This document shows, piece by piece, positions 1 to 64,000 of a stretch of DNA of 64,000 bases (the stretch's first letter is position 1; each line of letters begins with the position of its first letter). The notes below the pieces were generated by a model that saw nothing but the letters and a program-made list of their open reading frames with translations, did not search any database and was not told where the DNA came from. Made by a program: the position numbers and the translations under genes. The stretch is from the NCBI RefSeq assembly GCF_020520425.1, contig NC_079487.1, positions 133,012,385-133,076,384 on the forward strand, given 5' to 3'. The stretch is from Spinacia oleracea. Its lineage: Eukaryota > Streptophyta > Magnoliopsida > Caryophyllales > Amaranthaceae.

Positions 1-212
1 CAAACCTGAAAACTACTCCATGAAGTAAGAACGGATTGAAGTTTTCGCAATTCGGCTTCGTGTTGGGTTGATGATGAATCCGAAAGGAGGATAAGATCAA
101 TAATGGAACTGTCCATGTAATTTTCATGGATTTGTTTGCATGTTATAGTTTTGTTTAGCTCTTGAAAATGGTCAGATGGGTTAATAGGAAGAACAGATGA
201 CGAAACAACCAT
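1..212 (-). CDS. 2-oxoglutarate/Fe(II) dioxygenase, 5' exon (partial)
   Basis: The reverse strand has an open frame of 70 codons from an ATG at 210-212 that runs off the window edge without a stop. The distal part reads like the N-terminal region of SRG1/norcoclaurine-synthase-like dioxygenases (DOXC class): an S-I-I-D-L-I-L-L-S stretch, then H-E-A-E-L-R-K-L-Q-S-V-L-T-S-W-S-S-F-Q-V. In the family the latter motif leads into I-N-H-G. The Fe- and 2OG-binding residues lie in the C-terminal half, outside the window. These are soluble enzymes of specialised metabolism, so the substrate cannot be told. A TATA-like box lies about 60 nt upstream of the ATG. The family call rests on recognising a short motif, so an unrelated protein is possible. 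Confidence 0.55.
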   Translation of the reverse strand, partial: MVVSSSVLPINPSDHFQELNKTITCKQIHENYMDSSIIDLILLSDSSSTQHEAELRKLQSVLTSWSSFQV

Positions 213-270
213 CTTAATTATTTGTTAGTTCTAGAATGATAATATGTGTAATAGAGAGACACCACATATC

Positions 271-285
271 ATGTTATATATAGAC
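271..285 (-). promoter_or_regulatory. TATA box of the dioxygenase gene
   Basis: The reverse strand reads TCTATATATAAC, about 60-70 nt upstream of the ATG at 212. That is a normal distance for a plant TATA box with a short leader. Confidence 0.45.
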
Positions 286-910
286 AATATAGTAGTGGTG
301 TTACTATCTACTACATTGGGTAACATCGGTCCTGCTTATCTTTTGTCCCTGTCATGCATTTGATTGATGTTGGTACGTTAATTAGTTAGTTGGGCATTTA
401 TGTTTTAGCCTTGTTGGCTACAACGGGTTGTTGGATTTTTTTGTTTTTTTGTTTTTTTGTTTTTTTGTTTGTTTTCGTGTTTAGGCTAATCCGAATTTCG
501 AACGAGCTAAGATAATTTTCAAGCAATTCACCAAATGTGGTCATCTTTTATACTAAAGTACTTCATAGTGATTAGTTGGTAATTGTATCTAAAATTGCAA
601 GCAAATCTTTAGCTACAACCATTGTACTAAATTTTATATTAGTACTTTGAAGCAATTGAAAACTATTTCAATCATGTTTGTAGTATCATTAGTAATATTT
701 CTATATTTGCAAATAATATATTATTAAAAAAACAAAATAAAGAATTAATATTTTTTTTAAAAATATTATTTTATTTATTCAATGTTTATTCAAAAAATAA
801 GAAACAAAGTATGTCAATGTCTTTGATGTATAGTCATTTTTCATATTAAACAAATAAGAACTATCAGCTAATTTACCAAACATTTTTACATAAGGAGCTA
901 ATTCATTAAA
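286..910. other. Intergenic, promoter side of the dioxygenase gene
   Basis: AT-rich DNA with no credible reading frame. It has a T-rich microsatellite of GTTTTTTT units at about 436-473. A short stretch near 481-500 resembles the dispersed repeat at 6270-6420. Confidence 0.5.
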
Positions 911-1967
911 GGCCCTGTTTGGCAACTAGCGGTTAGCGGTAGCGGATCCTATTAGCAGTTTTGACTAGCTGTTGGTATTAGCTTGTTTGACTAGCTGATT
1001 GTATTAGCTGATTTTGTAAAAGTGTTTGGTAAATAGCTGATATATAATAGTTGTTTGATTGTGTAAAATTAGCAATAAGGACATTGACTTATTTAATTAT
1101 AGAGAATTAGTAATGTATGGTTAGATTTTTTGGAATTAAATGTAGTAACATGAAAAGTAATTAAACAACATTCCTATAAAATTGAAAATGTTATTTCTTG
1201 ATTTTTTTGTTGAGTTCTTTTTCTAATATTTCTTGGTCTTTTGTTGGTAGAAGTAGTAATATTGTTGCCCACGAGATAGCTCGTTGATTGTCGTGGGTCA
1301 ATGGTTGGCGTTCGTTGGGTAGTAATCTTTCGTCAAATGTTCTTTTGTGTTTAAGTGGTGATGTTTTAAGCAAAGAAAATTAAGTGTCTTTTAGGCTCCT
1401 TCTAAAAAAATTGAAAATCTGTTGATCCCATTTACAACTTTTACGAAAATAAATTATTTGCAAAATAGGATTGACTAAGAAATACTTTTTACATAAATCC
1501 ATACTATAAAAGAAACTCGATTTTTATTTTTATTTTTAATTGTATTTTACATCATCTATTTAAGAAAAAATGTATACTTAAATAAAATTTAAAATAAAAA
1601 GGTAAGCAAAGTAGTAAAGTTAAGTACTAAAGTTAATAAAGAAAAGAAAAAAGTATATCGATCATATTTCACCTTGAGGACTAAGTTGTCTTTTCAACTT
1701 ACCCAACACAATCCTCTAATTGAAAAAGCTACTTGGAGCAACTTTTTGGAATTAGAAGATTCATCCCAATCCTCTAACTTTCAAATACCTATATTAGAGG
1801 ATTGAATTGGTCAAACTTTAAATTAGCTAAATCCTCTAACAACCAAACACAGCCAAACACTTTTATACAAACAGCTAATTCAACCAGCTAGTCAAACCAG
1901 CTAATTCAAACCAGCTAATTCAAACTAGCTAATATTTAACCGCTAACCGCTCCCAACCAAACAGGCC
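911..1967. mobile_element. Inverted-repeat DNA transposon, non-autonomous
   Basis: The left end reads GGCCCTGTTTGGCAACTAGC and the right end is an imperfect inverted copy (GCTCCCAACCAAACAGGCC). The subterminal regions repeat the theme TTAGCTG/TTTGACTAGCTG on both sides in opposite orientation. No transposase frame is present. Ends of the GGCC-TGTTTGG type occur in Harbinger- and hAT-related miniature elements. I could not find a convincing target duplication, so the superfamily is open. A diverged relative of the subterminal repeat lies at 50641-50770. Confidence 0.6.
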
Positions 1968-2057
1968 GAACAAGGCGTTAGAAAACCTAGCTACCCTTGA
2001 AATCATAGGGGGTTTCCGTTCCACATTTTACAGGCAACACACTCCGACGATCACAAT

Positions 2058-2138
<81 letters not shown>

Positions 2139-2227
2139 AATCGATTTCTCAATTTAAGTAAGTCAAGCCCTCTCTTTTCTCCATACTGTTAATTTGTTTA
2201 CGTTCTACGTCTTGCTACTCAATATTA
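1968..2227 (+). pseudogene. Decayed duplicate of an F-box gene 5' leader
   Basis: This stretch aligns along its length with the leader of the first F-box gene (about 3935-4105). Shared blocks are CACTCCGACGA, ACAATCGATTTC, GTAAGTCAAGCCCTCTCTTT and CTTGCTACTCAATATTAGGG. The match includes the 5'-UTR intron donor and the region of its acceptor. No F-box coding sequence follows, because a transposon begins at 2228. In this copy the short CT tract has expanded into a long microsatellite. It looks like the remnant of a fourth cluster member or a leader-only duplication. Confidence 0.65.
2066..2132 (+). repeat. (CT)n microsatellite
   Basis: About 33 uninterrupted CT units preceded by a run of nine C. 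In the paralogous leader near 4000 the same place holds only a short, impure CT stretch, so this is a local expansion. Confidence 0.95.
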
Positions 2228-3174
2228 GGGAGTGTTTGGTAAGATCACTGGAAATGGAATGGAAAGGATTTTGATAAGAAGGGGAAATGGTAATAAAAAA
2301 TGTTACCTTAAATGATTGTTTGGTATTATAATGGAATGGAAACAATTATAATACATTCCCTTTCTTTTTGTTTGGAATGATTAGTAAAGGAATGGAAAGG
2401 AAACACTACTTTCATTTATTATGCATATTTCTTTCAATTGAAAAAAAAGGAAAAAGAAAAATGAAAACATTGGTACTGTTAATCACAAGATTCCTCCACT
2501 TACAATTCTCTCTCATCTATTTCACACGTCTCTCTCTCCTCCAACTACAAGCAAACTCTTTTTTATTTTTTTCTCTTCAATTAATTCTGTCTTTTTCGTC
2601 TTCTTTGATCTTTTTTTCTTTTAGTCATCATCAGAATGACAAAATCATCAGACCATCAAAACTCAAAATCATTACAGCAGATCATCAAAAACAGATCATG
2701 GCTCACGAAGTCATCAGCTATTACCATCATCCATCATCACTACCGTTAATCATCATCATCCACCATCAACATCAAATCGCGACCATCAATCGTCATCATG
2801 TTCAATCATCATGAAAACAAACAGATCAATCTCAAATAACCTAGACATCCGTTGATGTTAATGATGATGTTGGTGGATGATGATGATCAAATGCTGCAAC
2901 CCTTGAACCGTTTCAATTGGTGTTGATGGTGGATGATGATGATCAAAGGTTGATGATAAACGGTCATGAAGATAGATGAATGACAGGTTGATGAGTGTTT
3001 GAGCCAATGGAAACGGTTTTTGTTTCCTTGGGTTTTTGAGCGGAAACAAAATGGGGGGATGTGTTACCGTCAAGAAACGGTAATTGTTACTTCCCTTCAC
3101 TGACCAAACAAAAAGTAACGGCAATTGTTACTTGTTTCTGTTTCTTGCGCTAAAAAATGTCATATCAAACACCC
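2228..3174. mobile_element. PIF/Harbinger-like miniature transposon
   Basis: It starts GGGAGTGTTTGGTAAGAT and ends CATATCAAACACCC, an imperfect terminal inverted repeat. It interrupts the duplicated F-box leader exactly after CAATATTA. Sequence resembling the continuation of the leader (GGTTTTCATTT) resumes at 3179, which defines the insertion well. The flanks suggest a 3-bp duplication TTA (right copy CTA after one change), typical of PIF/Harbinger elements. The interior is rich in CATCAT repeats and has no transposase. Confidence 0.6.
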
Positions 3175-3472
3175 CTAAGGTTTTCATTTTCCCTGCAAGT
3201 AGCAGCAACAAAAATCACATCAACATTTCAGAGTTATTTGTCTATTTGATCCACGGCTATCAAATGAGTCTTGCGTATTATAAATGAGTGTTATTTGCCT
3301 ATTTGGTAATCTTGAGTTTGTTGTTTTAAGTGGTACTCTCTCCCCGTTCCTTTTTATTTTTTTCGTACTCCCTTTGGTTCACATTTTGTTCTTTACATTT
3401 TTTATATTTTATATTATCACATAAATGTATTAATATTCTGTCAAAAATTATGCCAAATAATTTAACCAATTA
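3175..3472. other. Remnant leader and Stowaway-end fragments
   Basis: A short continuation of the duplicated F-box leader is followed by non-coding AT-rich sequence. Two isolated TACTCTCTCC/TACTCCCTTTGG stretches near 3333-3375 look like ends of degraded Stowaway elements. Confidence 0.4.
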
Positions 3473-3797
3473 CTCCCTCCGTCCCGGAATACTCGCAACG
3501 ATTTGACTTTTTGCACTATTCACATAATTCACTTTGACCCTATTTTATTTATAGTATATAAAAGTAAGTGTTAGCTTATAATATGTTGTTTACAAACTTT
3601 TATATAAGGTGTTCTTATACAAAAGTAGTCGTTGTTTGTTTGCTTCATCTTAATATATAAATTTTTAAAATATTAATATTTTATAAGATTTTATAATATA
3701 TAATTGAAGATATTTATGGTCAAAGTTGTACATTGTCAAATATGTCACGTCAAACCGTTGTGACTTGTGACTTGCGAGTATTCTGAAACGGAGGGAT
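3473..3797. mobile_element. Stowaway MITE
   Basis: Flanked by TA on both sides. The left end is CTCCCTCCGTCCCGGAATAC and the right end is the near-complement (GAGTATTCTGAAACGGAGGGAT). The interior is AT-rich and non-coding. These ends are diagnostic of plant Stowaway elements, the non-autonomous relatives of Tc1/mariner-like transposons. It sits a few hundred bases upstream of the first F-box gene. Confidence 0.85.
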
Positions 3798-3933
3798 TAA
3801 ATTCATTAGAACATTTAATGTCACAGCTTTTAATATCAGCTTTTTGGATCAAGGTGAAATGCCCAATTGCCCACCCCTATGTTTCGGTAAGATTAACAAT
3901 TACCGAGTAACATAACCGGAAGGGGTTACCTGT

Positions 3934-4142
3934 GCGGCTGTGCCTCGTCGAAATCAGAAGGGGTTTCGGTTCCAATTGTACACTCCGACGAACACAATCC
4001 CTCTGTCTTCTGCAATCGATTTCCCCAATTTACGAAGTAAGTCAAGCCCTCTCTTTATCCTATACAATTAATTTGGTTATACTCTTGCTACTCAATATTA
4101 GGGTTTTCATTTCCCCCCATTTCAATTAAAACCTAAAAAATC
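3934..4142 (+). promoter_or_regulatory. 5' leader and UTR intron of F-box gene 1
   Basis: The leader contains an intron at about 4037-4101 (donor GTAAGTCAAG, acceptor CAATATTAG). The same arrangement occurs before the other two paralogs (7571-7713 and 10859-10969), with the intron opening GTAAG and followed by a conserved CCCTC block. Conservation of the UTR intron across all paralogs supports it as real. Confidence 0.6.
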
Positions 4143-5910
4143 ATGGAAATCATTTCAAAGAAGCAGGCAATTCTGGATTGTGATGAAGCGGGGAATTGCA
4201 GAGATAGGTTAAGTGAATTACCAGACGAAGTTATTGTTCACATTCTCACTTTTATGCCAATTAGGTTTGCTGTTAGAACTGTCTTACTTCGCCGATTCGG
4301 TAAACTTTGGACTTTGATTCCCACTCTCAAATTTGATTATAATGAGAGTGATATAATCGGCAATGTTGTCAAGTATCACAAAAATCCCACCATTGATTTG
4401 TTTGAGTTTTTTTGGGCATATGATTTGGATTTGCTTTTCCCAGAAGAACGTGATAAAATGGACAACAATGGCTTTAAGAAAAAAGACTAAGGTGTTGAGT
4501 GTTGCCATCGGCATAGAACCTTGTGTTATGTATCTCCCACCTCGTGTCTTTACAAACCAGTGTCTTGTTTTGCTTGAGCTTACCAGTTTATCCATTAAAC
4601 TCCCCCGTCTAGTATACATGGGATCACTATGGAAATTGAAACTTGCTTTTGTGGTTGTTTGTGATCGGGATTTCAGGCGTATGATATCTGGATGCCCTTG
4701 TTTACAAGAATTGGCTATTGTATTTCCTTACAAATTACATCAGCTGCATTTTACTGCTCCGAGCATCGAAAAGTTAGAGCTTGAATTTAGTACAGAATCA
4801 GGTAGTGCACAAGACAGATACTACTCACTTGATTGCCCTAACCTCAAGATCCTGCAAATTGAAGATGTTTTACTAGGAAATCTCCAAATTATTGATGTTT
4901 CATCTGTTCGTAAAGCCATAATCAGAGGTTCTTTCAGAGTTGATTTACCGTCTAATGAACAAGATCAATTTGAAATTTTACTCGGCAAGTTTCAAAATGC
5001 TGAGGTTTTCTATTGGGGAGATAATACTTATTTGGTCAGTTGTGTTTCTATCCCTTGTTCTTTATTGTTTAGTCTGTGTTCTTTTTCTTGTTGCTGAAAT
5101 TTCATGTTGTGCATGCTACATTTAGGCTGTCAGAGTTGATTGACCATTACATGGTTTGTGGTAAAGCAATTAACTTAGGCTTCATAAAATCATGTAGCTT
5201 AGTCCAAGAGAACAATGTTAACCAAGTGTCAGAATCTGAGTTTGAATTGTTGTGTTTTGTGCTGTGATAGATTTAAGTTTTTCTCAACAACCAAGTCATG
5301 TTAGTGCTTTATATCTCACTTTTATAGTACGTTCATTGCTTAGTTTCTCACACTATAGAATATTGCTTATGTTCTTTCATTCCTTTCCAGCAATTAGAAC
5401 ATTGTGGAAATGAGAAACTGGCTTTTCAAAAAAATACATGGACCCGTTTAGCTCTAAGGTCAGGGGCCCGTGGAAGCTGTTTGCTAGGCGTTTGTAGATT
5501 GTTGAGAAACTCATTGTATTTGCAACAACTTATAATATATGCCGATGTGGTAAGTCAATATGTGAATCGCGTTCATCTAGCTAATATTTTGGTCCACCTT
5601 TCATGTAACACATAATATTTGTTATCTTTTTCAGGATTTTATCTGTGATTGCAATATGCTTCTGTACGAGCTTTCTTCTCCCTGTGTGATGCGATACCTG
5701 AAAATAGTCACTATACTTAATTTTGAGAAGTCATGTCAACCACTGCTTCAGCTAATAGAATTTCTGCTCAAAAGTGCTGTCAATTTGGACGAATTGGTTA
5801 TTGTCTGCAACAGGAAGGATCGACTTCTTTCAATTGAGGGGCATGCATTCATGATGAAGTTATTAAGCTTTCGCAGAGCCTCACAAAATGCAAGGGTTGT
5901 CTTCGATTGA
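4143..5910 (+). pseudogene. F-box/LRR/FBD protein gene 1, frameshifted
   Basis: Exons are 4143-5034, 5391-5549 and 5635-5910. The N-terminal F-box (DRLSELPDEVIVHILTFMPI) is followed by LRR-like segments and a C-terminal FBD-like domain encoded by exons 2 and 3. F-box proteins of this kind are substrate-recruiting subunits of SCF ubiquitin ligases. Compared with the paralogs at 7731 and 10988, the frame shifts by one base at about 4435-4460. The F-box half is in one frame and the LRR half in the next, and the first frame stops at 4490. From about 4463 onwards the paralog-like sequence is open to the exon 1 donor. Exons 2 and 3 are intact and in phase. It is either a young pseudogene or an assembly error, because the rest is well preserved. 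Confidence 0.75.
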
Positions 5911-6632
5911 GATTTATACTAATGGTAACCCGTATAGTTTAAAAGTGTAGATACCTTATGGTGTTAGGACCTTGTTGTGCTTACAAAAACAAAGGACCAC
6001 CATTGCGAATTCAGTGTTGCTGCTAGTGGTAGTGCCCTTGTATAAACCTAATGGGGGTTCTATAGTGCAGTGTTTTCTAATGTCATCCCTTGATCCTCTT
6101 CCCCCTTGCCTATTGTAGTCACCTGTTTTTCCATCGGTTCATCTTCAGTACATATCAATGCAGAGGAAGTGAACGGGAAACTGAACATACGGAGTAGTTA
6201 TTTTAATCAGTGATAGCACACATCTAGTTACTATTTGATTGGAAATGAATGACGGGAACTCGTAATTTTTTGTGTTAGCACCCGGTTCACCCTTAGGCTA
6301 ATCTAGATTCGGGACGAGTTTTGGGTGGATAGATTACAGTCCCCTCCCAATTGTTGTTGCAGGGGATCAAACACGGTCCTCCCTACCAAGTTCAGCCTCA
6401 ATTACCACTGAACCAACGTGTAATTGGTATGACGGGAACTCGTAATAATCTTATAGGAGAAATTGTAAGGAACGTCTTATGGCAAATTGGCAATGCTCAT
6501 ATTGCTGCCCCTCTCACAATGTTCTTGAGTAATTGCATTCTCCGTCCTCTAATTTATGTTCCCCAGTTTCTGAATATTGCAATATGTAACTTACAGGGGA
6601 TCTTTGCTCATCAACTGAAAAACTTACTATAT
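5911..6632. other. Intergenic, 3' flank of F-box gene 1
   Basis: The 3' flank of the gene holds no credible coding sequence. It contains a dispersed repeat at 6270-6420, listed separately. Confidence 0.5.
6270..6420. repeat. Dispersed repeat fragment
   Basis: The block CACCCGGTTCACCCTTAGG ... CTAATCTAGATTCGGGACGA ... CAGTCCCCTCCCAATTGTTG recurs in diverged form at 34826-34913. The tail GGGATCAAACACGG ... ACCACTGAACCAAC resembles the conserved 3' part of many plant dispersed repeats. The family is not identified. Confidence 0.5.
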
Positions 6633-7009
6633 GGGTATGCTTGGATTGAAGGTAATGTATTAAAGGGGTAATAAAAGTCAAACTAAGGTGATGATGAGGG
6701 GATGAAGTGGTGGCAAAGGGAACAAACTAGTGTTGGCAAGAAGAAAATAAAAGGGAAAGGGGAACAAAAATACTCTCATCATGGGGAGAATAGTTACCCA
6801 CCATCCCACTAGGGTGATTATCACCCTCATTTGGGGGTAATTACTTCCTCCCTTCTTCTCACACCACCACCACTACCACAACTTCTCATCACAATACCAC
6901 CACACCACCCTCCTTGCAACCACCTCATTTCACCTTCATTGTCCTTTTATTATGGTGGTTTGACTTTTATTACCCCACATAATCCATTACACCCAATCCA
7001 AGCGAGCCC
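6633..7009. mobile_element. MITE with long terminal inverted repeats
   Basis: The left end is GGGTATGCTTGGATTGAAGG. The right end is its inverted partner (TTACACCCAATCCAAGCGAGCCC), and pairing continues through GGGGTAATAAAAGTCAAAC on both sides. TATAT flanks both ends, suggesting a 5-bp duplication. There is no coding sequence. It lies in the upstream region of the second F-box gene and may affect its promoter. Confidence 0.7.
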
Positions 7010-7730
7010 TATATCTTATTTAATCTCGTCTTTGCACATTTGTTTATCATAATTATATACTCCTACTCCATAAATAACTTACCATAAATGTCAAACTTAA
7101 TTTTGGATATTTTTAAGTGATTCTGGAATAGAGTTTGAATAATAAAAATAAAAAGTAAGTAAAATTAGTAAGTGGCAGAGTTTGTAATATGAGGTAAAGT
7201 CTAATGAATAAACTTATACTAGTAAAGTAAAATCAGGAATGTGGCTCTATGTTACTCGTACTCTTTGTTTCATGGCTTTTATATCAAAAATTATCGCGTC
7301 TTATATATTTGGATATAGATATGGACACTCCGATACTTTATTTTAGTTTAAAATCGTGGAATATTTTCAAAATATAGCAAGGTTGGACTGTACGAGTGAG
7401 GAAGTACAAGTACTAGTGTACTACTAGTTGTTGGCAAAGACAGTTTGCTTACACAAAACCCCATTTCAACTCCAACACTCAAAACACTGTTAGCAACATT
7501 TTGTGGCAACCCCCCCTTTTCCGAGCCGTGAAATCCGGAAGAGTTTTTGATGAGCCCAGTTCTTTACAATGTAAGCCCTCCCTTTTTCTCTCAATTTTGT
7601 TCTATTTATTTATGTTCTTGCATGCTATCAATTTTTTGAAGTTATTTATAATAATCGTATGAAAATTCCAAGCCTGATTTTAATTTTATAATAACTGAAT
7701 TTTTATGTGGTAGATTGAAACCTGAAAATC
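7010..7730 (+). promoter_or_regulatory. Upstream region and UTR intron of F-box gene 2
   Basis: AT-rich promoter sequence is followed by a leader with an intron at about 7571-7713 (donor GTAAGCCCTC, acceptor TATGTGGTAG). The acceptor lies 17 nt before the ATG at 7731. The placement matches the other two paralogs. No other gene is visible. Confidence 0.5.
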
Positions 7731-9887
7731 ATGGAAAATAGTTCAAAGAAGAAGCAAGATGTTTGTGATGAACAAGGAAAATGCAGGGATAGGTTAAGTG
7801 AATTACCAGATGAAATTCTTGTTCAAATTCTGTCTTTTCTGCCAATTAGAGATGCTGTTAGATCTGTATTACTCCGTAGATTTGGAGAATTGTGGTCTTT
7901 TCTTCCTACTCTTAAGTTTGAGGGCGACAAGGAAGAATTCGTCCGCAAAGTTATGGAATATCACAAATGTCCAACAATGGATGAACTGGAGTTGTCGAGA
8001 GGACATGATCTTTCTGAAAAAGAGTTTATCAAGTTGACAAATATGGCCTTGAGCAAGAAAGCCAAAGTCTTTAGGGTTTATAGTGAGAATCATTATTATA
8101 ATCTGCCATCTCGTTTCTTCACGAATCAATATATTGTTTCGCTTACTCTTTACAATATGTCAATCAAACTCCCCAATCGTGTTCATATGAAGTCGCTAAG
8201 GAAATTGGAACTTTTTTTTGTGAGTATCGACGATAAAACATTCAAAGTTGTGATATCTGGATCCCCTTGTTTACAAGAGTTGGTTATAATGAATCCTGAC
8301 ATTTTACATGACATACATTTTACTTCCCCAAGCATTGAGAAGTTGGAGCTTGATCTTTGTCTACATTTTGCAATACAACATGATGCATTTTACTCACTTA
8401 ATTGCCCTAACCTGAAGATCTTACATGTTAGTGAAGTATGTTTGAAGCATCTAAAACTCATTGATGTTTCATCTGTTCGTGAAGCCAAAATCCTTTATTG
8501 TCGCATAGCTTTTGACCGTTACCATTTTGAAAAGTTGATTGAAAATTTTCGAAATGCTGAGTTTTTCCGGTTGGAAGATGACGCTTACATGGTGAGTTTT
8601 TTGTTTCCTTATTCTTTCTTTCGGTTTATTTCTCAGTTCTCGTCACTCTGTATTATTATGTTTTCATGCCACACATTCCCCAACATTGTTGTGTTTGTAC
8701 TCATACTGTAGTTCAGGTGCTTGTTCTGTGCCTATTAATTACTCCCTCCTATTCAAATTACTAGTCGTTTTAGCAACTTACATACTTATTAAGAAATATG
8801 GAGTACTTTGTAAGAAGTTAGTTAAATGTAGTTGATGTTATGATGGAAACATAAAGTGACTTTATAAGGTATCATTAATATAAAACGATGTATAATGTTG
8901 TATGGATGTTAAAAAATGTCCTTTGGTAACATATTGAATTGCTATTCTAGAACTGCTTATGTATTGAGACGATTTATATTTTCGATTAGATGAAATACTG
9001 AATCCTCTCATCATACAATCGTGTTCGTGTGCTATGCTCCGAATGTTAGGACTTAGGACATGAGTATCTTTGTTCCTGGGTTTTTGGGTCAGGATCACAG
9101 GAGTTGTCATTTAGGTCATCCAATAATATTAGAGTAATGAGTATGGTGAAGCATAATGCTCATTTCCTCGTAGTTGTATGGTGTTTTATTTATGCAGATA
9201 AGGTGAATTAACTTACAGTTCTACTCTTTATTTGCTTATGGCTGATATTTCATACCGTGTATGCGGATTTGAGGGTTGCAGTAGCTGGATAGATTTCAGT
9301 AATGGGTGTTCATTTCTGTGGAATGTTTCTAACGTTCTTTCACCTTTTTACCAGCAATTAAAACACTGTGGAAGTCAGAAACTGACTTGTCGAGATAATC
9401 AATGGATTCGTTTAGCTTTGAGGTCAGGAATACAAGGAGGCTGTCTGTTAGACATAAGTACATTGCTAAGAAACTCATGGCGCTTGAAACAACTTATAAT
9501 ATATGCTGATGTGGTATGTCTATCTGCTTATCCAGTTTATCTACCTAATACTACAAGTATTTGGGCTTGCCTTTTCATATAACATAAAGATATTTCATGT
9601 ATTTTTGTCAGGGTTTTTTCTGTAATTGCAATCTGCTTTTGCATGACCTTCCTTCTCCTTGTGTGATGGAGAAACTTATAACTGTTACCATTCGTGAATA
9701 TGAGAAGCCGTGCAAAGCCCTACTTCAGCTGATAGAATTTCTGCTTAAAAGTGCAGTCGTCTTAGAAAAAATGGTTATTGTCTGCAATAAGAAGGATCAG
9801 CTGTTTTCATCAGAGGGGCAAGAATTCTATTTCCAGTTATTAAGCTTCCCAAGAGCCTCAAGAAAAGCAAGAGTTATCTTTGCTTGA
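7731..9887 (+). CDS. F-box/LRR/FBD protein gene 2
   Basis: Exons 7731-8591, 9355-9513 and 9612-9887 encode 431 residues, all junctions in phase 0 with GT-AG borders. The F-box is at residues 20-60 (DRLSELPDEILVQILSFLPI). LRR-like repeats follow, with conserved signatures SGSPCLQELVI, SPSIEKLELDL and LNCPNLKILHV. The C-terminal part (exons 2-3) is FBD-like: LLQLIEFLLKSAVVLEKMVI. It probably acts as the substrate receptor of an SCF E3 ligase, with unknown target. The start is set by the conserved sequence around the ATG in all three paralogs. Intron 1 reads through for about 39 codons before a stop, giving a hydrophobic tail if retained. This is the middle member of a tandem triplet and looks intact. 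Confidence 0.88.
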
Positions 9888-10987
9888 GAAATATGTTAAT
9901 GGTAATATGCAGTAACACGTATTTTGGACAAAGAAGGTATCTTATGTGTCGGAGTTAGGATCTTTGTTGTGGATCAAGTGTTTCAGCCACTCCTTTACTT
10001 TCCCATACCCCTTTTGGACATCATTTTGTCACCAAAATACCAAATTGAATGGTAACAGCTAACAAGTTCACTTTGTATATGCTACTCCATGTTAAGCATC
10101 GTATTTTGTAGCCACATCATCAACTAACAAGTTTGTATATGCTACTTGTTGAATATGATTTCTGGTAATTAGTTTGGAGCAGATGAAATGTAGCATGGTT
10201 TGCAGCTTAGATTTGTGCATCTGAATATGTTGGAATTTATATAATTTATATAGCTTAGATTTGTGCATCTGAATATCTTGGAATTTATATAATATCTTGT
10301 AATTTATATAAGGATTTTTTGGATAAAACCACCTTTTAAAGTTGCAGTTTTTGAAATAACCACCTTATATATTTTTTTTTAAAATAACCACCTTAAACTT
10401 TCTTTTTTTAAGAAATCACCACCAAATGTTAACGGACATCCAAAATTCCGTTAGTGGGGCCCACAAGCAACGACCAAAATTTGTTTCCAAAACGTGATTT
10501 TTGTGCACTAGTGCAAAATGTACCTATTTTTAAATGAACATATCATTTAAATCCAAAAAACATATAATATAAATTATCCATGTCATTTATATGTTCTTGT
10601 ACATGTATATTGAATTTGTTTCCATGTCATTAAGTGCTCAATGAATAATCATCAAGCGCGGCCTTAACGGGTTAAAATCCAAATTGCGGAAACTTAAAAT
10701 TGCACCTTTAGAAAGTAAAAAAAAAACACTTTCTTTACACAAACCCTCATTCCTTGTCAGGAAATGAAGCACTGCCAAAACCCTTCATTTTGTGAGCTTG
10801 AATGGTTCCTCCGATGAACACAGCCAATCTCTCATCAAAGCTCTGTTCTTTATCAAAAGTAAGTCACGCCCTCCCTTTTCTCAATTTTGCTGGAAGTAAC
10901 TTATCTTTGCAATTACTGCTCAATATGATTTGGGGCTGATTTTATTTTTCCAATTCAATTTCTGGGTAGATTTATACTTGAAAAATC
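9888..10987. other. Intergenic plus leader of F-box gene 3
   Basis: No gene is visible up to about 10800. A short direct duplication (TTAGATTTGTGCATCTGAAT, about 10207-10285) is present. The stretch 10320-10480 carries repeated AAATAACCACCTTA units, probably a transposon end. The last part is the leader of F-box gene 3, with a UTR intron at about 10859-10969. Confidence 0.5.
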
Positions 10988-13247
10988 ATGAATTCGAGTT
11001 CAAAGAAGCATGAAATTTGTGATAAACAAGGCAATTGCATAGATAGGTTAAGTGAATTGCCAGATGAAATACTTATCCACATTCTATCACTTTTGCCAAT
11101 TAAAGATGCTGTTAGAACTGTCTTACTTCGCCGATTTGGTAAACTCTGGACATTGCTTCGTACTATTGAATATGATTTCAGACAGGACGCTATTGAATAT
11201 GATTTCGGACGCGCCGATTGGTTTATTGAATATGATTTCGGGCAGGACGGTCTGTTTATCAACAAGGTGATGAAGTACCTCAAAAGTCCCATAATTGATA
11301 AGGTTGTGATTAGGGAGAAATCTGGACCATTAAAAGAAGAGTTGATGAAGTTGATTACTTTTGGTTTGAAAAAAAAGACCAAGGTATTGGGTATTCATTT
11401 TGATGACTTTAGTTTTGAGGTCCCTCGTGTTGTTTGGAGAAATCAATTCATTGTTTCACTTCATCTTACTAAAGTGTGCCTCGGGTTCACTCGTTGTACT
11501 CGGATTCATATGGGATCACTCAAGAAATTGGAACTTAATTGTTTGTGTGAGAGTAATGAGAGGATCAAAACTCTGTTAGCTGGATTCCCTTGTTTACAAG
11601 AGTTGGTTATTAAGTATCCTAAAATGTTACAAGCCCTGCATTTTGGTGCTCCGAGTATTGAGAAGTTGGAGCTTGATCTTTGCTTGAATATGAGAAAGCC
11701 GACTTGCGTGAATAGTATATTTTACCACGAACGATTCTCACTTGATTGCCCTAACTTGAAGCTATTGCACATCAATGAAGTATGTTTGGAAACTCTGGAT
11801 TTGATTGATGTTTCATCTGTTCGTGAAGCCAAAATCACTGAGTGCTGCATGTCTCGCGACAATGTTGATTATTTTGAAATATTGATCGAGAAGTTTCGAA
11901 ATGCTAAGATTTTCCAACTGGGAGATAAAGCTTATTTGGTGAGTTTCTGCTTCCTTGTTCTTTCTTGTGAAGAACCCTGCACTTTTGGTTTGTTTCTACT
12001 TCCAATATTATGTCTTGTACAGTTTGCCGCGCTTTTAATATGAAAACATATCTGTCACCTATATGGTCTAGTGATTACACTCGTATATAATCTTTATGCT
12101 CTTTTCCGAGATACAAAAACCTAGTTGTTTGAATTATATCCCTTGAATGTTAGATCCTTAGGAGAGGAAAATCTTTTCGTAATCTAATTTATCTCAGGTG
12201 GGTGTAACTGTGGAGGAGTGTATGGTAAAAAGATGTTACTCTGTGGGTGAATCTACTTGTTTGTGAAAGATGTTAAACTGTGGGTGAATCATAGGTCTCA
12301 TTTCTGGATATTGGGAAGAAGATGGTTTAGTTAAGTTACATTATTGTTCCTCACTTTCTAGTAGCTGAGTTCGCTACGTTTGAGGTATAAAGCAGCAGAA
12401 TACTATGTGACTCTAGGGTTTAAGTCTTAAATTTCTCTGACTCTCAGTGTCTTATTACATGGTTGTGGTAAAAGCATTTTATGCAGGATACCTTACGTCA
12501 CGTAGTCAAACTGAACAATGTTTACTAAGTGGCATTACCGTTATCAGTTATTGTGTTGTGTTCTCAGATATATTTAAGTAAGCTAACCTGTAACCTCAAC
12601 GTCTAAGTGCATGTTAGATTGGTAGTGCTTTCTATCTCTGTTGTTGGGTGTTCATTGCTTAGTTTTCGACACTATTATTTGACAAAAGTGGAATAATTCT
12701 GATGTTCTTTTCTTCTTTACTAGCAACTGGAAAAATGTGGTAGTGAGAAACTAGCTTTTCGAGAAAATCGATGGACTCATTTAGCTTTGAGGTCTGTGAT
12801 CCACGGAAGCTGTCTGCTAGGCATTTGTAGATTGCTGAGAAACTCACGGCGCTTGAAGGAACTTATTATATATGCGGATGTGGTAAGTCTATCTGTAAAT
12901 CAAGTTTATCTAGCTAATATTTTTGCCAAAACCTTCATTTAACAGAGAATATTTCATGTAACTACCATCAGGATTTTTTCTGTGACTGTGATCTGCTTCT
13001 GGATGAGCTTTCTTCTTCAAGTGTGATGCGGCGACTCAAAATTGTCACAATTCGTGAATATGAGAAACCTTGTCAAGGTCTACTTCAGCTGATAAAATTT
13101 GTGCTCAAAAGTGCAGTTGTCTTGGACAAATTAGTTATTGTCTGCAACAAGAAGGATGAACTTTATTCAACAGAAGAAAACGATTTCATTTTGCAGTTAT
13201 CAGGCTTTCCAAGGGCCTCTCGGAAGGCAAATGTTGTCTTTGCTTGA
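10988..13247 (+). CDS. F-box/LRR/FBD protein gene 3
   Basis: Exons 10988-11938, 12724-12882 and 12972-13247 encode 461 residues, all junctions phase 0. The second exon is 159 nt in all three paralogs. The F-box (DRLSELPDEILIHILSLLPI) is near residues 18-55, followed by LRR-like segments (FPCLQELVI, APSIEKLELDL, LDCPNLKLLHI) and a C-terminal FBD-like domain. It likely serves as an SCF ubiquitin ligase receptor. It is about 30 residues longer than gene 2 because of an in-frame triplication of the unit IEYDF-x2-D just after the F-box (11164-11247). That insertion keeps the frame, so the gene appears functional. Confidence 0.88.
11164..11247 (+). repeat. In-frame triplication inside F-box gene 3
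   Basis: Three imperfect copies of TATTGAATATGATTTC-(A/G)G, spaced about 27-33 bases, encode IEYDFRQDA, IEYDFGRAD and IEYDFGQDG. The other two paralogs have one copy of the corresponding segment. Confidence 0.85.
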
Positions 13248-13649
13248 GAAATATACTAATGGTAATGCTTGGTAACACATATATAGCTAGGTGCATCATG
13301 CATGTTTATAAGTAGATGATATCTTTTGTTTAGGAGATAGGACCGCTGGTGCAAAATTCAATGTTGTTGCTACTGGTAGTGGCCTGGTGTTAAAATCAGA
13401 GATTCCCAGGAAAGTTGTTCAGTTCTAGTGCTTTTGGTTCGTTTGGTGTATCGTGTATGTAATATTAAGCAGCACGTGTTGCTCTCCGATATTGTAGCAA
13501 CCCGTTTGGTAGGCAGTGAAAGCAATGAGTTTTATGTAATTTTGCAAGTAATAACAATGTTGAATGAATATCCATGTTATGCGCGTTTCTGCATAGATTT
13601 TCTGTTATTCAAGGTAGCTTCAGATTTTATTGATGGAGCATGTTTACAG
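13248..13649. other. Intergenic between convergent genes
   Basis: The 3' flank of F-box gene 3 (+) meets the 3' end of the cysteine-rich peptide gene (-). A frame at 13428-13685 (+) has no recognisable feature and overlaps the opposite gene, so I do not call it. Confidence 0.5.
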
Positions 13650-15243
13650 TCACTCTGCATTGAGCATAATTCCCCTGTTGGGTAGGTACAGGCACGAGTT
13701 AAGTACACAACGACATGGTTCGCAACACTCATTCCAGGATGAACAATCTCCACCACATTGAGTGCACTTCAACTTGGTTGATGTTGATGAAGACTCATCC
13801 TGTTCCTGAAACTCTGACGGCTCACGAACATCATGCAGTTGCAGAACTGCTTCTGCTTCAAGCAGCTGCTTAAGTAAGCTTCCATTTTCTTCCTCTCTAG
13901 CCACCTTTATCTTCTCATCAGTAAAGGTTTCTCCTACATAACACACATGCTTATTATTATACCATAATGCAGGAACAATATCTCTGTGTTCTTATTATAA
14001 ATACAGTACTGAGACTGAATTACATGAAACAGTGAGCAAATTCAGAGAATAAGCTGACATTGTTGTTAATTAAGAAACCTACTTAGACTCGCCGCATTAT
14101 TACATGAAATCATGGTAGTTTAAGTACTAAACTCTAATTAAGTTGATGAGATGGTATTTTCCGAACGCATCGAGGTATAACAATCTCCCATTTGATAAGG
14201 CAATAACAGTTCCTACAGCAGTTTCTCGATGAAACACAGGCTGCACCACAAGGTATACACTTCAACTGATCTTCTAAACTTGCATCTTCTTCTATTTCTT
14301 TGACCAATACTAATGTTTTTGTTTCTGCCTCTATCAATTTTTGCATTAATAAGCTTCCACTCCCTAGTTCATCCTCTACATTTGTCTTCTTAGCAAATGT
14401 TTCACCTATAAAAACATAACATACATGTACCTAACTAAGTCTCTTTTCGAGGAATAATACACCAATCAAGATGTGTGAACTAGTTCGCCTAGAAACAAGA
14501 GTCTACACTAAACATAGGGGTGCAAACAAGCCGAGTCGAGCCGAGTTCTACACTGTTCATGTTATGTTCATTTAATTTAAGCGAGCCCGAGCTCTCAACC
14601 GAGCTCAAAAACATGTTAAAGCTCGGTTCGTTTAACAGATTTTGTGTCCATAAACGGTTCGTGAACGTCTCGTTTATGAATCGAATCGAGTTCATAAACA
14701 TGTTTTTTATTCTTAAACGGGCTTTTTATAAACGATTTTTGCTCTTTAGAGTTTAACTTGTTTGAAAACATAATTTGAAATGTGCATTAATTTAGCAATT
14801 CAAATTCAATTTTTAAAAAATTTATTCCATGACATTATCTTTGGATGTTAAAAGTTAAAAATATGATTTTTACCTAAAATGAATCAATTATATATGACAA
14901 ATTTGATTATGAACATGAATGAGCTTGTTCATGAACATAAAATAAAACGAGTTGTTCATGAACATAAATAAACGAGTTCTTCATGAACTTAAATGAACGA
15001 GCTACATATGTTCATGTCTAAACAGTTATTAAATAAACGAACATCACGAGCTTTAGCTGAGCCCGAGTAGTTTAGTGAGAGTCTCGACTCATAGTCTAAA
15101 CAGTTACATCAAAAGAAAACGGAACGAGTTCAAACAAATGAACGGAACGAAGAAAAAGAGAGAATTGAACCTGATTGAGTGAGCAAAAGCAGAGCTGAAA
15201 TGACCACGATGAAGAAGGTTAAGGTTAATGGAAATTTCGCCAT
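13650..15243 (-). CDS. Secreted cysteine-rich peptide, form B (alternative last exon)
   Basis: This model joins the same signal-peptide exon (15243-15171) to a second terminal exon at 13933-13650, which also begins in phase 1 as G-E-T-F-T-D-E and ends at TGA (118 residues). It is homologous to exon 2 of form A: both have GSLL-x-QLLEAE-like sequence and then the cysteine block, here CTQCGGDCSSWNECCEPCRC with identical spacing. No second signal peptide is seen between the two terminal exons. They could be mutually exclusive last exons, or this could be a duplicated exon stranded without its own start. Splicing is inferred from sequence only. Confidence 0.5.
14134..15243 (-). CDS. Secreted cysteine-rich peptide, form A
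   Basis: Exon 1 (15243-15171) encodes a 24-residue signal peptide starting MAKFPL with a hydrophobic core and ending LLLLTQS. The donor CAG|GTTCAA is phase 1. Exon 2 (14405-14134) continues G-E-T-F-A-K-K and ends at TAG, giving 114 residues. The mature part has an acidic/helical stretch and then CIPCGAACVSSRNCCRNCYC, a C-x2-C-x3-C-x5-C-C-x2-C-x-C pattern, with one more Cys downstream. This suggests an extracellular disulfide-rich peptide. I do not recognise the family; defence or signalling are possible but unproven. A homologous last exon (form B) lies downstream with the same splice phase. The 765-bp intron holds a transposon-like repeat. Confidence 0.6.
14516..15090. repeat. Transposon-like repeat in the peptide gene intron
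   Basis: It begins TAGGGGTGCAAACAAGCCGA and contains repeated GAGCCGAG and ATGAACGAG/GTTCATGAAC motifs, ending near GAGCCCGAGTAG. The opening GGGGTGCAAAC-AGCCGAGC is a widespread plant repeat signature. Superfamily not resolved. Confidence 0.5.
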
Positions 15244-15464
15244 CTCTGAATCTCTGATTATTTGCTCAACCACTAACCACTCAATTTGTTCACTCACTCC
15301 CTCACTCACTCTTATCCAATTCCTTCTCAATAGATAGAGCACGTGTTTCACGCCTATGACCTATGGGCCTTTGTGATCCTGGATTCTGAAAAGCCATATA
15401 TTTTCATAAATTAACCTCATTGGGCTCACTCAGCCCATTAAAAGTTAATTGATCAAAAAAAAAA

Positions 15465-15960
15465 GGAAATTGTCAAGAAAAACCTTTTGTAACCCAAATT
15501 TGCGAGAATACACCTTAATGTAATTTTTTTTTGTGAAAACACACCTTAATGTAAATTTTTTTGTGAAAACACACCTTAATGTAATTTTTTTTTTGCGAAA
15601 GACAACAAAATGGAAGTTTTCGGCATTCATTGAGTTTTTTTGGTCATTGACTTGCACGTGAAAAACACGTGTGGCTTTATTTTGCTAACTACATCCAATT
15701 TTCCTCCAAAATTCTAAGCTTCAAAACCTAAAGTTGAAAAAAAAAAATCAAGCTTAAAAATTCAAGACTCGAGAAATAAGTGTCTTTAGCCAAACTTAAG
15801 CCACACGTGTAAGTCAATGGCTGGAAAAGTTCAGTCAATGCTGAAAAATTCCCTTAGGTTGTCTTTTGCAAAAAAAAAACAGTAAGGTGTGATTTTACAA
15901 AAAAAGTTATATAAGATCTTTTCTCGCAAAATTTGGATTATAAAAGATCCTTCTTAACAC
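15465..15960. mobile_element. Inverted-repeat element with short internal tandem repeats
   Basis: The ends pair imperfectly: CCCAAATTTGCGAGAA near 15495 against TTCTCGCAAAATTTGGATT near 15925. Just inside the left end there are three copies of a roughly 30-bp unit (ACACCTTAATGTAATTTTTT). One inverted counterpart (AGTAAGGTGTGATTTTAC) lies inside the right end. There is no reading frame. This resembles Mutator-type non-autonomous elements, but no target duplication is clear. Confidence 0.5.
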
Positions 15961-16836
15961 CCTAGGCGTCGGGCACAAAGGTAAAACGGATGTAATGAGC
16001 TAACATGAAATTGTTCTTTTCACTTGAAATGAGGTGCTTTAAATTTCAGTAGTTTTGATCAAATGTGCTTTAAATTTTTCTGGTCTTGTAGTCCTCTGAC
16101 TTGAGTATACTCAAATTAACAAAATAAATAACAAAACGATTGAATATCAAAATCCAAAAAGGAAAAGAAAAAAAAAGGTGTTTTCCCCACCATAACAAGG
16201 AGAGTTCTTTCTTCAACTAAAATGCAAACACGTAGGATTATCTTTTATATAAACCTGATTAACCAAGAATGATTGAAAACCTACCATGAAGTTGGGAAAG
16301 GAACCCTTAGTTGCTCTTTATCAACACAATCTTGATCAATTTTAAATCTAGGAAACGACTAGAAAAAGAAAAAAGAAATTGACAAGCAATTTAAATCGGA
16401 TTTTCTTTACTCTCGTATGTTACATAAATTTAATTTAATCAACATTTTTAAAAGGTGATTTCCGTGGAAAAATTAAAATTCTTTGAATTAAAAGAGTCAT
16501 TCGTCATCCACAAATAGGCTTAAGATGAATGAAAAATTAGGAATTGATCTATCAATCTAAAAAAAATGACACAATCATTTTATTATTATTGACCACCTCA
16601 AACCAAACAACAATTAATTTAGCTTACATTTCATTTAACAAGTAAAAACACAAAAACAACGCTGACCTCCTGAGAAGTTCTCGTGTTGCATTTCTTTTAA
16701 AACGGACCAAAATAAACCCAAAAATAACAAATAATTTTACACATAAACAAAGATGTAATTAACAGAAATATATATATTTAAATTAAAATAGCCCAAATTG
16801 CCATTGTATTGACTTGCCGGCTTGCTTGGTGTTTCA
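15961..16836. other. Intergenic, AT-rich
   Basis: I see no gene, RNA or clear repeat here. Confidence 0.4.
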
Positions 16837-17022
16837 TCATTCATCTCCCTTCACAAATCTTACTCTTCTTCTTCCTCGTTTGATAATAATAATTGCTTTC
16901 AATTCCATCATACTGATCCTTATGTGACTACCAAGAGAAGAATGTTGAAAGCACAAACAAACGGTCGAATTCGATGAAACCCGACCCGTGTTTCTCAAGA
17001 TCCATGAAGACACTCCTCCCAT
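16837..17022 (-). CDS. Small orphan reading frame, 61 residues
   Basis: A 61-residue frame begins MGGVSSWILRNTGRVSS and ends in a very basic segment (KRGRRRVRFVKGDE). A TATA-like CTATATAAC lies about 100 nt upstream on the same strand (near 17120), but two short upstream ATGs intervene. I do not recognise it, and it has no clear signal peptide. Codon bias and the nearby TATA make it slightly better than a chance frame. Confidence 0.25.
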   Translation of the reverse strand: MGGVSSWILRNTGRVSSNSTVCLCFQHSSLGSHIRISMMELKAIIIIKRGRRRVRFVKGDE

Positions 17023-17167
17023 ATTGTAATAAGCACAACCATATTTATCAAAAGGGATAGTTTTTGGGAGGAGTTTTTGAGGAAGTTAAGCCATGCTTCC
17101 TAAGTGAATTTTGTTATATAGGAAGTGGGGAGTGCAATAAATTTATGTAGTGGACATATTTATATTA

Positions 17168-17635
17168 CTACCTCCGTTCCCTTTTGTTTGCCCGGCCTCC
17201 AAGCCATTTTCTTCTTTAATATACTTCCTCCGTTCCTAAATAGTTGCACCGTTTTGACTTTCACATTTCCCAACGCATAACTTTGACCATCAATACTTAT
17301 AATTATGTATTAGTAAAAATTATAAAAAGTTGATATATTTAAAATATATATTAAGATAAACCTAATAATACTTTATATAATAGTTTTTAATTTTATTTAT
17401 TAGTAGAAAATTGAGATCAAAGAAACACAAGTGAATAGTGTCAAAAGTCAAAACGGTGCAACTATTTAGGAACGGAGGAAGTATTAGTTTTTGATGGAGT
17501 TTAATTGAGAAAGGACAAAAATAATGGAAATATGCATTTTACGTGGGAGTATCTCAATGTATATATTTATGGGTACAGTCTTTTATGAACGAATCAAAAC
17601 AATAAATGGAGCAAACAAAAAGAAACGGGAACAAG
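17168..17635. mobile_element. Stowaway MITE carrying another Stowaway
   Basis: The left end is CTACCTCCGTTCCCTTTTGT and the right end GCAAACAAAAAGAAACGGGA, with TA on both flanks. A second, different Stowaway is inserted at 17224-17481. Confidence 0.6.
17224..17481. mobile_element. Stowaway MITE (inner)
   Basis: TA flanks a 258-bp element with near-perfect inverted ends. The left is CTTCCTCCGTTCCTAAATAG followed by TTGCACCGTTTTGAC. The right is GTCAAAACGGTGCAACTATT followed by TAGGAACGGAGGAAG. The high end identity suggests a recent insertion. Confidence 0.9.
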
Positions 17636-18517
17636 TATATGATTGCGGGAGTTGAGAATCATAACTGAACAAGATGATGACTCTTTCCAGCAGTTTCTTT
17701 TGGCTCTTGTTTTTGTTTATTCCAATATGAAAAAGGTTGGATGAGGAATTATGAGTCATTTTCTTGTGCTTTTGACGTGTTCTTTCTTTAGTCGCATTGT
17801 CACTATATTGACCCGTACGTACTTGTATTATGTAGCTGGTTTTGTTTTCTCTTGGGCACTAATTGGGTGTATGTAATTGTTGTATTGCTTATAAATAATC
17901 ATGTGGTGTTAGTGCAACTAGAGTTGGGCACCATGTAGCGCCACGTGTGGGGCCCATTGGGCTAGGCCTATGATGGATAAAAGAAGAGTGTTGTGTCATG
18001 CTCGTGCCGATAGTTCATATATGAAGTCTATGTACCTTTTGACTCACACATGGTGACATACTGACGTACAATTTTTTGTTTATATATAAGGTTAAAAACA
18101 AGTGGATCGTCTTGACGTGTTGATTTTAAATGAACAATGACCTTGTCGTGACTTAAGTACTTAACTGACTCGCATGTTAATCTGACTCATACAATTCGAT
18201 CTAGACGTTGTATATAAGACCAAATGCATATAAAGCTCTATCACAACACTCTTTACCACTAAAGCATGAATCAGTATGATTTCTTCTTCCATTAAATTAT
18301 TTATAAACTCTTTTTTTGAAAGATCGGGGGGTGGGGGGCTTCCCCTACCCGCCACCCCCTAACATACAATAGGATCCTAACGTCAAGATGAGGCCATCAT
18401 TCAAAGGTCAACGAACGAGGTGGCTACTATCTTATTAGTTTCTTTTAGTATTTACAAGCGGTTTGTATCACGTAGTAGAACTCATATTATCCCCCCAGAC
18501 TTGCTAAATGAGTTATA
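17636..18517. other. Intergenic left of the mariner element
   Basis: No gene recognised. Two G- and C-rich runs occur near 18325-18360. Confidence 0.4.
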
Positions 18518-18545
18518 CTCCCTCCATTCCTTTTTGTTCTTCCCA
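18518..18545 (+). repeat. MLE left terminal inverted repeat
   Basis: It starts CTCCCTCCATTCCTTTTTGT and continues TCTTCCC. A second copy of its inner part (ATTTCTTTTTGTTCTTCCC) follows at 18560-18578, a subterminal repeat offset by 34 bp. Confidence 0.92.
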
Positions 18546-19048
18546 TTTCCTTTTTTAGCATTTCTTTTTGTTCTTCCCCTACTGAATCTTTACTATTTTT
18601 GGCCATAGTTTTTTTACCAATTTACCCTAAGATTCCCCACTATTTACAAAAAATACCCTAAGATTCTACCCTTTCCCACCCACTTTTACCCCACCCACCT
18701 TATTTAATTAATTAACCTAACCCTACCCCCCCTCCCTTTATTACCCGTCCCTATCTCACAATCCCTCCCTCACCTCTCATTCTGATTTCTCTCTCTCACC
18801 TCTTCGGATCTCTCTCTCTCTCTTATTTCACTCTCTCTCTCTCTTAAAATTCCTCCCCTGTTCTTGAGAAAACCCTAGGTTTTCCGCCTCTGATCTGGGT
18901 TTTCCTCTCCAAATCTCGCAAATCTGAAACGTTTTCGCAGAAAAACGTTCATAAAAATTACTCGGAATCATTTTCCGATCAGATCCCCTCTATTTTTGTC
19001 CCCTTTTTGGTCCCTAATCGTCGCTGATCTCTGTTTTTCTGGTACTTT

Positions 19049-20286
19049 ATGGGTTCTTCTTTGTCTAGAACTCGAGGTGATTCTGGGGTGGGAACTTCTG
19101 GTCAAAGAATCCCCGATTCCAACTGTGATTGGGGATCCAAGTGCAACTGTCCCAATAACGAGCATTCCTACTCCGCCGAATATAAAAACAATCTGTATTT
19201 GGCCCAAAAAGAAAATACGAGTACTCGAAACTATTTGGAAGAATGGTTTCGGAAGAGGGAAGTGGAGCCAGGAGAGGAGGTTGAGTCAAAATATGACGAT
19301 CGGAAACCCACTCCCTCAGATCTGCGTTTTTTCGGTGAAGGAGATTCCGATGAGGTATTAATTTTGATTTTTTGCGATTTATTTAGGGTTATTGATGTCG
19401 ATTTTATTAAAATGGTTTGATGAATGTTTGCATGTCTAAAAAAGTGGGATTTGATAAATGTTTGATTTATTTGGAGTATTGTTCATTAAACTCGGATTAT
19501 TTTCTGGAGTAGTTGCTCTGATTTCCCATTGCATGTGTTAAAAATGCAGATCTGGTATTTTTTCGAATTTTTTGGGAATTTTTTGGAGATTTGTTGGATT
19601 CATTCGGGCTTTTTATGTTATTCTTTGCTCTGTTTTCTCATTGCATGTTGTTAAAATTGAGTTCTGATTTTATTTTGTGCTCTGTTTTTTCATTGCATGT
19701 TGTTAAAATTGAGTTCTGATTTTATTTTGGGCTCTGTTTTTTCATTGCATGTTGTTAAAATTGAGTTCTGATTTTATTTGGAGCTATTTGGAAATTATTT
19801 GAAGAAAATCGGAATATTCATGTGTTTTGTTGATCTGTTTTCCCATTGCATGTGGTTAAAAATGGGATCTGGATGTATTTGGGATATTATTTCACATTTT
19901 TTGGGTAAAAATGGGATCTGGATGTATTCCGAAAATTAGTTGGATTTTAATGGAATTATTGTGTGATTTGCTTTCATTTATCTCATTGCATGTGGTAACC
20001 ATGGTGATCTGAAATTATTTGGAACTTTATTTTGAGTTGTTTGATTAAATCTGATTTTAATTCATGGTCCCCTGTTATTTTATGATGGCACTAATCATGT
20101 TGTTTGTCCCCTATTGATTGCAAGGAACCAAGTGGGTCTGATTCATTTGATCTGGTGTATGTTGGAGAGTGTGAAAATGAGAATGGTGATGCTGTTGGGT
20201 CTCCAGGACAACTTTCATCTGGTTATCCCTCCTCAAAGAAAGGAGAAAAGGGAAAAAAATCGGCTTCAGCATCTGATGATGCTTAG
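19049..20286 (+). CDS. Second MLE-borne gene, 155-residue unknown protein
   Basis: Exon 1 (19049-19354) ends GAT GAG|GTATTAAT. Exon 2 (20125-20286) begins after TTGCAAG, in phase 0, and ends at TAG, giving 155 residues. The protein is hydrophilic. It has a short Cys-containing segment (CDWGSKCNCPNNEH, residues about 26-39), a charged middle (EEWFRKREVEPGEEVESKYD), and an acidic/Ser-rich then Lys-rich tail (KKGEKGKKSASASDDA). A CT-rich leader of the kind seen in plant genes precedes it (18780-18850). It lies inside the transposon, convergent with the transposase. No family recognised. It could be an accessory transposon protein or a captured host gene. An overlapping frame at 18996-19361 is the alternative reading. 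Confidence 0.5.
19627..19782 (+). repeat. 52-bp tandem repeat in the intron of the second MLE gene
   Basis: Three adjacent copies start GCTCTGTTTT(T/C)TCATTGCATG at 19627, 19679 and 19731. Looser copies of the core CCCATTGCATGTGGTTAAAA occur at about 19525, 19845 and 19985. This gives a repeated motif across the intron. Confidence 0.9.
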
Positions 20287-21000
20287 ATAAGTCTGTCTCC
20301 TTTCTCCCTTTTTTCATTTTATTGAATGCTGGCTAGCTGTGGAGTCATAAGGTGGATGCCAACAACTGTGATCTGTTGTTGGCCAGGGGTGTTGTTGTTT
20401 GGATGATGATGTTGTGATTAGTTGTATGGATGTTGATGTTAGATAATGATGTTATGATATTGATATTGATAATGATGATTGGATGATGGTGTTTCCATAT
20501 GGTTATGAAATTTTGTGGAATGTTGTCTGTGTGATGAACATGATTTGATGGCTTAATGTCCCCTGTTTTATGGTATGTTTTGTGTATGATAAATATGATG
20601 CTTTGGTGAGTTTGAGATTTGTTCAGTATAACTATGTTTTGGATTAGTAAAGGCATGAAATGAATATAATTTGGGGATAGGGTTTGAGTTATTTCAGTCC
20701 TCTCAGTGTGGCCTGGTGTTGAATGCTTAATGTCCAAGCATGTCCCTTTAGGATACAATAATGTCCCTTCATTTATTGTGATCGATGATGAGTCTTTTTT
20801 TTGCTGAGGAACAAGTCCAACTAACCACAAATGCTCGTGCTGCCATTAGTATCAGTAATGATATTTCTCGGGCGCTAAGTGTTTGTGGTTTGGAGTTGTT
20901 TTAATGATGCTTGGGGACATTCTGAGATCAATATTAGGAGGTTTGTGATCTTCAATGATGTGATTGTTGATATTCTGAGATCTTTGTTTTGATAATTGTC

Positions 21001-21090
21001 CTTTAACTTCTTTTGTCGAACGGAGTGAATGTCATTTCACACAATGGAATGTGAATATCAATCATTCCGTTCGGCAGAAGAATGTTAAAG
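21001..21090. repeat. Foldback 1
   Basis: Arms 21001-21028 and 21063-21090 pair over about 26 bp around a loop of roughly 35 bases (CTTTAAC ... TCGAACGG against CCGTTCGG ... GTTAAAG). It lies in 558-bp unit 1. Confidence 0.85.
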
Positions 21091-21558
21091 ATATGATAGT
21101 ATTGAAACTACTTGATCAATGATGTGTGTCAATATGTCTGAGAAATGAAACCCTACATGTTAATCATCTGTTTAATGCTTCATGTCCCATGAATCAGTGG
21201 AGGTCTGTGATGAGTCTTTCATTTGATGAGGTTCAAACCCTATGTTTTTATCAGTTCATGGTGATCTGATGCATTGTTGATTGTTATTGTTATGCTTGAT
21301 CTGTGATGAGTCTTTCATTTGCTGAGACTCAAACCCAATGTTCCAATAACAATTGTGCACCATTAGCATCATTGATGCTCTTCCGGAGCTAAGTGTTAGG
21401 GGATAGGGTTTGTGTCAATGATGCTTGGGGACATTCTGAGATCTTATGTAAGGTTAGACAGGAGAGGCAATTCATGTCTTGCAAAACATGTATAATGTGT
21501 TTCTGATATTCAATGATGTTAGTGTTGATATTCTGAGATCTTTGTTTTGATAATTGTC

Positions 21559-21648
21559 CTTTAACTTCTTTTGTCGAACGGAGTGAATGTCATTTCACAC
21601 AATGGAATGTGAATATCAATCATTCCATTCGGCAGAAGAATGTTAAAG
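21559..21648. repeat. Foldback 2
   Basis: The copy of foldback 1 in the second 558-bp unit. One base of the right arm differs (CCATTCGG instead of CCGTTCGG), which adds one mismatch to the stem. Confidence 0.85.
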
Positions 21649-22137
21649 ATATGATAGTATTGAAACTACTTGATCAATGATGTGTGTCAATATGTATGAG
21701 AAATGAAACCCTACATGTTAATGATCTGTTTAATGCTTCATGTCCCATGAATCAGTGGAGGTCTGTGATGAGTCTTTCATTTGATGAGGTTCAAACCCTA
21801 TGCTTTGATCAGTTCATGGTGATCTGATGCATTGTTGATTGTTATTGTTATGCTTGATCTGTGATGAGTCTTTCATTTGCTGAGACTCAAACCCAATGTT
21901 CCAATAACACTTGTGCACCATTAGCATCATTGATGCTCTTCCGGAGCTAAGTGTTAGGGGATAGGGTTTGTGTCAATGATGCTTGGGGACATTCTGAGAT
22001 CTTATGTCAGGTTAGACAGGAGAGGCAATTCATGTATTGCAAAACATGTATAATGTGTTTCTGATATTCAATGATGTTAGTGTTTCTGATCTGTGATGTA
22101 TGTGTTGATAACCTGAGATATTTGATTCTAAACATGT

Positions 22138-22223
22138 CCCTCACCACCAATCACCAAAGGGAATACAGATCATGTCACATCATTGATTGATCTAGTATCC
22201 CCTTTGGTGAATTGGTGGTGAGG
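22138..22223. repeat. Foldback 3
   Basis: Arms 22138-22166 and 22195-22223 pair over about 28 bp with one bulge and one mismatch (CCTCACCACCAATCACCAAA against TTTGGTGAATTGGTGGTGAG). The arms are unrelated to foldbacks 1-2. Confidence 0.88.
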
Positions 22224-22344
22224 TTGTTAATCATTTAGAAACAAATCTGTCAATGATGTAAAACAACTTAACTGTGAGTCAATGATGTTGCCTTGTTCAT
22301 TGCTTCCTTGTTTTTGCTGCTTTGTTCTTGTTTCTTTGTCCATT

Positions 22345-22445
22345 ACATCTTTTGGCACATCGGCATCCAATGGGGAAGAATTTCCATCTGAAAATGATGT
22401 GATATGCATTCTTTCCATTTGGATGCCGATGTGTTTAGAGATGTG
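22345..22445. repeat. Foldback 4
   Basis: The stem joins CACATCGGCATCCAATGGGG on the left to CCATTTGGATGCCGATGTG on the right. Weaker pairing extends outward (CATCTTTTGG with TTTAGAGATG) and inward. The loop includes TTCCATCTGAAAATGATGTG. Confidence 0.85.
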
Positions 22446-22694
22446 ATGTGATAAAGTTTTTGTACTTATGCCTTGTGATCTGTGATGAGTCTTCATTTTA
22501 TGAGTGTCAAACCCTTTGTTTTTCAATCAAACTCATGCACCATTAGCATCCATGATGTTTTTCAGGAGCTAAGTTTAATTGGAAAGGGTTTGATTCAATG
22601 ATTTTTGGGGACATTCTGAGATATTTATGAATCTTTGTTTATGTGAGGCATATTCCATGTGTTATCAATGATGAATTGATTGTTTTTGTCAAAA

Positions 22695-22801
22695 TTACAT
22701 CTTTTGACACATCGGTTTCAAAATGGGAATAATTTCCATCTGAAAATGATGTGATATTATTATTTATTTCCATTTTGAAGCCGATGTGTTTAGAGTTGTG
22801 A
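22695..22801. repeat. Foldback 5
   Basis: The stem joins CACATCGGTTTCAAAATGGG to CCATTTTGAAGCCGATGTG, with the same loop sequence as foldback 4 (TTCCATCTGAAAATGATGTG). The middle of the stem differs from foldback 4 on both arms, yet pairing is kept. Confidence 0.85.
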
Positions 22802-23157
22802 TATTGCAAATGCTGCCTTGTTCTTAAGAACCCAATGCTGCCTTGTTTATAGTGTTGCCAATGCTGCCTTACCTCTTGTGCCTATGCTGCCTTGTTCTTG
22901 TTATGTACTCATTTGATGTTTATTGCCTTGCCTTGATTACTCTACATTGATGTGAATAAGAATGATGGAAAAAAAACTTTACTAAACTTAAACATGAGAT
23001 TCATTCATTGATGCTTCCAAAAGATATGCTTACAAAATGTTTTGCCTACATGTTATGCTTGCATTTAAGCTTACAAAAGTGACACATTGGTTTTACTTGT
23101 CAATTTAAAAACATGTCCCCAAAACACAAAAAGTTATCTAATTGTTTTCACCTTGCT

Positions 23158-24804
23158 TCACTGGTTTGCTTTCCATTCATCATAGAGTTGCATGCATTCA
23201 TTAACTGCCCATATAGGTGCCTTGACTTGCTCTGGCAGTCTGCCTTCATCTTCTAAAATCTTCTTCTTGTTGTGTGGAAGTTGGTAATCATTGTTGCCTT
23301 TGTGTTTTAGAATCTCATTAGAAACAAACTGTAATGTCATCCACACATTAGACAATGTCTTAGGATGCAACTCATTAAAAGAATCATACACTGCTCCACT
23401 TAAGTCCTCCACAGTTTTAGGCATTTTCTTGTGCATAAGTGATTGTATTGACCTGAAAAATCCCAAGTCCAAGATGTTGCAATCTGGACTGTTTGCTGGC
23501 TGTTGAGTCAACACAAAAGTGAACCCATCTTGTTTGTAGTGTAGTTGCCATTCAGGATCATTTTGCAATATATGTGCCTTTGCATTATCTTGAATGATAT
23601 AGATGACCTTTTCCCCTTCATGTGGTGGCCACTTTGCCTTGATTGCTGGAATTAGCATGTTGATCATCATTGCCCTTGTTTCAATTTGATTCACAGACTT
23701 CACTGGCTTTGTTTCAATGGTCCCCTTTACTCTGTTTTTTGATGTCCTCTTGGCTGCAACTGCATTTGTGAATGGAAATATGCCTATTTTACCATCAAAT
23801 TCACAATTCCCATTTTCACCCCACCTTGGTCTGGCTACTGCTGCCATGAACATGAATTTTGGTATCTTGGTTCTTGAACTTGCACTTCTATGTGGATAGG
23901 GTTCATTGTTTGCAAGATAAACTCTCTGGTTTTTTTGAGTCAAATAAAACCACTTCTCATCAATATGAATGAAGTCATACATGCTGTAATAAGTTGGTTC
24001 CTGTGGTATAGTGTAATCCATTATTAGTCTGAGTACCCACCTCATCCTTGCCATTTTGCATGCATCTGAAATGCCTGGATGCAAGGGACTTGAGTGTGGC
24101 TTAATAATTTTCCTCTTGATGAGCCTCCATACTATTGTTGGTCCCAAATTGAGCATTCTTGCAAGATCTACAATGCATGTTCTGTCCCCCATGGCTATTT
24201 GTGCAATAGAGTCATATGTGACTTGAACCTTTTTCCTGCCACACTTGTGATACTTACTTTCCACCACATATGAATTCATTGCTGCCTTCTGCTTTTTTGC
24301 TTTGTCCCATATTGACCCTATGGTTTTTCTGTTGTAATCAAATTCTATGGCTGCATCCCTTATTGTCCCAAACAAAAGAGTTTCTGAATCTGGAATTTTT
24401 CTATTCAGCAGGTACACCAAAATTTCAAGCCTCAATTCATTATTTATTCTAGGAGTCCTAGGCTTATGATGATCTGTTCTGGGTGTTGCTGTTTGATGAT
24501 GAATTGGTGATGCATTTTCTGATGGTGGTGGAAAGTTCAAATCAAAAAGAAATGGTACCTCTTGAAAGTTGGTAGTTTGCTGGTGCCCTTCCCCTTCTAC
24601 TTCTGGTACTTGCTGTACATATTCAGTGCTGTTTGGTACATCTTCAATAAACCCAATGTCCCCAAAATCAGCAGCAGTATTTTGAGAAGCTTGTACCAAG
24701 TCAGCAGCATCATCACCTACCTCTGAGTCAGAATCGGAGTTAATGCCATCGCCTTCATCATCAGAAAATCCGAGGAAATCGTCATCCTCTTGATCTGAAG
24801 CCAT
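23158..24804 (-). CDS. Mariner-like transposase, DD39D
   Basis: A single-exon frame of 548 residues. Residues 1-45 are strongly acidic (DQEDDDFLGFSDDEGD). Two helix-turn-helix-like regions follow: about 125-175 (LRLEILVYLLNRKIPDSETL) and about 200-240 (YDSIAQIAMGDRT ... LARMLNLGPTIVWRLIK), which would bind the inverted repeats. The catalytic core has the first Asp in HIDEKWFYL, the second in IIQDNAKAH and the third in SPDCNILDLGFF. Exactly 39 residues separate the second and third Asp, the plant MLE signature. The protein would perform cut-and-paste transposition at TA sites in the nucleus. It is read inward from the right end, with about 550 bp of upstream sequence before the TIR. The frame is intact with all three acids present. 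Confidence 0.95.
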   Translation of the reverse strand: MASDQEDDDFLGFSDDEGDGINSDSDSEVGDDAADLVQASQNTAADFGDIGFIEDVPNSTEYVQQVPEVEGEGHQQTTNFQEVPFLFDLNFPPPSENASPIHHQTATPRTDHHKPRTPRINNELRLEILVYLLNRKIPDSETLLFGTIRDAAIEFDYNRKTIGSIWDKAKKQKAAMNSYVVESKYHKCGRKKVQVTYDSIAQIAMGDRTCIVDLARMLNLGPTIVWRLIKRKIIKPHSSPLHPGISDACKMARMRWVLRLIMDYTIPQEPTYYSMYDFIHIDEKWFYLTQKNQRVYLANNEPYPHRSASSRTKIPKFMFMAAVARPRWGENGNCEFDGKIGIFPFTNAVAAKRTSKNRVKGTIETKPVKSVNQIETRAMMINMLIPAIKAKWPPHEGEKVIYIIQDNAKAHILQNDPEWQLHYKQDGFTFVLTQQPANSPDCNILDLGFFRSIQSLMHKKMPKTVEDLSGAVYDSFNELHPKTLSNVWMTLQFVSNEILKHKGNNDYQLPHNKKKILEDEGRLPEQVKAPIWAVNECMQLYDEWKANQ

Positions 24805-25323
24805 TAAGTCCCCTGTTTTTTTGCTATTTAATGCTGAATTGAGGAAGAAATTTTGGTGTTTTGCTTGTATTTATTGAACTTGGTAAAAGTCAGATTTTGG
24901 TCTTTTGTGGGGGGAAAGTGACCCTATTTATAAAGGGAATTCACTATGTCAACCCCTCAAAAATTTGGAGGGAAATTAAAAATCCCCTGTTTTTTTATTT
25001 GGGGGGAAAATTTGGAGGGAAAACTGAAATCAATTGTTTGGGCTTAATTTCCAGCCAAAAAAAACGTGAGTCATTGTATGATTAAATCTGATTGGTCCAT
25101 GTAACAGCTGATGGGTCCCATACCCCATGTGACTGAATTTTTTTTCTGATTTCTTTCATTACTTTAATAAAATATCTACTTTTCTCCCTATTAATTAAAT
25201 ACTTTCTCTCTCTTTATTTTATTCAATTTCTTACACCCAATCATTATTCTTACACCCAATCATTACTCATATCCCAATACAAACCAAGATTCAGTTTTCT
25301 TAAACCACACCCAACATTCTTTA

Positions 25324-25351
25324 GGGGAAGAACAAAAGGGAATGGAGGGAG
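25324..25351 (-). repeat. MLE right terminal inverted repeat
   Basis: It reads GGGGAAGAACAAAAGGGAAT then GGAGGGAG, the reverse complement of the left end with one clear mismatch, followed by TA. No second subterminal copy is seen on this side. Confidence 0.92.
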
Positions 25352-25926
25352 TAGATTGTAGTTTGTGAACTACGGAGTATTTTGTTTTATGTAACTTGAG
25401 ACTATTTTTGTTATTTACTCGTGCTAAATTCAAGAGGGGTATAACAGACATTGTACTAAACATATTAGTTGAAAATAAGAGGTGCTTTCTTACTTTCGTG
25501 GCTACTTTTTATTGATTGAGTGGGTTGTCTTTTGCTATATATGGTGTATGTACCACGGTCCAAGCCGTACCGGTAGAACCACTAACTTATGTTCCCTCTT
25601 ATTATTTGCTAGCCGGCGTGCGGCTTGGCTAACAAGCTAGCTAGCTTAGCCAGTTTACTCGGACCAATCACAAGCTTCTAATTTTCTAGCATTCTTACGT
25701 GGCACCACTCCTAAATGGACAAGTTTTAGAACTTTTAAGCCGAGGTTTGGAGCTCTATAAGCCTTTTGTTTAGCCGATGATTAATTGATGATGGTTGTAC
25801 TTGAATAATCAATTGTGGGTTATGATGATGTCATCTCCCACTCTCCATCTTGTACAATGTACTGATGTACGTGTCTAACTTTCAAATGTTCTAACTTACT
25901 TGTAAATTATTTTTAACTAAACAATA
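25352..25926. other. Intergenic right of the mariner element
   Basis: No gene recognised. TACGGAGTA occurs at 25371-25379, 20 bases outside the element. Confidence 0.5.
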
Positions 25927-26005
25927 CTCTCTCTGTCCCGGAATACTCGAATCGGTTTACACAGTTTAATGCAATGTAATTGACTTCTTATTTAATTAGA
26001 TGGTA

Positions 26006-26246
26006 CTCCCTCCGTCCCAAAATTATAGTCCTGTTTGACTAAAAACACGAATTTTAAGAAAAATAGAATTAACTGTGTGGGAAATTGAAATATAGTTCAT
26101 TGATGATAAAAAAGTAGAATATAATACTCCGTACATGTAAAAAAGAATAAAGTATATGGGGAAGAGAAAATAGTACATGTTAAAAGGAATAAAGTACATT
26201 TTCTTTCGATTTGGAAAACAGGACTATAATTTTGGGACGGAGGGAA
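26006..26246. mobile_element. Stowaway MITE
   Basis: TA-flanked, with left end CTCCCTCCGTCCCAAAATTA continuing TAGTCCTGTTT. The right end AACAGGACTATAATTTTGGG continues ACGGAGGGAA. The long near-perfect ends indicate a young copy. Confidence 0.9.
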
Positions 26247-26359
26247 TAGTTGATAGCCGGTTTTTTTTTAATATTGATAGTGGAAAATGTGTCAACTTTA
26301 CGAGGAGATAGTGGAAAATGACTCACTTTTTAATATATTTTTTAGGGAGTAGATATATA

Positions 26360-27663
26360 GAGTTAAGTACAAAGTTGGGGACTAACCTTTACAACTTTTC
26401 ACCGTTTGGGACCTATACTTTTTTTTTTCACCGTTTGAGACCTACTATTCATTTTCCGGCCAAATTTAACCAAGGCATAGAAAAGATTAGTCCCTTGAGT
26501 TAAAAGGTTGGACCCTTGAGTTAAAAATTCACATGGCACCCTTAAAGTTATCTTCAAGTTAAAAAGGTTAGACCCTAATGTTAAAAATCTCATAAAGTGA
26601 TGAGAGGAGAAACAACTTTGGAAAATTTGGGGCTTCATAAATTTCGATTTGTTAATTCATTCCATTACCTACGGTGTTCTCCATCGGATAGAAATTTTTG
26701 CCTGGTTTGCTATCATGGGTAAACTTAATACAACGCCATTAATTTGGTTTATACACCGTAGGTGTACTCATTCCCTAATAACGATGTACATAATAAACTA
26801 AATAATAATAATAAGACTATTAATTATTTAATTAACGATTACGCTTTTTGTAAACTTATTAATTAATCCGTAACTTTTTATTTAATTTACGACTACATGT
26901 ATAGGAATTATATGCTAAAACATGCAAACACTTATCAATCAATTTAACTAGTTCAAATAATAAATTGTATTAATTTAATATACATGGGTACATATTTAAA
27001 AAAAAAAAAAATTAATATTTATTTCAAAGGGTTGAATGAATTACTCATGTAAAGATACCATACGTTTCAAATAACCGTTCCCTTATTGTTTAAATAGAAC
27101 ACTAAAGCTGTGGTTGGTCTTTTGAGAGGACAGGTCTATTAGGTTTGCGAATTTTTCCATTTTTGAGAATATTGTGTAGCAACAATACGACACTGCAATA
27201 AGATGTTGATGCGGACGGTAGACACCAAACTGAGGTGGCGCTCGCACACGATGATAGCCTAGTTGATCGTTGGATCGGAGTAGGGACAAAAAGAAGAGCA
27301 GGGTGAAGCACCAACAACGAACATTGGATCAAGATGAATCTCTAATTAATGTCTGGAGTTGAATTGAGCAATCAAATATTTTGATCGCAATTATAATTAC
27401 AACATCGCAAAATTGTGATCGCGCTCCGAATTCATCGCATCTTATCTTGGGCTCTCGCGGTAATACCAGTTTGGTTGTAAAATGCTGTATTTTTAAAAAA
27501 ATAAAATAAAATAAAGGATCTTAATTGATATTAACCACCGGTGAGTTAAAGGTGGGTTAAATGGCTGGAAAATGTGAATGAGGTCCCAAAAGGTGAAAAA
27601 AAAAGTATAGGTCCTGAATGGTGAAAAACCCAAAAGGTTGGACCCCAAACTTTAGCTTAACTC
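26360..27663. mobile_element. Mutator-like non-autonomous element
   Basis: Inverted ends of about 100 bp: GAGTTAAGTACAAAGTTGGG at left; CCCCAAACTTTAGCTTAACT then C at right. The match continues through (A)GGACCTATACTTTTTTT. TAGATATATA is repeated exactly on both flanks (26350-26359 and 27664-27673). Long TIRs with a 9-10 bp duplication fit Mutator-type elements. No transposase frame is present. Confidence 0.85.
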
Positions 27664-27795
27664 TAGATATATAGGTGGGTCTATGGGTAAGTATAATATT
27701 AATAAAGTATACGGAGTACCATTTATAGAAACGGTACAAGTAATCCGGAACGGTTTTATAAGAAAAGCGTTGCAAGTATTCCGGGACGAAGGGAG

Positions 27796-29104
27796 TATCT
27801 TTGAACGGCATCCGGTCAAACAAAATGAGCATTATGCATAATAACTACACATATTAATCTCTTTTCAGAACCAATTATCAAAAGAACTAGGTTTCCCAAA
27901 ACAGAAATTGGAAGCACACAAACCTTGAATTTAACAAACAAAATGTGAAATCATCTCACAAACACATAATTTGCACTTTGATAGTTCAACACAAGGGTAA
28001 ATTTGTATTCGTAGTTTCGTCTAAAGTCACAAATTGCATTTCTAAATTCCAAAAACAAATTTCTCACAATACTTAGAAACAGATAACCCATAAACATGAA
28101 TAAACAAAATCATCCAAATTTTTATCTTTCGATAACTGAGCATCACAAACTGATCATTCAACTTCATTGAATTAACGAAAAAAGAGAAATTACCGCAAGG
28201 TATACGTCTGAGATGGCAGTTGATTCGCATGATTTTTGAGGCTGATCCGGAACCAATTGATCTTGGTAAAACACTGGGCCGCCAACACGGGCCGTGGTCC
28301 ATCATAAGCCAAATTATTTATTTGGTGACTCTTGTTTTGGTTGGTTTTACTATTCCATTGACTCTCCCCCAATGAATTTGGGTACAAAAACTAACCAATT
28401 TCGACTACATTAGATTTACGTCGGGTCGGGTCGGGTCTAGTCATGATTTTTGATACATCCAGTTTCGGGTACGATTCCGGTATAGGTTGGGTCGGTTTAT
28501 TCACGGGGAATACCTTGGGTGCATTAAGGTGCATATAAGAATTTTCAACAACTTATAAGAAATACCTTAAAGATTTGCAGTTGTTGAGGTTGAGATTCTT
28601 GAGAATTAAGGGTTTGTTCGATATTAGTATATTACTGTCATTTTTTAGTTCACGGTCTTATGATTTTGAAAGTCGGGTAATTTCTAATCAATCTAATAGA
28701 AGTTTTGAAGGTGCAAGGAGTTGTTCATGGCCAGAGGAAGCTCGGCTGGACCCTATAAACCTCCAAATCACAAGGTGAGTTCCCCATCAACTCAACCAAC
28801 TTGTGTTGGTTACCAACAGAGCAACTTATAACGGAAAATGTTTAGTTACTTGCCATTTAATGGTAAAACAATTATATGATCAACATACTTTAATGGTAAG
28901 GAAATACAAAGTACTATGTTATAGACAAGATCAAACTTACAGCATACTTTTACCAAAGCCCTTTGTCCTAGTTGACTAGTTTACAATGTACACTGATCTT
29001 AAATCTATCAAGTTGAGCCTCCAAAGATGAAATTCTGTCGACGCTACTGGTAAAATCAGTGTTGTCTGTCAGAAAAGCTAGAGCCGAGACCAAAACAGGT
29101 TGTG
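27796..29104. other. Intergenic, 3' of the SecE-like gene
   Basis: No firm gene. Repeated GGGTCGGGTC occurs near 28422-28440. A short frame at 28727 (MARGSSAGPYKPPNHK before a GTGAGT donor) is noted but lacks a credible second exon. Confidence 0.4.
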
Positions 29105-32100
29105 TCATGCAGGTTTTCGCAGAAGTAGTGCCAACACATAAGAAAGTCCAGCATCAATTGAAGACAAAGCAACAATAAGCCCGGCTACAAGTACAAGGGT
29201 GAGGGTGGCAGTTCGCAGCTGCAACCAAAAACAAAAGGAGAAAACTATTAGATTCCCCCTCACAAAACGCATGCTTTTGACACAAACAAGCAATCAAGCA
29301 TCTTAATTCTTAATCAATACATCAGGCACCAAAGGTTATGTCAGGCTAGGTTAGGTTTCGGACTTTTTATATGCACCACTTTACTGCTTTCTATGGCACA
29401 CAGCATTAATGTGCTAAACATTCTTTCTTCTGCCTCTACTCCCCTAACCCTGTTGTCAAAACTACTTTGTGTAATCTCTGGCAAAGTTACCCAATTGGAC
29501 CTTAGCAAAGGCTAGATTAGTTTCATCTAAGGCAGCCTATGCAATAAATCAATCAAACAAACCTGTTTTCTTAAACAGAATTAGCCATCAGCTGCAAGCA
29601 AAGAAATCAACTGCCTTGTTAGTTGTTACTAAGGTGAATACTTCACAGATTTTAGTATTAAGCTTCAATCTGCCCAAGTTTTAAATCAATCAAAACCCCA
29701 ACTTCTTCGGCAGATTTAACTATTCAAGTGAACCAGGAGCATCAAATCAATTTGACTTTTAAACCATGCTATTTTCAGCTAGGTGCTCCACCACCAGCTG
29801 ACTCAAAACCAACCTGCTCTTCACCACCTACAGCCGACTCAACTTAATCTTCTTGAATCCTTAGGCGTCTGAGCTACAACTAATTGACAGTACACAGTAA
29901 AGTTCCACAGATCTCTAAACCAAACACTCGAGGTCACTATCTTCTGATCTAGAACTGCTTTATGTAACCAGTAAGTGAAGACCGATTAAATAAACAGAAC
30001 AGTATATCCTGTATGATATCTGAGTCGATGGAAGTAATTCTAATTCATTTACATGATTTTAGTATATCCTCTCTCCAAACCCCCCACTCAAAAGTCATAA
30101 CCTAGCCCCATTAGCAGAGCTATCATATTTCCCCATTTGTAATTTCACTAATTTGTATTGCCCTTGTGGAAAACTCGTACATATTTGATCTCTTTTATTT
30201 CTAAATTTTTTTCTCCTTATTATCTTGGTCAGACTAATTTCATCAAATAACTTGAGGCGTTCACCAAAAAGCTAAACAGAGTAGTGATTTGCATTCTCCT
30301 GGTTCCCTCACCCCAAAAAAACACTCATCAATTCCTCACCCATTTTCCACTCTTTCATCAAGTAAATGATTACTAAAATTTAAACATGTTCAAAGTATAG
30401 CAAAATGGATGTCATTTTACAAACTATTAAAAAAATACGGATTTGTCATGAAATGCCCCTCAATTTTCACAAAATTCACCAAATGCCCTCACCTTTAATA
30501 TAATACCCAAACTACCCTTACACTTAGCATTAAACATACAGGTTTTTTGATAGGCAATCTAGGGTCCCTTTGTTCAGTCAGAGTCATACAATAATGCTTT
30601 CTAACAACAGAAAGGATTTAAAACATCATAGAAAATAACCCAAATAATATTGCAAGCATGTCCAGGCCCAGCGCCATTATTGGGAGAGAAGAGGGGAGAA
30701 AAAAGAAAATACACAAGACTGTTATGTACTCCGTATAAATATTATGCATCTCTGTAACCAAATCAACGTTGTTACTATACCTAATCGACATGTTCCAGAC
30801 ACATCAAGTTGTTACAATTAAATTGAAATCATGCTCTTCGATAAGGGCTTGGTTTGGAAGAAAGAAATGAAATATAATCAATAAGGCACTTACAGTGCTG
30901 TTCTTAGACTCACGAGTCTAAGGCAATATGATGAGATGATGTCCTGTAGATCTCAAACAAACTACCAGTCTACCAGGATAGTTTCCATGGGAAATTACAC
31001 TAAAAGCGCCAATGAGATAAATAGCAAAACTTTGTAGGTTTGCACCCAAAAAAAAAACCAAGTTATTAGAGCTCCCAAGTTTGCATTCTAAGTCTTTTGT
31101 CAATATATTTCAAGAACACATTCAAACAAATTTTACAACAAGTTCAACCCCAGCAAGGTCTAATCATTCAACTGCAGCATCTAATTGTAGTATGCTCCAT
31201 ATATAGCAAAATTACATAGAAACTTTGCCAAAGGTTTCAAGAGATACGATGTCCTAGAAACTCCATCAATTCATCTATGGACTTTCATTTACGAGTACTA
31301 AGAGACTAGACTATGTTAAAACAGAAGTAGTATGCATCTTGTTCGCACAATGACCTGATGATTGACATATTCTTATTCGACGATTTCTGTTTAAAGTTAA
31401 ATAACATAGGCAATCATACTACCACAATTCAGACAAGTATCTGTTCAAACTGAACAAGGCCTAAACTATTCTACAGAAGCAAATAAAATGCAATAAACAA
31501 AGATGTATCCATTATTTAGGCAAGGATTGTACCGTGTCGTTAAAACTCGGCCATTCTATGTACTTCAGCTGCCCAGGTTGTTGAACAAGGAACCTAACCA
31601 ATGATTTCAAACCCCTGAAAAGAATATGGCACAACAAACAACTCAGTACAATTACAGGCTACTAGTACCCCAATGTGAAACCAGAATCCACACAATTGCT
31701 TCTAATCTTAATACCTGATTGTTTCCTTAGAGAAACGTAGCCAAAATGGGTCCTCAGCACACTCATCATCAAACTTTAAACCATAATTTCCTCCCCGAGA
31801 CATCGAAAACCGAGGTTGAACCTGCTTCTTGTGAGAATAATGGATCTCTGACCTTAAATCCTAGCAATATATAAAAATAGGCAATTTAAAAAATCAATAC
31901 AAAACACTAATATGCTTAGAGAAATCATAATCAATAGAACAATTAGACAAATATTTTACCCATTTTGGTACAAATTTACAAGTAACCAAGCCTCTAGTGT
32001 TGGCTTCAATCGACATTCGATATCGAAATGAAAGCATTGGGTTGCCATTATTATAACCCAAAACTACATTAAATAAAAAGCGCAGTGAGAAATTTTTCAA

Positions 32101-32205
32101 TGTCTTCCATACAACTATTCACAATATTCAGAAAATTCAGTGATTTGTAGAGTAAATGAGGTTGGTACCTGAAGAATTTGACGACAACCCAGAAAAAGTA
32201 GCCAT
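29105..32205 (-). CDS. SecE-like plastid membrane protein (SECE2 type)
   Basis: Five exons (32205-32169, 32063-31960, 31860-31715, 31614-31533, 29218-29105) join in frame to 160 residues, all GT-AG. The N-terminal part is Ser/Arg-rich and poor in acids (residues about 1-45), like a plastid transit peptide. The C-terminal part matches the SecE core: SLVRFLVQQPGQLKYIEWPS, then a Thr-rich entry (LRTATLTLVLVAGLIVALSS) into one membrane helix, then IDAGLSYVLALLLRKPA. In bacteria and plastids SecE clamps the SecY channel for protein insertion. The Lys/Glu-x-x-x-W-P-S signature is visible. Plants have SECE1 (thylakoid) and a second type, and this resembles the second. The last intron is 2.3 kb. Exon 1 holds only 12 codons, so the start is the least certain part. 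Confidence 0.75.
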
Positions 32206-34120
32206 TTCTATCAGCAACAAACCAAATTAATTGAAATTCCCTGGAAATAGCAACAACAAACAGTTAATCGTTACTAATTGAAAACCTAATTTAGGTTAAT
32301 AAAGTATAATCATATTCAATTTCCTAATTTAGGGCTTCGGGTGAGTGGCTGTGGTAGTGGTGGTGGCCGGGAAATTTAAGTGGGGGTAGGGTGGGTCTGG
32401 TCGTTATGGTTGTGGTCTGGGTGGAGTTAACTGAGTGAGGGACTGAGGAGGGGATGTGATATAAGGGTAGAAATGGTAATTTGTACTTAATTCCTCCGTT
32501 CCTTAAATGTGGCACAATGGTTGATTTTTACTCCTCCAATACACTTTGATTCTTAATATCTATGTATAAGTAAAATTATAAACAATCAGTACGAATCTAA
32601 CAGGATTACATGGTCCCGTATGACAACAATTTTCTTACGTATGAATCACAAAAATGGTTAAAGTCATAGTGTTAATAGTATAAAAATCAAAATAGTGTGA
32701 TACTCAACAAACGACTCTGGTTTTCATGTAAGAAGGATATCGGTGCTTTAATTTGATGAGTAAGTTCGGGGTGATCCTTCTGCTGATCATAAAGAAACTA
32801 ATTAAAAGAAAACGAATATCCTTCAAATGAACTATTTATGAGATTAATCAAAACTTGACGATTGAGTACTCGATCCGTATATGATGTTTACGTATGATAA
32901 AGTTGTAAAACTTCTCGAAAGCTTGAACTACATTCTACATTGTGTTGTTCAATGCTAAAGCTCCGAGTGAACCCGAAATAGGCCTATTCATTTTAATTTT
33001 ATTAACCGGTAACTCCATTAGTTTTGACATTTTGTACACGATGAATCCACTCCTTATTTAAATACCACATAACTATATAGAGTATTCAATAATTATATTC
33101 ATTTAAATATTTAAAATTATGCGTATATATTTGTGTATGATGTAATTCTTCGCCAAACAAGCAAAAATAATGCAAAGAATTATTAATCTGAAAATGTTTT
33201 TGACGTATGGAAATAAGATAAATTGATCATACACTCTTGATTCTTGAAGTCTTGATAATCATACTCTTACATCATAAATTCATAACTATTTTTTTTTTAT
33301 ATGGTTAAAAGTAATAGTAATATGGATTTGGCCATATACTTATTATAAGTTTTTTGGGAAAATGAGTGTCATAGAGAACCTTAGTACGTCAAATGCAATA
33401 TGGATTTGTCCAATAGGCATCCAAACAAAGCTAAGTATGTCATTACATTGATGAGGAGAAAAATTGGAGAAAAAAAACGCAAACGAGGGGTGAGTGTTCG
33501 ACTTTTGTAAGTAATAGGGAAAAGATAAAAATAAGTAATAGAGAAAATATAAAAAATACAAGTGTTTATATTAAAAAAAAGAAAAAGGAAATTTATCGAT
33601 GAGTTGTAAGGTTATGCCGTTATGGAAATACAAAAAATAATAAACAAACTAAGGGGTATAATAGAAAAAAAAAATGATGCTAAAATTAGGAGTTGGAGAT
33701 TCTTTTAGTAAGTAGAGGAAATTGTTGGGTGGGTTCTTGGAAACTCAAAATTGAAAATTGGCCCGGTCAAACATGACACGAAAAGCTCTATATTTTTTAC
33801 CCGAATTAGCAGATCTTTGGTAGAAATAAGCATCACATAGTTTGGCCCATACCCCATAAAAGGCATATTTTTTTGGTCATGGCCCGATCCAAAACCTACT
33901 CAACTTGTCTCTTGATTAGGTCTACATAATTTATAAGGAGGTCAAGTAGATAGGTTGTATCATTTCATCATTCGTATATGATCATACTTCGTATATGATT
34001 TGAAACATATGTAAGTGTATTTAAGGACATTCAACATATCAATATGAAAATTAGTGCATACAAAAAGGAAAGGAGGGAGGATAACGAATGAAAATAGCAA
34101 GATATCATGCAACTATTATA
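32206..34120. other. Intergenic upstream of the SecE-like gene
   Basis: Promoter side of the SecE-like gene, then AT-rich DNA. A degraded Stowaway end (TTCCTCCGTTCCTTAAATGT) lies at about 32491. No gene found. Confidence 0.45.
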
Positions 34121-34478
34121 CTTCCTCCGAATCTAAATGTTTTTCCCGTTTATCACTTTACGCGGTTATTAAGGAAAAAGAAACATTGTAAGATTACTAT
34201 TATTAATGTAGTTTTATGGGGAATTGTTGTTTTTTTTATTCTATTTTCACAAAAAAACAAAATAGTTGAGCCAATAGAATTTAAGGAATAAAAATGTCAA
34301 CTCATTAATCCATCCAAACTTAAACCAACCAATGAGATTACAAGGTTTTTATTGATAAACCAATAGAATTACAAAGTTAAAATTACAAGGAAGAGATTAA
34401 AAAGGAAAGAAATAAATAGGAAGATCATTTTGAGACACCTTAAAAGGAAATGAGAAAAATATTTAGATTCGGATGGAG
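34121..34478. mobile_element. Stowaway MITE
   Basis: TA-flanked. The left end is CTTCCTCCGAATCTAAATGT and the right end ATTTAGATTCGGATGGAG, nearly perfect inverted copies. TACGGAGTA follows 8 bases beyond the right end. Confidence 0.9.
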
Positions 34479-34825
34479 TACGAAATACGGAGTAGTATCT
34501 TTTTTATGTGAGTTAAAAATACATGGTCGAAATTCATGACTTTGACCTTAAAATAATAATTTGAAATTGAAGAATTAATCTCACAGTTTCTTTGGAGAAA
34601 CGGTACCAGTAGGCAGAAGCCACTAGCCAGTATGTTCGTTATTGAAATCGGGCCCTGTCTGGATACCTATTCGGAGCCCAATCATATGGCAAGTTTGGAT
34701 GTTTCCAATTACTAATGGGCCCTTTTGGGCCTCTAAAGTTTGAGTTGGTTGTTTGTTTGTTTTTTTTGATGCAAACCAGTTGGTTGTTTGTTACGTAGTA
34801 CACTAGTACTAGGCTATGAATTAAG

Positions 34826-34913
34826 TACCCGATTCACCCTAGGAGCTAATCCGGATTCGTGGCGATGTCTGGGAGATAGGTTTCCAGTCTCCTCTCAATT
34901 ATTGTTGCAGGTG
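34826..34913. repeat. Dispersed repeat fragment, second copy
   Basis: CCCGATTCACCCTAGGAGCT ... AATCCGGATTCG ... CCAGTCTCCTCTCAATTATT parallels 6270-6360 with about 75-80 percent similarity by eye. The 3' tail present in the first copy is missing here. Confidence 0.5.
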
Positions 34914-35429
34914 AATGTTCTTTAGTTGACTACAACTTACTGAATACAATGTCTAATTTTTACCGAGGATCACCCGATAATCAGAGCCTACTAAATGATG
35001 ATCAATCCGGATTCAAGTCGAGTCCAACCATGAATGATTGTAAACTATGGAGGATACACTTATAATACATCCTTAGCTATGAAAATAGGCATGGGATTTC
35101 TAAAAATAAGGATGCAATAGTGATAATTTCACTGGGCCAAGTGGAATTGTCTCTCTCCTTTCTCAATGTGACATAATTAATCTTAACTCACATGTGAGAA
35201 TATTCTTAATAGGTAGTTTGGACCATTTACAATTTTAAATGAATTTTCATCACAATCAATGCATTTTGTAACAGGAGTAGTACGTAAATCCTCGAGATTG
35301 TAAAGTGACTAATACATAAGAATCCTCTTTGAACATGAACATCTAATAGACACCCGTTGACACACCTAAAGGCATACTTAGATTGAGGGTAATGCAATAA
35401 ACAAATAAGGGTGGTAATACGACTTACTG
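34914..35429. other. Intergenic
   Basis: Nothing recognised. Confidence 0.4.
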
Positions 35430-36155
35430 GGGGGCGTTTAGTTTGAGGTAGTAATCAAAGGGAAAGGGAATGGGCTGATTCCATTCCCTTTGTTATTGTT
35501 TGGTAGGTCTCTTGTACCATTACCTTTAACCTTTTTCAAGTATGAGTTAACCCTAAAACCCTCTACACTCATTCCCCACCCCCCCTAGATTTTCCCATTC
35601 CCTTTCCCCACTTCACTTCCCACCCCCTCTCTCCCACCTCTAAGCCTACATCTTCAACCCACAACCAACAATCACCAGACCACCACCGTCTTCCGTCCGC
35701 CACCAGACCATCACCGTCTCTTCCGTCCGCCGCCAGACCACCACCATCTATGTCGTTCGCTGCCAGACCACCACCTCTAACCCTAGATCTTCAACCCTAA
35801 ACCTCTGCCTCACTGCCACTCCCCCTCCTCCGCCGAAATCTGTTCTCTTTCCTGCCACCAGGATCTGTGCAGTTCGCCGCCGAGTTAATTGGGTCATTTA
35901 CGGCTTTTAACGTCATTTGCATCCTGTTCGCGGCGGCTTTGATCGTCGCCTGCCTCCTGTTCGCCAGTGGTCTAAATGTACAAACTGCCCTTGATGTTGG
36001 TTGTGGCAGTCTGGCAGAGGTATAAGGGTGAGAGAAAGAAGAGATATTGAAAATAATAACCAAACAACATTTAAAATCAAAGGGAATTATTCACATTCTC
36101 TTTCTTTCCCTTTGTTGATTCCATTCCCATTACCCCGTGCCTACCAAACGCCCCC
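35430..36155. mobile_element. MITE with GGGGGCGTTT ends
   Basis: The left end GGGGGCGTTTAGTTTGAGGT and right end GTGCCTACCAAACGCCCCC are inverted. Further inside, AAAGGGAAAGGGAATGG pairs with CCATTCCC ... TTTCCCTTTG. A possible 3-bp CTG flanks both sides. The interior is C-rich with repeated CACCAGACCACCACC (35670-35780), unlike the AT-rich neighbours. It may include captured gene sequence, but no intact frame is seen. PIF/Harbinger type is likely. Confidence 0.65.
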
Positions 36156-36939
36156 TGAAGAACTTAATGAAAATATCTCTTAACTTTTTCTATGTATCGC
36201 CTCGTCTCGAAATGAAAAATCTAACAAAATATCTCGTCTCGAAATGTATTTTATAAATATCAATTTTTTTTTTTTGCTTTACGGTAGTGAATATATTAAT
36301 GGTCAAATATTATACCAAAATCTGTGCAAATAATAAGTGTAAAGAACTTATTGAAATGGAGTTAGTATATAACATTGTTTGAACTTAAATTTTAGAAGTG
36401 ACCTCCAAAAACTAAGTAAGAAAGGAGCAAGTTATGTCCGGTTCTTTAAACTTTAGAGAGTATATAATGTGAGTATGTGACAGATAATACCCCAATTAAA
36501 TAATCTTAATTTTAAAAACAAACTATTTGTTATGAGATAATCATTAAACTATGCACTTCTCTTAATTTGGCATATGTATGGAATCCATCTGTAGAAAGAA
36601 ATCCTCTATTTTACGGAAGTCAAAATATGGTAAGTGTCAAAGATGCTTTGACCAGAAATTTCCAGATTAAGAAAATGGAGTTAATTGCGAATTAGATAAT
36701 CAATTTTATGTTTGGTGATTACAACTGTGCTAGGTTGGGCTTACAATAGGAATCGTGTCGGCCACAAGCTCTAACTTTCCTTTCTTTTTCTTAATTGTAT
36801 TCGATTTGCATATCCTCTCCTTTCCGTAATTTTCTATTTACAATCGATTGTACACTTATCTTTCTTTTTCTTTTACCTATGTGCATGTACTTATAAAACA
36901 TAGGCAAATTAAAATCGATTGTATGACGAAAATATTTTT
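36156..36939. other. Intergenic, AT-rich
   Basis: No gene or clear repeat. Confidence 0.4.
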
Positions 36940-37440
36940 CTGAATTCGCCCCCTCTAACCCTAGATTAGTAGAGTTGATTATCTCATGTGAATATTGTTC
37001 CGGTGTTGAAACGGTGGAAACAATGGGCTTCGAATGAAGACCCTTTCGAGTGTGTTGAAGATCTTGCTAGCTTGAATGAGTTGTGTCCGAATTCACCTGC
37101 ACAAAGGCAAAGTTACTAACCTCGGGGGTGTTTCCGAGGAAAGCCCTCCGATGCATAAGTAAGAACGATGCTCGGATTCTAGAGAGAAGTTCTCTAGAGA
37201 GTAGTCTTAAGGCGATAAATTGGACGTACCTTGAGGTGTGAGCCTTGGTGGCCTATTTATAGTGTTTGTGTAATAAATGTGCCCATAGGTCATTTATTAC
37301 TGTTGAGTCGTGGGCCTTGTTGGTGGTTGGATAGCCATGTTGAGTGGACAGTGGGTTTGATGTTGTTGTGTTGAGCCATTGGGCTTTGGACTTAGTGGCC
37401 CAATTGGTATTCAATTAGGAGCCCAAACAAATATTATTGT
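36940..37440. mobile_element. Possible LTR-like fragment
   Basis: The style is that of a plant LTR: AGGAAAGCCCTCCGATGCAT, then a GC-richer block, a TATA-like CCTATTTATAG at 37250-37261, and TGGGCC-rich sequence beyond. It contrasts with the AT-rich surroundings. No partner LTR or internal coding region is seen, so at most it is an old solo LTR or fragment. Borders are approximate and the family is unresolved. Confidence 0.3.
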
Positions 37441-39629
37441 TGATTGCTTAATTAGCAAATAAATAGTCCATGCACATAGGTATATATATATTGTCAAAAT
37501 AATTAGAATTAATCAAAGCATAGTTAGTTATGGGTATTTTAATTCATCTCGTTCATGCATCTTTAATTAATTTAGTGCTCGTTTAGTTAACACAAAAAAG
37601 TAATGGGAAGTGGAAATTTGCGGAAACCAAAAATGTACAACTGTTGTTGGTAATCACCAAATAAGTTATTTTCATGGTTAACTAGACAACCTTTTGCACA
37701 TGTTAAAAAAAACCACTACATGAGATAATGAAACAGTTTTTTGGGAAGTATTTCGAGTTTAACCAACATAAAACATGAGATTGATCAATTGGAGAACTCA
37801 AACAAACATTGAATTTTGATGTTAGTTCCCGATCATATGGAGTTTTATAGTGCAATCTTCTAATATGCTATATAGTAATAATGTAATATAGTATGACATC
37901 AAACTTTAACATATACGTAGATGAAGTTAACCATCATCTACGTTGAAACTTAATTTGATTTTGCATGGAACTTTTAACTCGTATTTGTATTTAGGTAAAA
38001 TGCAGCTTTAGGATTTCTTCTATTATATTCGTCTTATATTTCAAAAACTTGTTACTTTTTTTTTTTTTTTTAATTAAACCATATTATATCGTCCCAGAAC
38101 GTTCGAAGTGATCTCGTGATTTTTGTTTCCTTAATGTCATGTATCATTAATTCCGTATTTGTAGTAGAAATTATTAAAAAAAAAATTGATAATTGAAAAA
38201 TACACATGATAAAGATTCTAACAATTCCCAACTTAATTAATAATGTTTTTTTTCCTTATACTGACATGCACATGCAATTATTATCAAAGTTTAGTCAAAC
38301 CGGTAAATCAAATCATATCATAAAAACCCATTTAAGAACACTCAATCCGCCCGTCAAAAGAAAAGAACACTTAATTCCGGGAGGAAAACAAATACTCCGC
38401 GGCTTATTACCTTATCTGATTCACGATGCATATTTGAATAGTGTCAAAACAAACAACATATATATGGTAAGAATATTATGAAAATGAAAATGAGAATCGC
38501 ATATTTGTAACATACTCTAATAATCTAAAATACATTTATTTCATATCGTGGCCAACATTATATTGTACTTGTACTTCGTGCAATCTTTCCATTTTAATGG
38601 AGGGAGAGTGAGTAAAATTGTCACTCGTGTTGTGTAATTTTCCAATTTAATGTAGGCAGAGTGAGTAAAATTGCCAGGTATTGCATGCCCACATCGTCGT
38701 GATAAATTTGAGGTCAATTTAACCAACAACCCGAGCAAAATATCGCTAAATAAAAAGTGGAGCTGTTTTATTTTGATTTCGGTTTTAGTTTTATTTTCTG
38801 TTTTTTCTTCTTCTTTGAATTGAAAAGCCCAATTTAAATTCAATAATTCAATAGTGTTTAGGCTCATGTGTACAAATATTTTATGGGTCACATACTCTCG
38901 TAGTCTCGTGTATACATCAATATTATTGTAAAACGTTATACTTTGTATATCAGTATTTAGGTAAAAAAATTTACCATGTCTGAATCACGTAATGAAGTGG
39001 TTTTATGGCTAAATTTTCCGTGAAGAGATAATTTTATCGGTAAAGTTTAGGTAACTATTATTTACTTTTGAAGTTTTGATCATTTTTAGGATAATTTTAC
39101 TCTTATCGTACTATCCGCACAATGTTTATTTTACATACACCTAAATGGTTAAGAATTTGGCCGTTTGAATTAGCAATAAATGAAGATGAGAGCAAACTGT
39201 CAACACACTATGAAGTAGAAAATTCAACAAATCTCAAAAATGGAAATAGTTGCATAAATGGAAATGGTTGCATTAGATTGTTTTCTTTTATTGATTGATT
39301 TATTTCCTTCTCATTTATGACTACAACACCATTTCTGTCTTACTTATCACATTCTCATGTGCCAAACGACAATAATACAATATTTAAGATTTAATTGACA
39401 TCAATGAAAAAAACATGGATTTGATAGATTTTGTTTTATTACTATTTTTAGCGACCATCAATTTAATTAAATTAATTCGTTGATAAAAAGTCATATAAAT
39501 ACATGCCAATTGAATAAAATAGAAATTTTCTTTCATCAAACGTTGTTGTAAATCGGACATTTTGCATACCCTCTATTATATTGATGTGATTTACTGCCTT
39601 TTCCATGGAGGGTTCTATATCTTTTATTA
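37441..39629. other. Intergenic, AT-rich
   Basis: No gene recognised. Homopolymer A/T runs occur (38056-38075). An inverted pair ACAAACATATA is weak and not called. Confidence 0.4.
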
Positions 39630-40118
39630 AGGCTTTGTTCTTTTTGACTTATTTCAGACAAAATAAGTTCAGTTAAATTCCGATAAGTCCAGTTAAGTTC
39701 AGATAATATAAGTTCAGCAAAAATAAGTTTTTTTCAGACATTTTCACACACAAATAAGTTTATTTCAGACAAAATAAGTTTTTTTCCAGATAAAATAAGT
39801 TCAGTTAATTTCAGTTAAGTTCTGATAACATAAGTTCAGTCAAAATAAGTCCAATAGAACAGAGCTTAAATTCTAAAGACCTAGTCTCTGTTCTATTGGA
39901 CTTATTTTGACTGGAGTTATATTACCTGAACTTATCTGAACTTAACTGAACTTATTTTATCTGAAAAACTTAATTTGTCTGAAATAAACTTATTTGTGTG
40001 TGAAAATGTCTGAAAAAAACTTATTTTTGCTGAACTGAACTTATCCGAACTTAACAAAACTTATTTTGTCTGAAATAAGTCAAAATAAGTCAAAATAAGT
40101 CGAACGTAACAAAGCTTT
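39630..40118. repeat. Large foldback built from TCAGATAAG-type units
   Basis: Left arm 39630-39870 and right arm 39890-40118 are near reverse complements. The outer ends are GGCTTTGTTCTTTTTGACTT and CGAACGTAACAAAGC, and the centre is GTCCAATAGAACAGAG ... CTCTGTTCTATTGGAC. Both arms consist of repeated AAGTTCAG/CTGAACTT units. TTAA-like flanks hint at a Harbinger-type target. Related copies lie at 52318-52496 and 53727-53840. Confidence 0.8.
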
Positions 40119-41351
40119 AACAAGAAGTTTTTGAAATTAATTACATGCACATGAGTATAGTTATATTTCTTATTATACACAAATACTAGTGAAAAATTAT
40201 GGACAAATTAAGTAAGTTTTTAGTTGACATATTTCAAATAAGAACATGCTTTAAAAATCGAAGAAAACTCGTATAATTGATTGTGAAATTAAAGTTTTCG
40301 GAATTCACTATCCAAATAAAAATATTGTCTACACAATATGGCTAGCTTCAAAAGTTGTCACCTTTATAATAACCGATATCTATTTGATCCCCTTGACTTT
40401 ACTTGGTCTATTGATTTGATATGTCTAAAGTCAATTTACGTTAGAAAAGCTTTAACGATTGTTGTAATTAAAAATGTACTTAGACTGATAAATCAATAAT
40501 ACTTTGTATATTATGACAAATATCTCACCTACTACAGATTTAACTCACATATTTGTCAATTACACCATTGATGATGTACCTATTATCATTCTGCATGTGG
40601 GCAACATTGTACGAAATTACAAATAACGTTTAAAAATTAAGTGTAAGTCATATTCTAGTTAGACCAAGCAACCAAGTATAACAATTAGATCACTCTAAAT
40701 TCTTTTAATCACTCAATAAGCAACAAACAACGGCACCACTAACCAAATACAACTAATTATGTCTTGCATGAAATACATAAACACTATTCATCATAATTTA
40801 TGCTCCATATCTTAAGATAGTAAAACAAGCATCTTAATCTTAACCTTAATCAAGCTTATCTGAAAAGATAACAAGAGAAAAAATCCATTTACAAAATAAC
40901 AAATTATCCGTAATAAATAATAATAAGAAAGTACAGAAAAAGAAAAAGAAAAAGAACAAAATAAAACAAGAGGCACATGAACAAACATCTCTACTACTAT
41001 CTCCATAACCTTACCCCTTTCTTCCATCATCATTCATCAGCATCTATTACTCCGGTATTATTTCTTCCCCTTTTTAATTTTTTTTATTCTCCTTTTTTTT
41101 TCTTCTTCCTTCTATCAGTTGCTAAAATCCAGTGGATGAATCACTGCAATACTTCCTCTTCTTAGACTTCACACTTCCCAACATCACAGACCTTTCTTTT
41201 TGCCACTCCATTTCCGTTTTATACACCTTTTCTCTCTCCTCCCCAAACCAAAACAAAAAAAAACCTAACTTCCATTTTTTCGTCATTTTCTCCCGTCAAA
41301 TTGTTGAATGTTCTCGAAGAAGGTAGTGTTAGTGTTGTGAAAGAGGTGGTT
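40119..41351 (+). promoter_or_regulatory. Upstream region and leader of the KNOX gene
   Basis: AT-rich promoter DNA with a pyrimidine-rich leader (about 41030-41300) before the ATG at 41352. An in-frame ATG at 41301 gives a longer N-terminus, but the conserved class I start is MDEIYGLHP. No discrete operator can be assigned. Confidence 0.4.
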
Positions 41352-41676
41352 ATGATGGATGAGATATACGGCCTTCATCCGGTGGTGGCTGCGGGTGGCG
41401 ATTATTCCGATAAGGCGTTGATGTCGCCGGATAATCTTATCCTGAATTCAGATTATCATTCATTGATCATGAATTCCGGTAGCGCCGCCGCTGTCCGATT
41501 CGGCTCCGATGAACTGATCTCCGCTACTTGTATTTCTGAGTCTGCTTCCGTCACTCCTGAGTTGCAGCAACGAGATGATGACACGTCTACCTCCATCAAG
41601 GCTAAGATCGCCTCTCATCCTCATTATTCTCGCCTTCTTCAATCCTATATCAATTGCCACAAGGTGCAGTCCTTTT

Positions 41677-41713
<37 letters not shown>

Positions 41714-44700
41714 GTTTATTATTTATTTTTTCAAAATTCGCAGTTGTAAATTTTGATCAGTATGCGATGGTACTATCAGAGTACCATCACATACAGCTTT
41801 CCCGGTATATATGAGGAAATCTGTTGTGCGATAACAATATCAGTATGTAAAGAGTATTTTTATACTGATATTGTTGTCGTACAAGTATGGAGTATTATGA
41901 GTAATTGAGATTTGAGAATTATGAGTTATAGGTGGGAGCGCCGCCGGAAATAGCGAATATGCTGGAGGAAATGAAGCAGGAAAACGACTTGTATAGACGA
42001 AGAGGAGGAGGGAGGACGTGTATAGGAGTTGATCCTGAGCTTGATGAATTCATGGTCCCCTACTTAAACGCCCTTTTTCCGTATGATCTTTGGATTATGT
42101 TAGGAGTATATGTTTTTGACTTTATTTGGGAAAAAAATGCATAATTTATTCAGGAGACTTACTGTGAGATTTTGGACAAGTATAAGTCAGATCTTTCAAG
42201 ACCCTTTGACGAAGCTACCAACTTCTTAAACCAAATGGAGACGCAGCTCCGGAATCTATGCAAGGGAGCCTTTGTAAAGAGCGCCGCTGCGGCTGGTTAG
42301 TTTTCATCTCTTATTTTTATTTCAATATTTTAATTTCAATACTACTCCGTAGTGCCTATATGATTGTTGTTTAGCTTAGTTTCATTGAGCTGTGTGCACC
42401 AAATTTAGTGCACGGAATTTTGTCTGTTGATTGTTCTTAACTGTTGTTTCTCTTTCGTGTAATACTCCATATTTTTTTAACCGTAATGCTTATATGATTA
42501 TGTATACTAGTAGATTATTCATTATTGTTCATCTTAAATTCATTGAGCTTTGTGCATAGAATTTCGTCTGATGATTGTTTTAACGATTGGTTGTCCATGG
42601 TTCTATGCTAAGGAGTACGGAGTATAGAGTAAGCAAACCCAAAAAAAAACTATACTAGTAGTTTTCAACCAACATTATAAAACCCTAGCAATGTGGAGAG
42701 CATTCATTTTTTTTTAATTTTTTATTACGGAGTACTACTTCTTGTTACATGTTTCTTTGATTATTCGTCAAAGGATTAATCGAGAACAATCTCTCGTAAT
42801 GTCGTACGTGCCGTACATGCGATACACTAATGCCTTGTCCGAATGTCCGTAACGGGTGTAAGTGTAACCAAGATCATCTTAAATGCTTTTCTTCTTTTCG
42901 GATTTTATGGTTTCTCTTTTCATCTTTTTACCTTGAAATTACTGAGTATTGTGTCAGATAAGATCATAAAGGGAGAAGGAGAGGGAAAGGGAAAGATTGT
43001 GACTTGAAATCACGGTTAAGAGATTCTGAATTTGACATTTCAGATGAAGTAAAGTATAGTGATGAAAACAGTTCATTGCAGAATATTTACAGTTTTTTTT
43101 TTTATTAAATTTAATAGCTTTAGATTTTTTTAGTAGTAGTACTAAAAATCATCTGGTTTTTGTCATTCCCTAAAATAACTGTAGTCTTGTGGAGTTGTGG
43201 AAGCCTGGAAAAGTTCTGAAATTGTAGGTCCAATTTTCACCCATTTTCAATTGTAATCATGTGTTTATTTATAGCTCTTCCATGACCTGTTTTCTTTCTT
43301 AAGAGAAATTCCTCCAGCTTCTTTCTCCTAAGTTTTTGAGGTAAAATAATTGATCTGGCAGTCTCTTAACACATTTAAAATGGCAATGGTTATGTGGTTC
43401 GGATAACGATGTGTGTGTTTGTAATGTTAGTTTATGTCAATCTTTAACATCTCTCTTTTGGATTTAGAACATATGTACTCCCTTTTTCCGGTTGTGTTTA
43501 GGTTAGTTATACTCGGACTTTGGTTTTGGAAGTTCATGTTGGACATATGTACGTGTCCAAAAAATTATTTCATGTCGGTCGGTCCAAAATGAAGTGTTAA
43601 AGTTTCTTTACAACCATATTTATGCTGAAGTGGCCAGGGTTCAACATGGGTACTTGAGGTAGAACAAAGAATACAAGTAAAAGAGAATTAATCAATTATG
43701 TCAACTTACATCTTAGAGGTCACATTTCTTGGTGATCAGTATAGCATTTGATGTATGGGAAACTTTAACACTAAGTTTTGTAGGGTAATTTGTTCGTGCT
43801 TCTTTCCTTTATAAGAATACCATGTATTACATCCAATCATAAATATTCTTTCAAGAAAATCATGCTAGTTGATAATCAAAGTGCATACAGTACAATGATT
43901 TTGTTGGTTTAAATCGTTACGTGTGTATGTTCATACATGTTCGAACCTTTTTGCTGCTAGAAACTCCACTTCTTGTTTGACTTGAAAGTGTTGCGCTTGC
44001 ATGTCAGCTAAAGTTCATCTCTTGCATTACTTACCTTACAAAATGTTGTTGTCAAAAGTCCTATTTTCTAAATATATTGAAATCCTTGGAATGATTTGGC
44101 AAACTTCCATTTAGCCTCATGCCCTCGTTAAAAGAACAAATGGGTACAATCACTATAAGTTGATACTCCCTAATAAGCATCGACATTAACAAACTTTTCT
44201 TCCTTCTTGAGATTGCCGCATTTATTCCGAGAGCTAAAAAGAGGATGTAGAAGGCCTTGGTGAGTGTGGGGGTTGTTGAACAATCATCATCTTTTAAAAC
44301 TAAGATAGATAGAAGAAAAAGAAAATGCTTCCTATCATATTGAGGCATAGAAAAAGCTTGTTGTATAATGTCAATTCAAAAGTTTGGACATCCAATTGGC
44401 TTATCTGGATGTAGGCAAGTGAATATATGGTCTTTATTTTTAATTGAGTCTCATTGTTGCCTTTGATAATGCCATGCCTTGTAACTTTCAAAGGGTTTCA
44501 AGTTCCAATGGTGCATGAGAGTTCTTTATTGCAGCTAATAAGAGGTGGAATTGGGCCTCGGGAATGCCTGCTTTGGACTGCTTTATTTATCAAGGCTTTT
44601 TATCTCAAGGATTATCTTCTTATCATCATAAAGAATAAAGGAAGGCTGATCAGATTGTGTGTGATTATTTTTGAAGTGGTAATTAGGTACTTTTGTTGCC

Positions 44701-47700
44701 ACCATTTCGCTACCTATCGAAAATAAGAAAATTATCTTAAGATAAAGATTCGCATACGAGCTATTCTGATATCGTGCTTGCATGGACAGTGTGCTGTTTC
44801 TCTTCACTGACTTGCTTTCTTTTATTTGCAAAATGTCTTTTCCCGGGTACTTTTTTGAAATTTAAGATCTCTTGTCATGCTGTGTGTTTGATAGTCTTGC
44901 TGTTTAAATTAATTAAAGCTGAGATGATGATTAGGCAGACCATGTACTGGTGGCATTTGTTGTTAAGCACATCTTGTAGATGATTATGTGACTTTTAAAC
45001 TCGATTATATGATTAATGAAAGTACAAAGATGTGTTTTATTAACATCCTTTGTCAGGAAAAAAGCTGCAACCATTTCCATTTGCTAGTTCTCGCGGTTAT
45101 CCAACTATTTTGGGCTTAACTGCTTGATACTTTAAAAAGATTGTATGCTTGAAACATCTCTCATGCTTAAACTATTCAAAAGCATAATGAAGGCGATCTT
45201 TGGTTCTGTTAGGAAACTATTTTTCTTCATTCAAAGTACAAACTAACTTTCTGGCACTCTAATCTGATCTGTGGATTTGCCCCGTGTGGTCTGTTTTATC
45301 TTAATCTTGCACTTAATTGCTAATTGTTTTCAGTCTGATTAAGATTCTCTTCGACACATGCGCATACCCACTTGGATGAGTTTTGACATATACCACATGC
45401 TTACCTTGTACTTGCCATTTAAGACACAGTGATTATGTGATTGCTTTCTTTTCAGTCGCACATTTAGCCGTAGAAAGGTTTTATTATTAATTACTTCGAT
45501 TCTAATATTCGCCACTGGCTACATTGTTGGAACTTAATTTAATCCTTTTATGATATGCATCTATTCTTATTGTCGATATTTCATCTACTCCGTATATCTT
45601 AGTTCATTTGTACTATTCTTGGTAACTTCCACTTGGCCAAAAATAAGGGCTAAATCTTTTGATATTTAACTTGCAAAAGTTTAACTCACACGATAGTTTT
45701 ATTATTCTAGCGATAAAAATCAGTTTCCCCCCTTTTTTTAGGAAATATTGTCAACTTTGCTTTTTAGCTAGCAGAACAAACCTTGAATTGTCTCGGAATG
45801 TCAGCTGATCAAATAGTTAAGGAGATGATAATGTATTTGTAGCTATATATTCTTGAATCACTAGCTTGCTTGAAGTGTTCAGCCTTTCCATTCTTATTCT
45901 CCGTGAAATCTTGCTTGCCCTTGATTCTGAAGTTGGCTTACAACATGGTTTGGGATATGAATTTGTGGTCGGCTGTGAAATTCAGGCTTATGGCCGAAGC
46001 CATGGAGAAACTTCTAATTTATCTAGGGATAGTTTGTGCCAAAGCTTCTTTAGAGTGTATGATGTGTACTTTTCTTTGTTGAGATTGGAATCCTCTTCCT
46101 TTTGCCTTCATATAAATTTGGTCTAGTCTTGATTGCCCAACATGCTTTATATACCTTTGTTTAGTTGTCATAATTCTTTTGTGCAATGTGGGAAATTTGT
46201 AAAGATTCAAGCTGACAATGAAGTGTCTTTAACATGTCTTTCCTTTCGGTACAACAGGTGATTCAGAGACAATAAGGGAGTCCTCTCAAGAACAAGGCTC
46301 ACTTGAAGGTAATTATGTTATAGATTGGGTTTATGACTAGTATGCTTTCAGATATTTTTTTTAAAAAGGTTCTAACATTACGGGACTGTCTTTGAAAGCT
46401 TGATTTAAACAATCATTTCGTGAAATCCCGTTGAAACTAGATACAAGTATGTTTTTTTAGTCTGTGAAGAGGCTCATAAAGCCATGGTCCACGAGCTGAG
46501 CAACATAACCGTGGTTGGTAGTCGTATAGACAAATGCTTACAGTTTAGCATGTTTTGAGGATAACCTGTGCAAAGAGCAATCCCTTAGCTTGTCATGGAT
46601 TTTCTTGAGGAAAATGCTTGATCTTTAGATGTTGATGGAAGCTAGTGTCTAGTATCCTAGGTTTTCTTATAGACAAGTAGTATTCAAAAAGGTCACACGA
46701 GTATATAAAGAGATCAATTCTGCATAAAATTAGTGTAAAATGAAAGTGAGATGACTTCAAAATAAAATTAGTTCTAATGAGACACTATGGGAGTTCCTCA
46801 TGGTAAACTTTTACTCTTTTCTGTCTCAGTTTACTCGCTCAATTTGACCATTTTTGTGTGATAGTTTTTAGTCAAAATAGGACAAGTGAAATGAGACGGA
46901 GGGAGTACAAGGGTTGGATCCGGGTAAATGTTAACGAGGTATTGACTGATTTTGGCTGGCTTATTGGATCGATAGTTATTATGAACTGTTTTTATTCTAG
47001 TGTACTTTTATGAATGGTTGTACTCCATATATCGTTTTCAAAGCATATACGAGTACTTCATACTGGATCTAGTATGTATTACGCTGTTTCTAGTTTCTAA
47101 CTTGATATATAACCGGTAACATACATATCGACCAGCCAAAACCCGGGAATCATACTGGATGATACGGTTAATGTCGTCGTAGTCGTTGTCAGTTTCCTTT
47201 TTGAAAGGGAAAGCAAAGAGTATGAAATTATTGGAGAAGGATGAGAGAGTTGGGTGGAGGGGTTTAAATTCACATCATCTCACATGGAAACTCCCGGAGT
47301 TTACGCTGAAAATGACCAAAAAAGTAGGGGTTATAAATGCAACATCTTTTAATATATGGCTTGACATTTTGTTGGCAAAGGTGGTGGGTCTTCTTGTTTT
47401 GGGGGGTCATTTTCCTGTATTGAGTTTCTGCATTGAAGGGTCAATTTTGCATGTATGATTTTGCAGAGTTCTCTCTAGTTAAGACGCTACCATGGTTTTA
47501 TGAAGGGGAGTGGCCGGGGGTCCCTATTGTCTTTTTACTACTTTGTCATGTCCCTACTTGCCTTTTCTCTGTTTATCTCTTTGTCACTTGACTATGTTTT
47601 GTGCGTTTTGATTCTTTGGTTTAGATTTTTCTTACTACGAGTACTTGATTAGTCGACACGGACGACATTGATGGGGAATTGTACAAGGGTTGTGTTTTGT

Positions 47701-50700
47701 AAACTGATTTAGCTTGTGTGGTAGTTAAGGTGGTGGTAGTTAAGGTGTGAGCGTGAGGATGTTTCCCTGCCTTTTACGGGGTATTTGTTGTGGTCGATTT
47801 CTTCCTTATCTAGTTTGCAGGTTTGGTATAAACTTAGGAAATTGAACGGAAACAAAATAAATAAGTAGGGAAAATGGTAATGTTAACTATTACCATTATT
47901 AGTTGTTTGGTATACTTTAGAAAAGGAATCGCTTGTAATAAATTGATGATTGAGGAGGTAACTATTTTGTTATCATAACGTTGGGAGAGGTAACGTATAG
48001 GTAATGGTTACCCTTTAGAAAATGAATTGTGTTGTCACTTGCCACCCATCCTATACCAAACATTAGGTAATGAAAATCGTTAATTGATGTCATATATACG
48101 TCGCGGTATATACCAAACATGATTTTAAATTTTTTAACTCCCAAGACTTTGTATTTGGTAGAGGAAGTATAAATCAATATCTGATATGTATTTCACAAAT
48201 ACATATCTCCCACTAAACGACAAAATAAGGATAAGACAAACATCAAAGGACAAAATCAATTTTTTTTGAAAATGACATCCGTTTTTTAAAAATGGCACTA
48301 GTTTTTTAAAAATGGTATCCGTTTTTTCAAAATGGCATTTGTTATTTGAAAAATGGCACTTGCTTTCATTTTTGTCTTATTTCTATTTTGTCGTTTAGTG
48401 GGATTATATGTATCTTGAAATACATATCAGATATTGGCCTCTCCGTCCTCGTATTTAGTAAACCAATACGGATTACTCTGGATTAAGCTCAATACTTCAG
48501 AATTGAATTTACAACAGGTTATAACGGATATCTTTAGTTGGTTCAGATATGTGTGGGTTTGGATTACTGTTTGGATTGGGCGAGGTCAATGTTGGTCTGT
48601 ACTCCGTATTTCTTAGGTGGTACTAATCCAGGGTATGTTTTATTGAACTAATATTTGAAATTAGGAGTAATTTAGTTGTAATTAATCTTATACGAAGTAA
48701 GAAATAATCATATTTTGTTTTTGATGTGAATTGAACTTGTCTTCTTATTTTTCCTTCTAAAATACTAGGTTAAAAATGAGTTGAACTAAACACACCTCAC
48801 AACTTATTACGACTTCACTAAAATAGTAAGTTTTTTTTATACAAGCTAGGGGCAATATACTAAAGAGTTCAAAGTTTTACAAAATAACAAAGTCTATGGA
48901 GCTCTATCTCCAAGGGAAAACCCGCAACAAATCTTGTACAAATCTTGGCTAATCTATCCGCCACCTTGTTAGTACTTCTGCCTCGTTCTCAATCTTAATC
49001 CCATAAAATAATTAGTTATGCATTGCAATTATTTTATTGTACGTCAGCACTCTTATACGGAGTATCATACTCCGCACTCCTTTCGCCCCACAATAGTCTT
49101 TCGACTCTCGCCTTCTTTGTATTTTCATATATCCCAATTAGTTCTCATTTTTCCTTGTTTCCCATCACTCTGTAGTCTGTAGTCTGTACAAATTGTGTTT
49201 TTTTTTCTCCCGTTCCCTAAATATCGCACCATTTAGATGGTTAGTATGTAAGAATTGAGTAATACCGTTGTTCATCTTTCATCTTGGATCCCAAACACTA
49301 TCACGTTCATCCAGGTTGTGAATGTCAACTAGCTTAGTCAGTACGGAGTAGAGCATACTTAAACATTTTCCCAAGAAGCCAAGACCTATAATCAAATTCT
49401 GTTTACACCATTTGTCGTCTTGTCATTTGTGGCTTTTTCTACACCAAAAAACATTCATCACAAGAGTTAGAATTGTTTGCTTAACTTCATAGTTCATATG
49501 GAGTAATTCGTGTAACTTGTCAATCGTACTCCGTAATTGCTTTGGCTCACTAAGTCGGAAGGCAAGAAGTTTGTATAACTTGTCACTCGTACTCCGTAAT
49601 TGACTTGGCTCACAAAGTCAGAAGACAAGAAGTTCAATTAGCCGATGATGTTGCCGTTAACGGTTAAGGCATTCATTTGTGGAGAACTTCAAATAAGTGA
49701 TACAGGTAAATAAGTGATGAGTCCCAATGGCATGATTGACGAAGCAGATGAAAGTATAGTTGTAAAATGAGTAATTTTCCTCGTATCTTTTGTTGTTTGG
49801 ACGAACTATGTCACTGTTTATATTCTGCTACTTGCATGATTCCTGAAAGTGGAAGTAAAAATAATAAAATAATAATAGTGGGACCCACGAAAAGAGTAGA
49901 TTAGGGTCTATAGGGGTAGGGGGTCACATACCCTGACATCAAGTGACAACTTATCAGCGTGCCTTCCGGGGATTTGACTGCCCTTTGTTTTTTATGTAAT
50001 TTTTTTTAATCAAAAATGTAGTTTTTGATATTTGCAGCCTCTGACTGTGCCGTCTTGTCCATTCTGATTTGGGAAAGGACTGGTCTATGACTCTTTTCTT
50101 TTTACCTTCTCCTGTTGTCCTCCACCACCTTTTCCCTCTCCTTACTTTCTTAAGAGCATCAATTATAAGGGTCACTCTTATTTACCCACTCTTAATCTCT
50201 CTCTTCATCCACCTCATCACCCTCTCCTAATACGAAGTAAGAGTTACCTCTCAAAAAATCCAAGAAATAGCAATCTCTTAGTTATTCCCTCTTAAACACC
50301 TTTTACATGTATTTATTTTTATTATTTTTTAACAAAAATGTCAAAAATAAGTATAATATTTCCACAATCATCCACCTCACCCCACTCTTATTTCTAAGAG
50401 TTACCTCTTATTTAGAGGATGTCTTAATCAACCTCTAAATAAGAGGTAGCTAAGAGTTAGCTCTTTTTTTATTAAGAGCTAACTCTTAATTTTTCTCTCT
50501 CTTTAAGAGTGGGCTAAGAGTGCATTACAATTGATGCTCTAAGTTTCCCTTTTTATTTTTTCCAAATTTTGGCATGCGTACGACTAGTAGGAGTATTACA
50601 CATTTACACCATACTGTGTTTCTCTTGTTTCCCTCTAGCAATCTGGCGTTGTTTATATTAGCTGGTTTGACTGGATGTTTGTGTTAGCTGGTTAGACCAG

Positions 50701-52693
50701 CTGTTTGTATTAGCGGGTTACTAATTGTTTGTAGGAGTAGCTAGTTAAAGTAGTTGCTTGATTGTGTAAATTTCGTAATTTATAGTTGGATTTTTATACT
50801 TCGCAAGTTCGTTTTGCTCAGTAATATAGTAAGATAACTCTTCTATTGCTACTCATAGGGAGTAATATTGAACATTTGAAAACAAATCTCACTTTGACAT
50901 TAGCAGCCCAGCAAATGTGGAAAACCCATATTGAATCTTAAAGCTCATTCCGTCATTCCCCCAACCCATGTTTAAGAACCCATTAAGATGAGTTTTTAAA
51001 CGTATATGTTGAGATCAAGTGACTGAAGATTACAGAACATTACGGCAGTAGTTTCTTGAAGGCTTGTGGTGAACTGGTGATTTATAAAATTAAATTTTAT
51101 TCTTTTGGTGTTGAAAGTTAAAAAAGAGAGGTTATTCTAGTTAATGCAGATTTACCCTTTATTCTTGCATTTTACTTAGTGGCAAGAAGTTATCTTGTGC
51201 GGAGTAGAAGACTTAAAGAATATTAATCAGGAATCTGTTGTTGTAGAAACATGATTTTGGAGTTGATAAATCAAAGCTAGCATTTCATGACACAAAAAAT
51301 GTCATGTTTTCTTTTCAATGCAGTAGGGACAGTTGGTTTCATTTTGAATGTCGTCCCTATTAAGGAGTACTTACCAAGATCAATTACGAATAAGATGTGT
51401 AAGGCTGTTATTGAGTACAAACTATTAACCACGGATGTTGGACTATGTGTCTATGTCTATGACCCCCCCCCCCCCCCCGTGGTAACATCAGATTGCAAGC
51501 AAGACATCTTATAGTTATAGTTATTAACCTCGTGTTTTTGTTGATATGATCAACAGTTTGTTTTAACTTGGCAACTTCATGTAAAATAACAAATCTGTTT
51601 TTGTGTTTGACTAATCAGTGAAAGGTTAGAAATTCGATAGGTTGTTGAAACCTTGCTAGTTTTCCCTCAAGTCTTGCTTTTTTCTGGATTAGGTTGTTAT
51701 AGAAGTGTAACTCCTGGTCTTTATTAAAATGATTCAACTAATTATACGTAGAATATAGATTAGCTGTGTAAGGTTTGGATTAACTTTGTGGTGTGACACA
51801 TTTTACATGCCACCTCCTATTTGTCTGAGGATCCACTTCCATCCGTTATTTTCTTCTCATTAATAATGTATTTCTACGTTATCAGAGGAAGGTGCCGTGT
51901 CATCAGACGAGGAGTATAGCGGTGGAGAGATATATGTACATGATCTGCAGCAAAAAGATGAAGAACGGGATCTTAAGGATCAGCTCTTACGTAGATTTGG
52001 GAGTCATATAAGCAGCCTCAAGATTGAATTTTCCAAGAAAAAGAAGAAAGGGAAGCTACCAAGGGAAGCAAGGCAAATGCTTTTCGAGTGGTGGAACGCT
52101 CACTATAAGTGGCCATATCCTACTGTAAGTACCATATCACGTACCCCTTTCTCCTTAGCTTTTATTCGCGTTGTATGTATAATCCATTATCTTAATTGTA
52201 CATTGCAATAAGCCTTGGTGGAATTTATAATGGCATGATGTTAGTGCAATAATCTGAATTTCATGGTTTAGCTTGTTTGTTTCGTGTTTGAGGTTTCATA
52301 ATTCATGAATATTATGATGCGTTCTATTTACCTGATTTTCACTTATTTTTCCTGAACTTATCTAAACTTATCAAAACTTATCAAAACTTATTTTAGTTAT
52401 AAATTGTACTTGGTCAATCCTTCTTTTTTCTGAACATAAGTTATCTGAACTTATTTTTCCTAAAATGAGTGAAAATAAGGTGAACAGAATAGAGCCTTAG
52501 TATCATTTCACATCTTTGGGCTTTTGTTGCGCAGGAAGCCGATAAAATTGCACTAGCTGAAATGACAGGTCTTGATCAAAGGCAAATCAACAATTGGTTC
52601 ATAAACCAACGGAAGCGTCATTGGAAACCATCCGAGAACATGCAATACGCGCTCATGGATAATTTCAACGGGCAATACTTCACAGATGACTAA
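41352..52693 (+). CDS. KNAT6-like: Class I KNOX homeobox protein, KNAT2/KNAT6 type
   Basis: Exons 41352-41663, 41932-42054, 42154-42295, 46258-46308, 51886-52124 and 52535-52693 encode 341 residues. The start is conserved (MDEIYGLHP ... [12 protein letters not shown]). KNOX1 is at about 80-120 ([20 protein letters not shown]) and KNOX2 at about 138-183 ([20 protein letters not shown] ... [14 protein letters not shown]). ELK is at about 238-258 ([18 protein letters not shown]), followed by [13 protein letters not shown]. The TALE homeodomain has the PYP loop and ends [16 protein letters not shown]. The protein is a nuclear transcription factor of meristem and organ-boundary identity, partnering BELL proteins. 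Introns 3 and 4 are 4.0 and 5.6 kb. Exon 4 (51 nt) is symmetric in phase and could be skipped. The exon 2 donor (ATG|GTCCCC) is weak but gives the correct family junction. Confidence 0.92.
41679..41707 (+). repeat. (CT)n tract in KNOX intron 1
   Basis: About 14 CT units directly downstream of the exon 1 donor. Confidence 0.9.
41824..41884. repeat. Hairpin in KNOX intron 1
   Basis: TTGTGCGATAACAATATCAG (41824-) continues TAT and pairs with ATACTGATATTGTTGTCGTA then CAA (41862-41884). This gives 23 bp with about two mismatches and a 15-base loop. It ends 47 bp before exon 2. A smaller perfect 9-bp hairpin (GATGGTACT/AGTACCATC) lies at 41766-41788. Confidence 0.85.
46814..46905. mobile_element. 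Very short Stowaway-like MITE in KNOX intron 4
   Basis: TA-flanked element of about 92 bp. The left CTCTTTTCTGTCTCAGTTTA and right ACTTGTCC-like complement end in AATGAGACGGAGGGAG. Confidence 0.6.
48177..48434. mobile_element. Foldback element with internal tandem repeat
   Basis: The ends ATATCTGATATGTATTTCA and TGAAATACATATCAGATAT are nearly perfect inverses, extended by CCCACTAAACGACAAAATA / TATTTTGTCGTTTAGTGGG. The centre (48256-48362) holds about five copies of a 28-bp unit (TTTTTTAAAAATGGCA). It lies in KNOX intron 4. Confidence 0.85.
48839..48990 (-). mobile_element. LINE 3' fragment (RNase H end)
   Basis: The reverse strand encodes [14 protein letters not shown], which resembles the N-x-VA-D-x-LA motif at the end of RNase H domains in plant LINEs. 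It is followed by a short 3' tail (CCTAGCTTGTATAAAAAAAA). Only the last about 150 bp are present. It lies in intron 4 of the KNOX gene, antisense to it. Confidence 0.4.
49512..49635 (+). repeat. 62-bp tandem duplication
   Basis: Two copies of a unit containing TAACTTGTCA ... CGTACTCCGTAATTG ... TTGGCTCAC follow each other. Each carries TACTCCGTA (49528 and 49590). Confidence 0.85.
50154..50539. mobile_element. Tourist-like MITE in KNOX intron 4
   Basis: Flanked by TAA on both sides. The left GAGCATCAATTATAAGGGTC pairs with the right GCATTACAATTGATGCTC, extended by AAGAGT-rich sequence on both arms. The 3-bp TWA duplication fits PIF/Harbinger. Confidence 0.8.
50641..50770. repeat. Fragment related to the 911-1967 element
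   Basis: Repeated TATTAGCTGGTTTGACT, TTAGCTGGTTAGACCAGCTG and TTTGTATTAGCGGGTTA match the subterminal repeats of the element at 911-1967. Only one side is present. Confidence 0.55.
52318..52496. mobile_element. MITE of the TCAGATAAG foldback family, in KNOX intron 5
   Basis: The left GTTCTATTTACCTGATTTTC and right GAAAATAAGGTGAACAGAAT are inverted ends enclosing CTGAACTTATC units. It lies in intron 5 and ends 38 bp before the homeodomain exon. Confidence 0.65.
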
Positions 52694-53191
52694 GGAGTAA
52701 GGACTCAACCCTTCACTTCTTGACACGAGAATCGTATTTAATCTGGCTGCTTATGTATATGTGCTAATGGTAATCTTACCTTGCCAATTTGAGAATCACT
52801 TCGATCCTTAATTTCATTTTCGATTAATGGAGGGAAAATATATCCTCCCTCCACCATTTGTATTCTCATTGCAATGTAAACCAAACGATGTACTACTAAT
52901 GTATCCTCATAAAAATGAAATGGCTAATTTCTCAGAAGATTGTGTTAGTACTTTTTATTTGATTTTCTTCAGTTCCTGATAGTTTTCAGCTGAAAATTGT
53001 TGTCTTCATTAACGACTGCTTACTCTGTTCTTAAACATTTTATTAATATTTAGGCGTTAAATGTACACTTTGGCTTGGTAAAGTGAGTAATAGGGAAGAG
53101 ATAGATAAAGTGGAAAATTTAACTAAATAAGGCATGGGGCAAATAACTAGGAACATCCAAAAAGAAATTTAGAGCAATCATTTAAGGACGG

Positions 53192-53315
53192 ATGGATTAT
53201 TAAAATTGATGTTCGTAAAGTTCGTATTGCCATAGGAGAAGAAATTCTAACCAATGGATTATTAAAATTGATGTTCGTAAAGTTCGTATTGCCATAGGAG
53301 AAGAAATTCTAAGTT
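53192..53315 (+). repeat. 62-bp tandem duplication
   Basis: Two essentially identical copies of ATGGATTATTAAAATTGATG ... GAAATTCTAA begin at 53192 and 53254. The identity indicates a recent event. Confidence 0.92.
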
Positions 53316-53456
53316 TGGTTATATCCGTGTAGCAGTCGCCCTTTTTTGCAAGGGGCCGTAAAAATTAAATGTTGTCATTTATATTTTCTTTCCCTTCCAT
53401 TAAACCAAACATACAAAAGCAAAATCTCTTCTCTTTCTTTTCTGACTAAGCATGTA

Positions 53457-53721
53457 CATTGGGGCTCTTGGAGTGGCTCCCTCCAAGTAGCTCTCCAACA
53501 AGAACTATCTCTTGGCCAACATTGGGGCTCTTGAGTGGTTCTTGAGGGGCTCTTGAGTAGCTCTTTATGGAGAGCTACTTAAAGGTAGCTCTTGCCCAAT
53601 AGCCCTTCAAGAGTTGATTCTCGTTGAAAAGTGGGGAGTAACTTTGAAAATTGAATAATAACTTTAGTTAAAAATACAATTAATTGTAATGGAGAGCTCA
53701 TTTGAGTAACCAACCAATGTT
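53457..53721. mobile_element. MITE with CATTGGGGCTCTTG ends
   Basis: The left ACATTGGGGCTCTTGGAGTG and right GAGTAACCAACCAATGTTGG pair loosely, with AGAGCT motifs throughout. The left-end sequence ACATTGGGGCTCTTGAGTGG is repeated at 53519, so there may be a partial internal duplication. Superfamily unknown. Confidence 0.45.
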
Positions 53722-53726
53722 GGGTG

Positions 53727-53840
53727 ATAAGTTCAGATCAGATAAGTTCAGATAAGTTCTATTAAGATCAGATAAGTTCAGATAAGATCAGATAAGTTCA
53801 GATAAGTTCAGGTCAAATAAGTTGAACAGAACGCACCCTT
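53727..53840 (+). repeat. TCAGATAAGT repeat array
   Basis: Roughly ten copies of (GT)TCAGATAA or ATCAGATAA in a row end at GTTGAACAGAACGCACCCTT. It is one arm of the foldback family seen at 39630-40118. Confidence 0.75.
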
Positions 53841-54044
53841 AGAAAAATTAAGCCAGACCAAACCATCAATCAAAAAAACCAGACTAAATCAGATCAGACG
53901 AACAGAACAGAGGCAAAATGACAAGGGCCAACCAAAACTATCGAATTTATGGTTCACAAAGCCCAACCAGATTATCGGCCCAATCAATCCCATAACAGTG
54001 ACAACATCTCCAAAATCAGAAAGAGAGGGAGAGGATAAGCCAAA

Positions 54045-57000
54045 ATGACAACACTGCAACTAATACCATCACACTGCCGTCCTTCCCTCCTCTCGCCGGG
54101 AAAATCTATTTCCCGTCACCGGAAATTCATTGTTCGATGCTCAGATGAACGCCTGACGCTTTTTAGCCGCATTGCTCCTGTTTACGACAGCGTATGCATT
54201 CTCAATCAATTGTGTTTTCCTGTAAATTTCACTTCAATTATGCTTTTACTTCTCCTTTCGATGATTAATTTGCCGATTTCCCCCTCTTTTTTTTGGAAAA
54301 TCTAAAACTGAATTTTTTCCCGCAGTTGAATGATTTGCTCAGCTTAGGGCAACACCGTGTTTGGAAGCGCATGGCCGTGTCCTGGAGCGGGTAAATTTTC
54401 ACCATTGTTCTCAAATTTGTACAGCATAATTCTGGTTATAATTTTTATCTTTGATTATTTGAAGTTTAATTGTGTGTCAAAATTTTTACAATTTATTTGA
54501 AGTGTAATCGTTGAACATTTTGTAATATACCCAATTATCCTTGATCCTTGCATTTTTAACCAATTATCAAATGTATTTTTGGTTTTGTTTCTCCTATTTC
54601 ATTTGAATCGATTAGAAATAGCTTTAGATTGTCACCAATGTAGTGATCATCACTGTTTAACCTTTGATTGATTAGGTATTTAGGTCATTCATATGAAATT
54701 GACCTTTTTTTTGATGATATTTGGATAAGAAGTTAGAGAAGGCACTTGTTTTAGAAAATATGGATAGTATAAATGAAGTATTTAAAAACTTTTCGTTGTT
54801 GTGATGTGGTTGAAATAGTATCTTTTAGTTGTGTAAGAATAGGATTTTTGTTATACTTCTGTAAGATGTCTCAAGTGATACATCGATGATAAACTTCACC
54901 TGTTGCAGAAATGTTATAATTGGAGACATTAGGGTTATTTTAATACTAGTATGGTTCCAGACTTCCTATTATGTGTGCATGAAGAAGAGAAGAAGTGAAT
55001 AATGTTTTGACTGTTGAAATGCTTGAAAGGGCGAGCTTGTTGTATTGGTGAAAGAAAAGGGCTCTGTTGCAGTAACCAACACGTTTAGGAAAAGGTTAAT
55101 CTAATTTGAAGGACATGGATAAGTTTAACTTTTAATTGGGGAGCATTTTATGCCTTTTCTTCTTGTGGCAAGGGACGTTATGGGAAATGTGTATGATTAT
55201 ACATGTAAATGGAATTATTTAACTCCTGTCAAGATAAATAAAATAAATCAACATACTGATAATATGTGTTCCAAACTTCTGTGTTTAAACATAATTTCCC
55301 AAACAACAAAGCATGTAATTTGGATTCCAAACTTATGTGTTTTTAACATAACTTTCCAAACTTCTTTTTGAAAACATGATTAGTTTCCTTTCTGTCATTT
55401 CTATATTGGCAACAGTGCAAAGAGAGGGGATAGTGTGTTGGACATATGCTGCGGAAGTGGGGATTTGGCGTTTCTTTTGTCCGAAAAAGTTGGCCTTGAT
55501 GGACAGGTCTTCAGTTTCTTTGTCTGTCTTTGTGAAAGTGTACCTACCTAGATTTCTGTGCGTCACACTAGGTGTCTACTTGCAGGTGACCGGTTTGGAT
55601 TTTTCGAGGAACCAATTGTTAGTTGCTTCATTGCGGCAGAAAGAAAGGTCAACTCCCTGCTACAAAAACATAGAGTGAGCACTGGTAATTCTGGGGATGT
55701 TGTTCGAGTATTCCGTTTGTATACAATTTCATAAGAGGGAGTTAAATTTGTAGCTAATGCACCACAGGTGGTTGGAAGGTGATGCACTTAATTTACCATT
55801 CCGTGATGATCATTTTGATGCCATCACAATGGGTTATGGATTGAGGAACGTAAGAGATAAAGAGAGAGCTATAGAAGAGATATATCGAGTTCTTAAACCA
55901 GGTCTTGTCGATCTCTTCAATTGCCTGCACATTTATGGAGGAGATTATATCTTTTATGTAGTAAAATGGTGAATTTCTTTGTTAGGATGCAAGGCTTCAA
56001 TCCTCGATTTTAATAAAAGCATGGAACCGATCACTGGTGTAATCCAGGTATTGTTTTTACAGAGTTTATAGCTGAGACATGAATTCTGTTGTGTACTTGT
56101 GTTTGGCTTTTGTGGCACCCTACAGCTACAGATTGGTGTTCATTTTTTTTGTATTCTAAGAAATTTATGCCATTAACTATGAATAAGAGTGTATTTGGTT
56201 ACTAACTTGTACATAAGAATATATATGAGTACTTGAAAAATTATAGAATGTTGCAGTATATTAGAAAGTAGACAATTATTCCCTGTAAGGCTGCTTTAAT
56301 TTACCCTGAATTTCATTTGCAATCGTCCAAAATAGCATATAGGAGTAGTTAATTTATAAAGAGAGTTGAGCTTGATATTCTATTTCCATGATGAATATTT
56401 ATGATATTTGTTGCATTATTTGAATCTCATAGCTTCAGCTGCACTTAAAGCAATGCACAATGAATGAAAGAATAATTTTTCTTTTATTTATATTTTGCTT
56501 GTTATCTAGGAATTGATGATAGACAATGTCGTTGTTCCTATTGCTACTAGCTATGGCCTGGCTGAGGAGTACAGATATCTGAAAAGCTCAATTCAGGAGT
56601 TTCTGACAGGTGAGTGCAATAAATTTACCCAATAATTCGGGTTTGTGTAGCGTAGATTGGTTATGTGGGCACTCTCTTCAATTCTTAATTCTTACTGAAG
56701 TTTCATATGATGCATTTTCTTTTTAAATGCTTCTGTTTGTGTTTGTTAAGAATGCCACAAGGGGAAACTAGTGTGTTTGGATACGGTAATTTGGAGGAGG
56801 AGAGAAAGTGAAGGGTTGATTTTTCTTTGTTTGGATATGACTCGTGAGGAGGGACGGGAAGTGAATTAAGGGGATCCATCGTCCTCTCCCTTTTAATAAA
56901 TAATCCTTCCAATGTTGGAAGTTTGGAACTATTTGAGAGGAAAATGCAAGCTCACTCCTTCAATCCCTTCACCTCCCTTTCCTTTCCCTCTCTTTCCCTC

Positions 57001-57218
57001 GCTTGTCCATCCTTCCATCATAACTATTTATACATACTTTTATTAATTTGTAAGAAGACTTCAAGAGGGCACCTAGTTGCATACTTGCATTCAATCTTTG
57101 AGGTTGTCTTGGTGCAGGAAAGGAATTGGAGCAGCTAGCTCTTGCGGTTGGGTTTTCAGATGTCAAATTTTACGAGATTGCTGGTGGACTCATGGGGAAT
57201 CTGGTGGCTACTCGCTAA
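54045..57218 (+). CDS. MENG: Demethylphylloquinol methyltransferase, chloroplastic
   Basis: Eight exons (54045-54191, 54326-54390, 55416-55506, 55586-55674, 55768-55901, 55986-56047, 56510-56609, 57118-57218) join in frame to 262 residues, close to the usual length. Residues 1 to about 31 form a transit peptide (Ser/Arg-rich, ending [11 protein letters not shown]). The UbiE/MenG fold follows: [23 protein letters not shown] motif [10 protein letters not shown] (about 79-87), [11 protein letters not shown], and [10 protein letters not shown] (about 150-159). The end is [15 protein letters not shown]. It transfers a methyl group from S-adenosylmethionine to 2-phytyl-1,4-naphthoquinol, the last step of phylloquinone (vitamin K1) synthesis for photosystem I. 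All splice sites are GT-AG. Intron 2 is about 1 kb. It appears intact. Confidence 0.95.
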
Positions 57219-57957
57219 GTGGATCTGTTCCTTTAGGCTGTTACTCCATGGATCTGTCTGTTTGATGAAAAAAGGGACGTACATCAGCTATGTGCATCAT
57301 TCAATAGTTTAGTATGAATTCCTAGCTTCTGTTTCTCCATGTTATATTTTTATCTGTTTCTAATACATATTGGATAAATTTTAAATGTAATGAGTTTTAA
57401 CTTTTAATGTTAATAGTATTACTTTTATGACTTCATTATTGTCCTCGTTTGCCTTTTGCTCTTGTCATGCGCCTGGAATTATGAGCACTTTGAATAGAAA
57501 CTATAAGTTCTTGCTTTCTAACTTGCCATTCATTAGCATCTTTCGTTCTGGGATTAAAGGACCTTTTAACACCCAAAAAGAGGAAGAGATTTAGAAAGAT
57601 TATACAGTTGCAAAGTAAAAAGAGGACATTTATGATAAATGTCGAACTTGGCCCTATTTGAATAGATTTCTTGTCGTGGATGTATGATAAGAATAGAGTT
57701 GTCTATTCACCAACTACATGTCTAGGATATTCTCACTTTGTTGATGGTCTCCTTTCTAGTTGCTGCTGCTGAAAATTATGGAGTAATGACCATGATGCTG
57801 TTTTCTAGTTACTAGTCTCTTTTATGGCAATATGTATTACCATTTCCTGCTTCACCTTTGCTCAGTCACTAGCCTTCCTTCACATGGGTTTCAGTACTGC
57901 CTTGGATACATTGCTTTTCTTCTCTAGAAAATTATGTCCTAGCTTAACAAGTATCAC
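57219..57957. other. Intergenic, 3' of MENG
   Basis: 3' flank of MENG. No other gene is visible before the kinase relic. Confidence 0.45.
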
Positions 57958-59770
57958 CTAGCGTAAATGAGCCATGACCAGACTAGCAATAGAAGATGAT
58001 GATTCTCCTTGTAGGGGGTAATTTGGAGTTTCACATATATCATTGAGTTCCATGGTCCTTTCCTCCACAAAAGGTGATTTAGAAGGTGCAGTCCCTTCTT
58101 CTTCAGCATTTGTACTGCCTTCAACATTGATGGCCCAAGTGATGGGCCTTCTTGGATGCGCAGGACAGGAGTCCCACTTGCACAACTCTCATGGCTTCTT
58201 CCATGATGTTGTCGTCATAATCTTCTACGTGATGTTAAGTCTGGATCCAGTATATTTCCACGTGTTGTCGTCAGTTCTTTGCGTGTTGTTTTGCATTCCT
58301 TGACTATCTTTAACAGAAGCACCCAGAAGCTGTAAACATCTGCCGTCTCTGTTAGCTATCTGTGTGATAGATACTCTCTGGGACTCTGGGGCCATATACC
58401 CCCCAATAGGTTGTGATGCAATATGTACTTTTTCAAATACTGAGCTTTAAGCATAGACATGAAAGAACTAGTCCTCTGCCCGGAACTAGCAGTCATTTCT
58501 CCCTAACCCCTCATAATTAAGGATATCCTGTTTAACAAAACCACTATTGTTAGTTGCGTTGCGTTATACCTATCCTCTTTTTGTCACTTAATTTGAATAC
58601 AGGAAATCCAATCGTAAACCAATATTATTTTAGAATAGGTGACAGTATTTTCCGGACTTCATACACTAGCATATGGCATTTAATTCTACACAGAGGGAGC
58701 TGGGAGTTATCGCTACACCTGATTATATAGCTTTGAATTACTTATAGTGTGCCTGCAATGGAAGTACTGATGTGGCTTTTATCTTCTTCAGAAGTTCTGG
58801 CCAACCCAAAATAAGCAATTTTTGCTGTAAATCATGCTTTTATGTCTCTGTGGATAGTTCTTGTAGTTGCATTTTAGTGAAGATATGCCAAACCTTCAGC
58901 AGTTCCAATACCAGTTCAGTGTTTTACATAATAAGGGTTCTGGTGATGTACATTCAAGAATTTAAACATGAGATAAAAGAGAAAGACAAGTCTAAGTTCA
59001 TGTAAGTTGAAAAGATCATAGTGATGACAAAAGACGAAGTGATCAGGACTCTTGTTGGGAAAACACTCATAGACAAGCAGATGTTCAGGTCCTGAGTAGC
59101 TGCAACCCAACAATATGACCAAATTATTTTGTTGCAGGCTGCTGATTATGTTATCTTCATTATACAAGTCTGCTACTTCATGTTTATTGTTGAGGAAGAA
59201 TCTCGTAACAGCAATTCCCCTTCCATCAGCAAGGACTCTTTGAAGAGACACCTTTAGTCATTTAGATTAAATATTTAGATAAACATAGAGCTGCGTTAAG
59301 AATTTTGATCAAAATGAGGCAGCTTCTTTCAGACATTTGAGAAGAGTTTCTTTGTTGCCTTATGTTTTCCTTGAGAGATTGTTTAAAGAACTATGGTTGG
59401 GCTAGAATAACCATGTAGGTTTGTACACTGTTCCAAATCCTCCTTGCCCGAGCTTATTTGCTTCTGCAAAAGACTCAGTGGCCTTCTCAAGGTGTTGAGT
59501 ACTTGAACTCCAAGCTAATATCATGAAGGATCTGTACTAAATCTTCTGCATTGTTTGATCCTGTTTGGCAAGGAGAAAAACAATGAGGACAGTGGAGACT
59601 TGCAAAACTCTGTTTTTATCTTAAAATGCCATATTTGTCAATTCATTATTGTACCTCTTTGTTTCTTCTTTATTCTCTTAAGCTTCCTGAAATGAATTCC
59701 AGCAGCTATCCCAATTGCAAGAAGAATAATGGAGCTCCAGTATTGTCTAGTGTCTACACTCTACAATCAC
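57958..59770 (-). pseudogene. Cysteine-rich receptor-like kinase relic
   Basis: The pieces lie on the reverse strand in gene order. A membrane segment (SIILLAIGIAAGIHFRKLKR, about 59740-59670) comes first. The start of the kinase follows (KYSTLEKATESFAEANKLGQ then GGFGTVYK, about 59510-59410), then the N-lobe (RVLADGRGIAVTRFFLNNKH, EDNIISSLQQNNLVILLGCS; 59240-59040). Next are the catalytic loop region (TIHRDIKAS, IAYFGLARTSEEDKSHIS; 58880-58750), subdomain VIII GYMAPE (about 58400) and the tail (SPFVEERTMELNDICE; 58090-57958). This is the CRK (DUF26 kinase) arrangement. Stops and frame changes separate nearly every block, so it is a dead gene. Possible ectodomain remnants near 60200-60450 are too decayed to assign. 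Confidence 0.75.
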
Positions 59771-61208
59771 TATGACAGTACCTGAAGAACACAAATGCAA
59801 TCGGATTATTAAGCTGATTCACTGCACAACTGTAAGTTTCATTTGTTTATGATCTTCAAGATTTGCTGTCTCTGACTCTCGGTGCTATTACTATATGAAA
59901 GCAATTTGCACCAAGAAAACAACTTCAGAGCAAAATTACTACTGCCTCCATCCCTTAATATCTTCCTGTTTGCTTTTATTTTTATTTTATTTATTGGAGG
60001 TGAAGAACAGTGGTCAAATGAAAAAACTGGAATATATAGTGTTGGAGTTGTGAGAGAAAAAGCGTTGATGTGATGAATATATGTTTTTTCGCTTCAAAGG
60101 GAAACCGGAAGATTGTTTTGGGACAGCCAATAAAGACAAACAAAAATATTATGTAGGGGCGTAGAGGGTAACAGAGTATTGTGTTACCTTTTGAAACTCC
60201 CCTCTCGGAGTCTCAGGTTCATGGATTAAAAAAATTGATGTTTGAATACCTTATGAGTTATTAAGCACCTCGTACTCAAAGCTCGCCCCTCAGACAAGTG
60301 TTATAGTTCTCCTTACCATTGCTTGCGCATTTGTGCAAGGCCATAATTGGTGTAAGGAGTTGAGCCTGAGACTGATTCTCCAAATCTGATTCCTCCAGTT
60401 GATTTGACTGTCTGTATTCTTCAAAATCTGTTTCCCAGAGTCTTCTAAAACGTAAGGACTTGCATCATTTGATAACTAGAAGATTTGTAACAATGAAAAA
60501 GAAACTCAGGATGCCTCTTCTACTGAAGATTTTATTTTGTTTGTAATTTTAGGTTGTATCTATATCTATATTCACCCAGTAGAACTTGACAGCAACACAC
60601 CTTGTTTCACATGAAGCTTCCTGGAGTTTTCTGCTAATAAGCAAGTAGTAAATACGAAGTAGTTATCCAACCTTGTGCAGTGCATGTCTTCACGAGTAGT
60701 GAAGATTCTTGGCACATGTAGCTTATTTTTTTACTGATTATTGTGCAACACACAAGAACTCTAATTTGGATAGTGCAGGTATGATAAACTGCTAAATGGT
60801 TTAACGATTTCCACAAACTGTTCTTTCAAGATGGAGCTATGTAATTATGTATCCTCTTGGTTGTTGCTACTATAATCCAAAATTTCTTACATCCACTAAA
60901 AATGCTCATTAATATTGGGGGTATTTTAATTTTTTATTTCATCCTCCACTAATATCTTCTTTGTGTCTCTCTGTATAATGTGTATTTGGTTGGTGTGTGA
61001 ACTTTGAAGGGGGTTTCAACTAATAATTCTGTACTGAGCTTTTGTTGATCCAGTTACGGACTTACGGGTATGATGTATATATCATAAAGAAAGATTTAAG
61101 GTTCTAAATTCAGCATTTCTAGAAGTTTTCTTTAAATTCATAAATTGATCCTATTTGACATAAAGTTTTCATTTATAAACATTCAAGTAAATTTCTGCCT
61201 GCAGTAAC
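59771..61208. other. Degraded sequence between kinase relics
   Basis: Probably contains diverged CRK ectodomain and intron sequence. A reverse-strand TPYTNYGLAQ-like stretch is hinted near 60330, but no block is reliable. Confidence 0.3.
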
Positions 61209-61545
61209 GTGGCTAGAATCGTCTTGTCTTTCGAAATCAAGCTAGTAAGCCCAATATCAGTAGTCTTAGGTTTCAGGGCATGGTCTAGCATAATGCTGCA
61301 CATTTTATCTCTCTGTGTATGATCCTCAGCTTTGCTTCTTCATGTAGATTGCTAGCCCCACTACCCAGATTTCTGGGCTAGAATCGTCTTGTCTTGCGAA
61401 ATCAAGCTAATAAGCCCAATATCAGCAGTCTTAGGTTTCAGGGCACGGTCTAGCATAATACTGCTCAGTTTATCTTTCTGTGTATGATCCTCAGCTTTGC
61501 TTCTTCATGTAGATTGCTAGCCCTACTACCCCGATTTCTGCACTC
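61209..61545 (-). pseudogene. CRK catalytic-loop exon, tandemly duplicated
   Basis: Two direct copies of about 165 bp (from 61211 and 61376). On the reverse strand each reads like the CRK catalytic loop and activation segment: NLHEEAKLRIIHRKI, SSIMLDRALKPKTADIGLIS, LISQDKTILA. In live kinases this is LHEESKLRIIHRDIK and KIADFGL, so the HRD and DFG motifs are both altered (HRK, DIG). The exon duplicated before or after the gene died; the copies differ at about 5 percent of sites by eye. Confidence 0.7.
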
Positions 61546-61749
61546 ATGGATGAAATCGTTGCATCTTTGAGAGTTTTATACGAGCAGTTCAGCAAGGAAT
61601 TTGTTGACAACGTAAAAGCGTCCCTAGTTTTTATCCTTCTGCTAGCCATGATCACAGCAATGTTGTTTTAATCTCTGTATATAGGGGGTTGAGTGATTTA
61701 TAACATATTTACCCTGCAGGCTCTTAAATTGTTTGAATATTATTTCTTC

Positions 61750-61870
61750 GCCTCTTAACATACCTCTTTCTTTCTACATAAATAGCAGCTGCAAGAAGAA
61801 TTCCAAGAGATAGAACTAACAGGATTGCAGCAAGGACTCATGCTCTTGTTGAAAATGTACAGAATTGTCA
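61750..61870 (-). pseudogene. Second CRK membrane-segment relic
   Basis: The reverse strand reads AAILLVLSLGILLAAAIYVE then RKRYVKR, a hydrophobic helix with a basic stop-transfer end like the CRK transmembrane exon. It belongs with the catalytic-loop copies at 61209-61545 rather than with the relic at 57958-59770, so there were two kinase copies here. Confidence 0.5.
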
Positions 61871-63284
61871 TAACAGTTCAAAATTAAACCATTTCTTAAA
61901 CCTCCAGGTATTTTCTTGTCCTTGAAACTCAATACTTGTATACTACACCAAAATAAATTCCCATCCCTTAGCTGATGCCATTATTTGAAGTTCATATCTC
62001 TTGGAAAATATTATGTATCTGCAACAGTATGTTATACACAGCCGGGTGTATCTATATGGGCTATACCTAGGTACACTCATACACAAATTTTAGATGTCTC
62101 ATTCACCTTTTAGAACATAGTTGTTATTAAGTCTGCGTCTTCAAGCTAAATTTTTAAATGTGAGTGTACGGATTTATGTTAAGAAGTTGCGATATTAGGC
62201 ACACTACTAAAAACTAACTAGAGCAAAGTTTGGACTACTGTCATATTGTTAAGTTTCTCATCATCCACCTTCCAGTATATATTTCCATTCAGTAGGATAA
62301 ATAATTCTTTAGCAGTAGACCAATTGTAGCATAATTTGCATCAGCAGCACCGTCCCATTTTAAAAATGGGCCCATGGCGTGCAAGGCATAAAGTGAGGCC
62401 TAATTTCAGGCATCATAATTCATAAACCCTTTCACTTTATTTTCACTATCCTTTAAACCCTTTTTACAACTCTATTGAAGTTGTATTTTAACATGCAAGC
62501 CACCTTCTGTTGAAATATTCTCTCATAAAGGTCCTCAAATGAAGGGTACCCCACCAACAAAGTAAAACTTGAGGGTATTGCTTACCAATTTTCACAGAGC
62601 TTAGGGTCCTATCTTGCTTGAATTTCTAGGAAGCTCATGTTGATACTTTTGCCTCTTTAACTTCATGCCCTTTGAGGACTTGTTTGTCAGAGTTTGTTCA
62701 TTCTATCACGATGGGTAGCATAGCAATATAGCATAACTAGAAACCTCTCTCTTTGAAATTTGATTGTCGCATTGTCCCAAATCCTTATAGTTAAGGACAT
62801 GACCAAATTTACGTACTAAATATATCCTTATACTCCGTAGTTAAGGACATGACCAAATTTACGTACTAAATATTATTTTATTAATAGTTGAACCTTTTTA
62901 CCTCTCTCTTTTCTTCATGTGGCCTCTTGCTTGAAGTTCTATGAAGTTTATGTGACCCTTTTGCTTCTTTAGGGTGAGATTATTGCAAGTCTTGATGAGA
63001 GTCTTGAGGGAGTCCCATACTTTAATCTCAAGGAAATTTTTGCAAAGCCTGAAGTGGGGTTTTTGATACGAAAACCCGACTCAAGACTTGCAAGTGGAGG
63101 GAAGTTATTTGAACTTATTATTATCGCATATGTGAATTGAACTTTTGAAAACATATAGTATTAATTTATCAGCCTTAAACTTAACTTATTTAAACTAATA
63201 TGAATTTAGCTTTTCTTGAAACAAATGAAAATAAGGTGAGAAGAACAAAGTCTTAGTATTTTGAATAATGCCTACTCATAACTA
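61871..63284. other. Intergenic with short duplication
   Basis: No gene called. A possible exon-like frame (EIIASLDESLEGVPYFNLKE, about 62976-63035) follows an acceptor-like TTCTTTAG but is not recognised. The duplication at 62781-62873 is listed separately. Confidence 0.35.
62781..62873 (+). repeat. Tandem duplication with a TA-CTCCG-TA insertion
   Basis: Copy 1 (62781-62823) reads ATCCTTATAGTTAAGGACAT. Copy 2 (62824-62873) reads ATCCTTATACTCCGTAGTTA then AGGACAT. The rest (GACCAAATTTACGTACTAAA) is identical. The only difference is seven extra bases that turn TA into TA-CTCCG-TA. Confidence 0.95.
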
Positions 63285-63688
63285 CCCCCGTTCATCCGAG
63301 TTGGTCAAACTCTCTGCTGCTTTCATCCGTTCCTTTGAGTTGGTTATGCTTTCTGTTTTCGTTTGTTCCTCTGCTACTTTATCCTTTCGTTTGAGTTTTG
63401 TTCATGTGATTTTTTGTTACGTTCCTCTCTCAGCCATCTGATAGTTTTACCCCTACTTACCCCACATATAACACTCTACTTCCTATTTTTCCTTACGCAA
63501 TCTCACTTGCAACATTCTCATTCATAATTACAACAATCTCTCTACATCAAATAAAAATAAAGAACAGCTATTCTCTCTCTTATTTTTCCTTGCACATGAT
63601 CCAGTTGTTACCCCCTCCCTCCTCTTGCCATAATATGCACGCAAATAGTATCTTTAAGTCTGTAACCAAGTCAAAGGAACGGAGGGAG
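63285..63688. mobile_element. Stowaway-like MITE
   Basis: The right end AAGTCAAAGGAACGGAGGGA then G is followed by TA. The left end CCCCCGTTCATCCGAGTTGG is a diverged inverse. The left half contains further CGTTCCTTTGAGTTGGT and CGTTTGTTCC copies, as if the end had been internally duplicated. Confidence 0.6.
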
Positions 63689-64000
63689 TATTATTTATTT
63701 ATCAGCCTTTGAAACTCCTTTCTTAGTTACACCATGACCGGTTCTCTAAAGCCTCGGACAATTAATCACATCCCCATTTTTTGAATAATCAGTCAATGTA
63801 ATTTTCAGAAAGGGGGACATTTTCTTTACTGTTTCCCTTCTAAAACCAGAGAAATAATGTATATCCAGCCCTAATATTGGACCATTTTACCCATTATTAT
63901 ATTAACATTCATAAAACTTTGTTCTATGTTACTCGGACTAGGGTACCATGTCGGACACGGGTAGTACGTGTCCAAGTGTCTGACTTGGCTATTTTGTGAT
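63689..64000. other. Intergenic with dispersed repeat end
   Basis: The last about 90 bases (TATGTTACTCGGACTAGGGT ... GGACACGGGTAGTACGTGTC) resemble a common plant dispersed repeat. A related stretch (ATACTCGGACTTTGG ... ACGTGTCC) is at about 43510-43560. It runs off the window. Confidence 0.4.

Follow-up and report, generated by a model that had tools for sequence, protein, structure and literature searches.

A spinach mariner-like element with two predicted, convergent transcription units and an internal array of hairpins

The window analyzed here comprises 64,000 nt of Spinacia oleracea DNA (NC_079487.1, 133,012,385-133,076,384, forward strand), and all coordinates refer to positions within it. 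One TA-flanked plant mariner-like element of 6,834 bp was identified at positions 18518-25351. Its ends are, as originally predicted, nearly identical inverted repeats with a TA on both sides: repeat analysis revealed arms of 29 nt including the TA (18516-18544 and 25325-25353) that are 97% complementary. The TA target site is located at 18516-18517 on the left and at 25352-25353 on the right. The left terminal inverted repeat (TIR), which begins with CTCCCTCC, covers 18518-18544 on the plus strand, the right TIR 25325-25351 on the minus strand. Over the first 30 positions inside the TA, the two ends agree at 27. At the left end, the inner 14-nt box of the TIR is duplicated exactly (18531-18544 and 18565-18578, plus strand), the second copy also appearing in the list of inverted pairs; the right end has a single copy of the box with one mismatch. 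Among the repeats of at least 20 nt, none marks the ends of another insertion inside the interval, and the data support a single element possessing its own ends. The TA target-site duplication, the CTCCCTCC TIRs, a DD39D motif and a transposase homologous to those of the superfamily place it among the plant mariner-like elements (IS630/Tc1/mariner). No other copy exists within the 64-kb window and the analysis is based on this single copy, which looks complete and, judged from its sequence, would contain two convergent transcription units.

It had been suggested that this mariner perhaps drives the numerous Stowaways with CTCCCTCC ends in the region. The whole window was searched for TA-flanked ends, allowing no more than one mismatch in the 8-mer. 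All 17 other CTCCCTCC-like ends detected deviate from the left TIR, with 10-17 mismatches over the first 30 positions, and such a role is not supported. Cross-mobilisation of Stowaways is conceivable, since Osmar transposases are reported to mobilise Stowaways in yeast (PMC3660474).

The minus strand harbors an uninterrupted transposase frame of 548 aa (23158-24804). The catalytic triad consists of D282, D406 and D446, and 39 residues separate the last two (DD39D). Residues 398-479 match the NCBIfam IS630-family model (E 1.5e-5) with 24.6 bits, a score that does not reach the curated cut-off of 100 for this model. The intact DD39D transposase described at the outset is present. No Pfam match above the cut-off and no sequence match in the PDB were obtained for it. 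The structure predicted for the protein (mean pLDDT 35.6) was too poor for use, and so was that for exon 1 of the second gene (mean pLDDT 48.1). Scans of viral and prokaryotic contig collections did not reveal any relative of the transposase or of this exon, which is little informative because the collections contain viruses and prokaryotes.

On the opposite strand, the separate spliced frame proposed earlier was recovered. It would comprise exon 1 with the ATG start (19049-19354), a GT..AG intron containing 52-bp tandem repeats (19355-20124) and exon 2 up to the stop codon (20125-20286), giving a product of 155 aa; the splicing is deduced from the sequence. The coding sequence stayed open in only one of 20,000 base-shuffles and shows a coding-like base pattern. 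The gene layout is tidy, as the two genes face each other and each of them starts near one end of the element.

For the 155-aa product, no Pfam or NCBIfam family above the cut-off was found. This would fit a local capture, in which a transposase-only mariner took up host DNA with the gene and the hairpin locus in this copy only, making both of them cargo outside any family. The element also exceeds the length range of 1,922-4,940 bp given for the 11 Dcmars of carrot (PMC6881990). In grapevine, where no mariner was detected, captured gene fragments were described for every cut-and-paste superfamily that the genome contains (PMC2528002). On the other hand, the lack of internal ends among repeats of at least 20 nt, the intact frame with its splice sites and coding-like base pattern, and the orderly arrangement of the two genes argue against a capture, which we regard as unlikely.

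The region between the genes contains nine hairpins of at least three families (a, b/g and d), arranged between 20.8 and 22.8 kb in the order a1-b1-a2-b2-a3-g-d1-a4-d2 and assigned to the plus strand. Hairpins a1 (20795-20940), b1 (20994-21100), b2 (21552-21658) and d1 (22334-22457) were shuffle-tested; the other members of the a family are a2 (21295-21450), a3 (21853-22008) and a4 (22472-22625). For g (22133-22230), a paralogue of b, and d2 (22684-22812), a paralogue of d1, shuffle tests were combined with paralogue comparison. A 558-bp unit containing one b and one a hairpin occurs twice in tandem on the plus strand (20941-21498 and 21499-22056; probable borders, deduced from repeat families with a spacing of 558), the copies being 98-99% identical where measured. 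The original prediction of 1.9 kb of repeats between the 3′ ends was correct for the repeats but not for the length, since the two stop codons are 2.87 kb apart. A Pfam search in all six frames of the array did not detect any family above the cut-off, and a coding content of the array was rejected. The presumed combination of an accessory gene and an internal, non-coding-looking module is in line with these data.

Shuffle tests with 200 shuffles each covered a1, b1, b2, g, d1 and d2. The z-scores were -10.1 (b1), -7.8 (b2), -10.6 (g), -11.6 (d1), -11.5 (d2) and -3.9 (a1), and for each of the six hairpins none of the 200 shuffles folded as well. On the plus strand, 10 of 68 windows in the array fell below -40 kcal/mol, compared to 11 of 1898 outside the element. 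To a large part, pairing has been kept while the paralogues diverged. When the pairs of b1 were followed in g, 12 were kept by two-sided changes and nine were broken, where 18.3 broken pairs were expected (P 5e-5); the corresponding values for b2 in g were 11 and nine (17.0 expected, P 0.00045), and for d1 in d2 four and seven (14.5 expected, P 0.0009). In the a family the picture is mixed. The pairs of a4 were kept in a1 (seven two-sided, 10 broken against 17.4 expected, P 0.003) and in a3 (three two-sided, eight broken against 12.6 expected, P 0.019), but with the fold of a2 itself as reference pairing was not kept versus a1 and a4 (P 0.6-1.0), and for a3 versus a1 it was not significant (0.10 and 0.13). 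Pairing maintained by two-sided changes is therefore indicated by the sequences for b/g, d1/d2 and part of the a family. With the folds of both strands pooled, 55 changed pairs were plain breaks and 26 were two-sided kept. We also considered a much higher rate of evolution in the stems than in the flanks (b2/g stems 50/91 identical, flanks 90/121). This was dropped, as the flanks do not differ in their first 34 columns, which we take for part of the recent duplication.

Because base pairing was largely kept during divergence, the element may produce small regulatory RNAs. However, templated copying from arm to arm would likewise give two-sided kept changes. The array might then be passive foldback DNA, i.e. 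quasi-palindromes multiplied by tandem duplication, whose arms are alike through arm-to-arm copying in replication or repair and which do not function as RNA; small RNAs, if present, would come from host silencing of the hairpin transcript. The presence of two copies of the 558-bp unit matches this explanation. Moreover, hairpins are common in plant transposons, since a miRNA-like structure was reported for less than half, yet thousands, of the Tc1-Mariner and Harbinger elements of maize; according to the same report, miRNA-like regions generally had more small RNAs mapped and more CHH methylation, with no overall small-RNA skew in the maize Mariners (PMC10760457). Arm copying should, though, restore Watson-Crick pairs, yet the one-sided differences between paralogues were mostly changes between Watson-Crick and G-U (36, against 11 between Watson-Crick and A-C; plus strand, counted without correction for composition). 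Within the arms, transition mismatches comprised 37 G-U and 10 A-C. Compared to the share expected from base composition (0.668), the G-U excess yielded P 0.053 for nine hairpins and P 0.034 for seven; it weakly favours the plus strand and is marginal after this correction. For hairpin g, the minus-strand fold is slightly the better one (-59.0 versus -56.2 on the plus strand). On balance, passive foldback DNA appears somewhat unlikely.

By the usual criterion, plant miRNA precursors are hairpins shorter than 300 nt that hold a nearly complete duplex of 21 nt. Within the customary limits, a 21-nt duplex was found in eight of the nine hairpins, all except a4, and the best duplexes of b1, b2, g, d1 and d2 contain only 0-1 unpaired positions. 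This test is weak because 260 of 1000 random segments also qualified. Nine of the 12 weak Rfam matches in the element are to miRNA precursors, eight of these nine on the plus strand, all far below the gathering scores; as no match in the window reached the gathering score, a known Rfam miRNA precursor family was rejected. At the score limit, no target site was found in the part of the 64-kb window that lies outside the array (6, 2, 0, 0 and 0 sites for shuffled arms), nor did six stem strings of 13-14 nt, written in RNA letters, occur in the papers searched.

The array could also be another structured RNA, either a C/D-box snoRNA-like cluster or, given its position between both 3′ ends, a terminator and insulator of the convergent genes. 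The a-type units show by eye a GTGATGA...CTGA...AATGATG...CTGA spacing, but ATGATG, by eye too, recurs often in this T/G-rich sequence. C/D snoRNAs are not known to be characterised by long near-perfect stems. No snoRNA family matched inside the array at E values up to 1, the only two C/D-box matches lying in the transposase gene below the gathering score. We consider a structured RNA of this kind very improbable.

The reading we favour, with a little less than even confidence, is that of a mariner with a second transcription unit that terminates in a cluster of miRNA/siRNA-like hairpins and works in the manner of the CACTA-borne miR820 of rice. The minus-strand unit would provide the DD39D transposase, which would use the CTCCCTCC ends to excise the element and would integrate it at TA. 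The unit on the plus strand, starting near the left end and carrying one intron and the 155-aa frame, would run into the nine-hairpin array. This read-through is not assured because a poly(A)-like AATGAA at 20659 precedes the array. Dicing of the folded transcript would yield small RNAs of the miRNA/siRNA type with putative targets among host or element RNAs, comparable to the action of miR820 on OsDRM2. Still further, and in our opinion quite unlikely, the array could be a multi-hairpin small-RNA gene of a mariner lineage, its stems diversifying under kept pairing and directed against components of host silencing. It would then be a counter-defence that evolved convergently with miR820 of CACTA elements but takes the form of a multi-guide array. 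Should the same layout occur in further copies, plant mariners would include elements that encode more than a transposase, and a second DNA-transposon superfamily would be a candidate carrier of its own internal small-RNA genes, with a bearing on how cut-and-paste elements survive RNA-directed silencing by the host. Should it go back to a single capture, it would still clearly exemplify a hairpin cluster that has become mobile.

Rice Mariner elements are reported to usually encode a single transposase (PMC4423477), in accordance with the initial view that described plant mariner-like elements encode essentially this protein. A literature search of titles and abstract openings, with subscription journals and Repbase outside its range, gave among the matches listed no plant mariner that carries another gene or a hairpin array. 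The spinach element shares the TA target and CTCCCTCC-type ends with Osmar (rice), Ppmar (bamboo; Ppmar2 has a 27-nt TIR, CTCCCTCCG, PMC6696609) and Dcmar (carrot), and the DD39D triad with the 11 Dcmars, for which TIRs of 24-32 nt and a size of at most 4.9 kb were given, compared to 6.8 kb here (PMC6881990). What separates it from all three is the spliced opposite-strand gene and the hairpin array. MIR genes derived from Stowaways are formed by the MITE itself folding by its ends, while the hairpins in spinach are internal to an autonomous-looking element. Such genes, e.g. rice miR812, also tie small-RNA hairpins to the mariner/Stowaway superfamily (PMC10004981). PIF/Harbinger elements, with ORF1 and a transposase, are likewise two-gene DNA transposons, in which the transposase and the second protein are encoded separately (PMC2836001), but the transposase described here is of the mariner type and the 155-aa product falls into no Pfam family above the cut-off. 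Rice CACTA elements with pre-miR820 are also DNA transposons that contain a miRNA-type foldback, and this foldback resembles its target OsDRM2 (PMC3459959). By contrast, apart from short words, the array resembles neither the remainder of the window nor, above the cut-off, any Pfam family. Furthermore, the spinach element belongs to another superfamily and possesses nine hairpins of at least three families, predicted from the sequence.

Between its TA dinucleotides, the element (window 18518-25351) comprises 6,834 bases. Its inverted TIRs (18516-18544 and 25325-25353) are 29 nt long, 97% complementary, and begin with TA followed by CTCCCTCC; the left end repeats the inner box exactly, 34 nt deeper in the element. 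The transposase frame (23158-24804, minus strand) encodes 548 amino acids with D282, D406 and D446 as a DD39D triad. This protein had no match among PDB sequences and none above the cut-off in Pfam (best DUF7769, E 0.05); the NCBIfam IS630-transposase model matched residues 398-479 (E 1.5e-5), under the model's curated cut-off. Taken together, TA, ends, triad and NCBIfam match place the element in the IS630/Tc1/mariner superfamily. Similar ends and TIR lengths appear in passages of a carrot mariner paper (PMC6881990) and of a bamboo mariner paper.

Viral and prokaryotic sequence collections, scanned with the transposase and exon 1, contained no relative, and the 64-kb window held no further copy of the element. 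The top match there (78.6% over 98 nt, to the CT-rich leader) was taken for low-complexity similarity. We regard the element, known here from one copy, as a variant of a plant mariner-like element, and do not adopt the MLE subfamily suggested in the original prediction. None of the other TA-flanked CTCCCTCC-like ends in the window matched its TIRs: 17 such ends carried 10-17 mismatches to the left TIR over 30 positions, compared to 3 for the element's right end. Four likely Stowaway-type MITEs (3473-3797, 17224-17481, 26006-26246 and 34121-34478; 241-358 bp), whose CTCCCTCC-like ends are flanked by TA, carry differing TIR types, none near that of the element. The window's closest end to the element's TIR, CTCCCTCCTTTCCTTTTTGT (34060-34079, minus strand, 8/30 mismatches), is isolated, flanked by GA instead of TA, and perhaps a relic. 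The window also contains three consecutive F-box/FBD-type frames on the plus strand (4363-5097, 7731-8711 and 10988-12043).

For the second gene, two plus-strand exons (19049-19354 and 20125-20286) are predicted, joined in frame over a GT-AG intron to give 155 amino acids. Only one of 20,000 base-shuffles of its coding sequence remained open, and codon positions 1 (G-rich, 0.38) and 2 (A-rich, 0.40) resemble coding DNA. Codon usage derived from the transposase failed to pick out its frame (-4.209, -4.205, -4.616; reversed -4.455, -4.370, -4.215). Searches with the product gave nothing above the cut-offs of Pfam (best E 0.028) and NCBIfam and a single chance-level match in PDB (E 4.8), and the fold of exon 1 was modelled poorly. 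The product could be a genuine accessory protein, or the frame only the leading part of the plus-strand RNA. The intron holds 52-bp tandem repeats (3.1 copies, 19618-19779).

Local folding detected a run of strong hairpins across 20290-23150, in which nine were defined (a1, b1, a2, b2, a3, g, d1, a4, d2); a 558-bp unit containing one b and one a hairpin occurs twice. Windows of 120 nt below -40 kcal/mol made up 10 of 68 in this array compared to 11 of 1898 outside the element. Folding favours the plus strand for eight hairpins and the minus strand for g. Six were compared with shuffles, giving plus-strand z values of -3.9 (a1), -10.1 (b1), -7.8 (b2), -10.6 (g), -11.6 (d1) and -11.5 (d2), and minus-strand values of -7.0 (b1), -11.0 (g), -8.6 (d1) and -7.5 (d2). 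Elsewhere, 50360-50530 forms a strong foldback of two palindromes (about -55 kcal/mol on either strand), perhaps another small inverted-repeat element. Strongly folding windows also lie at 39811-39930 and 41761-41880, the latter adjoining a frame (41301-41756) that matches the start of a KNOX1 domain (E 4e-12) and probably represents one exon of a KNOX homeobox gene.

Pairing between paralogous hairpins was judged against the same changes redistributed randomly along each arm. The b and g hairpins have related flanks and a stem identity of 50/91; b2 and g share 20 pairs, 8 altered on both sides, b1 and g 21, 9 altered on both sides. Broken pairs fell well below expectation, at 9 for b2 in g (17.0 expected, P 0.00045) and 9 for b1 in g (18.3, P 5e-5); b1 and b2 differ in one pair, an A-C break. 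Two-sided kept and broken pairs were 4 and 7 for d1 in d2 (14.5 broken expected, P 0.0009), 7 and 10 for a4 in a1 (17.4, P 0.003), and 3 and 8 for a4 in a3 (12.6, P 0.019). A second alignment was concordant for the d family (broken-pair P <=0.001) and with a1 or a4 as reference (P 0.0002-0.02), mixed with a3 (P 0.10 and 0.13 against a1, 0.117 and 0.008 against a4), and revealed no pairing kept beyond chance with a2 against a1 and a4 (P 0.6-1.0). The chief rival to the small-RNA reading proposed below is that the array is passive foldback DNA, kept tidy through arm copying; a maize study (PMC10760457) describes miRNA-like structure as common in transposons.

Transition-type arm mismatches read on the plus strand comprise 37 G-U and 10 A-C, in a G/T-rich array whose composition by itself predicts a share of 0.668; the corrected G-U excess has a P of 0.053 for nine hairpins and 0.034 without the near-copies b2 and a3. 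Paralogue differences included 36 WC/G-U and 11 WC/A-C changes (a count uncorrected for composition, with a4 used twice and 24 of the 47 from a4/a1); a further 26 pairs were kept through changes on both sides, and 55 were broken in other ways. These counts favour the plus strand but fall short of proof. The position of the array 3' of the plus-strand stop codon fits; an AATGAA resembling a poly(A) signal precedes the array at 20659, so that a plus-strand transcript may end before reaching it.

The best-supported proposal, held with moderate confidence, is that a transcript of the hairpins would yield miRNA- or siRNA-like RNAs. A 21-nt duplex within miRNA limits was present in 8 of 9 hairpins and also in 260 of 1000 random segments, so only the near-perfect stems of b, g and d count as evidence. 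No target of the array arms was found within the 64-kb window. The closest worked case is miR820 (PMC3459959), which targets OsDRM2 and has its precursor within CACTA elements of rice.
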